NCBI GenBank assembly: GCA_030248295.1
Contig: JASANH010000115.1
Coordinates: forward strand, 62,001-126,000
Direction of reading: 5' to 3'
Source of the DNA: Mesodorylaimus sp. YZB2_4
Lineage: Eukaryota; Nematoda; Enoplea; Dorylaimida; Dorylaimidae
DNA: 64,000 nucleotides
Positions 1-64,000 of this stretch are shown piece by piece; within the stretch, counting starts at the first letter, position 1; every line of letters starts with the position of its first letter. A program made the translations under genes and the position numbers. Below the pieces are notes generated by a model. That model saw only the letters and a list, made by a program, of their open reading frames with translations, had not been told where the DNA came from and made no database searches.

Positions 1-446
1 ATGGCTTTGACTTTCAATATCGCTGACGTGGATCTTAGACAACCACTTGACATTGCGTGCGCCGACAACACCTGCAAAATAACCAGTTGCTTTTGTCAGG
101 CAGTACAGACACTAGGCCATCCTGCTCTGCTGGAAAAAGGCAGACTGGACTATGCTGGTGTGTTGTGCACAATGGCCAAGCATAGTATAGCATAGCGATG
201 ATACCCACGTGGCTATGCATGCATCTGCAGCTCTGTTCCTCAGCACAGCAGCCACAGACCCACCAGAATCCACTATTTTGCATTCAGCTGGCGCAACCGT
301 CCTGGGCTGCCCTGCAGGTAGAAGGTGGCATGGACTGTGATTCTGTGCACATGCCTATGCATCCCTGACAACTCGACTGACTCTGCAGACAGTCCACCCG
401 CTTTTGCACTCTGCTCCCTAGCACAAGAAACCCACTTTGCACTCAC
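1..446 (-). other. Intron of the sulfite oxidase gene at the left edge
   Basis: This stretch follows the GTGAGT donor at 441-446 on the minus strand. I see no further sulfite oxidase exon and no other convincing coding sequence. The short open frames on both strands match no family I recognise and lack splice signals. Confidence 0.5.
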
Positions 447-2737
447 CTGGCACAACCGCCCTCAGCGGGAAGCCATGATCCCGCGGCAATGGTTCACCAT
501 TCATCTCGTAGGCCAAAATCACATCGCCTTTCTTATCCACTGCTTTCTCAACTGGAATCGAAGCCTGGTACCGTGTTCCAGTCGAATCACTATCCAACCC
601 TTCAAAATGCACATGATTCCAGACTCCTTCATTTCTATGCACTCGATCGTAAGTCAAACCCGAATCAGCCAGCACATCCGACAGACGCACTCCTGTCCAC
701 GATGCGTTCGATATGGCTGTGAAGCCCCACGTAAGGCCTTTGACAGGTTTGATTGGGTTCAGTTCGTTGCGACGATTGCCAGCACACTGAATTGTGGCTG
801 TGATTGTGACTGGTTTGTAACGCCGTTTCAGTTCATCCAGCGTAATCCGACGTGTTGGCAGGCCGACTCCACTTACCTTAAAGCAAAAACTGGTTACTCC
901 AGAAAGGCAAGCGAAAGGAGGGATAAGCCACCAATCGAGGCATTAGTGTTGTTTCCTGCTCGAACGATCGGCAGATCACAAATTTAATCAGCCAATCACA
1001 GATTTGATCAGCTGATCGATCAAACGATCACATTTGATCAGCTAATCACAGATGACCCAAGTGATCGACCAGCAGATTACCGATTTGATTAGCTGATCAA
1101 TCAGCATTATACAATTTGATCAGCTGATCGATAAATCACACTGAGACATCTATCAATCGACGCCATTCCGATGATCATCAGAATCGTATCCCTTGATCAT
1201 TAGCATTTTGATATATATATATTGATATAATATATATTGATGACTAGCCTGATAAATGCATATCGATTGATAAGTAACCTGATCATGCAATATCGTATCA
1301 TAACCAGCCTGATCAATGCATATCGATTGATAAGTAACCTGATCATGCAATATCGTATCATAACCAGCCTGATAAATGCATATCGATTGATAAGTAACCT
1401 GATCATGCAATATCGTATCATAACCAGCCTGATCAATGCATATCGACTGATAAGTAACCTGATCATGCAATATCGTATCATAACCAGCCTGATAAATGCA
1501 TATCGATTGATAAGTAACCTGATCATGCAATATCGTATCATAACCAGCCTGATCAATGCATATCGATTGATAAGTAACCTGATCATGCAATATCGTATCA
1601 TAACCAGCCTGATAAATGCATATCGATTGATAAGTAACCTGATCATGCAATATCGTATCATAACCAGCCTGATCAATGCATATCGACTGATCACCATAAG
1701 AGGACTCTGATCCAATGATCAGCAGTATTTTATCCAAGATCGACACGAAACAATCAATGTTCAATCACCTGATAGCAAAGATACTGCTGATCACCGTTTT
1801 GGCGGCTGGGTAGAACTTTGCAACTTTTAAACTGCTGATTTTCCCGCCTTTTTGAAATTTGATTTTTTCGTGACTGCTGAAATTTTCGACATAAACCAAC
1901 CCAAGACTGCTATTATGACAGGTGCACTGCAAGGATCCTCTCCGTCCACCCTTGCTAATGCTGCAAGCCAGCCATCTGCTCTCAGCTAGCTGTGCCTTAT
2001 CAGTTGGCAATCGCACTTACCTCCAATGCATAATCCTTCAAGTCTATTTCTGGCACTGGTAGATGATTTCTAACAAAAAATAGATCATTCGGAGTCAAAA
2101 AATTTTCACTGACAGGTTCAGGCGGCGTTTCAGCATTAAATGGTCTGATCGACGATGGAATTAATGCCGAATTTCGACTCGGTTCATTCCAATATGGATC
2201 ATTTTTAAAATCTTCAGCCATTTTTGCCGCTACTATTGGATCTAAATTACCGATTCGCATTTCTTCTAAAATTTCCAACACTTCCGCTGTTTTATGAACT
2301 GCATAAAGAGACCAAAATGGTTCTAATGCTCCGCCATACGCTAATCGTATTTTCTCCACTCCACCAGGATGAATGTTGACGAATTGTGTAATATCATAGA
2401 CACCACCACCGAAAGTTACCCAAATACCTTTTTCCAACGAATTATGTTCAGCTACTTGTTTCAAATCGTACGTTGGCAAATCTGGCCTCGAGCGAATTTG
2501 TCCAAAATCGTTTTTCGACACGTTTTCAGTTGCCGCCAAAACTATTCCCTGCGATTTCCGATACCATTTATAGGCCAATATCGAACCACCGATGCCCAAA
2601 AATGGAATAAACAAGTTAAGCTTTCGAGTGGAGGCAGAATATCGAGATGAGGTGAGAAATGTCCGACGTGCAAATCGTTGTGGCTGATGGAAAAATGATT
2701 CCGTACAAAGCACGGATATCGAAAATAATCGAGACAT
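447..2737 (-). CDS. SUOX: Sulfite oxidase, N-terminal part (3' end lies beyond the left edge)
   Basis: Mitochondrial intermembrane-space enzyme that oxidises sulfite to sulfate and passes electrons to cytochrome c. Exon 1 is 2021-2737 (239 codons) and exon 2 is 447-876; both joins are GT-AG. Residues 1-40 look like a mitochondrial presequence (FARRTFLTSSRY), followed by a membrane anchor around 42-58. Residues 85-165 are a cytochrome b5 domain with the haem-ligand motif HPGG (123-126) and the second His in YAVHKT (148). The molybdopterin domain opens with FFVRNHLPVP. In exon 2 it carries QCAGNRR, whose Cys (about 270) is the molybdenum ligand, then FEGLDSD and EMNGEPLPRDHGFP. The dimerisation domain is not in 1-446, so the gene continues outside the window. 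It is divergent from TBC1D20. Exon 2 starts with a donor-like GTAAGT. Confidence 0.95.
1243..1700. repeat. 60-bp tandem array (about 7.5 copies, 120-bp dimer pattern) in SUOX intron 1
   Basis: A 60-bp unit repeats almost perfectly. Successive units alternate between gataaatgca and gatcaatgca, so the true higher-order unit is 120 bp. Each 60-mer is itself built from two related halves of about 30 bp. Because 60 is divisible by three, long open frames appear on both strands; they are artefacts. The flanking DNA (about 960-1240) is degenerate 'ttgatcagctgatc' sequence. Confidence 0.95.
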
Positions 2738-3340
2738 CGTTGCTGCCTTTGAAACGCAGATAAACCAAGGAGTTGGACCTATAAATCAGAAGGAGACGCT
2801 TCCTATACCGCATAATCCAGCGGGTCCCGACGCCCCCCCCCCAAAAAAAAAAAAAAACAAAAAAAAAAACAAAAAAAAAACAAAAAACCACCGATAAACT
2901 AATCAAGCTGCACATAAAAAAAAGAAGCATCAGTACACACGCTGAACCCACGTGTTTCGTACTTCCCGCATCGTGCAGACAACTAACAGCTGACCACTTG
3001 GGTAAATTTAAGTTTCAGCTTAAGCGTAACCACCGATATCTGCACCTTTTCATAAAGAAAACCGAAAGCCGAACTATTTCTTGTTTTTCGATTTGATATT
3101 GCGAATATAATTTTCACTTCATTCGATGGTTTCGTTTTTCTGAATTTTCTGCCCGACCAGAAACTATATTTTACCTAACGAGAAGAACAACTGGCAGAAA
3201 ATTCTCGGGATCATTCGATATTGAGTTGGAATTTGTACTTTCGCTTTCGAAAAGAATAACGTAAACTTGCTTTTACGTAATTGCTAATAACACTAACAAA
3301 CGTCATTTGTTCATATTTTTGCTAGTTCCGCCTTTTTTTT
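2738..3340. promoter_or_regulatory. Divergent promoter region between SUOX and TBC1D20
   Basis: Only 603 bp separate the two start codons, so both promoters must lie here or overlap. A C-run followed by an A-rich tract with scattered C bases lies at about 2831-2890. One copy of the dispersed aaactatattttac motif sits near 3165. I see no clear TATA box. Confidence 0.6.
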
Positions 3341-4564
3341 ATGTTTTCGCGAAAAATGGAAAACGGTGGTTCGTTGTCGACTTTAAACACGTTTTCGTCG
3401 AACGATCCATCGAGTCACAGTCCTCTTCCGTCACCAATTATTAAGAAACGTACGAAAGGACAATTAATTCGTGAAAAATTAGCAGTCAATTTTTTTGACG
3501 ATTCCGAGAATATGGATGCGGAAACTGGGCGTATTATGCGTCAATTAGCAATTAGTGAAAATGGTTTAGTTTCCGACGAATATCGACGACGTATTTGGCC
3601 GATTCTATCTCGAGCTTTAATTATGACAACGGGTGAAAATGATTTTGAAGAAAATGAAGATTTAAATTTGGAAAACAATGATTTTCTAAATAAACATCCT
3701 GAATATCGTCAAGTTGAAATGGATGTTAGGCGTACGCTGGCACGTTTTCCACCTCACATCGACGACATTGATCGAACTCGGCTGCAACATTTGTTAATTC
3801 CAGTAGTCGTTCGTATTCTACATCAATATCCAACATTTCGATATTATCAAGGCTTCCACGATGTTTGTTTAACAATTCTATTGGTAGTCGAAGATCCAAT
3901 CATCACTTACAAAATTTGTCGGCGATTAGCTTGCGCTAATTTTCGTCTATTTCTCGAAAAACCATTAGATATCGCGACGGAATCGTTATATTTGATGTAT
4001 CCATTATTTAAACGCGTCGATCCTGAATTATACGAATTTTTATGGCGTAGTCAAGTTGGTGTTATGTTCGCATTAAGTTGGCAATTAACTTGGTTCGCTC
4101 ATGTAATCGATGATTATTCGTCAGTCGTTCGATTATACGATTTATTTTTGGCATCTCATCCATTAATGCCCGTTTATTTGGCTGCTTCATTAATTTTATA
4201 TCGGAGTCCTGATATTTTAGCATTAGAATGCGATATGGCGCCAGTTCATGGATTTTTGACAAAACCACCAACAAATCTTCCATTAGAAGCATTAATATCG
4301 GATGCACAAGATTTATTCGTCGAATATCCGCCTTCGATGTTGAAAGAAATGAATGTGGCTTTGAAAAAAGAACAAGATCGAATTATGCGGTTACGGCAAA
4401 TTCGAAAACGACATAGTAGTTGGCCGCAAATATTAATTCCTGGTGTCCATGGTGAAAGTCCTGGTAAGAAGGCAATGAAAATCACCTTCCTCACAGTCAC
4501 TGCTGCTGCTGCGGCCTATTATTTTTATAGTCGATATCCGCTTCAAGTTTTTCGTGTTGTGTGA
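3341..4564 (+). CDS. TBC1D20: TBC1D20-like Rab GTPase-activating protein (single exon)
   Basis: A 407-aa protein, close to the roughly 403 aa of vertebrate TBC1D20, encoded without introns, unlike most genes here. This family is a GAP for Rab1/Rab18 at the ER and Golgi. The TBC domain spans about 60-330: R-R-R-I-W-P (82-87), the IxxDxxR-type arginine-finger motif VEMDVRR (125-131) and the glutamine-finger motif YYQGFHD (168-174). Also conserved are FALSWQLTWFAHV, VRLYDLFLASHPLMP and CDMAPVH. A C-terminal hydrophobic segment followed by a short tail gives the single-pass ER anchor typical of this subfamily. The first ATG is chosen; a second in-frame Met lies at codon 6. The gene converges with MAD2, the two stop codons being 225 bp apart. 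Confidence 0.95.
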   Translation: MFSRKMENGGSLSTLNTFSSNDPSSHSPLPSPIIKKRTKGQLIREKLAVNFFDDSENMDAETGRIMRQLAISENGLVSDEYRRRIWPILSRALIMTTGENDFEENEDLNLENNDFLNKHPEYRQVEMDVRRTLARFPPHIDDIDRTRLQHLLIPVVVRILHQYPTFRYYQGFHDVCLTILLVVEDPIITYKICRRLACANFRLFLEKPLDIATESLYLMYPLFKRVDPELYEFLWRSQVGVMFALSWQLTWFAHVIDDYSSVVRLYDLFLASHPLMPVYLAASLILYRSPDILALECDMAPVHGFLTKPPTNLPLEALISDAQDLFVEYPPSMLKEMNVALKKEQDRIMRLRQIRKRHSSWPQILIPGVHGESPGKKAMKITFLTVTAAAAAYYFYSRYPLQVFRVV

Positions 4565-4789
4565 ATTGTATAATTACTAATCTTAAATTGACATTCCATT
4601 TAAAGGCTAGAATTGTAGATGTTTTTTGTCGAAATGTCATACATTTAGTGCGCATTACAAAAATAATATTGCTTAAGGTATCAAAAAATACAAAAATTCG
4701 ACTGTCTGATTACTAAGAAACGGTTTTGTCCAAAAAATGTCAGTTATTTACCAAAAAATGCAATTTTTCATGAGATATTTTCTTTGTAC

Positions 4790-7700
4790 CTAATCATCAT
4801 CGCCTTTATAAGCGACTTTCGTTTCAACTGTATGCAATCCAGTGGAGACTGAGCGCAAATTCACTTGACGAGCATTGGCTATGGCGAAGGATGGCGATTC
4901 ACCCCATCCTTCGGGTTGGCACACGTCGTCGTCGACGTACATGAGAATGTCAAATGTGCCTGAAATTTGAAAACTTAAAAGGAAAGAAAAAATACACAAG
5001 ATAGTTTACAGTTGTTTTCCAAAAGAGGCAGGAATGTAACTGAGGCTGTTATTTGACGAATCACGTCGGCAATTTCCTGACGAATTTTCTTTTCCGATTT
5101 TGATGACGTTGAGGTTCTAAAAAATGAGTAAACTTCAAAGTTGAGGAAGCGAACTCAATGCTTTCTTACATTTACGATAGACAAACAAGTGCACGTTTCA
5201 TTGTTATCGATTGACGGGTATCATGGAGTGATTTTTGATATCAACTTATAATTTATCGATGCATATTGACTCGGAGTGATTCTTCACTTTGATACTGATA
5301 AATTCATATTTGTGTCATCATATGCTGAGCTTGATGCGAACTCAATCCTTTCTCGAATGATAGACAAAGAAGACCACGCGTCATCAGTATCGATTGACAG
5401 GTATCGTCATGAAGATCGGATATCGACTTATAATCGATCAATCGATGCATTCGATCTGGAATGATTTCCCACTATGATATCAATCAATCGATTCATGTGT
5501 CGTCTTATGCTTCGCTTGATGCGCCTGCAGATCATGATGATCGCCCTCTAATCGATAATTCGTGCATTCGATCTGGAATGATTTCCCACTATGATATCAA
5601 TCAATCGATTCATGCGTCGTCTTATGCTTCGCTTGATGCGCCTGCAGATCATGATGATCGCCTTCTAATCGATAATTCGTGCATTCGATCTGGGATGATT
5701 TCCCACTTTGATATCAATCAATCGATTCATGCGTCGTCTTATGCTTCGCTTGATGCGCCTACAGATCATGATGATCGCCTTCTAATCGATAATTCGTGCA
5801 TTCGATCTGGAATGATTTCCCACTTTGATATCAATCAATCGATTCATGCGTCGTCTTATGCTTCGCTTGATGCGCCTACAGATCATGGTGATCGCCTTCT
5901 AATCGATCAATCGATGCATTCGATCTGGAATGATTTCCCACTTAAATATCAATCAATCGATTCATGCGTCGTCTTATGCTTCGCTTGATGCGCCTACAGA
6001 TCATGATGATCGCCTTCTAATCGATAATTCGTGCATTCGATCTGGAATGATTTCCCACTTTAATATCAATCAATCGATTCATGCGTCGTCTTATGCTTCG
6101 CTTGATGCGCCTGCAGATCATGATGATCGCCTTCTAATCGATCATTCGTGCATTCGATCTGGAATGATTTCCCACTTTAATATCAATCAATCGATTCATG
6201 CGTCGTCTTATGCTTCGCTTGATGCGCCTGCAGATCATGATGATCGCCCTCTAATCGATAATTCGTGCATTCGATCTGGAATGATTTCCCACTTTAATAT
6301 CAATCAATCGATTCATGCGTCGTCTTATGCTTCGCTTGATGCGCCTGCAGATCATGATGATCGCCTTCTAATCGATCATTCGTGCATTCGATCTGGAATG
6401 ATTTCCCACTTTAATATCAATCAATCGATTCATGCGTCGTCTTATGCTTCGCTTGATGCGCCTGCAGATCATGATGATCGCCTTCTAATCGATCATTCGT
6501 GCATTCGATCTGGAATGATTTCCCACTTTAATATCAATCAATCGATTCATGCGTCGTCTTATGCTTCGCTTGATGCGCCTACAGATCATGATGATCGCCT
6601 TCTAATCGATCATTCGTGCATTCGATCTGGAATGATTTCCCACTTTAATATCAATCAATCGATTCATGCGTCGTCTTATGCTTCGCTTGATGCGCCTGCA
6701 GATCATGATGATCGCCTTCTAATCGATCATTCGTGCATTCGATCTGGAATGATTTCCCACTTTAATATCAATCAATCGATTCATGCGTCGTCTTATGCTT
6801 CGCTTGATGCGCCTGCAGATCATGATGATCGCCCTCTAATCGATAATTCGTGCATTCGATCTGGAATGATTTCCCACTTAAATATCAATCAATCGATTCA
6901 TGCGTCGTCTTATGCTTCGCTTGTTGCGCCTGCAGATCATGATGATCGCCTTCTAATCGATAATTCGTGCATTCGATCTGGGATGATTTCCCACTTAAAT
7001 ATCAATCAATCGATTCATGTGTCGTCTTATGCTTCGCTTGATGCGCCTGCAGATCATGATGATCGCCCTCTAATCGATAATTCGTGCATTCGATCTGGAA
7101 TGATTTCCCACTTTAATATCAATCAATCGATTCATGCGTCGTCTTATGCTTCGCTTGATGCGCCTGCAGATCATGATGATCGCCCTCTAATCGATAATTC
7201 GTGCATTCGATCTGGAATGATTTCCCACTTTAATATCAATCAATCGATTCATGCGTCGTCTTATGCTTCGCTTGATGCGCCTGCAGATCATGATGATCGC
7301 CCTCTAATCGATAATTCGTGCATTCGATCTGGAATGATTTCCCACTTAAATATCAATCAATCGATTCATGCGTCGTCTTATGCTTCGCTTGTTGCGCCTG
7401 CAGATCATGATGATCGCCTTCTAATCGATAATTCGTGCATTCGATCTGGGATGATTTCCCACTTAAATATCAATCAATCGATTCATGCGTCGTCTTATGC
7501 TTCGCTTGATGCGCCTACAGATCATGATGATCGGCTTCTAATCGATAATTCGTGCATTTGATCTGGAATGATTTCCCACTTTGATATCAATCAATCGATT
7601 CATGTGTCGTCTTATGCTTCGCTTGATGCGCCTGCAGATCATGATGATCGCCTTATAATCGATAATTCGTGCATTCGATCTGGAATGATTTCCCACTTTG

Positions 7701-10700
7701 ATATCAGTCGATTTATGCGTCGTCTTATCCTTCCCTTCATGCGCCTGCAGATCATGATGATCGCCTTCTAATCGATCAATCGATGCATTCGATCTGGAAT
7801 GATTTCCCACTTTGATGTCAATCAATCGAATTATGTGCCGTCTTATGCTTCGCTTGATGCGCCCGCAGATCATGATAATCGCAATTTCGACAGACCGATC
7901 AGTCCTGTTGTATCGATCATGTGATCTGGATCAACAGTGCTGTTCCTACTATTGATTCAATGTGCCAAGTTATCGAAAAGAATCACTCTTGCTTGCTTGC
8001 TGCTCTATTCATATTTTGATGCGTTCTAGCAGACAATTATTTTGTTGTCTGCATCAGAGCGGGAAACCAGTCAGAAGTCAGTGAAGAGGGAAGTGACAGA
8101 TTTCTTGCGATCCAATTCTAGAGTGTCGTCAGTCTAGATATTCCGAAGAAAGCATTATTGCAAATTTTTTAAGACATGTCTTCACAGATTCTGTTCCAGG
8201 AAAATTCGACCAGTGTATGACAAAATGCCAGTTGAGGCTTTCCTAACCGATTTTATCGCTGGTTGGGTGGCAGGTACAGTAAAATACTTAGCATTCTTTT
8301 TTTTCAAATCATATGTCAAAAGAAGCTTCCTAATTACACATTTTCATTCACTGTGCATCAAAAACTTGCAGTCCCGCATTTTCTTGTGTTTTAGGGGGCG
8401 CCAGTCTTTTGATTGGCCATCCCTTGGATACTGTAAAGGTAATGCGCAGATGGCTAGTTTCATCAGCTTATATCTACAAGCTTTCTTTATTTTCCAAGGT
8501 ACGATTACAAGCATTAAAGGGCTACGATGGTGTTTTCCAATGCATCAAGGAAACATTGCGCCAAGAAGCCATTGGTGGTTTCTACAAAGGCATGCTCTTT
8601 CCATTCATGTCGACTGGTTTTCTACATTCCATATATTTCGGTGGTTATGGCGGCACTTTGAAATTATTGAAAGGGTCTTCATACATCGAGGATCAGGAGC
8701 TAACCAGGCCGTTCGGTCATGTAAGCTGCTGCTTTGCGCTACAGTACAGCACTCTGACAGGACAGGGTCAACCATAAAAGCACATTCTGTGTCTACTATT
8801 GCAGCTAAAATCCATAATTTACGCGTTATTTTCCAGTCTCATGTATGCGCCACCGTTTAAGTCTGACAGGGTCAACAATCAAACCCTATCTCGGTCTTTA
8901 CATATTCTCTGGTTTTAGTTACTGCTCAGTTCAATTGTTGGTGCCTCTTTCCAGTGGATTCCTGCATGTCCTATCGAGATTGTCAAAACGAAATTGCAAA
9001 CTCAGAAAGGCAAATTTCTTTAATTCTTCTTGATCAGTTTCTAGCTATTGATAATTTCCATTTTGCAGAATCGACGAGACACGTTTGGTCGAGTTTCAAG
9101 CACAGCAACAAAGCTGATAATATCAACGTAAATGGACGTGTCATATTTTCAAGTCCTTGGGATTGTGTTCGAAAAACAGTTCATCACGAAGGAATAGGCG
9201 GCCTTTATCGTGGTGGATTAATTATGCTAATTAGGGATGTCGTTGGATTCTGTTTCTATTTACCAGTCTACGAAATCGTCAAGGTTTATTTGACACCTTT
9301 GCACAAACCTGGCAAAGATGACATCATAACAACACCATGGGGCTCGACTATTGTCGATTTTGATCGAATTGATGAAATATTTGATCCGGATTATGGTTAC
9401 CTCGGTTCTTTCCAACCAATTCAATCATATCGGCATCGTCTCGCCGCCTCTTTGATCGCTGGTGCTGTAGCTGGCGTTGCATCTTGGATGTCCATTTTAC
9501 CATTAGATGTTGTCAAATCTCGTCTTCAAGCCGATGATATTTTACAACCGAAATATAAAGGGATTTTACATTGTGCTTCTGAAAGTTATCGGAAAGAAAG
9601 TATCACCGTCTTTTTTCGTGGCTGGCAAGTTGTCTTTTTTCGAGCCATTCCAGTCAACGCATTGTTACTTTTATGCTATGATGAAACTTTGCAGTTTTTG
9701 AATAGTTATATCCGAAATTGATTTAGTCATATCGTGGTTCAAATTGCGTTGATTTCGCGTTTGGGTGCTTTCAATTATGTCTTAAATCTGAGTCTGATTC
9801 GATGCCGCCGTTGCCTTTTCTAGTTTGCTCAATATGGTCTTGTCACTCCATGACATTTTTTGTGTGTGATGATTCGTTTTAAAGTACAAACCAGCAGTTT
9901 TCGATTTCAGCACCTTGCAGGGAATGGCAATATGCATTCCCCTTGGCCTGATCATTTCATGACATTTGTCTTTGCGTGTGACTGATTCGTTTTAAAGTAC
10001 GAAACTGCAGGTTGGAGCGTTCTTCATGAACTTTAGCGCAGCGCAAGGAATACAGAGATACATTCCTCACTACTCCCTCACTAGGGCGTGCTTACCCGTC
10101 ACTGGTCATCCCATCACCGTCCTCATTGCATATATCGAACTGCCAACGTTCCAAGACTTCTTTCGTATTGACTTCCATAATCACAACGACCACCGTTCGT
10201 GCAACTTTTCCACCCAGCCAAACTGAAAACAAACCTTACAGTTGTGATCCAGGTTTGACCGAACTGGCTTGTAGCCGAACCAGGAACCAAACCAGACCAG
10301 GTGGCTTTTCTTACCAAACCAGGACCAGACCAGGATCGAAATAAACCAGCTTCTTTGATTCTAGTCGGGCTAGGCCAGATAAGTTGTGGCAAAGCTCAAC
10401 AGTTTGTTTGATCGCAGTGAAGATCAAGAGACACCCACCATAATTCCTAGTTTGTGAATGTCCTTTCACAGGAAGCTAGTTACTTGAACTAATAACTTTT
10501 TATTTGTGCACAGCCAGTCAGTGCGAAATAAGGCACGCGGGTTGGTCCTGGTTCGATCACGGCTGGGTGGTGATCGAGTGATAAATCCAGCATACCTTCT
10601 AACTGAGAAATGCACGGTTTTAAAAAATCGTTGACGCTTTTATCGTTCATGACCAGCAACGAAGTGCCATACTTTTGGATTCGTTTGAAACTCTCAGGAG

Positions 10701-11113
10701 GATATACGCCGCGTTGATAGAGAATACTATTTATGCCGTAATCTGAAACACAAACATTTTACGGTCGGTAGACAAGAATTAGACGAGGAAGACAGTTGAA
10801 TCACGATTTCGAAGAACCCAGGGAAGAAACAGGCCTTTGGGCAACCAGCAAAAAATGCGGAGCCCTTCAAAACGGTTTTTTTAATTTAACTTGCGGCAAC
10901 AGCTGCATCAAAACAGCACAAAAAATAAACCGAGAGTATCAGAAAAGTAGGAGGAGATTAGATCAGATTAAATCAAATTAATAAGTTCGAAAAAATTAAA
11001 TATTTTCACAAAAATAAGAAAGTTCCTCACTTACAAAAGAATTCTGCCACCATTTGCGCCGATCCTTTCAATGTTATCGCACTTCGCGTCACCGTATCTT
11101 GCTTGGCTGCCAT
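4790..11113 (-). CDS. MAD2: MAD2 spindle-assembly checkpoint protein (HORMA domain), five exons
   Basis: Exons on the minus strand are 11035-11113, 10596-10742, 10096-10222, 5010-5116 and 4790-4959. All are GT-AG, phases match, and the sum is 630 nt or 209 aa (human MAD2 has 205). Diagnostic stretches are ITLKGSAQMVAEFF, then INSILYQRGVYPPESFKR, then EVLERWQFDI, then IRQITASVTFLPLLE, and at the C-terminus FDILMYVDDDV and HTVETKVAYK. MAD2 binds CDC20 and inhibits the anaphase-promoting complex until chromosomes are attached. The HORMA fold covers almost the whole protein, including the C-terminal safety belt. Intron 3 (5117-10095) contains the 117-bp satellite and an entire antisense SLC25 gene. 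The start is 498 bp from the divergent CDC20 start. Confidence 0.95.
5200..7875. repeat. 117-bp satellite array (about 20 units) inside MAD2 intron 3
   Basis: Near-identical 117-bp units run from 5461 to about 7870, with two or three degenerate units at 5200-5460. The unit contains atgatttcccac, atcaatcaatcgattcatg and gatcatgatgatcgcc. Variants (tttgatatc, tttaatatc, ttaaatatc; tctaatcgataattc or tctaatcgatcattc) are interspersed. Because 117 equals 3 x 39, it reads as a 39-aa repeat over 1.6 kb. No splice signals, starts or known domains support translation, and the array lies inside an intron. Confidence 0.95.
8225..9721 (+). CDS. SLC25-family mitochondrial carrier, nested antisense in MAD2 intron 3
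   Basis: Exons are 8225-8273, 8395-8438, 8499-8720, 8919-9009 and 9069-9721, giving 352 aa. Three carrier repeats are visible, each with the PxD/E-x-x-[KR] signature: GHPLDTVKVRLQ, ACPIEIVKTKLQ and LPLDVVKSRLQ. Each is followed by glycine-rich G-x-x-x-F/L-Y/F-[KR]-G type motifs (GGFYKG, GGLYRG, TVFFRGW). It should be a six-helix inner-membrane transporter; the SLC25A45/47/48 branch is the closest type I recall, and the substrate is unknown. A long insertion (about 245-285) precedes the third repeat. Intron 4 (9010-9068) uses a GC donor (AAAG|GCAAAT) and keeps frame only that way. The gene lies wholly within an intron of the opposite-strand gene MAD2. Confidence 0.9.
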
Positions 11114-11611
11114 TTTTTCAGATTCCTATCTTTACTGACAACTTTAAAAAACCGTAACGAAAACGACATCAACCAACGCAAGCCAGCAGATCAAAACTTG
11201 CCGCCAAGCCAACAGCGCGGTGTAGATTTCAAAAATTTTACCGCACTTAAGCAGACAAGAAATAGTTTCAGGTAGAACTATGACTAAATTTTTTCGAAAG
11301 TTTTCAACGCACTTCTCGTAATACTATAATAGAATAATCAAATCAAAATAGAGAATGTCTAATTTCATTCAGTCACTCATGGGAATTATAGCAGAATTTC
11401 AATTAATGATCTGAAACTATATTTTACTCAATTTGGTCGGCTATATTTGAACGCTAGCGCAAGCGCGTGCTGTTGAGTTGGCATTTTATTTTCGATTATT
11501 CTCTTTTCTCTTCCCTCGGCGACTTCTTCAAGACATTACTAATTACTGTAGCCCTTCTCTGCATTATCCGATATTTCTGATCGTTTTTTCAAATTTCGAT
11601 AAAAAACAAAA
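11114..11611. promoter_or_regulatory. Divergent MAD2/CDC20 promoter region
   Basis: 498 bp separate the MAD2 and CDC20 start codons. Candidate cell-cycle homology region (CHR) hexamers are TTCAAA at 11228-11233 and 11588-11593 and TTCGAA at 11293-11298. An E2F-like ttgccgcc lies near 11199. One dispersed aaactatattttac motif lies near 11408. These are short motifs that can occur by chance; the divergent layout itself is certain. Confidence 0.65.
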
Positions 11612-14600
11612 ATGAAGAGCATGAACGCCACCGGCTCGTTTTGTAAAACTCCATCGGGCGATAGAAGTTTTTCCAATAACAGAGGATGCGGTCTTCCATT
11701 GGCGAATGCAAAGGCGTCCGGAAGTGTGACGAGAAATCGGAAAACGCCGGCCAAAACTCCAGGTGAGACAAAAATTTTTTCTTGTCTGCCCTTTGACCGT
11801 GAGGTGTTGGATTGTGAGAGCGGACTCATGCGCTTTGGTGTCCTACAAATGTTTGTCTTGTTTTCCCTTAAACTCAGGAGAAAAATTCAAGAAAGCACGC
11901 ATGGGGGGGGCCTCGCTAAAATAGGCATGTGCCATCCAACAGGCCGACGCCTTGATTTTTGGGTTTCGTGCCGGGTCTGCAACTAACTAGGCCTAAATAT
12001 TTAGGCGTAGCATAAATTTGGTGAACAGGTGAGAATTCTGATGATACTTTCGATTTCGGATAGGAGATTTTGCATTTTCCCTCATCAAGCACAGAAAAAG
12101 TGTGAAAGTTAAAAAAATGCGGCTTCTGTACTTCAAGTTTTTATTTTTTAGGAAAAAACACTCGTATGACTCCATCAAGAAATCCGAATGTGAGCGGCAA
12201 TAAAACACCAGGCGGTGATCGTTTCATCCCCAACAGATCTGGCAGTCAATTCGATTTGGCTCATTTCATGTTCACGTCCGCATCGGCGCCAAATTTGTCA
12301 TCAACAACAGGTGCCGATACGTCGAATTTATCGCCGAGAAGTCAAGAATTTCAACGAGTTATGCGGGAAAATTTGAATGGTGGAGTGACGGGACCCGATA
12401 CCAAAGAATCGACGGATGGAAGACGAATTTTCTCCTATCAAAATAAAGCTGCTGTGGCACCGCAAGGTATGGGGTCCATATTCAGGTCTGACCGATAAGG
12501 CAATTATCGGGCAACTGATATATCGGTCGGTGCTGGCTGGGTTTATCCTTCCCCTCCTGCAGCCTATCGTGTGTGAGTTGCTCACTCAAGTGGTGGCTCA
12601 ATCGGCGTCGGTCCCGCATTGCGTGGGCCAGCAACCCTGACTGGAAGGCCGCGGTCTGCTCTAGCTGATAACGGCAGTTTAGTAAGCCCCGTCGGCCCTT
12701 GCACACCTGGGGGACTCACCCTGCAGTACCCTCGAGTGGCTGACGCTGAACAGGTAGAGAATCAGGAAACTGTTTGCCTAACACCAGTCAGGAAGGCCCC
12801 CTTCTCGCCCAGTGCCATCCTGGGGCGCCGATGCTGGCACAGGATGCCCTGGTCTGTAGATCCTTAGTCGAGACGCGCAGAGGGAAGCTGCCGTGAGAGT
12901 TGGTCACCTTAAGGCCACGCTTATCATATCAAGGCTGGCTATAGGTAAAACGGGTTGGAAGTCCCGTGGGGAACTGGGGCGGCACCAACCCACAAAACTT
13001 GAAAACAGGCTATACTGTAGAGTCGGCAGTGTTTCTCTCACGATCAGTAATTGGGTCCTTCGAGGGCACCCATACAGGATGGCATGTCTATCAGTCCAAC
13101 TACTAGACACGTCTGCTTGGATCGTGAGTGCCTAAGCTTTACCGTTGGATGCCTGGGACTCTGGTAGCGTTCGCTCGAGATCAGGACTTGCTCAATCCCG
13201 GCCAAGATCAGGATTTTGGAAGTTTCATTTCACTTTTTTTCGCTGTAGATGAATTACAACCCATTCTGCGCAGTATTTATCATTGCATTCAAAATCAGGC
13301 AAGCAAAAAAAGCGGAGAAGCAGTCACCAATTAGCAAACCCTTCCTTCGACTACCAGCTCAATCATTCGCTAAAGTTTCCCCAGCTTCCCCTTCTGGAAC
13401 ACTCCCTTCCTCTCGTCTGCCCCTTCTTCACACATCTCCACAACATTCAATCCCAACGAACGCTAACCCACAGATCACCCTGGAGGTGAAGGCAGCGTGT
13501 TACAGTCCTAAAAGTGTACTGGTTTGGGGGTCCTGTAGTCACGAAAGCAGTAGGGCCCTATCAGCAGTAAACTGTCTGATGTCATTCTGGTCTGGTCATA
13601 GCCGAGCCCTCAGTCGACTGGGGGCTCCGCTAGGGCCCCTGTTTTGGGAAGATAAGCTGACCCCCTTCGCAGGCGAAGTCAGCGATGTTGCCTTTGGATA
13701 AAGTATGACATAACATTGCACTCTGTTACGTAGTTTTTGGGGAGCACAGACTGATCGCCTTCATTGCAGGCTACATCAATCCGAATAAAGTTCTGTACAG
13801 TCATCGGACGGGTCCAGCATCTCCGAATAAGAAGGTCACTCGGCACATTCCATCGCAACCCGACAAAGTTCTGGACGCCCCATCCTTGCTTGATGATTAT
13901 TGTAAGTATAATTTACTTTTTCCACGCCCTGACTAAATGGGTTTTGTATGATTTTCAGATTTGAATTTACTCGATTGGAGTTCCAAGAATATTTTAGCCG
14001 TGTCCTTAACGAATCAGTTGTATCTGTGGAATGCGACAACGGCCGATATCAATTTGTTGATGGAATTGGATGGTGTCGAATACGTTTCGTCCGTGTCTTG
14101 GCTCCATGATGGCAACTATTTGGCTGTTGGAACGAGTAAAGGCGATGTCCAGGTACTCAGTGTAATTTTGATTTGAGGGAGGTCTGGGATTGTTGGCATT
14201 TGTTCCAGTAAATGCCGTAAGATTAGGGCCATACATGCCGACACCCTATAATAGCCTATAATCATTATAGGCTGACCATCAAAATTTTTGAAAATTTTGA
14301 AAAAAAGGCGGGGGATTGCGCAGTCGCGGCCGAGAAAATTTTTTAAAAAAATTCACCTTCATTCTGCGCGCATAAGCAAATTTTGCGCAGTCTATTCCAG
14401 CTTTTGCCTGCTCTGGTGCGCATTAGGTATCATTCGTTGAAGGTGTTTTCGCCTCCGCTGCGCAATTGGTACTGTGTACTGGTAACGCGACGTAATCACG
14501 TGCTTCCGTAATGACTGTAGTAAAAATGAACCGCACAGGTTCGCAAATAAATTACGAACTTAGGTGTCTGCGCATCGAAGACAGCGAAATTTTGTGATTT

Positions 14601-17600
14601 TGAGCCAAAAATGGCAAAATTCAGTGATTGCGCATCAAAAACAGCGAAATTTAGTCATTTTGAGTCAAAAATGGCAAAGTTCAGAGATTGGGAGCCATCC
14701 ATAAAGGACGTCTATCCTAGGGGGGGAGGGTGGGGGTGAGCGGAAAGTGGACGGAAGTGGATGGAGGAGGGGGTAGGCTGCCGCCAAGTAAACGTCCACT
14801 TTACAAAATCGGCGGGTTATCTCGGAAAATTATCGCAATTATCATAGTATTAACGCTAGAGATACGAAAGAAATTACTAATATTTAAATCATGAAATGAA
14901 ACGACTATCCAAGGACTCAGGTCGATTATATTCCAGTTTTTCAAACATCTTTCATCCCTTTTGGCTTCTCTTTTTCTGAGGCGGATAAAACGATTTTAGT
15001 GGTGCTGCCAGTGGCTTTGTCGCTCAATCTGGTGTCTTGGTAACCACGTCCTGCAGGGGTGGGAGAGGGGGTTTGCTGGGCAAGCACTCTGAATGTGAGA
15101 GAGAGCGACTACATCTGTGGCTGAAACATCAACCACGGGCCGACCTCCCCATCCAGGGCGATGGATTCCAGGCGCTAGGGGGCCATCAGGATGTCGGGGA
15201 TGTTGCCCAATTATAGCACTGACTGATCCGACCCTCGACGTGAGTCCCGATCTCGATCTGGGTGATCCGTTAAAGAAATGAGATATTTTTATGGATAAGG
15301 TTCCCAGCAGCTTGCCCTATATTTCCTTTCCTCACTGTCACTGTCCATCAAACCACTCCAAAAACTCAGGAGCACTACCCTGCACCTAAAGCGGGATTCA
15401 ATTCTGATTTTGGAGGAAAATTGGAGAAGTTTCAAATTGGATGTAGCATGACACATTTTCAGAGAGAGCGTAAAATTTTAGTTCCCAATTTGGCTGATGC
15501 AGCAGTCGAATCAAACTGAAGACTGAATGACCCATCATTTCGGCGGATCAGTCGATGCTGGGAGCACTGCTGTTTCGAAGAGAATATTTTCCTATGGGGG
15601 GGGGGGGGGGGGTCTGCTCAAGTGGACGTCCATTTTTAGGGGGGTCCAGGCGAAACGGATGAAAGGTGGACAGGGGGACGGGGAGTCGAAGAATCGCATT
15701 TTTTGGTGGACGTCCTTAATGGATGGCCCCTTGCGCATCTAAAACAGCGAAATTTAGTGCTTTTGAGCCAAAAATGGAAAAATTCAGTGACTGCTAAATG
15801 AAAAACAGCGAAACTTGGTGATTTTGAGCCAGAAACGGCAAGATTCAGTGATAGCGCATCAAAAACAGCGAAATTTAGGGATTGCGTATTGAAGACAGCG
15901 AAATTTAGTGATTTCGAGCCAAAAGTGACAAAATTCAATGATTACGCACCAAGAACAGCAAAATTTAGGGATTGCGCACCAAAACAGCAAAATTTAGGGA
16001 TTGCGCACCAATTTTGTCAGGGGGATTGCGCAATTATAGGCTAAAGCTCAGACCGTCGGCATGTATGAGGGCCTACAGTCGCTGGCTCTCCTTTAGTACA
16101 GCAGGCGCCAAATTCTCGGAGTGGCCTCTTTCGAGCGATTTTTCTCGAAATTTTTAGCGATAACCAAAGTTAATGACAGCGACAATTTTGTAGACAAAAA
16201 TGTGCTCTATCAAGCAGATATAACGTCGAGGTTTGATTTTTTGTTTTCACATCAAATGAAAGGTTTTTGGTAAATTTTTACGATTCAGACGGGAAAAATT
16301 TGGTATAAAGTTGACAAAAACAGTAAAAGCAAAACAAAGAGAACCAGTCGATAGAGCACAGTTTTTTCTAGCGAATTGTCGTTGACATCAACTTGGTTAT
16401 CGATAAAAATTTCGGGGAAGATTAGTCGAAAGCGGCGATGGCGCAAGAATGCATTCCGACAGGCGTGTGTGCACCAGACTAGAATTAGGCCCTATAGCAC
16501 CACATGTCCGACAGGGCGCGCCATCCATACTGACTACCCATGATTGCTGGCAGCATGGTACTGTACCCACAATGCAGCTTGAGTTCATATTTACGTTCTA
16601 GCAGAACGCTGTCATTAATTAAAGATTCTAATTATGTTCGGGGCGCACACACGCCTGTCGAAATGCTTATTTCCACCTTCGCCGCTTTCGGTCAGTTTTT
16701 CTCGAAATTTTCAGCGATAGCGAGGGTTTATGTCAGCGACAATTTTGTAGAGAAGAATCTGCTCTATCGACTGGTTGTCTTTGTTCGGCTTTCGCTGCTT
16801 TTATTATGTTGATTACAAATTTTCCTATCTGGATTTCATAAATTAAGCCCCGATCTGATTGAAAAAGCACATTTTTCTCTTCAAAATTTTCGTCGACATT
16901 AACTTGGGTTATTGGTGGGCTTGGTTCACACAATCATACAAGGGGCGTGCAAGTACAGACCCCACCTCATTGAAAGTCTGTCAATGCCTGATTTATGACC
17001 GCCAATCATAGTTGGAAGGGCTGTTGTAGGAATCTGCTTTGTGCGATCAGAGGCATACTGGGGGGGGGGGCTCAGGTATAGACTCACTTACTGAAAGTCT
17101 TTCGTTGTTAGACCGCCAATCACCGATGGAAGGGGTTGCATGCAGTCCTGTAGGCATCCGCTCTGTGCGACCTGATGATAAGACTCTTATGTTTCAGCTT
17201 TGGGATGTGGAGGCGAATCGTCGTCTTCGAACAATGGCCGGCCATTCGGAACGAGTAGGCGCCTTGGCATGGAATCGTCATTTGTTGTCGAGTGGTTCTC
17301 GTTCTGGCGCCGTTTTTACGCACGATGTTCGCATTGCTCAACATTTGGTCAATCAGCCGGCTAATGCACATACGCAGGAAGTGTGCGGATTGAAATGGTC
17401 GCCCGATCATCGATATTTAGCCAGTGGTGGCAATGATAATATTATCAAGATTTGGTCGAACCACGCGTTGAACGAGGCTGCTCATACTTTCACCGATCAC
17501 ACGGCGGCTGTTAAGGTATGAATCTTTTATCTGAAACCATATTTTACGCATTTTGCAAAGTCAGGTGGTGACAGGCGAGATAAAACTGAAATTCAGCTTT

Positions 17601-19055
17601 AGAGTATGGAATTCAGCGGGAATTCTATAAGTTGAGTTGGGTGAAATATGGTTTCAGTTATGGTCTCGCATTAATAGGGTAATGGATGAATGAGTGGCCT
17701 TTGATGGTTTCAGGCTGGGTAATCTTGCTTCTTGACAGCCTGTCACAGTCAGTGGCGCTTAGCCCCTGGCCAAGGGGGGTGGGGCAAAGGAAGCAAAAAA
17801 GCAAGTTTCTTGTATTTCTTGCGTTATAAACTGCTCACCTCAACTGGGTTCATACAAGGCGCGTAAAATGATTTTTCTTGACTTTTGCAGGCTTTTTTGA
17901 ACCCTCCTTAGCCTGAGCCTTGCGATCGTACTGCATGCATACAATGTGCTGTACGGAGAGAGATGGCTTCCCGTGGGTTATAGCCCCAAGTTTTTTATCA
18001 GGGCCGCAGTCTGGCTCTGATGGTTGGTCCTCGGAATTGAACTCGGGCCGGCTCGATCCTTACCAGGAGGCGGATCTAGACCCCCCCTTCCAAGTTTCAG
18101 ATCTTGGTGGCTTGGAAGAGGTTTGAGTGATCATGAATAATCAGATGGAGTTACCTGGTCTTGGTTTCCATTTATTTTGCAGGTCATAGGATGACGCTGT
18201 CAATTGAAAATTTTTGAAGAGCATAATTAAAAACAGGGTCCATGAGTGGGAAATCTAACCTGCGTCTTTGGGATCCTGGCTCCCTCAATGCAGTAGGCTC
18301 GATTCCCTGTCGAGGTTCATGCTGTCGCTTGCGTTTCGATATAAGTTTTTGGAGTCTGCGATCAATAAAGGAGGGCGATCATATTTGTGTTGCCATTATC
18401 AGGAATCTCGAGGTTCAGGGGAATTCGGCCTGATGCTTTTTTCAGCAGCTTTAACCTGCTGATCAATCAGAAATGAGCGCGAATTCAAATTTTCATCGTG
18501 ACGACTCGTTAGCTTTTTCCAGGCGTTGGCATGGTGTCCTTGGCAACCGAGCGTTTTGGCGTCTGGTGGTGGTACGGCTGATCGTCATATACGCTTTTGG
18601 AATTGTAATAATTTCACTGCCTTGTCATCTGTGGATGCTCAGTCGCAGGTCGTATGTCATTGTGGTCACTTTTTAATGAAGTTTCTGATATTGGATCCGT
18701 CTATTTTCAGGTGTGCGCTTTGCTTTGGTCGTCGTATTATAAGGAACTGATTTCGGCCCATGGTTACCCCAGTTTCCAGCTGAGTATGTGGAAATATCCT
18801 GCGCTGACCAAGATCACTGATCTGACAGGTATGGATTGTGTTTGTCTGAGCGAGGCCGGTGACAGTGCTGGGGTTTCAGGTCATACGGCCCGTGTTCTGC
18901 ACATGGTCATGTCACCTTGCGGCGAGTACGTGGTCAGCGCTGCCGCTGATGAGACGTTGCGGATTTGGAAGTGCTTCGGCATTGATCCGGGAACAGTGAA
19001 GAAAATGTCAGAGAAGAAGACCACTGTTAGCCAGGCATTCAAGAGTATTCGTTGA
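11612..19055 (+). CDS. CDC20: CDC20 / Fizzy, APC/C activator, eight exons
   Basis: Exons are 11612-11762, 12152-12466, 13770-13901, 13959-14152, 17198-17515, 18523-18648, 18711-18828 and 18880-19055; they sum to 1530 nt or 509 aa. The protein activates the anaphase-promoting complex and is the MAD2 target. The C-box DRFIPNR is at 73-79 and a MAD2-interaction motif KVLYSHR at 162-168. LDAPSLLDDYYLNLLDWSS leads into seven WD40 repeats (about 200-490), and the C-terminus ends in the Ile-Arg tail. ASGGGTADRHIRFW and SAAADETLRIWKCF are closer to CDC20 than to CDH1. No KEN box is seen in the N-terminal region. A polyadenylation signal aataaa lies at 19131-19136. Introns 2, 4 and 5 are filled with repeats. 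Confidence 0.96.
12600..12990 (+). mobile_element. tRNA-derived SINE (family A) in CDC20 intron 2
   Basis: It shares a long body with copies at about 24590, 27045 and 50905-50630: 'ccagtgccatcctgggg', 'gacgcgcagagggaagct' and the tail 'cgggttggaagtcccgtgg'. The tRNA-like head is degenerate here. A more decayed relative lies at about 19900-20130. Confidence 0.75.
13165..13465. mobile_element. hAT-like non-autonomous element in CDC20 intron 2
   Basis: The left end tagcgttcg and right end cgaacgcta form a terminal inverted repeat. The interior (gatgaattacaaccca, gtatttatcattgcattc) matches the element at 29252-29905. Direct flanking repeats are not evident here. Confidence 0.65.
14575..16030. 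repeat. Degenerate 'aaaacagcgaaatttag' array in CDC20 intron 4, split by a transposon
   Basis: Units of about 45 bp (gcgcatcaaaaacagcgaaattt, then ttttgagccaaaaatggcaaaattcag) occur at 14575-14695 and again at 15735-16025. The gap between the two halves is filled by a separate element. Confidence 0.8.
14690..15735. mobile_element. DNA transposon-like element inserted in the array
   Basis: The left end gagccatccataaaggacgtc and right end gacgtccttaatggatggcccc are inverted repeats of each other. Subterminal G-rich stretches with 'gtggacgg' occur near both ends. No transposase frame is seen, so it is non-autonomous. Confidence 0.7.
16080..16930. mobile_element. Two related foldback elements in CDC20 intron 4
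   Basis: The motif 'cagcgacaattttgtaga' occurs at about 16178 and 16735, and its reverse complement occurs near 16370-16400 and 16880-16900 together with 'caacttggttat'. Each half therefore folds back on itself, which suggests a MITE or foldback family. No coding sequence is seen. Confidence 0.6.
17516..18522 (+). other. CDC20 intron 5, unique and low-copy sequence
   Basis: A 1.0-kb intron bounded by AAG|GTATG and TTTTCCAG. It includes one ctgaaaccatattttac motif near 17532 and its reverse complement near 17643. Nothing coding is recognised. Confidence 0.7.
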
Positions 19056-20620
19056 ACTAGTGTCTTTGATTGTGTATTGCAAGGGCATTGATCTTTTATG
19101 CGTGGACTCGATTTTATGATGCATTTGGTAAATAAAAGGTTCAGACTGATTTTGATGCATTACCCACATGACCAAGCGTAAAAACGCGCATTCGAGGGTC
19201 GCAAACGCACACACAGTCACAAAATAATCTACCTGCCTGGGAGTCGAACATTCGCTGTAACTGCGCGCATGGTGTCAGGCAGACGCCTAAAACCCAGCAG
19301 GGTGGGAGCGAGCGAGCATGATCGCTTAAAATAGTTTGATGAAGACTGTCGATCAAAGAGTGGCACTGGCGCATTGTCAAGACGAGAGGCGCGGTTGAGT
19401 GGAAAGATTTTTCGAATCAAGAAACACTGGCCTTCTATCCATCATTGCCTGCGTAAAAAAGCTTTTTAGCTGCTCATTTTTGCATAGTTTGGCAAAGATA
19501 TTTTTCATAGGCATGAGTGGCAGATTGTGGTGGTTTGATGCGTGCCTTATTTGGTTGCCCTTGCATTGCTTTTGAGTAGGTTATCCAGTCTAAGCAGCCT
19601 GGAGGTTCAGTTTTGGCCTTTGCATCTGAATGTCTCTGAGGCCTGGTGTCAGTTTTCTCTAAATCAGCATTGCTGCTCATGCTGGATCGGAATCAGTTTT
19701 GAAATGTGTCGTTTACTAGTCGATGACTAAACTGATCATTCGTTGAGTGGGTCGGCCGGATCGGAATCTCGAATTCCCGCCAAAACATCTTCGAGTATGT
19801 TTTCATGCAGGCGGCTAGAATTCACAATTAAACCCATTGGACTGGCCGCCCAAAATTCGTTACATTTTTCAATTCTCGACCTTATCTCACCTTCTGTCCA
19901 AAATGGGGCCGCGAGGGCTCAGACCAGCAACCTTGACTAGGACGCTGAAGTTTTAATCTGGTTGAGGACGGCAGTTAGGAAACCTATTCTCGAAGAGTGA
20001 GCTATCCTTGACCAGCTGCCTGTGGGGACTCACCAGGAACCCAAGTGGAGCTGGTCCTCATTCGTCAGTCGGGACCCCCTTCTCGCCCATTATCATCCTG
20101 GGACGTTGATGCTGGCGCAGGGTACCCTCGGCGGTTTGGCAATTTCTTTCTGGCGTCTGAACAATGTTTGAGTTTTATTCCCCCCCCCCCCCCCCATCCG
20201 GGACCCATTTGAAAAAAATTTCTCCTCCGGGAAGAATTTTGAGGAAATACGGTAAGCTGCTGGGATGTGTCCCCATGTGGCATGACTGCTGTCGACTGAA
20301 CTTATATGCTCCTAGTAGATTTTTCAATCACTTTTTTAATCAAAGTTTGGGACCTTTTTACGTCGTTGTTTGTGGACCGTAGCTAATGCTTGATGAGCAC
20401 CTCGTCTGATGGCCCTGTTATTGTGGCCTTGTTGTGATCAGCGTAATCGCCATGCTTATTGAAGGAAAGAAGCTTCCGCATGGCTGCATGTTAGCGCATG
20501 TACCTCAAGGATTTGATGGATGTGTAGTGTCAGTGTAAAAGGAGGGATGTGAGGCTGCTTATGGGACAAGAACATCTGTGTTCGAGAGTTGGAATCTTGC
20601 GCCTGATACCCGCGGTGAGT
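19056..20620. other. Intergenic region after CDC20
   Basis: It holds the CDC20 3' end (aataaa at 19131), a decayed SINE-like stretch at about 19900-20130 (ccttctcgcccattatcatcctggga) and a poly-C run near 20181. I find no coding region I can support. Confidence 0.6.
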
Positions 20621-20624
20621 AATG

Positions 20625-21552
20625 TCTTATCAGTTGCGGGGATTGTAGTGGTGATAAGGCGATTAGCATGAGTGGGTACTGTCCTGATGAGAAACCTGTG
20701 GTGATAAGAATTGAAGATGCTATGTGGATTGTAGTGGTGATAAGGCGATTAGAATGAGTGGGTACTGTCCTGATGAGAAACCTGTGGTGATAAGAATTGA
20801 AGATGCTATGTGGATTGTAGTGGTGATAAGGCGATTAGAATGAGTGGGTACCGTCATGATAAGAGACCAGTGGTGATAAGAATTGAAGATGCTTTGGGGA
20901 TTGTAGTGGTGATAAGGCGATTAGAATGAGTGGGTACCGTCATGATGAGAGACCAGTGGTGATAAGAATTGAAGATGCTATGTGGATTGTAGTGGTGATA
21001 AGGCGATTAGAATGAGTGGGTACCGTCATGATAAGAGACCAGTGGTGATAAGAATTGAAGATGCTATGTGGATTGTAGTGGTGATAAGGCGATTAGAATG
21101 AGTGGGTACCGTCATGATAAGAGACCAGTGGTGATAAGAATTGAAGATGCTATGGGGATTGTAGTGGTGATAAGGCGATTAGAATGAGTGGGTACCGTCA
21201 TGATAAGAGACCAGTGGTGATAAGAATTGAAGATGCTATGGGGATTGTAGTGGTGATAAGGCGATTAGAATGAGTGGGTACCGTCATGATAAGAGACAGT
21301 GGTGATAAGATTGAGATGCTATGGGGATTGTAGTGGTGATAAGGCGATTAGAATGAGTGGGTACCGTCATGATGAGAGACCAGTGGTGATAAGAATTGAA
21401 GATGCTATGGGGATTGTAGTGGTGATAAGGCGATTAGAATGAGTGGGTACCGTCATGATGAGAGACCAGTGGTGATAAGAATTGAAGATGCTATGGGGAT
21501 TGTAGTGGTGATAAGGCGATTAGAATGAGTGGGTACCGTCATGATGAGAGAC
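20625..21552. repeat. 86-bp tandem array (about 10.5 copies)
   Basis: The unit contains 'gtagtggtgataaggcga', 'ttagaatgagtgggtacc' and 'gtggtgataagaattgaa'. The first two or three units carry tactgtcctgatgagaaacc where later ones carry taccgtcatgataagagacc. One detached copy lies at 21905-21992 beyond unrelated sequence. One unit near 21290-21315 has lost two or more bases. Confidence 0.95.
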
Positions 21553-21782
21553 TGAGAAATGAAAAGCAAAAATTTGAATTTCCGCGATTACGGTAGCTTG
21601 GCTGCTTATGACAATGCGGCACTTGGTGAGCAGATCTGTTTGTTCTATCGATCCAAATAAATAATTGCGATGATCGCAGGCAAATGGAATTTGAAAATTC
21701 ATTTTCTAAAGGTGTAAAGGCAATTTCTCCTCATGCTTTCATCGTCAATAACTTTTGTTAAAAATATTGAGCTTTTTCCTGT

Positions 21783-21900
21783 CAGCCGAAATTTGCATAA
21801 GATCGCGCACAGATTTGCTGGATCCTTGTTTTGTTGTTATAAGCAGCCGAAGCGGGAATTTCAAATTAGAAGCTTTTGGCGCACGCTGAAAAGGTCTATC
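21783..21900. repeat. Dispersed repeat of about 115 bp, copy 1
   Basis: 'aaatttgcataagatcgcgc', 'tgctggatccttgtttt' and 'ttggcgcacgctgaaaaggt' recur in the same order and orientation at about 32972-33086, inside a foldback element in the MARVEL gene. The two copies are roughly 90% identical by eye. Confidence 0.85.
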
Positions 21901-22097
21901 GGAGATGTTATGTGGATTGTAGTGGTGATAAGGCGATTAGCATGAGTGGGTACTGTTATGATGAGAAATCCGTGGTGATAAGAATTGAAGATGTTATGTG
22001 TATGTGATAAGAGTAGGATGTATCAGTGATAACAATTTCCATATCATTATATCAGGGAATGGTGAATTAGAGGAGATATGGTCGCTGATCATATAGA

Positions 22098-22247
22098 TCA
22101 CTGATTCGACAGTGGTAATCACTGATTCGACAGTGGTAATCACTGATTCGACAGTGGTAATCACTGATTCGACAGTGGTAATCACTGATTCGACAGTGGT
22201 AATCACTGATTCGACAGTGGTAATCACTGATTCGACAGTGGTAATTA
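22098..22247. repeat. 21-bp tandem array (7 copies)
   Basis: The unit atcactgattcgacagtggta is repeated without visible change until a final attactg. It reads as a 7-aa repeat on the minus strand only because 21 is divisible by three. Confidence 0.95.
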
Positions 22248-22288
22248 CTGATAATAGCTGATAGCTATTATCTGCGCGCTATTTTCAT

Positions 22289-23560
22289 GGCCTGGCTATC
22301 GGTGTTATCACTTGCGTTTTCTTTGGCGAAACGTCAGTTGCGGATGAAGGCTCATTTACACTGGCCACCGAGTTCTCTGTGACAGAGCGGCGCACCGCTT
22401 GGAATGGTCCTAGATTTTCATGTTCGCGGATTACTGTACTTTGTCCCAGACTTCACTGGACCCTGAAAACTCGGGGACCAGTATAAATGCAACAAGGCCG
22501 GGGAAATGAGTATAAATGCGACCAGGCCTAGGCGCCCGTACTGAGTCCCCGATCGGTGTCCCTGCGCGCTCTGTCTCTGCGTTTTTGCACAAAAAGTCAA
22601 AGTTTGTGCAAAGAGCAGAAAATGTTATCGTCTCTCTAGCGCCTCTCTAAACGCAGGGACAGAGTCCCAGTTTCTGAAAACGCAGGACAGTGCGCTCTGG
22701 ATCCGGGACTCTGTAGGCAGTATAAACGCCCTCTCGGTGACAGAGTGGCAGAGAACTCTGTCCTGAGCGCGCAGTCACAGAGAACTCGGTGGCCAGTATA
22801 AATGAGCCTTGAAGGGATGCGGCTTGTTTATTTTGTGGCCGCTGCATCACTCATCGTGTCCGTGCTCTTCACGCTGGTGTCTCTGTGCAACTTGGCAGAC
22901 GCCGCGTGTTTCGAAAAGCTACCTTGCGAAGGCTTGGTAAGATGCATATTGGCCTCGACTAGGTGCTTGCATAAACCAAGTGATAAGCTGATAAGAAGAT
23001 AGTCTCTTTTACTGCTGAGGCCTAATCTCTAATACGGGGTCTGACTTTTCATTTGACTCCTACAGAATACTTATCACTGATAAACAGCAGGATCGTTGTT
23101 AATACTGATAAGGCATTGGTCTGGTCTTGTTTAGGTATGGTGATAAGGTGATAAGCCAATAGTTACTGGGAGTACATGGTGGAGTGGATCCAAAAAGGAC
23201 TTACTCTTTTACTGATAAGGCCACTTCTATCAATAGAGTCTGATTTTTTTATTTGACAGCCGGGTAAAATACTTATCGCTGATAACCAACAAGGTTTATA
23301 ATGCTGATAAGAGATACTTTGGTGAGGACTGGGTCAAATGCATTCTATCATATTCGTGGAGACCAACCAGTCCGAATCGACGGACTCGTTCAAGCGAGCG
23401 TCCTACTTGTTCGCTGCTGCAGTGCTGCGGCTGCAAGTGCACTGATATCCTACCACTGGCCTTATCACTGTCACTGATTTTATAGTTCTTCTCTGCCCTG
23501 TCCAACCTGGTCTGCGCCGGACGATCGTATTTGCACGTTGCTGGGTTGGGAAAGCGCTGA
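22289..23560 (+). pseudogene. Decayed MARVEL-domain paralogue, exon interrupted by a MITE
   Basis: Two segments, 22289-22347 and 22813-22936, together give 183 nt, in phase with the 177-nt exon 2 of the intact MARVEL gene at 34179-34355. Similarity is clear: VYFVAAASLIVSVLF against IYFVATASLITSLIF. Between them sits a 462-bp MITE. The expected acceptor ttttcag reads ttttcat here, while the donor GGCTTG|GTAAGA is intact. A possible exon 4 at 23486-23560 (after tttatag, starting FFSALSNLVCAG) matches FFCFAATLVYGAC. An intron-less exon 3-like stretch may lie near 23330-23446. No start exon is found. It is called a pseudogene because of the insertion and the lost acceptor. Confidence 0.75.
22348..22809. 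mobile_element. 462-bp MITE with 35-bp terminal inverted repeats and a TGA target duplication
   Basis: The left end aggctcatttacactggcca and its right counterpart tggccagtataaatgagcct differ at one base, and the inverted repeat extends through gagttctctgtgac. TGA flanks both sides (22345-22347 and 22810-22812). The interior has further imperfect inverted repeats (gggaccagtataaatgc; ggcagtataaacgcc). A fragment of the same family lies at about 50055-50098 in a patched intron. There is no open reading frame. Confidence 0.85.
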
Positions 23561-23960
23561 GGTGATAAGGTGATAAGAATGAAAGAGGAGAATATACTTT
23601 TTAAACATTTAGCGTGGTGATATGAGTGTCAGAAGGTGACATGATGCGATTTGGGTGCGGTGATAAGCCAATAGTTGCTCGGGGCCATAGTTACTAGTAA
23701 CTATGGCAAAGTGATGGGGTGCAGCGACGTGTGCACCTACAGCATATTGTGGTACTGTGCTGTGCGCAGGCTGAAGTCTCAAACCATAACATGTTTTGAG
23801 TATAGACGGCATAGTGATAAGGTGATAACCTGGTAACCTGGTATATAGGTAGGTAAGCGTGACAAATATTTCGTGATTGCTTATGTATGATCAGCCTTAT
23901 GAAACTATTTTTGTAACCATTATGACATGACCAGTTTTTAAGACAATAACACACGTTCGA

Positions 23961-24143
23961 AGGCCCGTTCAGACTTCGGTGTGTTTGTGTGATTGTGGAA
24001 GTGGGGAGGTGTGGTTGTGAAAGTTTGAACCTGGAACACACCTGGAGTTTGAATAGACTTCTCGCACTTCCACAATCACACTTTCACAACCACACCTCCC
24101 CACTTCCACAATCACACAAACACACCGAAGTCTGAACGGGCCT
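23961..24143. repeat. Perfect inverted repeat, 64-bp arms with a 55-bp loop
   Basis: Left arm 23961-24024 and right arm 24080-24143 are exact reverse complements (aggcccgttcagacttcggt ... accgaagtctgaacgggcct). The loop holds another partial copy (cacttccacaatcac) of the arm sequence. No protein is encoded. It resembles a young foldback or MITE element or a hairpin-RNA locus. Confidence 0.95.
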
Positions 24144-24579
24144 AGCAGGCAGTGTGCCCATCGATTGGCACGTCAACTAGTCCGACTTATGATTCACTGA
24201 CCCCACATAGACTGCTGCTGTGAAACTGAAAGATAAGCACCCTCTGCACCCACGCGCCCCGATTTGTCCGACAGGAGTCAGTAGGCCCCAGGTCGGAGGT
24301 TGGTGGGCGCGTGTTCCACAGGCATGCAATATCAGACCAATGAATTTTGTGAGCTAATCCCTTCAATCAACCCTATAATCCGTCCATGATGCAATCGCAC
24401 ATCCTCGATCCTCCCAGTCATAATCAACCTTTCTCGGTCTGGCGGCGCAGCGCAGTCGAGTACGCTGGATTTGAGGCGGGGGTGGGGCGGGTGCTTACCA
24501 AAAAAGGCCGAAATTTTTGTCAAAAAAAGGTTTTTTCAATGATGACACAACCGCAAAATGTTCAAGCGTGTTGAAACAC

Positions 24580-24930
24580 TTTCTGGCGAGGGGGTCATTT
24601 GCACCCTTGCAGCGGTTCGGCATTCGTCTCTCCGTATTGCTTGGGAGCGAGTGGCTAGACTCGTCCTGGGTTCGATCCCCGGTGACGGAGGTCGGTTTGG
24701 AACTATACAGTACATCCTCGCTGGTTTTGCACGCCATGCCACGAGCACCGTCGAGGCGCTCGAGGTAGACAGTCTTGGGCGTCGAACACCGACAGGATTC
24801 ACAGCCCACCGGCCATCGTCCGGGGAAGTCCTTGTCCAGTCCAGGATGCCTTCGCGGGGGTGTTCTGAGATACACAGAGGGACGCTACTGCATGCAGTCT
24901 TGCTTATTAGATTTGCTAGCCGACCAGGTA
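24580..24930 (+). mobile_element. tRNA-derived SINE (family A)
   Basis: The head gcagcggttcggcattcgtc with B-box-like gggttcgatcccc (about 24670) is followed by 'ccatcgtccggggaagtc', 'gtccagtccaggatgcc' and 'acacagagggacgctactg'. It is closely matched by 27045-27480. Confidence 0.85.
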
Positions 24931-25398
24931 AAACGGATTAGAGCCCGAAAACTCAAATCTAAAATCATCACTTTAAATCCAAATTTGAATTTCCCGCCAA
25001 AACTTACCTGAACATCACTTTTAGGCAAGTGTTGAGGGCGCCGTTTTTCCCGCGCGAGCATTTCCAGTCTCAAGCAGAACATATCTAGAAAATTTTTTTA
25101 ATTATAGTATTTTTATCAATCACGCGTTACAATTATTGAAGAGAACAAAATATTGAGAGTGAGACCTCACATTCGATGGATTTTTGGCAAATATTTTACC
25201 TTTTCCTAATTCTTTTTTTAATAACATGGCTTACCAAAATCGAAATCTGTGATTTTGCTAGAAACCTGCGGAAAAATCGATGAATGTTTTAAAATACTGT
25301 AGGACCCATCGCTTTGTCTGATGTTGATTTGATCAATTATCGTGCTTTTCTATCACGTTTTGAAGCGATCGTATTCTTGTACCTTTCTAGCCTCCAAA

Positions 25399-28300
25399 AT
25401 GGACTTTATCGGGTCTGAACCCCACAAAAAAATAAAAACTGATGAACCTCCTCGAGTGGCCGTGGTTGAAGTGCAATTATTCAAACCAATCGATGATCAA
25501 TATCCCAGATTTCATTTGCCTTCGTTAATCAAAGAACAAACTGTAAATGCTGGTTATTCTGTTTTTCTCGGGCGGAGGCTTTCCACTTTTTTTTACCCAG
25601 TATGATTAATGGCCAAACATATTTTTTCGTTTTTCAGGGTGAAAATTTCGACGACGACGATTCTAAAAAAAATAACCGAGATTATCAAAATTTGGAAAAA
25701 ATCGCGAGCAAATTTAAGACAAAATATGTAAGAAAAATTTATTTTCTCGAGCATTTTTTGTAAGAATTACGTTTAAGGAATCGGTACGAGACAAGGATGG
25801 TCAAATATTAAACTTTGGAAAGGCCGAAGATTATATGGATTTGGGAATGGGATACGATCTGGACGATTCGTTCATTGATGATTCCGAATGCGTAAGTTTT
25901 CTTGATTTGCTATGTAAATCTGATGAATACGAAAATCTGTTTTAGTACGACGAATTAGTTCCGTCAAATTTGGAACCGATTTATGGTGGATTTTACGTGA
26001 ATAAGGGCCCGTTGCAGTTCAAAGAAGTTGTGGAAAGCGATAAGGAAACGGAAAAGGTGAGGTCGTACTTGCGTTAGAAAAGCAAAAAGTTTCAGATTAT
26101 CTGATTAAATCTGATAATCTAAAAATCATAGCTGATAATCAGATATCTGATCTGATCAGATATCTGATTATCAGCTGTCTGATCTGATCTGTCTGATTAT
26201 CAGCCGGACTATCTGATCTGATCAATTAGATCAGATCAGATAGTCCGGTCACATCAGCCTGGCCTGATCTGCTCAAGTCAGATAAGGCGAGATGTGTGCA
26301 GCGCCCTCTGGTGTGATCATACAGTATTAGATTAGACAAAGTAAAATTCACATCACATCTGATTTGAAATCCAACTTTTTTCGAGTCTGATTTGAATATC
26401 AGATAATCTGGTTTTCAGATTTTTAAATCGGATTATCAGATTCGGAAAAGTCGGATTTCAATTCAGATCGGATTGGATAATCCACTTTTTCTAGCCTAAT
26501 CTGATCACACCAGAGGGCGCTGCGCACCTCTCGCTTGATCTGACTTGATCAGATCAGGCCAGGCTGATGTAAGCAGACAAGACCAGCACTGTACGGACTA
26601 GACTAGTCTGGCCTAGTCTTATCTGGTCGCTTCAGTCCACTCGAATTCCACTTGGTTAGAGGCGCAGCCTCTACAAGGTTCCCAGCACCCTCAAAAACCT
26701 CCGAAAACTCCTCAAATTTCAAAGTACTCCTCAAAATCCTCAAAACCGACTCAAATTTTAAGAAATTTCTGCAATCTCCTCAAAAAGTGTGATTGCTGGA
26801 AAGCTGCGTAGTTCATTTGATTGCAAAAAAGAACTTGAATGTTTAGATAACAATACACGACAGATACAGACTGGCTGAGTATCAGGGATAGGTCGGGATC
26901 CCGTCGGGATTTGACCTTCATCAGGAATCTGCATATACGTGTATGCATAAGCACGCTAGGTACACTCGAAGCAGGACGTTTCGGCGCCGCACAAGTAAAA
27001 CGCTGGTCTTTTGGGCATCTGGAAACTTGGAACCACTTTCACAGTCGGGCGGCCGCGGTGGTGCAGCGGTTCGCCATTCGTCTTTCCGTATTGCTTGGGA
27101 GCGAATGGCTGGACTCGCCCCGGGTTCGACCCCCGATGATGGAGTTCGGTTTGCGAACCATAAACCCTCGCTGACCTTGCATGCCAGGTCGTAAGCGACT
27201 CACCCAGTGCTGTCGAGGTGCTTCGAGTGGATAGAACGAATGGACGAGTGGAGTGAACGAACGAGTGGAGAGACGGAAGCCAAACGAGTAGACAGTCTCG
27301 GCTGTCGAACACCGACGGGGTTCGAAGCCCACCCGCCATCGTCCTAGGAAGTCGGTGTCCAGTCCAGGATGCCCTCGCGTGGAGGTGCTTCTAGTGGAGA
27401 CACGCAGAGGGAAGCTACTGTGTGTGCCGGTCCCCGCACAGCCCTGCTTGTAAAGTTTGACTGCTGGCCGGCTATAAACAAAAACGAGCTTCGGCCCACC
27501 AAAATTTTACGAAAAAAAAAAAAAACTTTCGCAGTCTTTAAGGTGCGTGTTTAGTTTAGGACATGTCTTGGGGCAAAAAGCGGCCACTGGTGTTTTAAAT
27601 TTTCAGGTCCTAACCCTTATTACTTTTATTAGCTTCCGAGCATGAAGCCAAAAAACTATAACATATACAGTAGTACTCTAAATTAGTCCAGTGGAAAGTC
27701 GTACGCTAAACCACGCAAATACTCAATCATTGGATGTCGTCCAATGATTGGGGGCGATTTATTGGACTATGTTCATTCATACCATGTACGAATTATGAAC
27801 CTCGAACGAACTGAGAAAATCCCGTTTTACTCTCAAACCAGCACTTAATCCCACTTTAGGCGCTGGTTAATTCTCCTGTGTCCTTTAGAGTGGTCTGACA
27901 GAGTGACGGAGAGGGAACAGAGCAGGCTGGTCAAAACTTACGATTAGTGCCAAGCACGCCATCCCCACCAATCTTTTATTTTTTGAAGCAGACTGGATTA
28001 GGATTGGGATCTAGGCCAAGGGCAGGATTGGTCGATGCTGGGATGAAAGTGATAATGCTTAGGCCCTGAAAACACCAGTGGCCACTTCTTGCTTTGAGAC
28101 ATGTCCGAAACTTAGCACGCACCTAACCGACTGTGAAAGTGGTCCCAGGTTTCCAGATGCCCAAGACAGCTTTTCACTTGTGCGGCGCCAAAATGACCCT
28201 TCGCTTGAACATCGGCGCCGAAACGTTAGGTACACTCCGGTCCATCATATCGTGTCTCGCTGGAGGAAGCGGAAGATATTGGCTAATCATCGTTCGATGA

Positions 28301-31209
28301 GATGATAAGTTCAGAGGTTGACAGCAGTCGCGATGAATAGGTAAGGGCAACATCAGCTAAAATCGATAGCAATAGCGACACTGATTTTGTTTAAGCCTAG
28401 GCCAACCTTGCTGGACGTGTATCGAAACTGCAAATGTACTCATCAATTCCAGCTGATACATATTGATTCGAAATGGGCCTAAGAAAAAGCTAAGAAACCT
28501 AGGTGACTAAAAAGTGTACTTTAGTGAGGAAAATAGGCTCATAGGCGAAAAACAGAAAAATGCAAAAAATTCTGATCCCAGTCCCGATCCCACAAAAGTG
28601 ATTTCGACCCAGGTCCGACCGATATATCGGCTGACCGGTAATTGCGTTATCGGTTATCGCCCGATACCGATAATTAGTGCTGCCGATAATGTAGATTTCC
28701 CTATCAATAAGAGTTTAGGGCGAACATACGGCCTGTTGATAGTGATTATGACGAGGAGCAGGGAGCTACGGATTCTCGATCAAAGAGGTCAGTGCCCAAG
28801 AACAGTCTGGAGCTAAGTCACGAATAAGTCACGATCATCATGATCATGATTTTGCTTACTGGGATGCCCGCAATGGCACCAAAGCAGTTTACACCAAAAG
28901 CACTTGGCTGTCTGTGTGTTGCATAGGCTAAGGTTATGGGAAGGAGGTAGGCTAGCCCTGTCTTGTTACTTGCATGCTTCTCAATGAAGGCGACCTCTTT
29001 GCCTCGTGTCGTATTCTTATTACACTGTACACTCAGAAACAACAGTCCTTCTCAGGCCCCCGCGGCACAATAAATTACAGGCTAGTCTGACTCAAAAAAG
29101 GGGCTATGACTACAAATTATCGCTGTAGTCGTAGCATTCACCCTTGCGTGAGATTTTGGGGATAAGGTTAGTCTTTCCCCATTTGGAGTCAGGGACAGGA
29201 ATGGAGATGGCCTTCAGGGTCTCCTGGGGTTGGAGATAACCCTGCCGGGGCTAGCGTTCGTTCGGGATCATTATTTTCGATATCGGTATCGGGATCGGGA
29301 CTCGCTCAATCCCGACCGGGATCGGGATCGGGACAGGATCGGGATTTTTTGAAAAGAGCGCTTTTCATTGGCTATAGATGACCTACAACCCACCCTGAGT
29401 AGCCAGCAAATTAAAAGCCACAGATTCCCTTTCCTTGGATAATTTTAGTGCAGTATTTATCATTGCATTCAAAATCAGGCAAACGAAGAATCAGTTACAA
29501 ATTAGCAAACAAATCCCCTTTCCCCTCTATCAATTCGATCATCCGCCAAGGTCTCTATATTTCCCCTTCTGAAATATTTTGATGGCCATGACCATCTGAG
29601 TCAGTGTCAAGCAGAATGTCGCCAGCTTCTGCAGCAGGCCCACCATCTAATGATGGCAAATGCGGGCTGTTACTGTATCCAACTGGGCGCAAATCGTACA
29701 TCAGAAAAAGCAGGACTTGTGCATTTTATGGGAGTAGTTTCATCCGATCATGCCATTATCACCCCTACAGCTCGTTTCCCATACACCAGCCCCATTCCCT
29801 GTTGCAATAAAAACATTCTATCACCACAATATTCAGTCCCCAATCCCGAACACTTTTTATCGGGATCGGGATCGGGTTCGGGACCGGGATCCCGAACGAA
29901 CGCTAGCCGGGGCTGGGATAGAAAAAAGCTTTCTGGCTGTTTTTTAAATCCTTCTATCTGTTCACTTCTTTTCTTGACATGTTCTAAAAACTTCATGAAG
30001 TTTGCCCTGCATCGGAACTATTTTTTATGAGTATAAACATCTCAGTCACCTCACAGCATTGCACATAATGCTGATACTATGTTTCGTGGGTATTTTCGTT
30101 TATCTGGACGTGGAAAAGTGTTTGAGGGTGAATCCTCGATGCATGCTGTTTTGGATGAGGATCAGGGTCAGGACCCCAGTCGAACACCAGAGCCCTCAAA
30201 AAGTTGTGAAAGGATCTGCTTTGCATATTTCATTCATTATTCCTACCTAGAGTCTAACAAAATGAGTTTTAGACGGTTCTGGGTCTCATTCAAGTTTCCA
30301 GGGTGTGCATGTGCACATAATGTGCCTCCGCCTGTAAGATAGAAGCAACAAAATCCAGTTTATATTCCAATTTAAATAAAGGGAGCTCTGCTGTTCCATC
30401 TGTAACTTCCCTTTACTCAAGCATCCAGACCCTGTCCTGCCAGCTGGGTTTTAACTTGCCCACTTCCTGACAGTGTCACACGGCTGGTCCCAGAGGTGTC
30501 ATGCGTTGCCTCAAGTGTATGACATCTGCGAAGAGGAGTTTTTAGTTGGCATATTGCAACTTACATAGTCTTCGGTCCCGAGATTATGGGCTACCAGATT
30601 GATTAGAATTGGTCTTCAAAGGAAGCATAGCATGCGCAATTAAAAAATTGCATGTTAAAAGGATGGCGATCTGACCAAAATTCAAATTTCCCGCCGTAAA
30701 ACTTGAATTTTTAAGTTTTCAAAAATTATCGGTTTTATCGGCCGATAATTGCGTTATCGGTTATCGGTCGATACCGATAATTGCCTTATCGATCGGACCT
30801 GGATTTTGACTGAGTTTGATGCGTGCAGGTCTTCACGTTTGTTTTCTTGAGCATAATGATGAGATGGTTGGGGATGAGGGTATGGTTGTCATTAAGAAAA
30901 TACAAGATATGTGTCAGTTTGTGAAGTGTGGCAAAGTCATTTGTTGATGTAAAAACCTCAAAATTTTCTAAACTCCCCCCTCCAACTCATTAAAACCTCA
31001 AATTCTGGTCTTGCAAGGTGCTGGGAACCATGCTCTAGTTTAGGCCATTCCTCTCTTAGATTCCCGCTTCTCGCCCAATCGATATTACTCCATCGCCGAT
31101 CACTATTTCTAACCCGCCAAAACATATTCCGAACAGTTCACCATCGCCGAAGCCATTGCCTACTCGTTTGGTCGGAAAGCCTCCAACGTTGTCGACTAAT
31201 CCTAGATGA
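25399..31209 (+). CDS. UBN: Ubinuclein/HPC2-domain protein, HIRA histone-chaperone partner
   Basis: Exons are 25399-25542, 25638-25727, 25778-25891, 25946-26056 and a proposed last exon 31060-31209. All are phase 0, giving 202 aa. Residues 49-150 match the HPC2-related (HRD) domain that binds HIRA for H3.3 deposition: LEKIASKFKTKY, MGYDLDDSFIDDSE, YDELVPSNLEPIYGGFY and GPLQFKE. The last exon (after ctctcttag) encodes a Pro/Ser-rich tail (TPSPITISNPPKHIPN, then SPSPKPLPTRLVG) ending in TGA. Known ubinucleins are much longer and have a middle domain, which I do not find in the 5-kb repeat-filled intron 26057-31059. The protein is therefore either unusually short, or exons were missed, or the last exon belongs elsewhere. 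Confidence 0.82.
26130..26176. repeat. Perfect 23-bp palindrome with a 1-nt centre
   Basis: The arms agctgataatcagatatctg+atc and their exact reverse complement flank a single T at 26153. It sits in a field of 'tctgatctgatcag' sequence inside the ubinuclein intron and could extrude a cruciform. Confidence 0.95.
26250..26575. mobile_element. Foldback/MITE element in ubinuclein intron 4
   Basis: The left arm (acatcagcctggcctgatct, then gcagcgccctctggtgtgat) is matched in reverse complement by the right arm (atcacaccagagggcgctgc, then agatcaggccaggctgatgt). The arms are about 90 bp around a roughly 150-bp centre. No coding sequence is seen. Confidence 0.8.
27045..27480 (+). mobile_element. tRNA-derived SINE (family A), well-preserved copy
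   Basis: The A-box-like region ggtggtgcagcggttcgcc and B-box gggttcgaccccc (about 27122) head the element. The body carries ccatcgtcctaggaagtc, gtccagtccaggatgccctc and gagacacgcagagggaagct. It ends in 'tgactgctggccggctata' just before an A-rich run at about 27512-27525. Confidence 0.85.
28617..28700. repeat. Dispersed 'ccgataattgcgttatcggt' repeat, copy in ubinuclein intron
   Basis: The sequence around gcgttatcggttatcg and gataccgataatta recurs at 30722-30800. An inverted end piece (gaccgataaggcaattatcg) lies at about 12488-12508 in CDC20 intron 2. The unit is self-complementary, which suggests MITE ends. Confidence 0.7.
29252..29905. mobile_element. hAT-like non-autonomous transposon with 8-bp target duplication
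   Basis: The ends tagcgttcgttcgggatc and gatcccgaacgaacgcta are perfect 18-bp inverted repeats, and gccggggc flanks both sides (29244-29251, 29906-29913). An 8-bp duplication and a TAGNG-type terminus are hAT hallmarks. Subterminal gggatcgggatcggg tracts lie at both ends. No transposase is encoded. Relatives are at 13165-13465 and 51263-51955. Confidence 0.85.
30722..30800. repeat. Dispersed 'ccgataattgcgttatcggt' repeat, second copy
   Basis: It matches 28617-28690 in the same orientation and ends in gataattgccttatcgatcg, the inverse of the piece at about 12488. Confidence 0.7.
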
Positions 31210-31921
31210 AATGTGTCATCAAAGCTCCTCCAAAGACTCGTTTTTACTAATTTTTCAATCTCGCATCGCAAACCACGCTTTTGCTAGTCTACTAGCTAGC
31301 ACAGGCCTTAAAGTATTCTTGCGTAAAATTACGTTTTTTTTTCAGTAAACTTTGATGTTTTTAGTTTTTCCTCAAATTGAGTAAAACTTGGAATTGTAGC
31401 TTTTTCAGTGAAATTTTTTCTGGTTTGCCCTAAAATGCCTCACGCAATGTTATATTTCGGTACTTAGTGTAACGAATGTTTTTGGTTTGTGTTTTTAAAG
31501 ACTTGTTCTATTTTGCCCAAACATATCACGATTCCTATATTTTTAGCAATTTTTAAATTACCCGCCGTCTGCTATTGTACCTGCGCATCTTTTTCGCGAT
31601 CACAGTAAGCCGGGTCTAGGACACAGCGAAATCTCTTTTCGACGTAAACAAGATATTTTTCTCAGCGATAGACGCAGAGTTAAATTTGTTATCGGACGGT
31701 TAGTCAGTTTCATATTTTTCGGTGGGATGGGTTGGTTTGTCGTATGTTTTGAGTGGGCATTCAGTTATCGCCGAATTGAGATAAAAAGTTTGCTGCAACA
31801 TTCCGAACCTAACCTAACCCAGTCCAACCCTCGCTTGAGTGACTCAGGCACGCATTGACGTCATTGGTGACAGTTACTTTCAGCCATTTCGTACCAGTTT
31901 CTTTTCAGTTCAATCGAAATC

Positions 31922-34900
31922 ATGGCGTTACAATTGGATATTAGATATCCGATCGGATCAATTTTGGGGTTTGCTCGACTTGCGCAATTCGTAAGTACAG
32001 TACTCGATTGTAAAATTTTTTGGCAATTTTTTTTTCTGGGTTTTTAATTTTTATGTTTTGAGTAATCTTGACTTGAAACTTGAATTTGAATGTTCAAAAG
32101 TTTAAGAGAGGGTTTCTGAGAGACTCGACCCGGGGCTGGGCAGTCGACTTTTTTTAACCCCCTTTTTTATTTCTTCTATCGAAAGTACTTTGAAAACTGA
32201 TTTTCTAAAACTCCTAATATGTCTATTAGAAATATAGCATTTTAAAGGTGAAAAGTGGTCACATTTGGTAAAAAAATTATAATTTGCTTATTTTTGGGCC
32301 TAGAACAATTACGGTATAAAAATACAGAAATGATCGCTACATTTCAAGGAGTCCTAATCTTTTTTTTAAAATTAGTTTAGCTATAACCGTTCATGAGATA
32401 TAAAAAAACCCATCCGTGATCAGCCGTGATCACGCACTTAATCGATTTTGGGTGAATTATAAAAGCCAGATCTCCCTGTGTTTTTAACTAAAATAGCAGC
32501 CTTGGGTCAGAACATCATAAAACAACCCGAATTTCCGCACTACGGACCACAGTTATTGTGCACATGGCTGATAACTGCGCCCCATTTCGGTTATTTAGCT
32601 AATCATGATCGATAATCCTGGCTGTTTATTACTCGCGCTGATCAGTAATAGCCTGTCTTGTGGCCCTTAAAAAACGGTTCACAGTGGGTTTTTTTCGCGT
32701 TGAAATTCGTTGATTTTTGCCCGAGATATTGAAGAAAACTCAAATTCGGCAGGAATGCCCATAGACTGCACCTTTCGAATTTCCCGCCCGCGTGCCGCTT
32801 ATGACATAAGCGGGGCGTTGGCTGCTTTCTCCGGGAATCGCCAATAAATTTATAACTTTTCATTTTTTTAAGAAAGACAGATTCTCAAGCACAGAATTTG
32901 ACTGACGATGAGACGTAGTTGAAAAAATTGAAAAACTTATGGATTAACTGGCGATTCCCAGAGCATGTCCAGCCAAAATTTGCATAAGATCGCGCACAGA
33001 TCTGCTGGATCCTTGTTTCATTGTTATAAGCAGCCAAAGCGGAAATTTCAGATTTGACGCTTTTGGCGCACGCTGAAAAGGTCTGTGCATCCATAATCAA
33101 TACCTGATCACGGCTGATCACGAACGGCTTTTTAATATCGCATGAACGGTTATAACTAGACTAATTTTAAAAAAAGATCCGGACTCCTTGGAATGTAGCT
33201 GTAATTCCTGTATTTAAAAAATTGTTTTAGGCCTAAAAGTAAGCAAGTCAAGATTTTTCGACCAAAAGTGACCACTTTTTACCCTAAAAGTGCTATATTT
33301 CCAATATGCATGTTGGGAAAATTTCACTTTTTTTAATGCGAAAATTGTTTTCATATCTTTTTCGTCAAGAAATTTCCAAAATTATTTAAGTTTGTAAATT
33401 AGTCGCATACTGATGCTGAAGGCGCTCATTTTCTATTCAGTCCTTTCAAAAACTTTCTATCTCCAAAAAGGTTTGTTCTTAGTTTTTTCCAATTTGATTT
33501 TCAAAAACTATGGGACAGAGTTGAAAAAAAAATTTCAAAGTCGTTTTTTTTAACGCTTAGAAGTAGAGATAAGCTCAGGAACTACAAACAAAATTCGAGC
33601 CCTGAGAGGAATTCGAACCCGTATCTTTAAGATTCTGATACAGCATGCTCAACAACGCGTGTTCGAATCTCTTTCAAGGTTAAAACTTTTGTGCATGTTA
33701 AAAAGTGTCATAGATTTTTTTTAAAAAAAATATCTAGAATATCTAAATGGCGAAAAAGTAAATTGTTGCCTAGAAATTTTTGAATTTCGCGCCTTTTCAT
33801 TTCTAGCTTTGCTAAGTAAAAATTCCTGAATGGTGAGGTGGTGTAATTTTTAGAGCAATTTCGATTTTTTATTATCTCATAAATCTCTAGGAGAAGGCAG
33901 ATTTGAACCAGTATCGTGAAAAAAAAATTCTGTAGGAAGAGTAGCAGAAAAAATTTAACATTTTTCTCATCCCCCCTTGGGCATAATAAAAAGTTGAAAA
34001 GTTTTGTTCGTCGCATTCGAGTCGCGATATTTTATAGATAATTTATCGATTTTATAAAAGTTAGGTGTTTTGTCAAAGAATTTGTAATAAAAGTTTTTGT
34101 AAATTTTTGACTTTTTGTAATGAAGAAATAAATTTTTTAGAATATATAAATAAATAAGTCAAATCATGGTTTTTTCAGGTCTTGGGTATTTTGGTGTTGA
34201 TCTGCATTGGTGTAGCATATGTGCAGAAAGCTGGTGTCTCTTATATATATTTCGTGGCCACGGCGTCGCTGATCACTTCGTTGATTTTTCTTATTTTAAA
34301 CGTCCTTCATGTCCCTGAGAGTGGACCGTGTGCCAGATTGCCGTGGAATGTTTTGGTGAGTAGGAATTCAGCTTGGATATGACTGAAAAAGAATGCAGCT
34401 CACAAGTATATTTATGGCCTGGAAAAAACTTATCAAAAACATTTACCCGGGGTGGGGATCGAACCTGCTCGTCGTGCGGGAACGTCATATTGCGGTGGGA
34501 CATATTCTATATCATGGCATTCGAATTTAGTATCAAAGGCGCAAAACATTTGAAAAACTATCAAAACCATGTACCCGGGGTGGGTGTCGAACCTGCTCCT
34601 TTGGTATTATAACGCGAGAACTCCACACTGCGCTGGGACATATCAAAGCTTTAAAACCGTGAATGTTTTTAAAGCTTATCTGTTTACAAGAGTTGACTCT
34701 AAACATGAATCTAAAACATATACTGTACAGTATCACAGCTTTGGAAGATAGTTTCAGAAATAAAAAGTAGGTGAAAAAATATCAAAGACATTTTTTGTGG
34801 AGTGGGAATTGAACCTGCTCGTCGCACAATACTATCATACTGTGGTGGGACATATACAGTGTAACAGTTTTAGAATTTAATTTCAAAGGTAGATAAATGA

Positions 34901-35438
34901 TTGAAAATGGTTGAAAAAGATCAAAAGCATTCACTAGTGGTGGGAATCGAACCTGCTCCTGTGGTATTTTCACGAAAGAAATCCATAATGCATTAGGACA
35001 TATCGCGGCTTTAGAATTAAGTTTCAAATGTGGAGAAAATTGAAACTGGTTAAAAAACTTTATCCAAAACATTTTCCCGAGGTGGAAATCGAACCGCAGT
35101 AACATTGTATTTTTTAGGAATTTGGATTTCTTGCCCTCTATGCCGTCTTATATTTTATCAGCGGTATTATGACGGCAGTTTGGTCGGGCGAGTATGCCAA
35201 TTTTAGTTCAAACACACATAGTTCGTACGGAGCGGCCAGCGTAAGTTATTATTTTCTAGAAAATATTTTCTTGAAAAACTAAAATTTTTATTCTTAGTTC
35301 TTCTGCTTTGCCGCTACTTTGGTCTATGGAGCGTGCGCGTATATCTATTTTCGACGATGGCGTACGCACACAGTGACAGCGAGCAGTGGCTCGGTGACAG
35401 TGACTGAACATCGTACGACCACGTCTGCACGTTATTGA
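31922..35438 (+). CDS. MARVEL-domain four-helix membrane protein (CMTM/plasmolipin-like)
   Basis: Exons are 31922-31990, 34179-34355, 35118-35240 and 35298-35438; all are GT-AG and phase 0, giving 169 aa. Four hydrophobic helices fit a MARVEL fold: FVLGILVLICIGVAYV, IYFVATASLITSLIFLIL, FLALYAVLYFISGIMTAVW and FFCFAATLVYGACAYIYF. A short basic and Ser/Thr-rich cytoplasmic tail follows. Such proteins act in membrane apposition, vesicle traffic and myelin- or junction-like structures; the exact role here is unknown. Exon boundaries coincide with the four helices. Introns 1 and 2 carry a foldback element and a tRNA-like array. A decayed paralogue lies at 22.3-23.6 kb. Confidence 0.88.
32207..33312. 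mobile_element. 1.1-kb element with long terminal inverted repeats in MARVEL intron 1
   Basis: The left arm (about 32207-32460: tatagcattttaaaggtgaa, gtggtcacattt, gctataaccgttcatgagat) is matched in reverse by the right arm (about 33095-33312: catgaacggttataac, aaagtgaccactttttacc, agtgctatatttcc). The interior carries the dispersed 115-bp repeat and 'cgcttatgacataagcgggg'. No transposase is found. Confidence 0.75.
34430..35100 (-). repeat. Five tRNA-3'-half-like units in MARVEL intron 2
   Basis: ggtggggatcgaacctgct-type sequence (the reverse complement of a B-box/T-arm) recurs at about 34446, 34579, 34799, 34939 and 35080. Most units are followed by 'gtgggacatat' and 'tttgaaa' spacers. Spacings of 133-220 bp suggest a tandemly amplified SINE fragment. 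None folds into a full tRNA. Confidence 0.75.
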
Positions 35439-36880
35439 AAACACATTTGGTTTATGCAAGTGGCACTTTCATAATTTTTGTCATTTTTGAGGAACAAATT
35501 TCTAGTAACTTGCTTAGAAGCCCTTCACGCCGTCCAGTGTCAGCTGATTTGAGTCTAGTGGATTTGTGGCTTTGCATTAGCCTGGTTGTCCACGCGTGCC
35601 TTTTTCTCTTTGAGGTAATCCTAATATTAGTCATTTTTCTAATATGCCTAAATTTTTTGATAATCGTCCAAAAAGGTCCTGCCTTGATGACTTTTTGCAA
35701 CTTTTTCTGCTAATATTCTTATTGCAGCTGTATTACATACTCATTGGAAATGTATAAAATAATGCATCGATTTGGCTGTGGTTTTATATAAGCGAATGCT
35801 AAAACTATATTTTACCATTTGATCAGTTTTTCCAGAAGCATTTTTTGTAAAAGAAGACTCATAGCCCTCGAGTGCTTGGCTATGCATAAAGTATGACTTG
35901 ACAAGTCTGCCAGATTTTATTAAAGACTCGACTATTTTATCCTTTCGCGAGGAATTTGAAAGTTTTCCAACAGCTTGAAACTTTTTATTATCAACAATCC
36001 GAAACTGTATTTTACCATCAAAAATCCGAAACTGTAGTGTACCTTTAGCAACCTGGAACTGTATTTTACCATCAGCAACCCAAAAGGGTATTTAGCCATA
36101 ACCAATCTGAAACTATATTTTACCATTAGCAACCCCGCATTGTCTTTTACCATTTTTTTTTTTTTAATCATGACTCAGCGGCAAAGGTTTTTTAAATTGT
36201 AAATTACTCGAGTTCGAAAATAGTGAGATGTCATCGATTTCAGGATTCAAGTTTAAAACAGTAGGTGAGGCAAAGTGTGCTTGAGATATTTCTCTTCTGT
36301 TATGCATGATTCTATGTTACTAGACCTAAGACCCGCAGCCAAGGTGCTTACTCTTTCGTCATTGCTTAGTGTTCGTTTAACACTAAAAACTACAACGACA
36401 TCAGTGCGGTAAAATATTGTTCCAGGTGGTGGATGTGTAAAATATGGTTTCAGCTCAAAATGGTTCAAGGTTGAGGTATGGATGACTTCCTGGATGGGTT
36501 GGGTAAAATATGCTTCGAGGCTGTAGATGGGTAAAATTAGGTTCAATATGTGGGCAGGTAAAATTCAGTTTCAGTTAGGATTTGGTTAAAATTTTGGTTT
36601 TAGGTGGTAAATGGGTAAAATATGGTTTGAGGTTGGGAGACCATTGAAATATGCTGAGAATACTGCATGAGTAAAATATGGAAATATGGTTCTAACTGGC
36701 GGACTAGTAAAAGTTAGTTTCAGCCAGTGGGTACATAAACCATGGTTCAGGTCGGAGCTGGTTAAAATATCGTCAGAGATGGTGAATGGGTAAAATATAG
36801 ATATGGCTTGTGTATGGGTGAAATGTCGTTTCAGATAAGGCATGATTAAAAAAGATCGTTTCAGGTAAAGAATCTGTGAT
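35439..36880. other. Intergenic region rich in the TTTTACC dispersed motif
   Basis: Imperfect units of about 30-40 bp occur: gaaactgtattttaccatc in + orientation at 36000-36150, then gtaaaatatggtttcagg in the opposite orientation at 36410-36870. A coding interpretation is not supported on either strand. Confidence 0.6.
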
Positions 36881-37259
36881 TTGCCAAGTAAGACTTATAA
36901 TTTTATTGATTCCTGCTTAAAATTTTGAAATCGCCACTTTGGCAGCCGAAGCTCGATAAACTGCATGAATCCAGTTGTATCTGGGTTCTGTTGGCAGAAG
37001 AACAACTGCGCTGGACATATCTTTCTTTCATTTTGCAGGATTCCAGACAAGCCAACAAGTGTCGAGCGCGTATCTTTTCTTAAATTGCTCTTAAAAAGGC
37101 AATGAAAGGCGGGAATGAGAGGTTTGCGGAGACTCCTCAAGAATAGCCTTCGAAAAGGCCAGAGTATCTATTAACTGCAAATATAATCCAAACAAAGCAG
37201 ATATGACGGCTGTGTGTGCAGATTCAACCAACATCCCAGATTCGCCTTACAATGAAGCC

Positions 37260-37267
37260 TATAAAAG
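37260..37267 (+). promoter_or_regulatory. TATA box of the cysteine-rich peptide gene
   Basis: TATAAAAG lies 55 bp upstream of the ATG at 37322. The opposite arm has a corresponding but weaker tataaga before its degenerate copy. Confidence 0.6.
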
Positions 37268-37321
37268 GCGCAGCCATTCAGCGTTCAAATCAGTTTTGTT
37301 GAGTGACCCGCTATCAACGAC

Positions 37322-37634
37322 ATGAAAATGAAAATTTCTGCTGTACTTTTATTTTTCTTGGTGACGATGGCTTTCGCTGAAGGCCGTAACGATCGGAAAC
37401 GTGCAATTAGCAGTCTCATCAGAATTATGGCTTTTGCAGCTTGGAATCTGAACTTGTCTCTTTTTCAGCCACTTCCTATGTAGCAGCTGCAGCAGTTGCT
37501 ACACTGTGTGTAAGAATAATGGTGGCTACATGACTGGCTGCGCACAGGCTGCAGGTGGCAAAATGGCGTGTCAATGTTCAACACCAGCAACCTTCCAAAC
37601 CCAACCAGATGGCACGATGGGCTGCGCTGGGTGA
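37322..37634 (+). CDS. Small cysteine-rich secreted peptide (possible CS-alpha-beta scaffold), uncertain splicing
   Basis: The first frame begins with a clear signal peptide (ISAVLLFFLVTMAFA), then a charged segment GRNDRKRA. After ctttttcag a second frame holds six clustered cysteines spaced C-x2-C-x3-C-x9-C-x9-C-x1-C, then two further segments to a TGA at 37632-37634. The C-x3-C ... C-x-C arrangement is that of defensin-like CS-alpha-beta peptides. I cannot join the exons in frame: every GT in exon 1 after the signal peptide gives phase 1, whereas the cysteine frame needs phase 2. The site equivalent to the donor in the other copy reads GC. It may be a non-canonical intron, a sequencing slip or a decaying gene. 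Function is unknown. Confidence 0.5.
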
Positions 37635-39267
37635 ATGTTGCTATGGTTTCAGGTTATTTCAAGTCGCCAATTTGTTGTTACGCATTTGGTGATGTGATGT
37701 GGTAAAATCAGGAAAGGTCGATAAAATTGAATATTCTTAATCAGAAAGTAGCAACAAGCAGTTGATGAAACTCCCAAAGAAATGCCTTGGAATCGGACTT
37801 TTGTCCATATTTTGCACTCCAATAGACTTTTTCATGCAGCTAGTCAGCAGGTCGAAAGCTCGGTTTATTTTACAGAAATCAGACCTTCCAAAACCACCTT
37901 TCATTGCAACACAACACTAACTTCATCACAACTGAACTAGCTTGCTGCGTGCGCTAATTTAAAATACCTACCAATACAAATTTTGTCTGGCCTGGCTGAT
38001 AAGAGGTCAGCCATTTGCAACGATTGCCGCTTGGAGTTGTAAGTGGGTAAAACATCGTTTCAGATGGTGAATCGGAATGGTGAAATATGCTGCAGTCGAT
38101 TGGATGCCGCACCGCGACCATAGTAGATCATCTGTTTTAACAAAACACCGGGTGAATGAAAGCCTACAACCTACTGGCGGCCCCTGGAAACCTCACACTG
38201 CTTGCACGTTTCAGGATGACCCATTGCTCAGGTACGCTTTTCCCACTGCAGCAGGAATCGAGACGCCTATGACCTCTCTTGTGGCACTGAGTATTCTGAG
38301 GAATGTCCACAAAGCCTTCTTTGATTTCGATTTTCCAGTATGACATACCACGAGTCGCGACCATTTTGTCTGGAACTCTGGTAGGAGGTCTTCTGTTTGG
38401 ACTGATGGACGCTCGGCGTAATGGATGGGTAAAATATGGTTTCAGGTAATGGATAGAGGAGTGCTGTAGTCGATCGCATGCCGCCCCTTGACCACAGTAG
38501 ATGCTTTATGCATAGCGAAGCTCCAGCGCACTCGAGGGGCACATAGATTGACAATCAATCACAGCAGAGAGGTCATTGGCGTCTCGATTCCTGCTACAGT
38601 TGGAAAAGCGTACCCTGGAAAGCAATGGGTCACTCTGTGTAAAGTGAAGTCATCCTGAAACGTAGAAGCAATGTGAGGTTTCCAGGGGCCGCTAATAGGT
38701 TGTAGGCTTTTATTCACCCTGTGTTGTGTTAAAAGAGATGATCTACTATGGTCAAGGTTCGGCATGCAATCGATATTTCCCTTCCCACAATCTTAAACCA
38801 TATTTTATCCATCTATTGCACTAAGCTCCAAATAGCAGACCTCCCAGCAGCCAGCCAGGCCAGACAAAATTTGTATCAGTATTTCATACAGCACAACACA
38901 ACAAACTAGTCCATAGTTCAGTTACTAGTGATGCAGTGAGTTGCAAGTAAAGGTGACTCCAGAACATGGTGTGAAAAAACCAAGCTGTTATTTGCCCAGC
39001 TGTATGCAAAAGTCTATTGGAGTAAAAAATATGAGCGATAGTCCAAATTTCCAAGACATTTTGTTGTGGACTTTATCAAATACTTGTTGCTGATTGTTTC
39101 GAACTAAAATATTCAAGTTTATTGACCTGTTTTTTTACCACATCACCAAAGGCTCAACAGCCAATTGGAGAGTTGGAATATCCTTAGAGCATTGCAAATG
39201 AATTTCCACTGCCACACTCATTTTGTTTTTGTCCAAATCACCCAGTGCAAGACTTGGTTTTGCAATT

Positions 39268-39518
39268 TTATGAATATGCGCATTTAGCCTTTCCGCAGCC
39301 AGCCATCTTAGTGCCATTTTTCTGGCACTGACGATGAGCCATGCAAGTTTTGCACTTGTCCACAATGATTTTCACTGAAAAAGACAGATTTTTATTTGAG
39401 TATGAAAGGCTGAAACGGTAATGAGATTACTGATTTGATGTTTCCGATTGTTGTGGACTTCAGCGAAAACCACCGTCACCAGGAAAAATAGAAATACAGC
39501 GGGAAGTTTTATTTTTAT
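39268..39518 (-). pseudogene. Inverted copy of the cysteine-rich peptide gene, start codons lost
   Basis: The signal-peptide exon is well preserved (PAVFLFFLVTVVFAE), but both start codons of the other copy read ATA here (39516-39518 and 39510-39512). A donor A|GTAATC and acceptor tttttcag join in phase to a cysteine-bearing exon (C-x2-C-x5-C-x9-C-x3-C). That exon stops early at 39268, before the equivalent of the final C-x-C. It is probably inactive. Confidence 0.65.
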
Positions 39519-40149
39519 CTTGCTGATATGGTCGCTCAATAAAACTGATTTGGCGTAGGATGCCTGTGTCTTATACAAGCCTCACCATCAAGCAGAATCT
39601 TGGATGTTTTTTTGAACCTGAACACACAAGCATCTCATCTGATTTCCCTGGAATAGATGCTCTGTGCCTTACAAAGGCTATTCTTGTAGAGCCTGCCCAA
39701 TGGTCTGATCCCACCCTCTTTCGTTACCTTTTACACGGTTTTAGAAAAGATGGGCACTAGACATTTTTGTAAATCTTGGCGGGTGTGTAACCAGCATTAC
39801 TAGCAGTGGGGAGATGGATAGTCTCCCTTGGCTGGCAAACGTCACCCATTCGGCTTGATGTTTCAGCGACAGGTATAAGTACTGTAGTTGTGAGATTCGC
39901 CTTCCTACAGTCGAAGTTTTCTGATCCAGAGACTTTGGTCACTCCCCCCCGCCTGGGTGCGCCGCTCTGAAATCCTGTAAATTGAAAGAAAGATATCTCA
40001 AGCACAAGTGCTCTTTCATCAATAAAAACCGGCTACAACTGGATTGATGAAGCTCATCGAGCTTCATCTGCCAAAGTGGCTGTTTCAAAATTATTCTGAA
40101 ATTAATAAAATTATAAGTCTTACTTGGCAAGTCAAACATCCCTGCCTAA

Positions 40150-41780
40150 ATTTTTACCGATTCACTACCAGAAAAACCATATTTTACACATTCACAGCAT
40201 CGAACTGCTTTTTAATCACTCTCTAAGCATATTTTACTGGCTTTTACCCTGACCCTTAGTTGGTCTAACTCTTTGGTCCGAAGACCCAATGTATCTTATA
40301 ACACTGGGCAAAATGGTTTTATCTGCATATCTCGACAACCGGCCATCGTGATGCAAAATCGTTTTGTATGATTATAGGTTGATAGGTAAGACATGCTAGT
40401 ACCAAAAGTTATCAAAATCTATCCGGCGGTTCTTAAATGACGGCTCAAAAACCCCAAAAAAGTGCACAAAAACAATAAGTTTATTTGAAACATGAGTCGT
40501 ACAAAAGGAAGAACTATCTTCTAGCACAGGCATCGTACAGCTGCTACTTGATGCTGCAACCAGTCGGACCAACTAAGGGTTAAACCTTTTTTACCTATCC
40601 ACCTGCTGAAATTATATTTCACCCACCCTCCACCTCAAACCGTATTTTATCCATCCACTACCACAAAATTGTATTTTACCGATTCACCATCTCCCGCCCG
40701 AAACCTTCTTTTACCCACCCACCTGCTGAAACCATTTGTATCCGCCGCCTCAAATTATATTTCAATCGTCTCCAACCGTATTCTACCAATGGACTGCGAC
40801 GTAGTTAAGCTTTTGAAACTACACCACACTCAAACACGCTTACCCATCGAACGGAAGTAATAGGGCTGGAATCGCGACCCGCCTCGAAGACGAGGGAAGC
40901 GAGCCATGACGAAATCAAAAAAAAAAGGAAGAGAACGTATGAGGCGACTTTACTGTCGAAAATCGAGAATAGGAACTGACTGGTCCAGGAAATCCTACGC
41001 CTTATATACCAGTCCTACAACACGTGGATATACGCACAAACTAGTTGTCAAACAATAGCGGTCAAAACAATCAAAGGTCGATCGGAGAAATACACGTCAA
41101 CTAGGGTTAGGCCTGTCGATAGACAAATATGCAAAACACATGTTAGAGGATTCGCGGAAACCAGTTCGCCTGATGCAGACTGGCCATCTTGATTAGGAAC
41201 GTTGTCGCAGGACAACCTCGAACTATATTTTAAACATTCCCTATTTCTAACCATATTTTAACCGGCTCCTGCCTCAAGCCATGTTTTACAAACCCAGTCG
41301 CTGAAACCGTCTTTTACTTTGCTCACGTATCACCCAAACCATGGTACCCATCCACAATCTCAAAACTGTATTCTACCCAAAACCATCCTTGACCATTTTC
41401 TCCGATTTATAATTGAAACTATATTTTATCCACCCGCCCATCCACCACCTCAAAGCCGTATCTTACTTATCCACAATCTCAAACCATATTTCAAAGGTCT
41501 CCGACCTCAAATCATATTTTACCCATCCATTACCTCGAACCATATTTTACTCATCCGCCCCTCAAACCATGTCAAATGTTTTCAATCTCGAACCATATTT
41601 CACCCATACACCATCTCAAAACCGTATTCTGGCCAGTTTTATCCTTAAATATATTTTTACCGAATTCTAGGTCAAACTATATTTTACTTACGCTTTTTTT
41701 AGCATCTCAATGCCGTGTTTTACTCATCTACGATCTCGAACCATATTTGTAAGGTCTCCCTGCTGAAACCATATTTTACC
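40150..41780. repeat. Field of degenerate 'caaaccatattttacccatcca' units
   Basis: Dozens of imperfect units of about 35 bp (aaccatattttac, aactatattttatcc, ccgtattctacc), separated by ccatccaccacctc-type linkers, run in one orientation, opposite to 36410-36870. The stretch 40860-41220 lacks the motif and shows nothing coding. Confidence 0.8.
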
Positions 41781-42343
41781 ACTCATAACTGTATTTTACC
41801 ACTCATAACTGTATTTTACCACTCATAACTGCATTTTACCACTCATAACTGCATTTTACCACTCATAACTGTATTTTACCACTCATAACTGTATTTTACC
41901 ACTCATAACTGCATTTTACCACTCATAACTGCATTTTACCACTCATAACTGCATTTTACCACTCATAACTGCATTTTACCACTCATAACTGCATTTTACC
42001 ACTCATAACTGCATTTTACCACTCATAACTGCATTTTACCACTCATAACTGTATTTTACCACTCATAACTGCATTTTACCACTCATAACTGCATTTTACC
42101 ACTCATAACTGTATTTTACCACTCATAACTGTATTTTACCACTCATAACTGTATTTTACCACTCATAACTGCATTTTACCACTCATAACTGCATTTTACC
42201 ACTCATAACTGCATTTTACCACTCATAACTGCATTTTACCACTCATAACTGCATTTTACCACTCATAACTGCATTTTACCACTCATAACTGCATTTTACC
42301 ACTCATAACTGTATTTTGCCACTCATAACTGTATTTTACCACT
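41781..42343. repeat. 20-bp satellite, 28 copies
   Basis: actcataactgcattttacc repeats head-to-tail with essentially one variable site (gc or gt attttacc). It appears to be a recent amplification of one member of the surrounding TTTTACC motif field. Confidence 0.98.
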
Positions 42344-43221
42344 CTTTTTTGAATCTCAATTTACTAGGCATGTTATTGTGAACACTTGAAAGCAATGATA
42401 TGAGAGAAATCACTCATCAGCGGAACTGGCAAATGGCCCGCGCATACAGCTTTGGCAAACGAGCACACCAAACGCGCACGAAGCAAACACGCCCACACTA
42501 AATACTGTCAATCACTCCAAGTAATGCCACATTACAATCAGACAGAACAGAAGAAAAAGTTAATCACAAAACGCCTAGTCATTTTCAAAATGATCAAGTT
42601 ATTCTAAAAACTCCAAGAACATGGTTTATGCCAATTCCTGCCCAATATCCGCTTCAAATCTACATTCTATCAGAATAAACCACAAATGATGTGGAAAAAT
42701 TTTAAAGATCCAAAATGATAAGCAGAGTAAGTAGATCAAAAATTTCACAATTCCAAAAAAGCATGGTGGGAAAATTGATTAAACTTTTTACAGGAATGCA
42801 AGCAAATCCCCGAAAAAAAACCAAGAATCTTACGTCAATAAATTAGTGTACTCCCCTGAAATCACTCGCACACTCATTTCCATTTGCACAATCATTAGCA
42901 GCCGCCGACACAAATCTAAATCCTACCTTATTTGACCAACAAAACACCACCACTATCATAAAATCCACATTCTAGCGTGATCGAATGGCAAGAAAGAAAA
43001 AAAGCCTAACTTATCTACACAATTATTGAAAACGTGTTCTTTATTTAAACACACTAAGCCATCATTATTCCCCTGATATCCCCCCAAGACCGAGTCGGAA
43101 GTGTTCGCCACACAAAAATTAGGAAGAAAGCTCCCGATTGAGCAAACCACAATTTCATTGCCAATGCCTTTTGGAAAAAAAAGTAAGCCCCATCCGAAAA
43201 ATCTTTATTCTTTTCACCTGT
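42344..43221. other. AT-rich 3' flank of patched
   Basis: No coding region is recognised. On the minus strand, a likely polyadenylation signal aataaa (tttatt on +) lies near 43039, about 180 bp past the patched stop. Confidence 0.5.
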
Positions 43222-46200
43222 TCAAAATCGCATCATTTCGGGCGGACGCGAATCGACAGCTCGATAAATTGGCGACGACGACGGGTCACTGGGAATTCGT
43301 CGACGGGTCATCGCTTTTTGATTCGATGGCGACGAGGGCACGGCACCAGCCGATGCGGGTATTGTGCGTCGTTGAACACCATTCGGTGGCGTGCACGGCG
43401 CACTGCCGGCACTACGATTCCGACGTCTACTGCTGCCATTCTCGCAGCACTCCGTCCTCGCTTCCTGCTTGCAATTCGAATAAGGCGGCGGGGCATCGCA
43501 AGCGGCAATCGTCGAACGACGAGTCTTATTCTCCGGTCCTGGCATGACTTGCACTTGCACTTTGGCTCTGGCCGTCAACATCATCGGGCTATCCATCTGA
43601 AAAGACACTAACATCAAGAGTTTTGACTAACTTCACGGAAATCTGAGCCTGAAACCATCTTTTACACTCCTTCCTATTTCAAGTAGTCTGTTCTATCTAA
43701 TTCATATCCCGCCACGTAATCCATGCGAGTGTAAGACAGGCCTACGACACAGCCGTCCTGACTTCAGCGCAGGTCAGTATTGCGGAAGGGGGCAATTTTC
43801 CGTGGGGCAAATGTCCGCGTCTGTACATACTTCGTCCGGGGTCTGGGGTTGGGCTGTGGCGCGCAGAAAAGACCACTCCAATTTGATGTTGATATTCAGA
43901 CTCGTCATACTCTAACCCAGCTGCGAGCCACAGGCCCGGTACCAATTGACGTCTGGGCAGCCCAGAGGCCCAGCCCGACCATTATGTGGTGGGGGTCACT
44001 CGATCCCTCGACCTCTACCCAGTCCGCACTCACCTTGGCTCCTCCGTGGACCATCACCTTCATTCCTCCCACCGTGATCACTGGATGATTGCCCTCCGAC
44101 TGCTCGGCACTGTTGGCGGGCGGCGTGACGCTGGATGGCGGCGACTGTTCTTCGGCGATCGTACTCAGCGAGCCTTGCGTGAATCCCACATTGCTCGATC
44201 GATGACGAAAAATCGGCGTGCTGGCCATATTCGCACCAATTATGGTCGCTGGCACAATCGGCGGCGCTGGCTTCTTGCGCGGCGGAGGCGTCGGTGGCGG
44301 CAAACGATTCGAACCATCCGCCGGACGAACCTTAAAAAACATCTCATTATCTAACTTCAAAGAAGCCGATCACAAAAATGAATGAAATACTAATCATATG
44401 AGGGAGGGTTCGATTCCTGGTCGCGGTAAAGTTTTTGATTTAAAAATGTCACTTTTTCGAGTATCCTTCTGGTTTCGAGCTCATAACACAAGACCCATAA
44501 TAGCACCCACCAGAACACCTCAAACTCTAATAATGAGCGAGGTCGAGGTAAAACTTTTTGACTTAAAAAATGTCATTTTTCAAGAATCTTTCTGGTTTCG
44601 AGCTCATAACAGAATACATCTCTCAGCGCCCGCCCCCCCCCCCCGCCCCACCATAAACCCTCAAACTCACTTATCATAAGCGAGGGTTCGATTCCCGGTC
44701 GAGTTAAAAGTTTTTGATTCAGAGAATGCTTTTTTCAAGAATATTTCTGGTTTCAAGCTCATGCCACAACACCTTACAGACCCCCCCATCCCCCACCACA
44801 ACCCTCGAACTCACCTCACTCCGCGGTCCAATCAAAGATAATAAAACTGGCAGCAGTAATAACCCGTTCAATAAGCCCAAAACGATCAAGGCCGACATGA
44901 CCATGAAGAAATACCTAAAAACACCAGCCTTCTCCAAACTGACCCCCACCACAAACACACCTCATCTCATACCTGACTACGAATTCGAATTCCGAGAAGG
45001 CCAACATGATGACGCCCAGCAGGGTGCTCAGTCCCCCGTGCAGTACGGGTATGAACATGTGCTCCAACGTGTGCCTCATTCGTTCATTCCTCGTGCCCAA
45101 TGCCGTCAGGAAACTCAACGACACATGCACCGTGAATTCCACTCCGATGCCAACCGCTGTAATCAATGTCACCGAAGAGACCGGATTCAATTTCAATCCC
45201 GTCATGCCCATGAAGCCCGCCAATTCCACCACCATCAACGCCAGTACAAGCACCTGAAACAACAGAATGTTTCGCATCCCGCCGTCACAATTCTCGCATC
45301 CGCATATTTTCCCGCCATTTTTTAAATTTGAATTTTTCAGCGAAAACTGCTTTCTCTTCTCTTCACGCCTGCCCTACCACACCTCCATATAAGACCCCCA
45401 AAAGCAATGTCACTTACGATTATGACAGCCACCCACGGGTTCATGAGTAACAAGGTGACGATGACCATGACTGCCCCCGTAATTATGCACAAGGCGACAC
45501 CCAAATGTCGCCACAAGTGCAAATACTGCTCCCAAAACGTGAATGGAATGCCTTCCGGAAATACGGGTAATCCCAACGCCACGTACCGGTCGCACACTTC
45601 GCGTACTTGCTAAAAAAACATTTCACAAATCAAAAAGTTTTAAATCGACCGGGAATCGAACCCTAGCTCCCTAGCGGCCTGATCATTAGCCTACTCGGGT
45701 CATCATTGAGGGTTCTAATAAAGTCCAGCAGAGACTGATACTACCCAGACACAATAAAAAACCGCAGGCCCAGGTAAGAATCGAACCCGCACCCATACTG
45801 TATGACGACTGCTAACTCCAGGCGCCTGGGATCAATTTTAAGATCACAAACTTCTACCTTGGCCGAGAATCGAACCCTTGCTCATATGGTTACCAGACAA
45901 CTGCACTAATCAATACGGGCTTCTTATAAGGTGCAATAAAAACTGCTACACCCACAAAATCGATACACCCATCACCTAGGTCAATTTTTATGATCACTCA
46001 TCAATACATAGTGTTATTATCTCTGAGTAACAGGTACCTACTCACATCAGAACATCTCGCACACTCAAACGTAATACCGAAGTTTTACCCTGAGCGGGAG
46101 TCGAACCCATACACCCAGGATCAAAAGCCAACTAAACCGAACCAAGTTCAATGCCCACTCCCGCCACAGTTTTTCACTATGTACATTACTGAGTCGATTT

Positions 46201-49200
46201 TCCACACCCCTCTTACCCGAATCATGTCCACAGTAGCCGGAGTATCCACCAGATCCGTCGCGAAAAAAGGAATCTGGCTGTAAACTATGTCTGTGAATGG
46301 CGGTACTAAAAACAAAAAATTTTGTTTTCTAACTTATCAAAAACACCAAAACTTCTGCAAAACTTTCCTTTAACCAAGATTTACAAACCATTTCACAAGT
46401 CTCGTACACTGCAAAATTTGAATTTCCCGCTACAGGTTGCTTATGCCAGTTATACACGGATGAACAGCCCCTCGCTTCAAAGCTTGCGCGCAAGTGGCCA
46501 AAAGTTGCCATTTCGCACCAAAAATCTTTTCAGGACTTTTCATAAGGTAAAACTGCCATAAGCAGCTTCCGGCGGGAAATTCAAATATCGCAACCTGCAA
46601 AATAGTCTTCAAACTCAACCAAAAAACCTTTGCTTACTTTTGAAATCATTTTCATCTTGCATTTGTTCCGTATTTTGCCAAAATGGTGGCATCGGATGGA
46701 AATTGGCCTGCGATATGTAATAGGACATTTGATCCACGTGCACCCAAGCCGTGATATAATTATAAAATCCTTCCGGTTCGATCATGCCTTCCCTGTCCAC
46801 CAATTTCGTCGTCCCAACCTGCAAAAACCAACAAATTACTATCCCAGCTCTTACTACCACAAAAAACCTTACTACACACTTTTGGATTCCGCCATGTAAT
46901 GTAGCCTACGCCTGTAGATCCGAACGCTGATGAAAGTAGCTCAAGCGAAGCATGGCTGGACCACACCACCCTCAACTATCCGCTAAACACACCCCACCAG
47001 CCATCAGACCCCAACTGAAGGATGATGGAAGTATCTCAAGCTAAGCATGGCCTGACCTTGACATGGCTGTGCAACAGAGGCCTACCTGAATCATTCCATT
47101 TTTATCATGTAGCCTACCCCATGAACCATCCACTGGGCACACCCGTACCACACCCCGCCAGACCCCCAAATGCAAGTTGATGGAATTACCTGAAGCCTAG
47201 CATGGCATGGCCTGAAATTGACATGGCTGTGCTACCTGGACCATATGGCCTACCGCATGGACCATCCACTGGACACAGCCCTAGAGCCATCAGACCACCA
47301 ACTGAAGGATGATGTAAGTACCTCAAGCTAAGCATGACACCCTACCCCACTCTGTAACAGGGCCCCTGGTCTACCCCCGCCCCGACCATCCACTGTGCAC
47401 ACACACCCCAACTCACCCGACTACAATTCACCACATCGCCACGATTGCACAAAAGTTTATAAGCCAATTTAGCTTCGAGACTAGCCGCACCCGATCTGAC
47501 CACCCCGCTCAGATTCATATGGCCATTATGCATATCGTCGTCCAACTTGGCCTGCAACGTGCCCAGCCATTTGGCCATCATCGACAACCACGACTCCTCC
47601 GACAACTGCCGATCACTGTTCTTGATCACGTAGGGGATACGCGATATCTCGTCCCGAAAACCACTTATCAATCGCTGCTTCCTCGCGTAATCGGTCGGCC
47701 CTTCGATCACCGCATTGAATGGATAAAACGAAAAATACTTTTCCCTCGCGTCCAAAAATGCATACGGCGCCGTCCCTTTCGGAATTACGTCCGTCAATTC
47801 CAAACCCAAATTCACACGCGTAAAACCAATTATGCCCAGCCCGCATAGTACGCAATGGAATAATAGAATGAATACCTGAAATAAATTGACATATTTCACC
47901 AGTTTGTGCCCGGGTCGTGGCCTAGCGGTTAAGGCGTCCGCCTCTCACGCTTACAGGGAAGGGTTCGACTCCCGCCCAGGTAAAAACTTATCATCGAATA
48001 TCTGCTCCTTAGCTATCGAGTGCCCTTGGCTATTGAGTTTGACATGACATCTACTGCAGTCAAGGTGCGGCATGCGGTCGACTGCAGCATTCCTTTATCC
48101 ACCACCTGAAACCATATTTTACCCATCTATTTGGTCAAGCGCTAATTAGTTCCCGCTACCAGCCAGCCAGGTAAAACTGTTGCTATTTTAGACTAGCGCG
48201 GATAAAGTATGACACGACAAGAACGTAAAAAGATGGTTGTCCAAAAACATTTAACGCGACTGGGAGTCGAACTCTCGCTCTTCATCGACACCCAGCCAGG
48301 TGCCTATGGTGCCTAGACCACATTCAGCGTCTGCCTCTGACGCCAGTGTTCGACTGGTTGCCTTCGTCTGTACCTGTTTTTCTCCACGATACGAGACCCT
48401 GGCACAGAAAAAGGGCGGGTGCTACTCAAGAAGGCGTGAGCGTGACCTGTGTCCTATCCTTGTTTTGAGATCTACCACCCCTCTATGCTAGAACCACCCT
48501 CAGAGCGGGAGCCTCCGACCCTGATGCCAGTCAGCTCACCTTGACACGTCGTTTACTCAACAAGGGAATATACACGTCCTTGACGAACCGGTGCAATGTC
48601 CAATGTTGAAAAGCGCATTTGCGTTTCAACGAACTGGCCGATTTTCGATGCGCACTCGAATGTTGAGTGGACGAGGATACCGAATTGGCCATACGAGTCA
48701 TGCCCCGCCCATCGGCCCCATTGCCCATGATCGGATTGGCCGAATGAGTCAGCACACTCTCCATCGACACGTTCTCATTATTGTTCTCCCCATTCTCGTA
48801 CTCCCCATTCATTTCCACATCCACGGTCGACGATTTCGGTTGAATTTTATCATTCTTGATTTTTATACAACAAAATACATCCACGCGTTTCCTTTTTCGA
48901 CGATCCAAATCGATGGTCATAATGGCCGGATATAAGGTCAGAACGGTCACGGCATTGAAACAAAGCAAAATGGCCACCTGCAAATCGAATATCTTTCATA
49001 TCTACAGTACACCAGACATCAGCATCGATCGACCCGCCGGTACGGGCTCGATCACTTTGGGTGGGGGAACCAACCAAGACACAAATTTTGAATTCCCGCT
49101 AAAATATCTTTCTCCGTGACTAATATCGATCGATCGATCGATCAACGAAAGAAAGTACATCAAGCCTCGCTTATGTATGAATCGACATGAATAAAAATCA

Positions 49201-52200
49201 TGAAAGAATGACTGATCGATTGATGCCCGACCAATAGGCGGACGACCGGCTGATCGATCCTCTATATCAACCGATAATATCGATTGGATCAGCTGATCAT
49301 ATTGATCACCGATCATACATCATATATCATTGATGGATTTTACAGCCATTTGCCTGATCCGCCCATCGATCAAGGAACCAATTACTTGATAATACCGATA
49401 AGATTAGCTTATCATATCGATCGCTCGGTCATACCAAATTGGTTGCTCGATCGATCGACGAATCATATTAAGTTCCTGATCGATCCTGGCTGGTATGATC
49501 GGGTGATAAATATCATCAGCTGATCTAATCGATACGATCAACAGACATGATCGATTGATTAACTGATTAACCAATCATACTGAAGTAAATCAATCACCCG
49601 ATTGACCGATCGATCCCCCGATTAGTCGACTGATCAAAATGATCAGATCGATCTGACCCGACTGGGCCAATTAGATCGATCTAATTGGCTTATCGACTGG
49701 TCACATGTAAATCCTGGACCATTATATTGGTTCCCGGGTTTACATGGTTCAGTAAAATCTGGTTCAGATCAATCGACCGATCGATCACCCGATTAATCGA
49801 CTGATCAAAATGATTGGATCGATCTGACCCGACTGGGCCAATTAGATCGATCTAATTGGCTTATCGACTGGTCACATGTAAATCCAGGACCATTATATTG
49901 GTTCCCGGGTTTACATGGTTCGGTAAAATCTGGTTCAGATCAATCGACCGATCGATCACCCGATTAATCGACTGATCAAAATGATTGGATCGATCTAATT
50001 GGCTTATCGACTGGCCACACTTAATCCTAGAGCATGAAAATCAGGGACCATTCCGCTCCGTCACAGAAAAACTCGGTGGCCAGCAAAAATGAGCCTTCAG
50101 GCTAGAAAACACCCGAGTGGGTCCGCCCAGTCGATGCTGAGACCCAGCCCAGAAACCAAGCAAATTGTGCTTACCTGAAGGCAGAAATCCCTAAGCGCAG
50201 GTACGGGCATGATACTGCCCGCCAGGAAGGCCACGATGTTATTAATACTGGTCAATAATGCCGATAAGCCCGTTTCTTTCAACAAGAATCCAATTTCGTC
50301 TCGATGTACGAACTTGACAATTTCCCGATAATTATGCACCAACAAGAACATATCGTCCACGCCCAATCCCAGTGTCAAGAATGGCACGATTTGTGTGGTG
50401 GCCGCATTGAACGTCACACCGATCCACATCGACAATCCCAGTCCGGCCACACTGGCCAACGTGACCATCAGGCAACCGGACACCGCTAGACCAACGCTCG
50501 ATCGAACCCCACGCTCGGCACAACTGCACAACGACACTGCCGCGTACACGATCTAAACAACCAAGCATATACTCTACGCTAAATGTCCTCGTACGCTTCA
50601 AGCTAAAGCTTTTTCTTCAAATTTTTGTGGGTTGGGCCTCCACGGGACTTCCAACCCGTCAGCCTGCAGTCATGTCACGAGGTAAGCAGCTCTCACGGCA
50701 GCTTCCATGTGTGTGTCTCCACTAGGAGCACCTCCACGCCAGCACCAGCGCCCCTGGATGATACTGGGCGAGACGAGATGGACCTTATCGGGTGAGTCGC
50801 CCACAGCCAGGTGTGCAAGACCAGCGACGGACTTACCAAACTGCCCTGGAACCTCTACTCAGGGTTACTGGCCCAAGCAACGCCTTAACCAACTGAGCCA
50901 CCGCGCTCTTTCAAGCTGAATCTAGCTACGCCCTTACCTGAACCCCCATCGGCGCACTCTCGGGACTGAGGCAGACGAGCCACCAGCCAAGTGGCTCCTA
51001 TTCATCTACTAGCTTCCCCCTTCCAAATGCCAGACTGACAGTGGCGGCCAGCGACTCACCTTCTTCAACTCACAAGGAAGAAATCAGCAGGTGGCCGGGA
51101 CCCCTTAGCACTGACTGATCGCGAGCCACTCCCCCCCCCCCCCCCATTGTAAATTTCAATTGACCCAAATGATTGAAGTTCCCGCCCACACTATCAGACA
51201 ATCCTGGCATGTAGACACCCTCCCCTGCCAACCCCACATCACACCTGCGGCTATTGACGTCCTAGCGTTCGTTCAGGATTTAGTCCCTTCTGACTCCCTG
51301 CAGTTGTGACAATGCTCCGGAACACCAAATCTCATCCGCCTCCCTCGAGTGCATGTTTGCTTCAGTGACCATTACCAATCGACCCTGTGCATCCACCATA
51401 ATGCACTACAAACCATCCAGCAAGAACAATGCACGAACTGGGCTAAGAAATCTCATGCTTCCATACCTGAATAACTAGCATCAACTTTACACTGCCTCGA
51501 CCCCAATCTCCATCCCCACACATCTTGTCATCCATCCCTACTAGACACTTGCTAGCTGACTTCCTCCACACCAGGCCATCCTGGACTGCACTTCCTCGGA
51601 CAAAGGCGGCTGGGCTGTAAACCCTGTCCGCCATCGACAGCCGAGACACTGTCCCCTCGCTTGGCTTCAGGCTCTCCACACCGCACCTCGACGGTACCGG
51701 GTGAGTCACCCACGGCCAGTCGTGCAAGGCCAGCGAGGGTTTATGGCTCGCAAACCAACCTCCATCACCGGGGATCGAACCCCCAGCCACACGCCACCAA
51801 GCACAAGTGGACGAATGCCGAGCCGCAGTCTGATTGTGACCGCTACCTGCATGGCCCTTCTTACATAGCTTTACACTGCCTCGACCCCAATCCTCCCTGA
51901 ACTGCTGGCTGGCTGTTTTGGAACTCCAACCTACTTTGATCCCAAGCGAACGCTATACGACCTGCACCTCGTCCCTCCCACCAAGCCGGGCCCGCCTTAC
52001 CATCAACACATATCCGACCAAAATGACAGTTGGATTGAATCGACTGAATTCGGCCAGCATATCATTGACCGATGTCCCGGCCAAAGGATGTAATCGACGT
52101 TCGTCCCGCGTATTATTCACCGAATTATAAATATAATCCGTATATTTTCGTTGCCAAGCCTTCAAAACGTTGTCAGCCGCCGCCAAATTCCATTTATTCA

Positions 52201-55200
52201 TATCCAATCGCGATTTATAACTTCCGTGATCTTTGAATCGATCGAACACATCCGTCGGCGACGAGATCATTAAAACTGTTTGTAAAGCTTCCGCCCTAAA
52301 AAGCCAACATTTTCTCATCATTCTTCGCAAAAAACCCTAAATTTCTTACTTTGCAATTTGATCCGATTGCCTTTTCACACCGCCAACAATTAAATCTTCC
52401 GGCCATTGCATATAATTCTGAGCGAATCCTCGACATCCGCCAGTTAATTCTTGCCCAAAATTGATTTTCTTTTTCGTAAATCCCAATCGTGTCAAAAATG
52501 TTTTCTCCCCTCTCGCCAATCTCCTCACTTCCTCCGCGTATCGATTACATATTTCGGCTGGTAATTTCGATTGCGTACCCGATTTCTCTTCTTCCGGCAT
52601 TCCCCAAAGTAATTGCCAAACCGGCAATTCTCGTTCGATCGTCGACGAATTCAATTCCGTCTCATTCGCACCCATCGCAGGACTTGGTCTGGTACTGGTC
52701 ACACTGGTCGAGTCCACGTACGTGCGATTCATCGATTCCAAATACTTTTCCACAACCAAACAAATGTCCACGTGATTGGGCGCAGTGTCCGGACATTCGG
52801 CACTCAATGGATCAATACATGGTCGACTGAGATAACCATCCTCAACACCGGCCTAAAAACATGACCATTATCAGTCTGACAGGGGGGAGTCCAGGAAGCA
52901 AAAACACAAGTTTTTTGTATCCACAGCGTTTTTTTAAACAAGGTTCACACATGGCGCGGAAAATGATTTTTCCAAGTTCCCCAAGCAAAAATTTCCGTTT
53001 TAAACCTCAAATGCATAGCCTCATGGTTTCCCAAATTTTAGCTGAAATAATCCAATTTCGCTTGATTTTTCTAGACAAAAAATCAAAATTATTTCTTGAA
53101 TTTGAAACCTGTTTTCTACAGTTTTCCCTCATTTCTGCTCAGATTCCCATTTTAGCTTGTATTGCACACACTTCTCGGATCCCCCTGCCTCTCCCAGTTT
53201 TCCACACTTGAGTGAGCCCTGACTCGCCCGAGCCTTGCCATCGTGCTGCATTGCAATTGGGTGTGCACACGGGTTGGAGGCAGCAATGTACACTAGACAA
53301 GAGGCCATGGTGTCATCGTTTTCTTCTGAACCATAGGTTCGAGTCTGGCAGTCTGGCGGACACTGCAGGTCCCATCGTCTTCATCTCATCATCCCATCGT
53401 CTTATACCTCCTTGAATAGTGAATACCGGCATGCTGAGGCGCGTCGGAAATGCAAAAGTGAATGAGAGACAAGCCTCTGACTGCGCTCAACCATGTTTCC
53501 CTCCAGACTGTCAGAACGTTCTTGCACCTGAGCATCAGTACGCGCGGCAAATTCAAATATTTTACAAATCAGGGTGCTGACTTTTCTAAAGTTACAGAAT
53601 ATTCTTCGTTTGCTTGATTTTTCTTCACTTTGAGAATGTGACTTGTACAGAGCCGCGCCAAAACGCAGGATCTCCTGGGGTTTTTATTGGAGGGGGTCAG
53701 ACACTTTTTTCAAAATTTTCGAAGCCTAGGGGCATCATTCGAAACTCCGTGACCCTGCTGACCCTCAGGCTTAAAAATTGCCAATTTTGTAATGTTAAAA
53801 TTTTGAAAAAAGGATCTGACCCCCTCTGTACGATCCAAGGAAATCCTGACCCATGGCCACTTTTGGCGGCTAAGTAAAGGTCACATTCTCGAAGTACAGA
53901 TAAAACAGCGAACAGAAAATGCACTGCGAGCTCCCTGATAGTCAACTATTTGAATTTGCCGCGCGCATTGATGCTCAGGCGCAAGAACCTTCTGCCAATC
54001 GGTTGGGAAATTCGCCTCTCACTGCGTTTTCCAGTGCAAGCTAGACTGCCAGACTTCAAACATGCGTCCCTAGCGCTAAACATTCTTTACAATTTGATTA
54101 ATTTATGAAAAATTTGATTTCGTTCCGCTTGATTTAGTACATTTCTCAAATAATTCAAATTTCGCGGTCTTTTTTATTTTAAAAATCGAGCGTGAGGAAT
54201 TTGAGGATGCCGCTAGGGGCCTTGTAGAGTAGGTTCATTTCCCCCTCGAATAATGTGTCGATATTTTCAGTCATTTTCAGCCCTATTTTCAGTCGGTTTC
54301 GAAACAAAAAATTCGATATCTCGCAAAATTTTTTTGAGCCAATCAAACCCCACACCTCCAATAGGCCACCTATCGGCTCATAGGGTCGACTGGAGTCTCA
54401 TAGGCGAATAGAGTCGAATCTACCAGACAAACCCTGTCATGTAAAAAATTTATAACACATCGCATATGTTTTTTTGCTTCCTGGACCCCCTCTCTGGCTG
54501 TGTTTCAAATGCTATTCTCGTCCCCCCCCCCCCCCCACAAACAGCTCACACCTACTCAGTTTGCCCATCTCGATAAGGCCGCCCACACAAAATCATCAAC
54601 TAATTGAAGCATACCCGAAAAAATAAATTCTTTATATTATCGGCATCTCCGATAATATTGGCCGCCTCTTGAATCACCGCCATCGGATTCAAATTCGTCC
54701 AAGCCAAACGCCCTTTTATGCTCGGAATGAAGAATGTCACGTCAGCCCTGAAAAACAATCTCGCTTAAACAGAGTTCATAAAAGAAGCCAGAATTGCATT
54801 CTTCATATTTATCCATGGTTTTCAAAACAAAAACTTAATTTTCTTGCATTGTCCTATAATTTTAGTCGATTTACTAATTTTTTTTACATCGCCTCACGAC
54901 TACTAAATTCTTTCCAACTAATTTTACAGCTTCCAGCCCTAATCGTTCGAAATCAGAATCCCGCACATAAAAAAGGCGGGAAATTCGAAATTTAAAACCT
55001 CCAAAGGCAGTCCCCAAACTTTCCCTGATTTTGACTTAAAAATTTTCATTTCTCTGACTTTTCGAACCCTGTAAATCAAGATCAATCATAAAAAAGCATA
55101 AATATCACTTACGGTACGATCATCGGCGGTACAGGACCCAACGGTGTGCTTCCTTCGAAAAAACAATCCAAAGGCGTAATAATTATGCACGGTATAATCC

Positions 55201-57905
55201 GATCCAACAATGTTTTCACCACCCCGCCAAAATGACTTTCGATCGTTGGCGCCGGTGGCTTGAAACAAATGTCGGATAGACGCCATTTCCTGAAATTTTA
55301 CAAACCCGATGAATCATTGAGCAAAAACACGATTCGACTGACTTCACTCCTATGATTCACCCACGACCTAGTCTGGTAAACATGAAAACAAACTCCTCAC
55401 AAAAACATGAATCGACTCTAAACAAGTTTCGAATGGCTGCCTGGTCGTGACCTAGCCGGTCCGACTCTCACACTGGGTGTGCATTTGCAGGCGAGGGTTC
55501 GACTCCCGCCAGGGTTAAAAATTTATTCTTAATCAACGTATGTATTTCTTAGCCCTTACGTGCGATTCGCCTATGGAAAGAGTATGACAAAATAAAGACT
55601 CACTTTTTGTCTCGCCTCAAAGACATTGCTTTGCAGAGGATACACTGTTATTGAAGAAAAATATTCTGGTCAAAGACTCTAGAATTGTAAATATACGCAA
55701 GTTCTAAATTTCACTAATTTTCATGGGCACAATGTTGAGAAAATTTAGACAGCGAAGGTAATTAGGTAGGTACTCCATTTTTTTACAATTTTTAATGACA
55801 AAGCGCGCGAATTTCAAAAGTCAATTCGATAGACAAGTTTCCAAAAATTGTCCAAAAACAAGTGAAGGGGCGTTAGGCTTCGACGAACCTCCACTTCTAA
55901 TCAAGAAAACAAGCATAGCCGTAATTTCAACTAAGGGCATACCCAAGATCAGACAAAGCCAAAATTAAAAATTCGCGCGCTTTGTCATAGGAATTATGGG
56001 AAAAATAGAGTACCTATCTATGTAATTACACCCTTTATTTTTGGCGTCAATGTCTCAGCGCGTGAATGAAAAATCGTGGAAGTTAAAATTCGTTTTTTTT
56101 GGAAACAAAGCATTAATAGCCAAAAAAAGTCTTTATGAATTCCAACTTATCAAAATCCAGTTTATATAACTTTTATAAATTCGAATGCTGGATAGTTTCT
56201 GCGACGCGCTTTGTCTTTCACGGATCGATTCTGTGTCATTTTAGAAGTACAACAGGCGTCTAATTAGGTTTAGTCTTGAAAGAAATCAGACCAGCACACA
56301 CATTCATAAGATTGGTTATTTGCTTAACATTTTTTACTATCCCAAACAAAAATCTCCCAACTACGAATCCAACTTCTATCAAGAATTCAGAACAATATCA
56401 CCAACTAGTGCACTAGAACCTGCAGAGTGGGTTACGGTTGCCCAACTGAATTGGCGGGAATTCAAATTATTGATATTCTGAAGTGGTCAAATTATTCGCC
56501 TGAACCCCCGCAACCTGCGCCTGATAATCATAGTATCACAAGCGCTTTAAAAACTTTAAGAGAAAATTTTGTTTACAAAAGTGTAAGGCCAGAGCCCGGT
56601 CGAAGAGAAATTCCAAATCTGTCCTTTAAAAACCAATGTTGGAATATTGAAAAAAGATACGATATTCATGTTCAGCACCCACGTTTTGGAGGGGTAGCCA
56701 AATTTCTGGACCTCTAATTATGGAAAAAGTCGAAATTCTTAATTGCAAAGGGGAGAGGCACTTTGAAAAGTGATAATTTCGACATCTCAAATAATTGAGA
56801 TAGCAGTCCAAAATTTTAACTACCCCACTAAAACATGCGCTAAATCTGAATACCATATTTTTTCCACTTCATCTTTAAGGTAGACTAAATTTTACCCGAA
56901 TTTTTCTGATTGGAGCATAAATTAAAATGAGACGTATTTTTTCAGTGACTTACTCGCCGTACATATCGACTGTCAATTCGGATACGTTCTTCAAGACTTC
57001 GGCGTGCAGCAATAATTCTTCCTCGTTCAATATATTCATGCCTTTTTGTTTGGGTGTTTGTATGAGCACCAAATATTGAGCCGCATTCCCGCCGCCCGTC
57101 AATCCGCCATCGTCCATTACTCCGCCGCCCGATTTCATTTGTTCCGAAAATACGTGCCTGATAAACGCGCGTTCCTTGTCCAATCGTCCGCCTTCTAAAA
57201 AAGTAAAAAAATTTGTAATCGAAAAATTACAAAAATTTTTAAAAAATTTACTTTCCACCCATAATTTTTCGATATTCGTTTCCACGCTAGCATTTTGAAT
57301 TCCAACCGAACAAATTACCAAAATTAATAATCCTACGGCCAAAACGCCGGCAAAATGGCGTTGAATAAAGCATCCCAAACGAAATAGGAAACGTTGTAAT
57401 AAAGCTCGTAAGCGTATAGCGAATTTGTTGCCGTGAGCTCGACCCTTAAAAAATAATTCATTTTGTATAATTTAAAAAAATTAAATTAAATTTACTTTTT
57501 TCATTTGTTGATAAGCCAAGCCCGCATCGCACCAACTCGGCCGATGTGAAAAATCTTCGTTCCATAAAGCGTTATCCCCCGATGACGACACACTGCTACT
57601 GTCCGATGGACTATCGCTACGCTCGCAATATTTTGCCTAAAAATTCATGCATTTGTTAAAAGCCTGCCAGAAAAATTCTGTGATGACGATATTTCGATCG
57701 ATGAAACGTGATTTTTTGAAAATCCTAGATTATCAATCAATCTACACCCTCCAACTCCCCCACAGGGCACCGGAGTGCATGCACTGACGTACCACGTCAT
57801 ATTATACTAGAAAAAAACGAAACTTACAAAATCAGGAAACGAAGATTGCGAAGGCAGCATACGATGAAGTTCTTCCCGAGAATTCAAATCTCTGGCGCGT
57901 CCCAT
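43222..57905 (-). CDS. ptc: Patched orthologue, 12-TM sterol-sensing RND protein, 18 exons
   Basis: Exons are 57828-57905, 57496-57636, 57252-57444, 56954-57194, 55113-55289, 54615-54747, 52350-52852, 52001-52295, 50175-50552, 48540-48977, 47417-47875, 46638-46818, 46217-46305, 45418-45609, 44973-45253, 44815-44914, 44034-44330 and 43222-43596. The sum is 4551 nt or 1516 aa, all GT-AG, all in phase. Patched hallmarks are [33 protein letters not shown] and IIITPLDCF. The sterol-sensing/RND core has [10 protein letters not shown] (651-654 GVDD), the second TM bundle [12 protein letters not shown] (about 1201-1206), and the tail a PPPY motif (1428-1431) of the Nedd4/Itch-binding kind. It would be the Hedgehog receptor, or a patched-type sterol transporter if Hedgehog is absent. 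Many introns hold repeats. Confidence 0.97.
44396..44800. repeat. Three tandem units of about 125-155 bp in patched intron 16
   Basis: Each unit has a B-box-like gagggttcgattcc or its remnant, then 'gtttttgatt...aatg', then 'tctggtttcgagctcat' (near 44468, 44592, 44748). It looks like a duplicated tRNA-derived SINE fragment. Confidence 0.7.
45640..46150 (-). repeat. Cluster of four tRNA-like B-box units in patched intron 13
   Basis: gggaatcgaaccc-type sequences near 45652, 45776, 45868 and 46090 each resemble a tRNA T-arm on the minus strand, followed by a partly paired tRNA-like stretch. None is a complete tRNA. They are probably SINE-derived. Confidence 0.65.
47905..47985 (+). mobile_element. 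tRNA-Glu(CTC)-like SINE head in patched intron 10
   Basis: A box-like tggcctagcggttaaggcg, an anticodon-loop-like ctctcac and a B box gggttcgactccc are in order. The outer stem (cccgggt/gcccagg) pairs with one mismatch. The anticodon stem pairs poorly and extra bases precede the T arm, so it is a derived element, not a working tRNA. A relative is at 55440-55515. Confidence 0.6.
48240..48320 (-). repeat. tRNA-like fragment in patched intron 10
   Basis: gactgggagtcgaactct (inverse B box) and gtgcctaggc-type sequence resemble a tRNA on the minus strand. The arms do not all pair. It is followed on both sides by SINE-like and dispersed-motif sequence. Confidence 0.45.
49120..50040. repeat. GATC-rich region with a 171-bp direct repeat (about 2.5 copies), patched intron 9
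   Basis: Runs of gatcgatcgatcga near 49128 lead into cgatctgacccgactgggcc at 49650 and again at 49821 (171-bp period), with a third copy truncated near 49985. Each unit contains taattggcttatcgactggt and ggttcccgggtttacatggt. Confidence 0.85.
50042..50098. mobile_element. Fragment of the 462-bp MITE family
   Basis: cagaaaaactcggtggccag, followed by caaaaatgagccttca, matches the right terminal inverted repeat of the element at 22348-22809. No left end is seen nearby. Confidence 0.65.
50630..50910 (-). mobile_element. Full-length tRNA-derived SINE (family A) in patched intron 8
   Basis: Read on the minus strand, the head gcgcggtggctcagttggtt is A-box-like. It is followed by ggttccaggg, then the family body (gcccagtatcatccagggg, ctagtggagacacaca, ggaagctgccgtgagagc) and the tail acgggttggaagtcccgtgg. 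Confidence 0.8.
51263..51955. mobile_element. hAT-like element in patched intron 8, carrying SINE sequence
   Basis: The ends tagcgttcgttcaggat and atcccaagcgaacgcta form an inverted repeat of the same family as 29252-29905. The centre (about 51590-51800) contains a minus-strand family-A SINE (cctcgacggtaccgggtgag; ggggatcgaacccccag), probably a nested insertion. Confidence 0.65.
53515..53990. mobile_element. Foldback element in patched intron 6
   Basis: The left arm gttcttgcacctgagcatca and gcgcggcaaattcaaata (53518-53562) match in reverse complement to tatttgaatttgccgcgcgc and tgatgctcaggcgcaagaac (53947-53988). A nested inverted pair is tttattggagggggtcagac / ggatctgaccccctctg. Confidence 0.8.
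55435..55520 (+). mobile_element. tRNA-Glu-like SINE head in patched intron 4
   Basis: gtcgtgacctagccggt (A-box-like), actctcacac and gagggttcgactcccgcc (B box) follow the order of the copy at 47905. An insertion interrupts the anticodon arm. An A/T-rich 3' body follows (ttaaaaatttattcttaatc). Confidence 0.6.
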
Positions 57906-59366
57906 TCTCGGTTCGACTAATGGCGAAAATACGCCGGAAATAATTTTTTAAGGAAGCTTCGTTCACTTTAGAGATCACAAATTTCCAAAATAATTTTTTG
58001 TCGTCTATAATAGATACCTTATGTCTCTAACACAAAACCGATGCCGGTTCAAAATTGTATATATTTGGTTAGTTTTTTAAGAAAATCTTCAAGCGTACAT
58101 TATTGCCGATCACGCCACCACCACGCCGGCGGGCGGTGTGTTGCAAGAATAAAAGGGGGTCGGTCGATCTAGGCCCGTATCCACGACCACGCTAGCAACA
58201 GACTCGGCAAATGACTCGGCCCAAGCCCGAGTGTAGTCTCAAATGCAGGCGTCGAATACTGGCCCGATGCGTCACTGAAACGCTACCGATACGCATAAAA
58301 GAACTATTATCGATTCTTTCAACCAGTCTGGCCAGGACTTGTCATCGTAGGAAAATATTGGCCTCTAGCCCACCATTGTCCTCGTCGCGCACACTCGGCG
58401 TTTTTTCTAGGGCCAGCCTCGATCGCTGATTGGCTACTGCCTAGCAACGGCGACTCACGCCACCTTGAACCTGAGAATCAAGAGTGTGGCGCCAAATTCA
58501 AAGTTTTGGAAGCGTAAGTGGTTAGAAGTAGGTTTACGCTGTTTGCCGAAAAGTTTTATTGCGTGAGTTAAGAGAGTTAAAATTTTCTCGTGCTTGTTTA
58601 TATTTGGGTGGAAATAGCCATTGAATGGCATGCATTGATATCTTATCAGTCACGCCACGTGTAGCTGGCATCGAGCGCATGAAGGGTGCGTCGAGATTAG
58701 TACACAAGCCACCCACGTGCAGGCATCATAGGTGGTGTCATAAATTGTGTCGGGGGTCTTATTCAAGAATTCTCATCACCACCCCTCCACCCTGTGCCCT
58801 TTGGAAGCCTAAACCATCTCTCGTATGCTCATTTACTGGCAACCAAGGTTTCACAATGCGTTTCGACAAGAACGGTTTGCAAAAACAGCTTGGCATTTGT
58901 AAGTGGTAAAGGAGCATCAGGGTTCCCTTGGGGCTCAGGATAATCACTGATGGCTGCTCATGCGTACCACGATGACGTCAACTGTCATGTGAGTTTTCCG
59001 ATTGGAGTGGGTCCAACTGTGCTCAGGTGCCTACTGTGTCACTGAAGCATAGCCAGGCCGAGCCTGACTCGTATGCCCCCTGCCCTCTGCTCCATTCTTC
59101 TCACAGTCACGCCTTCGTGCGTGCTCTTAGCAAAACTCGAGTCGAAGCCAAATATTGTAAATGCAAAACAAGCTAGGCCAGGTCAGATATCGCCTGTCTT
59201 CGTCGTGGCTTCTTGGCTGAGCAGTTCGAGTTATGATTGCTTTTTGAACAAGTCAGCTTAGTCGAGTCAATTCAATTCACAGCTTTACTCTGACAACTGA
59301 AATAGCACGTGCCTTCTCAGCTAGTACGCCTTTCATGCCATTACATCCTATCGCCATCAGCGGCCT
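57906..59366. other. Upstream region of patched
   Basis: This is the 5' flank of patched on the minus strand plus the 3' flank of the peptide gene. I see no further exons with splice support. Short frames at 58211-58909 show no family features. Confidence 0.5.
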
Positions 59367-60275
59367 TCAGGCGGGCCTCCAATCGAAGCTGCACGTCAAG
59401 GGAGGACAGATGAGTCTTTTCGATACGAGCACAGCCCTTTTCCTCTTTCCTCCCATGGCCATTAGTTTGTTCATGTCGGTCAGCAGCCATAAAAGTGGTT
59501 TTTGTCTTTGCACTTCCAATCCTTGCCCAAATTCCGACTCTAGCTCGTCGCCGAGAGACGACTCCTCAATCACGAAGCGAGGTTGCCACGAACGAGCTTC
59601 GCAAGCCATGACAACCAGGAGACACAGGATGAGTGCCTGAAAATAGGGTTAGCTTATCACTGCCGTGCACAGTATCCTGTCCTTATCAGTTCATTTGCTC
59701 AACCTTGTGCCCTTGTGTCTTTTCTAAAACTCACACGAAACACTCTCAGAGGGAAGAGCTCAGCGAAGTTTCCTAGCCCTGGGGCCGATTTTAATTCTGT
59801 CCATTATCCCTGCCGCTTTCAGGTTTTAGATCAGCTCAGCTGGACACCTGCCTCCTCACTGTCAGCCTTTTTGTATACCCTAGGCATTCGGGAGGTGTGA
59901 CACCACCGTTGGAGGAAGGCGAGTTTGGCGACTATACCTGCCCCCGAACCAGCCCCCTGGCCCCCTCCAGCCAGGGGAGAGTATCCATAGCACCTCCTAA
60001 GCAAAGAGGCATCAGACCTGTGGCTTCTGGTTGGTCTATCACAGAGACACCCATTTCTCATCTGCGGCCACTGGTAACACAACCCAGCGTAGCTATAGGG
60101 TCTGTAGGGTCTGTAGCTGGGTGTGAAGTAGAGGGGGGAGTGGGAGTAGCTGGGTGTAGCTGGGCCCTTCTCTACTTCACACCCAGCTACAGACCCATGG
60201 TCCCCATCCCTCATGTGCATACTGGGTGCCAGGTGATAAGCTATCATCCCCATGACTTACCAATAAGGATCTCAT
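59367..60275 (-). CDS. Secreted peptide precursor with dibasic sites and a C-terminal CPPLTC motif
   Basis: Exon 1 is 60261-60275 (coding part MRSLL) and exon 2 is 59367-59636, joined GT-AG in phase 0, giving 94 aa. The join completes a textbook signal peptide (MRSLL, then ALILCLLVVMACEARS). The rest is an acidic linker, LLWLLTDMNKLMAMG, a GGKRKR site (potential amidation plus cleavage), then AVLVS-KR, and finally a 15-residue C-terminal peptide LICPPLTCSFDWRPA. Two cysteines four residues apart could form a small ring. The layout is that of a neuropeptide or peptide-hormone precursor, but I do not recognise the family. The last exon of the gene at 61950-62192 looks related. Confidence 0.65.
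60107..60196. repeat. Perfect 27-bp inverted repeat in the peptide-gene intron
   Basis: gggtctgtagctgggtgtga+agtagag at 60107-60133 is exactly complementary to 60170-60196, with a 36-bp spacer that contains a partial third copy (agctgggtgtagctggg). Confidence 0.9.
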
Positions 60276-61049
60276 TCTCGGCAGCACAGCCTCTTCTTCG
60301 TTCGTCTTCGTCGTTCACTGCTGCTCGGAGTTGGTCGATGTCGAAAAGCGCCAATACTCGGCTTGTTATACACCTGCTCTCACGACATAGCGTCAGTTTG
60401 GCTTCCGCTCTGAGGGCGGTCGAAGACGTACTCGAAGCCATACCCGATGCTCGGCATCGATCGCCTGTGGGCGGACAACCTATCGTCTCGGTGGCCTGTC
60501 ATTGGCACCTTCCGATCCTAGTCCTCTCCCTGCCCCTTGCCGCACCATTACACCCACTAATTACAAGACTCACAAAAAAGGTGCGCAATGTGTATTTCCG
60601 ATGCAATCCTGAATGACCACTCACCTTGGTTCCTCCCCTCACGACACTTTCAGTGCATATGTACCCTAGGTTTGGTCGGCATCCACCCAGCCTGTACACC
60701 ATGTGGCTCCTGCATAGCTTGTTGGCTCAGACGCTGGATATTTTGAAGTTTCACCTTGCCTGTGCTCCCAGATCAGATCCGGTTGACTTTTAAAAGAAAG
60801 TGTGGCGGACAGTTCTGTGTTTTCAGTGAATTTATTGAACCCTGGTTTTGACCCTGAACCAGGTCAGATCAAGTTGGATGTTGGTCAAAGGACAAGAATT
60901 AGGCCATCAGTTTACCCAGCCAGTAAAATTGCCCTTGGCCTGAATTCTTCTGTTAGCCGTGCACCTCACCGCAAATTAAAATGTATCGATTTTGATGGTA
61001 GATGGACCAGCAGAGTACTGATCGAGACCAGCATCTGTTCCACGCCTAT

Positions 61050-61800
61050 GATACACAGTGTGTGAAACAGCATACAAGGCTGACAGAAAAACACAGGGTT
61101 TACCAAGCACAGCAGCCTAAGGCCGAGCCTACTCGCGTCAGCTGTGGAATGACTTACACGAGAGACCCTACACAGCCAGCCAAAGTTCTTCTGCTGGCCG
61201 TACACCACCACAAATGAAGTGTGCTGATTGTGAAGGTACATGGACTGGCAGACCTGCTTGTCAGACCATACCATGGCACCTGTTGTCTGCCCACGTCCAC
61301 ATGATCTGCTACTGTGTGAAACAGATACACGGCTAACAGAAAAACACAAGGACACAGGGTTGACATAGCACGACAGCCAAAGGACGGGCAGAGCCATTAC
61401 TCACGTCAGCTGTGGTATGTGCAAGAGAGACTCTACACAGCCAGCCTGAGTTCTCTTGTTAGCCGTGCACCTCAACACGAATGACATGTGTGCTGACTAT
61501 GATGGCAGCTGGGCCAGCAGACACAGCTCATCAGACCAGCACCTACTGTCTGCCCACTCCTCCATTATCAGCTAATGTGTGAAACAGATACACGGCTAGC
61601 AGAAAAACACAGGGGGCACATGGCTGACATAGCACATCAGACCATGGCACCTGTGTAGTCTGCCCACGCCCACATGGTCTGCTACTGCGCGAAACAGATA
61701 CACGGCTAACAGAAAAACAGGGGCACGGGGTTAGCTATGGGTTGACAGCACAGCAGCCTAAGCCTATCCAATAGTCACGTCAGCTCTGGCACTGACGTCC
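61050..61800. repeat. Degenerate tandem duplication, about 170-280-bp units
   Basis: gtgtgaaacagatacacggc and taacagaaaaacacagg recur near 61060, 61313, 61576 and 61687, each followed by gcacagcagccta-like sequence. This suggests four or more diverged units. No supported coding sequence is seen. Confidence 0.7.
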
Positions 61801-61949
61801 AAGAAGGAAACCCTGCACAGCCACCCTCCCTCCTCACGAATGGCTTCGCCCTTCATAAAAATATCCTTTTCACTGCTATTTTTATTCGTCCGTATTGATT
61901 GACACAAAACAAGAAACCCATCTGGCCATCACCATTAATATGAAGGTGT

Positions 61950-62192
61950 TTAACTCGGACTCAGGTCATCATTGCAAGCCATGGCCGGACAACGTTTGGC
62001 CTTCAGTGCCGCTCGTTGCAGGATAGCTTGCCTACCGAATTCGGGGTACAGTTCTTTCACTTGTTTCCAATGAGCCATGAAGACGGGCGCACTCGACAGC
62101 TTCTTGATCATGACATTGCCAATGGCATCATCCATCTCCACATCGAATCTCCTCCCCTCCTCCATCGGCCACCCCTGCACTTGGCACAAGAC
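61950..62192 (-). CDS. Last exon of a second CP-x3-C peptide-precursor-like gene (5' exon not found)
   Basis: The exon follows cttgtttcag and encodes 80 aa to a TAA, with a polyadenylation signal aataaa at 61881-61886 (minus). It has RRFDVEMDD, KLSSAPVFMAHWKQV, then KAKR followed by CPAMACNDDLSPS at the C-terminus. This parallels the neighbouring precursor (PRFVIEESS; VSKR then LICPPLTCSFDWRPA) in position of the acceptor, length and the basic-site/C-P-x3-C ending. Its own signal-peptide exon should lie to the right but I could not identify it, so start and phase are unproven. Confidence 0.5.
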   Translation of the reverse strand, partial: VLCQVQGWPMEEGRRFDVEMDDAIGNVMIKKLSSAPVFMAHWKQVKELYPEFGRQAILQRAALKAKRCPAMACNDDLSPS

Positions 62193-63110
62193 CTGAAACA
62201 AGGGACTGACATTTGCATGGCATAAACAACAAGGCCTGGTCTTAGTCTATTAGCATAGTGTTTGCCACTAGGTCACGTGATAGCTTGCCGAGATGGGGGA
62301 TTCGATTGCACCCTGCTGTCGTACACACAAGGTGACACCTGCCCCAACTGGTCATTGATGCTTGGCGACATTAGCAGACATCACAAATCAGTCGCCCTGG
62401 TCAGCCATCGTCTGTAAAGACGGTGCACTGCCTCTGTGTGTTGGGAGATCAAATTTTAACAGGGCACACGCCATGCACGTGCCGTGCCGTGCCGTGCCAG
62501 AGCCAGTTCAATTGTACCACAGGCCATCATAACATCTTCTGCTGGTTCTGTAGCAGCTGCCGTCCTTCAGTACAGCACTGCTGTTTTGGGCGAGTGTAAA
62601 AAGTTGTTTTCCTACTCATCATCAGACGAGACGCGCCAAGGCTCGGCTGATTCTCTAACACCACTCGGGGTGCCATCTAGACATTCCACCCACGCACGAG
62701 CGACAGGAGACTTCCTGCTTATGAGAACTAATCTCTGCCTCCCGCGTGCCCTCATGAGCTTGACCGACCTTGAATATCAGCCAGGAGACCTGAGTGCGAC
62801 AATGTCAGACAGCAACATAGCTCGTGCATGTGAATGTCTCGTAGGCCACAGCAGCGGGGGTGTACCAACTGTAGGATGAAATGGCTGAATCATGTTGCTA
62901 TCACTCCCCTTGTCCATCTTCATGTTACCAAATCATCAAATGCTTGCAACACACTGCCTGGCAAAAAACATGCACCTCCTTGATAAACCAGGTAAGCGCG
63001 AAGGCTTGAGAAGTCATAGAGGCGTATCGCATGGCTGGTGCGCTTTTGTTTGCTACGTAGGGAAGGCGCACTGTAGGGTGAAGGGACACATGACACTCGC
63101 CTGTCATTGA
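62193..63110. other. Region upstream of the second peptide exon
   Basis: It should contain the missing first exon. I see a ccgtg microsatellite-like stretch (62481-62500) but no signal-peptide frame with a matching donor that I would defend. Confidence 0.35.
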
Positions 63111-63114
63111 TTAC

Positions 63115-63830
63115 CTGGCGTGAGAGCCAGACGCCACCCTTCAGGCCACCAGTCCCCGTGTCCGCTTATCAGCTGAGCTCTGATCTGGGACGACAGTGGC
63201 TGCCACTCTGGTTAAAAGCCTGGTAGGTAAACCTATCACAACTTCTCCGGGATGAACTCCTGTTACAGAGGTGTTTATCAAACTCGGTCTTACAGAGCTG
63301 TGATCTGGGTCTGAAATAGAGCCAATGGCAGTGGCTGTCACTCTGACTAGGGCCCTGGTACGTACAGGTTTCAGGGTAAAGGAAAACCAATCACAGCTTT
63401 CCCAGGCGCACACCTGTTGCAGAGTCAGTCTCCACCACACACAGTACATGACCTGCCTCTGCGACCACTCTCTGCGTGGCAGCCCAGCCTACAGCAAATG
63501 TGACCATCACCATGTGCCTTAGTCACTCAGTCTCATCCATGTGCACCTATGTACATCAGGTAGGCAGACCCCCACCCACCAGGCCACGAGTCTGATGCTC
63601 CCTTATCAGCTGAGCACTATCTGGGTCTACTAGCTGCTACTCTGCCTAGGACCCTGGTAGGTACAGGAAAACCTATCATAGCTTCCCGGGATAAAAACTT
63701 GTTACAGAGTGTCTACATCAGTTCCCAGTGTCACCACTCTGTGCCTGACAGTGCAGCCTGCAGTCAATGCGACCACCACCATGAGTCTCAGTCAAAGGAC
63801 TCATCCACACCCATGTGCGCCCACATCAGG
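63115..63830. repeat. Diverged tandem units at the right edge
   Basis: ccacgagtctgatgctccct / ccaccagtccccgtgtccgc, 'cttatcagctgagc', 'ccctggtaggtacagg' and 'aatgtgaccatcaccatg' recur two or three times with a spacing of roughly 110-480 bp. Nothing coding is supported. Confidence 0.65.
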
Positions 63831-63965
63831 TGCGCTTGTGGGGGGCACAAGCAGACAGACCGCGCACGGGGCACAGAGCCAGGCGCCCAGCCACCAGGCC
63901 CCAAGCCCGGCCCCCCTGGGGCCAGCCGCAACGCGCCCCGCCGCAAAACCCGCCCGAAACACCAA

Positions 63966-63986
63966 CCCCCCCCCCCCCCCCCCCCA
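63966..63986. repeat. Poly-C run at the right edge
   Basis: An uninterrupted homopolymer of about 20 C bases. Similar C or G runs occur near 15597, 20181, 51129 and 54523; their lengths are prone to sequencing error. Confidence 0.9.
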
Positions 63987-64000
63987 CCCACCCCCACCAT

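Follow-up and report, generated by a model that had tools for sequence, protein, structure and literature searches.

In the nematode Mesodorylaimus sp. YZB2_4, the genes for MAD2, an inhibitor of cell division, and for its target CDC20 lie head to head, with exactly 498 bp between their start codons. This neighbourhood is real. We regard it as probably a genuine, ordinary divergent pair, plausibly co-expressed, whose adjacency would reflect chance or a lineage-specific arrangement and would not be a device for setting the MAD2:CDC20 ratio. The features listed in Table 1 all lie in the window, that is, the whole 64,000-nucleotide stretch of DNA that was analysed (positions 62,001 to 126,000 of contig JASANH010000115.1).

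Table 1. Coordinates, in window positions, of the MAD2–CDC20 pair and its surroundings.
Feature	Position	Strand	Remarks
603-bp spacer of second head-to-head pair	2738..3340		Between a cytochrome-b5/sulfite-oxidase-like gene (minus) and a RabGAP-TBC gene (plus); local control
MAD2 exon 5	4790..4959	minus	Includes stop codon
MAD2 exon 4	5010..5116	minus	Encodes IRQITASVTFLP
117-bp minisatellite, 21 copies	5422..7882		In MAD2 intron 3
Mitochondrial-carrier (SLC25-type) gene	8225..9721	plus	In MAD2 intron 3, opposite MAD2; Mito_carr in two open stretches; first exons joined, later exons partly modelled
MAD2 exon 3	10096..10222	minus	Encodes ERWQFDI
MAD2 exon 2	10596..10742	minus	Exon model
MAD2 exon 1	11035..11113	minus	Start codon 11113-11111
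498-bp spacer	11114..11611		GC 0.35; one match in genome, itself
CDC20 exon 1	11612..11762	plus	Start codon
CDC20 exon 2	12152..12466	plus	C-box-like DRFIPNR
CDC20 exon 3	13770..13901	plus	MIM KVLYSHR at 13787-13807
CDC20 exon 4	13959..14152	plus	WD40 region; donors 14146 and 14161 likewise open
CDC20 exon 5	17198..17515	plus	WD40 region; donor 17509 likewise open
CDC20 exon 6	18523..18648	plus	WD40 region; donor 18651 likewise open
CDC20 exon 7	18711..18828	plus	WD40 region; donor 18837 likewise open
CDC20 exon 8	18880..19055	plus	C-terminal Ile-Arg tail and stop codon

A preliminary description of this DNA had reported complete, divergent MAD2 and CDC20 genes with starts 498 bp apart, and both exon models and protein matches bear this out: MAD2, on the minus strand, has five exons (209 amino acids plus stop), and CDC20, on the plus strand, has eight (509 amino acids plus stop). 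The MAD2 exon borders are GT-AG sites picked by eye, keeping the frame open and matching human MAD2; an incomplete MAD2 was considered and rejected once exon 3, not evident by eye, had been located. The CDC20 reading frame remains open in 24 splice combinations, which differ by a few codons and only in the donor sites used for exons 4, 5, 6 and 7; the model was chosen among these by homology to human CDC20. In-frame stops stand just upstream of both ATGs (TAA at 11600 for CDC20, TAG at 11128 for MAD2), with room left for extra 5' coding exons.

Judged by their protein matches, the linked genes are a MAD2A-type MAD2 and CDC20, not CDH1. The MAD2 product matches human MAD2A with E = 2.9e-58 (199.6 bits) versus 28.3 bits for MAD2B (MAD2B/REV7), while the CDC20 product matches human CDC20 with E = 4.5e-146 (490.5 bits) versus 1.6e-106 (360.1 bits) for CDH1/FZR1; the E-values against human MAD2A and CDC20 exclude chance as far as gene identity is concerned. 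The linked MAD2 also matches the HORMA profile PF02301 (E = 2.4e-24; residues 18-196, profile positions 1-209 of 209) and contains the stretch RQIT, which has its role at the MAD2 dimer interface. The MIM attributed to CDC20 in the preliminary description is present and aligns with human KVLYSQK. Searching NCBIfam gave no match for this CDC20, nor for part of the carrier gene nested in MAD2.

The pair is carried by one contig only, as would suit an assembly error that joined two loci. We consider such an error extremely improbable, however, as the window contains no N, the spacer has a single match and lies unbroken within a contig of 254,752 bp, and other genome matches to either protein reach at most 73% identity.

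Contig C125 carries another intact MAD2, whose five exons follow the plan of the linked gene. A search of this contig with the CDC20 protein gave no match, and only one CDC20 gene was found in the genome. Against human MAD2A the C125 copy scores 224.3 bits versus 199.6 bits for the linked gene, yet identity to human MAD2L1 is the same for both, 104/204 columns each, so that the higher score does not alone prove the C125 copy to be the main checkpoint MAD2. Given this intact, higher-scoring gene, it would be unsafe to take the linked MAD2 as the one that sets the MAD2:CDC20 ratio. The C125 gene has a divergent neighbour too, an open frame without a Pfam match whose first Met is 672 bp away. A HORMA profile search of the genome recovered one HORMA gene only, on contig C10, and missed both MAD2 genes; the number of MAD2 and HORMA genes is thus a lower bound.

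Among the 204 aligned columns, the two MAD2 copies agree against human at 31, and each alone agrees with human at 19, which leans towards a MAD2 duplication after the split from vertebrates. Such a duplication, together with two intact MAD2 genes of the same five-exon plan, would fit an old linkage of the nematode clade, kept by descent, with MAD2 duplicated later to give the C125 copy and each copy taking on part of the task, such as the somatic or the germline checkpoint. We hold this to be distinctly unlikely. The common intron plan could also be ancestral, and the arrangement in C. elegans speaks against it: in genotypes of that species a semicolon separates unlinked genes. The C. elegans genes mdf-2 and fzy-1, named as the nematode MAD2 and CDC20, differ from the pair described here in that their double mutant is written fzy-1; mdf-2, with a semicolon, implying that they are unlinked (excerpt of PMC2955571). 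This notation also fits the earlier remark that such a linkage is unfamiliar from model animals, and a literature search gave no report of MAD2-CDC20 linkage among the titles and abstract openings covered.

We scanned the spacer for nine motif patterns (CHR, E2F, CCAAT, MYB and others), none of which was significantly enriched, the lowest fraction of 1000 shuffles to equal or exceed the observed count being 0.108. This fraction belongs to the CHR-type TTYGAA, counted five times (four distinct sites) versus 2.41 expected, an excess that is not significant, yet may point towards co-regulation. Between the spacer and the region upstream of the second MAD2, the best local alignment was at chance level (0.52 of 300 block shuffles); between the spacer and that of the 603-bp pair, local alignment beat most shuffles (fraction 0.01).

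From this last alignment a 17-bp dispersed motif was recognised, with 883 exact copies, 54 of which were examined for flanks and downstream bases. We rejected the motif as a MITE end, given unrelated flanks among the 54 copies, and as a piRNA promoter, given no sharp downstream T at ~20-60 bases in these 54 of the 883 exact copies, which is weak evidence. Two excesses among the 54 copies are unexplained: YRNT lies 84 bases downstream in 11 (mean 3.7), and T lies 60 bases upstream in 28.

Most likely, the AT-rich 498-bp spacer would contain two core promoters within one stretch of open chromatin, and both promoters would be active in dividing cells, since MAD2 and CDC20 are both mitotic. The adjacency itself would then be a chance or lineage-specific arrangement, with no part in fixing the MAD2:CDC20 ratio. 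Close divergence is ordinary here, because a second head-to-head pair, 603 bp apart, sits 8 kb from MAD2-CDC20. In Drosophila, divergent pairs hold 31.6% of genes, and across other eukaryotes their proportion has been put at 6-55% (both from an excerpt of PMC2670823). As a rough estimate from assumed numbers (~4,000 divergent pairs per nematode genome and a close-partner probability of 1e-4 to 1e-3), ~0.4 to 4 divergent pairs of close partners would be expected per genome, so that a single example without conservation is weak evidence of selection.

The products of MAD2 and CDC20 are known binding partners, and their genes are divergent and 498 bp apart, a setting in which the preliminary description had seen one promoter keeping inhibitor and target in balance. 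On this reading, a bidirectional promoter under selection would co-fire MAD2 and CDC20 and hold their proportion steady across cells. Precedents make a functional shared promoter plausible, because in C. elegans one head-to-head enhancer can drive both neighbours (excerpt of PMC12239621) and in yeast co-regulated divergent pairs show higher expression covariance and fire more synchronously (excerpt of PMC4820839); moreover, checkpoint function depends on stoichiometry (PMC9340482). Nonetheless, we judge a selected balancing promoter unlikely, as the MAD2 that scores higher against human MAD2A sits on a contig without CDC20, the nine patterns show no significant excess in the spacer, and the window has another divergent pair, unrelated and similarly spaced. 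Furthermore, turnover of the CDC20 protein is rapid in mitosis, so that equal transcription would not fix the MAD2:CDC20 protein ratio. In sum, the testable evidence does not favour a shared balancing promoter.

The nested carrier gene, the minisatellite and the C125 MAD2 were absent from the preliminary description, the C125 copy having lain outside its view. The 133 matches to cuticle collagen mark the genome as that of a nematode. The canonical nematode spliced leader SL1 gave 0 matches at up to three mismatches, which is not proof of absence.

What is well documented at present is that two checkpoint genes are close neighbours in a nematode with two MAD2 genes. It is conceivable, if quite improbable, that one nematode lineage placed MAD2 and CDC20 under one divergent promoter region while the second MAD2 was freed for another role; if true, such a lineage would be a natural setting in which to test whether coupling the transcription of the two genes tunes the strength of the checkpoint. 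Likewise, if the pair proved to be conserved and its two genes to be regulated together, nature would have provided an experiment on the way in which the MAD2:CDC20 ratio sets the strength of the spindle checkpoint. For checkpoint biologists, the MAD2 duplication is a more concrete question than the pair itself.

Set beside known systems, the linked MAD2 resembles MAD2A/MAD2L1 of the HORMA family in its 51% identity to the human protein over 204 columns and its full-length HORMA match, and differs in that two MAD2 genes were found here, the linked one scoring lower against human MAD2A. The CDC20 resembles CDC20/Fizzy in that DRFIPNR, the MIM and the WD40 region align with human CDC20, its best match, and in an Ile-Arg tail, the protein here ending in SIR; it differs in that the human KEN stands opposite SAS. 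Finally, the pair is like the head-to-head genes of human, Drosophila and C. elegans whose start sites are less than 1 kb apart in its orientation, its start codons less than 1 kb apart and its two protein-coding members; it differs in that its products are known binding partners.

MAD2 and CDC20 form a real, ordinary divergent pair with eye-catching partners. Rebuilding the exon models (Table) bore out the coordinates, the divergent orientation and the 498 bp between start codons described earlier, with GT-AG borders at the introns of both models and an in-frame stop directly upstream of each start. Residues 11-205 of the window MAD2 align with human MAD2A (E = 2.9e-58), and MAD2B gives a weak match of 28 bits. 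The CDC20 model was chosen by homology from 24 splice combinations with an open frame, which vary by a few codons at the exon 4 to 7 donors. It scores 490 bits against human CDC20 vs. 360 against CDH1, both its C-box and the MAD2-interaction motif named in the preliminary description can be aligned to human CDC20, and an Ile-Arg tail closes the protein. A search of the source genome with CDC20 returned 15 matches: eight in the window, three on contig C3 (44-55% identity), which we read as CDH1-like, and four weaker matches, apparently to other WD40 genes.

Features of the window and the second MAD2 gene (window positions unless a contig is named)
Feature	Position	Strand	Details
MAD2	11113-11035, 10742-10596, 10222-10096, 5116-5010, 4959-4790	minus	5 exons, 209 residues
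CDC20	11612 to 19055	plus	8 exons, 509 residues
Mitochondrial-carrier gene	8225-9721	plus	nested in MAD2 intron 3, opposite strand; Pfam Mito_carr, two open stretches
Minisatellite	5422-7882		in MAD2 intron 3; 117-bp unit, 21 copies, 96% matches
Second head-to-head pair	spacer 2738-3340		cytochrome-b5-domain gene and RabGAP-TBC gene, with 603 bp between their start codons
Patched/sterol-sensing-domain protein exon	50100-50549	minus	
CTGAAACYATATTTYAC, exact copy	11411-11427		inside MAD2/CDC20 spacer
CTGAAACYATATTTYAC, one mismatch	3158-3174		inside cytochrome-b5/RabGAP-TBC spacer
CTGAAACYATATTTYAC, further copies	17531-17547, 17641-17657, cluster at 35799-41779		
Second MAD2	G000 (source genome) C125:209576-211009	plus	loci L031/L032; 5 exons, intact 216-residue protein

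The preliminary description mentioned neither the carrier gene and minisatellite within the 4,979-bp MAD2 intron 3 nor the second MAD2 gene elsewhere in the genome. The latter emerged when the window MAD2 was searched against its own genome, giving eight matches, five in the window and three on C125. The two genes have exons 1 and 2 of the same lengths and proteins 56% identical (117/209); each is 51% identical (104/204) to a human MAD2L1 sequence, and against solved MAD2A chains the C125 copy scores higher (224.3 vs. 199.6 bits). Since none of the 15 CDC20 matches lies on C125, linkage to CDC20 holds for only one of the two MAD2 genes found. A HORMA family search of the genome missed both, its single hit being a gene on C10, so the MAD2 and CDC20 match counts are lower bounds. 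That HORMA-domain gene (L001/L002, G000:C10:1099352-1100195), presumably HORMAD-like, was not listed by the MAD2 protein search. Among the matches listed in a literature search, no title concerned MAD2 duplication in nematodes.

The pair is ordinary in orientation and spacing, and what stands out is solely which two genes are paired. A second head-to-head pair, whose cytochrome-b5-domain member we take to be sulfite-oxidase-like, sits 8 kb to the left, and on C125 a distance of 672 bp separates MAD2 from the first Met of an open frame that diverges from it (no Pfam match); along with these, divergent pairs < 1 kb apart are common, with 2,199 pairs covering 31.6% of genes in Drosophila and proportions of 6-55% in other eukaryotes by the counting used in the part of that source consulted (PMC2670823). 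As divergent pairs number several thousand in a genome, a single one whose products interact would, by rough inference, be near chance level.

The spacer is AT-rich (GC 0.35) and has a CpG observed/expected ratio of 1.49 (rank 64 of 636 window stretches); its sole genomic match is to itself. Counts of nine motif patterns on its two strands were compared with those in 1,000 dinucleotide-preserving shuffles. The CHR-type TTYGAA was counted five times vs. 2.41 expected (fraction of shuffles reaching the count, 0.108), at four distinct sites, one of them palindromic and hence counted twice; counts for TTTGAA (3 vs. 1.36; 0.132), the E2F pattern TTSSCGC (1 vs. 0.24; 0.215), GCGCR (3 vs. 1.69; 0.252) and YAACNG (2 vs. 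1.13; 0.306) followed, and CCAAT, TTSGCGC, TATAWAW and GAGAG were absent from both strands. This nine-pattern scan neither shows nor excludes a shared cell-cycle element.

Both head-to-head spacers examined in the window contain a copy of a dispersed motif, CTGAAACYATATTTYAC, extended form (TAT)CTGAAACYATATTTYAC(NCA), 17-23 bp. The 17-bp core has 883 exact genome copies (reversed pattern, 0), and CTGAAACYATATTTYAC plus TTTTAC, allowing two mismatches, occurs 25 times in the window vs. 0.04 expected. Because the flanks of the 54 copies read are unrelated past the few adjoining bases, the sequence is taken as a motif and not as a transposon. Among the matches listed, C5, C9 and C11 are rich in copies and C1-C4 poor. 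Copies frequently point towards one another at a distance of 130-160 bp, a frequency biased by the choice of stretches for their neighbours. With up to two mismatches, none occurs in five of six other stretches, including the second MAD2 and CDH1-like loci, and Rfam found around six copies a single tRNA, > 1 kb distant. Elsewhere in the window, minus-strand open frames at ~44.9-57.5 kb, near the Patched exon, appear by eye to belong to the same or a related gene.

The window (C159:62001-126000) lies within a contig of 254,752 bp in a genome of 145 Mb and 1,067 contigs, whose source, judged by sequence, is a nematode: the cuticle-collagen N-domain PF01484 has 133 matches (E ≤ 0.001) and none in 14 of 14 control genomes, the invertebrate mitochondrial code reads openly through a COX1-like stretch, and the 18S looks nematode-like. 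COX1 itself gave 15 matches on 12 contigs (L003-L006; C73, C273, C741, C47 and others), all containing TGA and seven also TAA or TAG; they are either mitochondrial DNA copied into the nuclear genome or mtDNA fused to nuclear contigs. A large Argonaute family is seen in the 126 matches to the Piwi domain (exon pieces, E ≤ 0.001).

The earlier suggestion that one shared promoter may balance inhibitor and target is weakened. Such a balance of MAD2 and CDC20 proteins is doubtful because the genome holds a second MAD2, and because CDC20 protein is unstable in mitosis and half-lives offer an account of low checkpoint-protein noise. That account comes from fission yeast, where, in the text available, mRNA and protein half-lives explain the low noise (PMC9340482). 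Most probably, the spacer would carry two core promoters back-to-back within one open region, both of them used in dividing cells.

In mainly non-subscription literature, no report of MAD2-CDC20 linkage was found by title or start of abstract, nor any paper joining both genes with 'bidirectional promoter' or 'divergently transcribed'. By convention, a semicolon in worm genotypes separates genes on different chromosomes. In the accessible part of one study, the C. elegans double mutant is written fzy-1(h1983); mdf-2(tm2190), whereas ced-3 unc-26 mdf-2 is written without a semicolon (PMC2955571), which under that convention would place fzy-1 and mdf-2 on different chromosomes in that worm. Precedents for back-to-back promoters in one open region are found, in the portions of the sources consulted, in C. 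elegans head-to-head genes served by a single enhancer (PMC12239621) and in the co-firing of co-regulated divergent pairs in yeast (PMC4820839).
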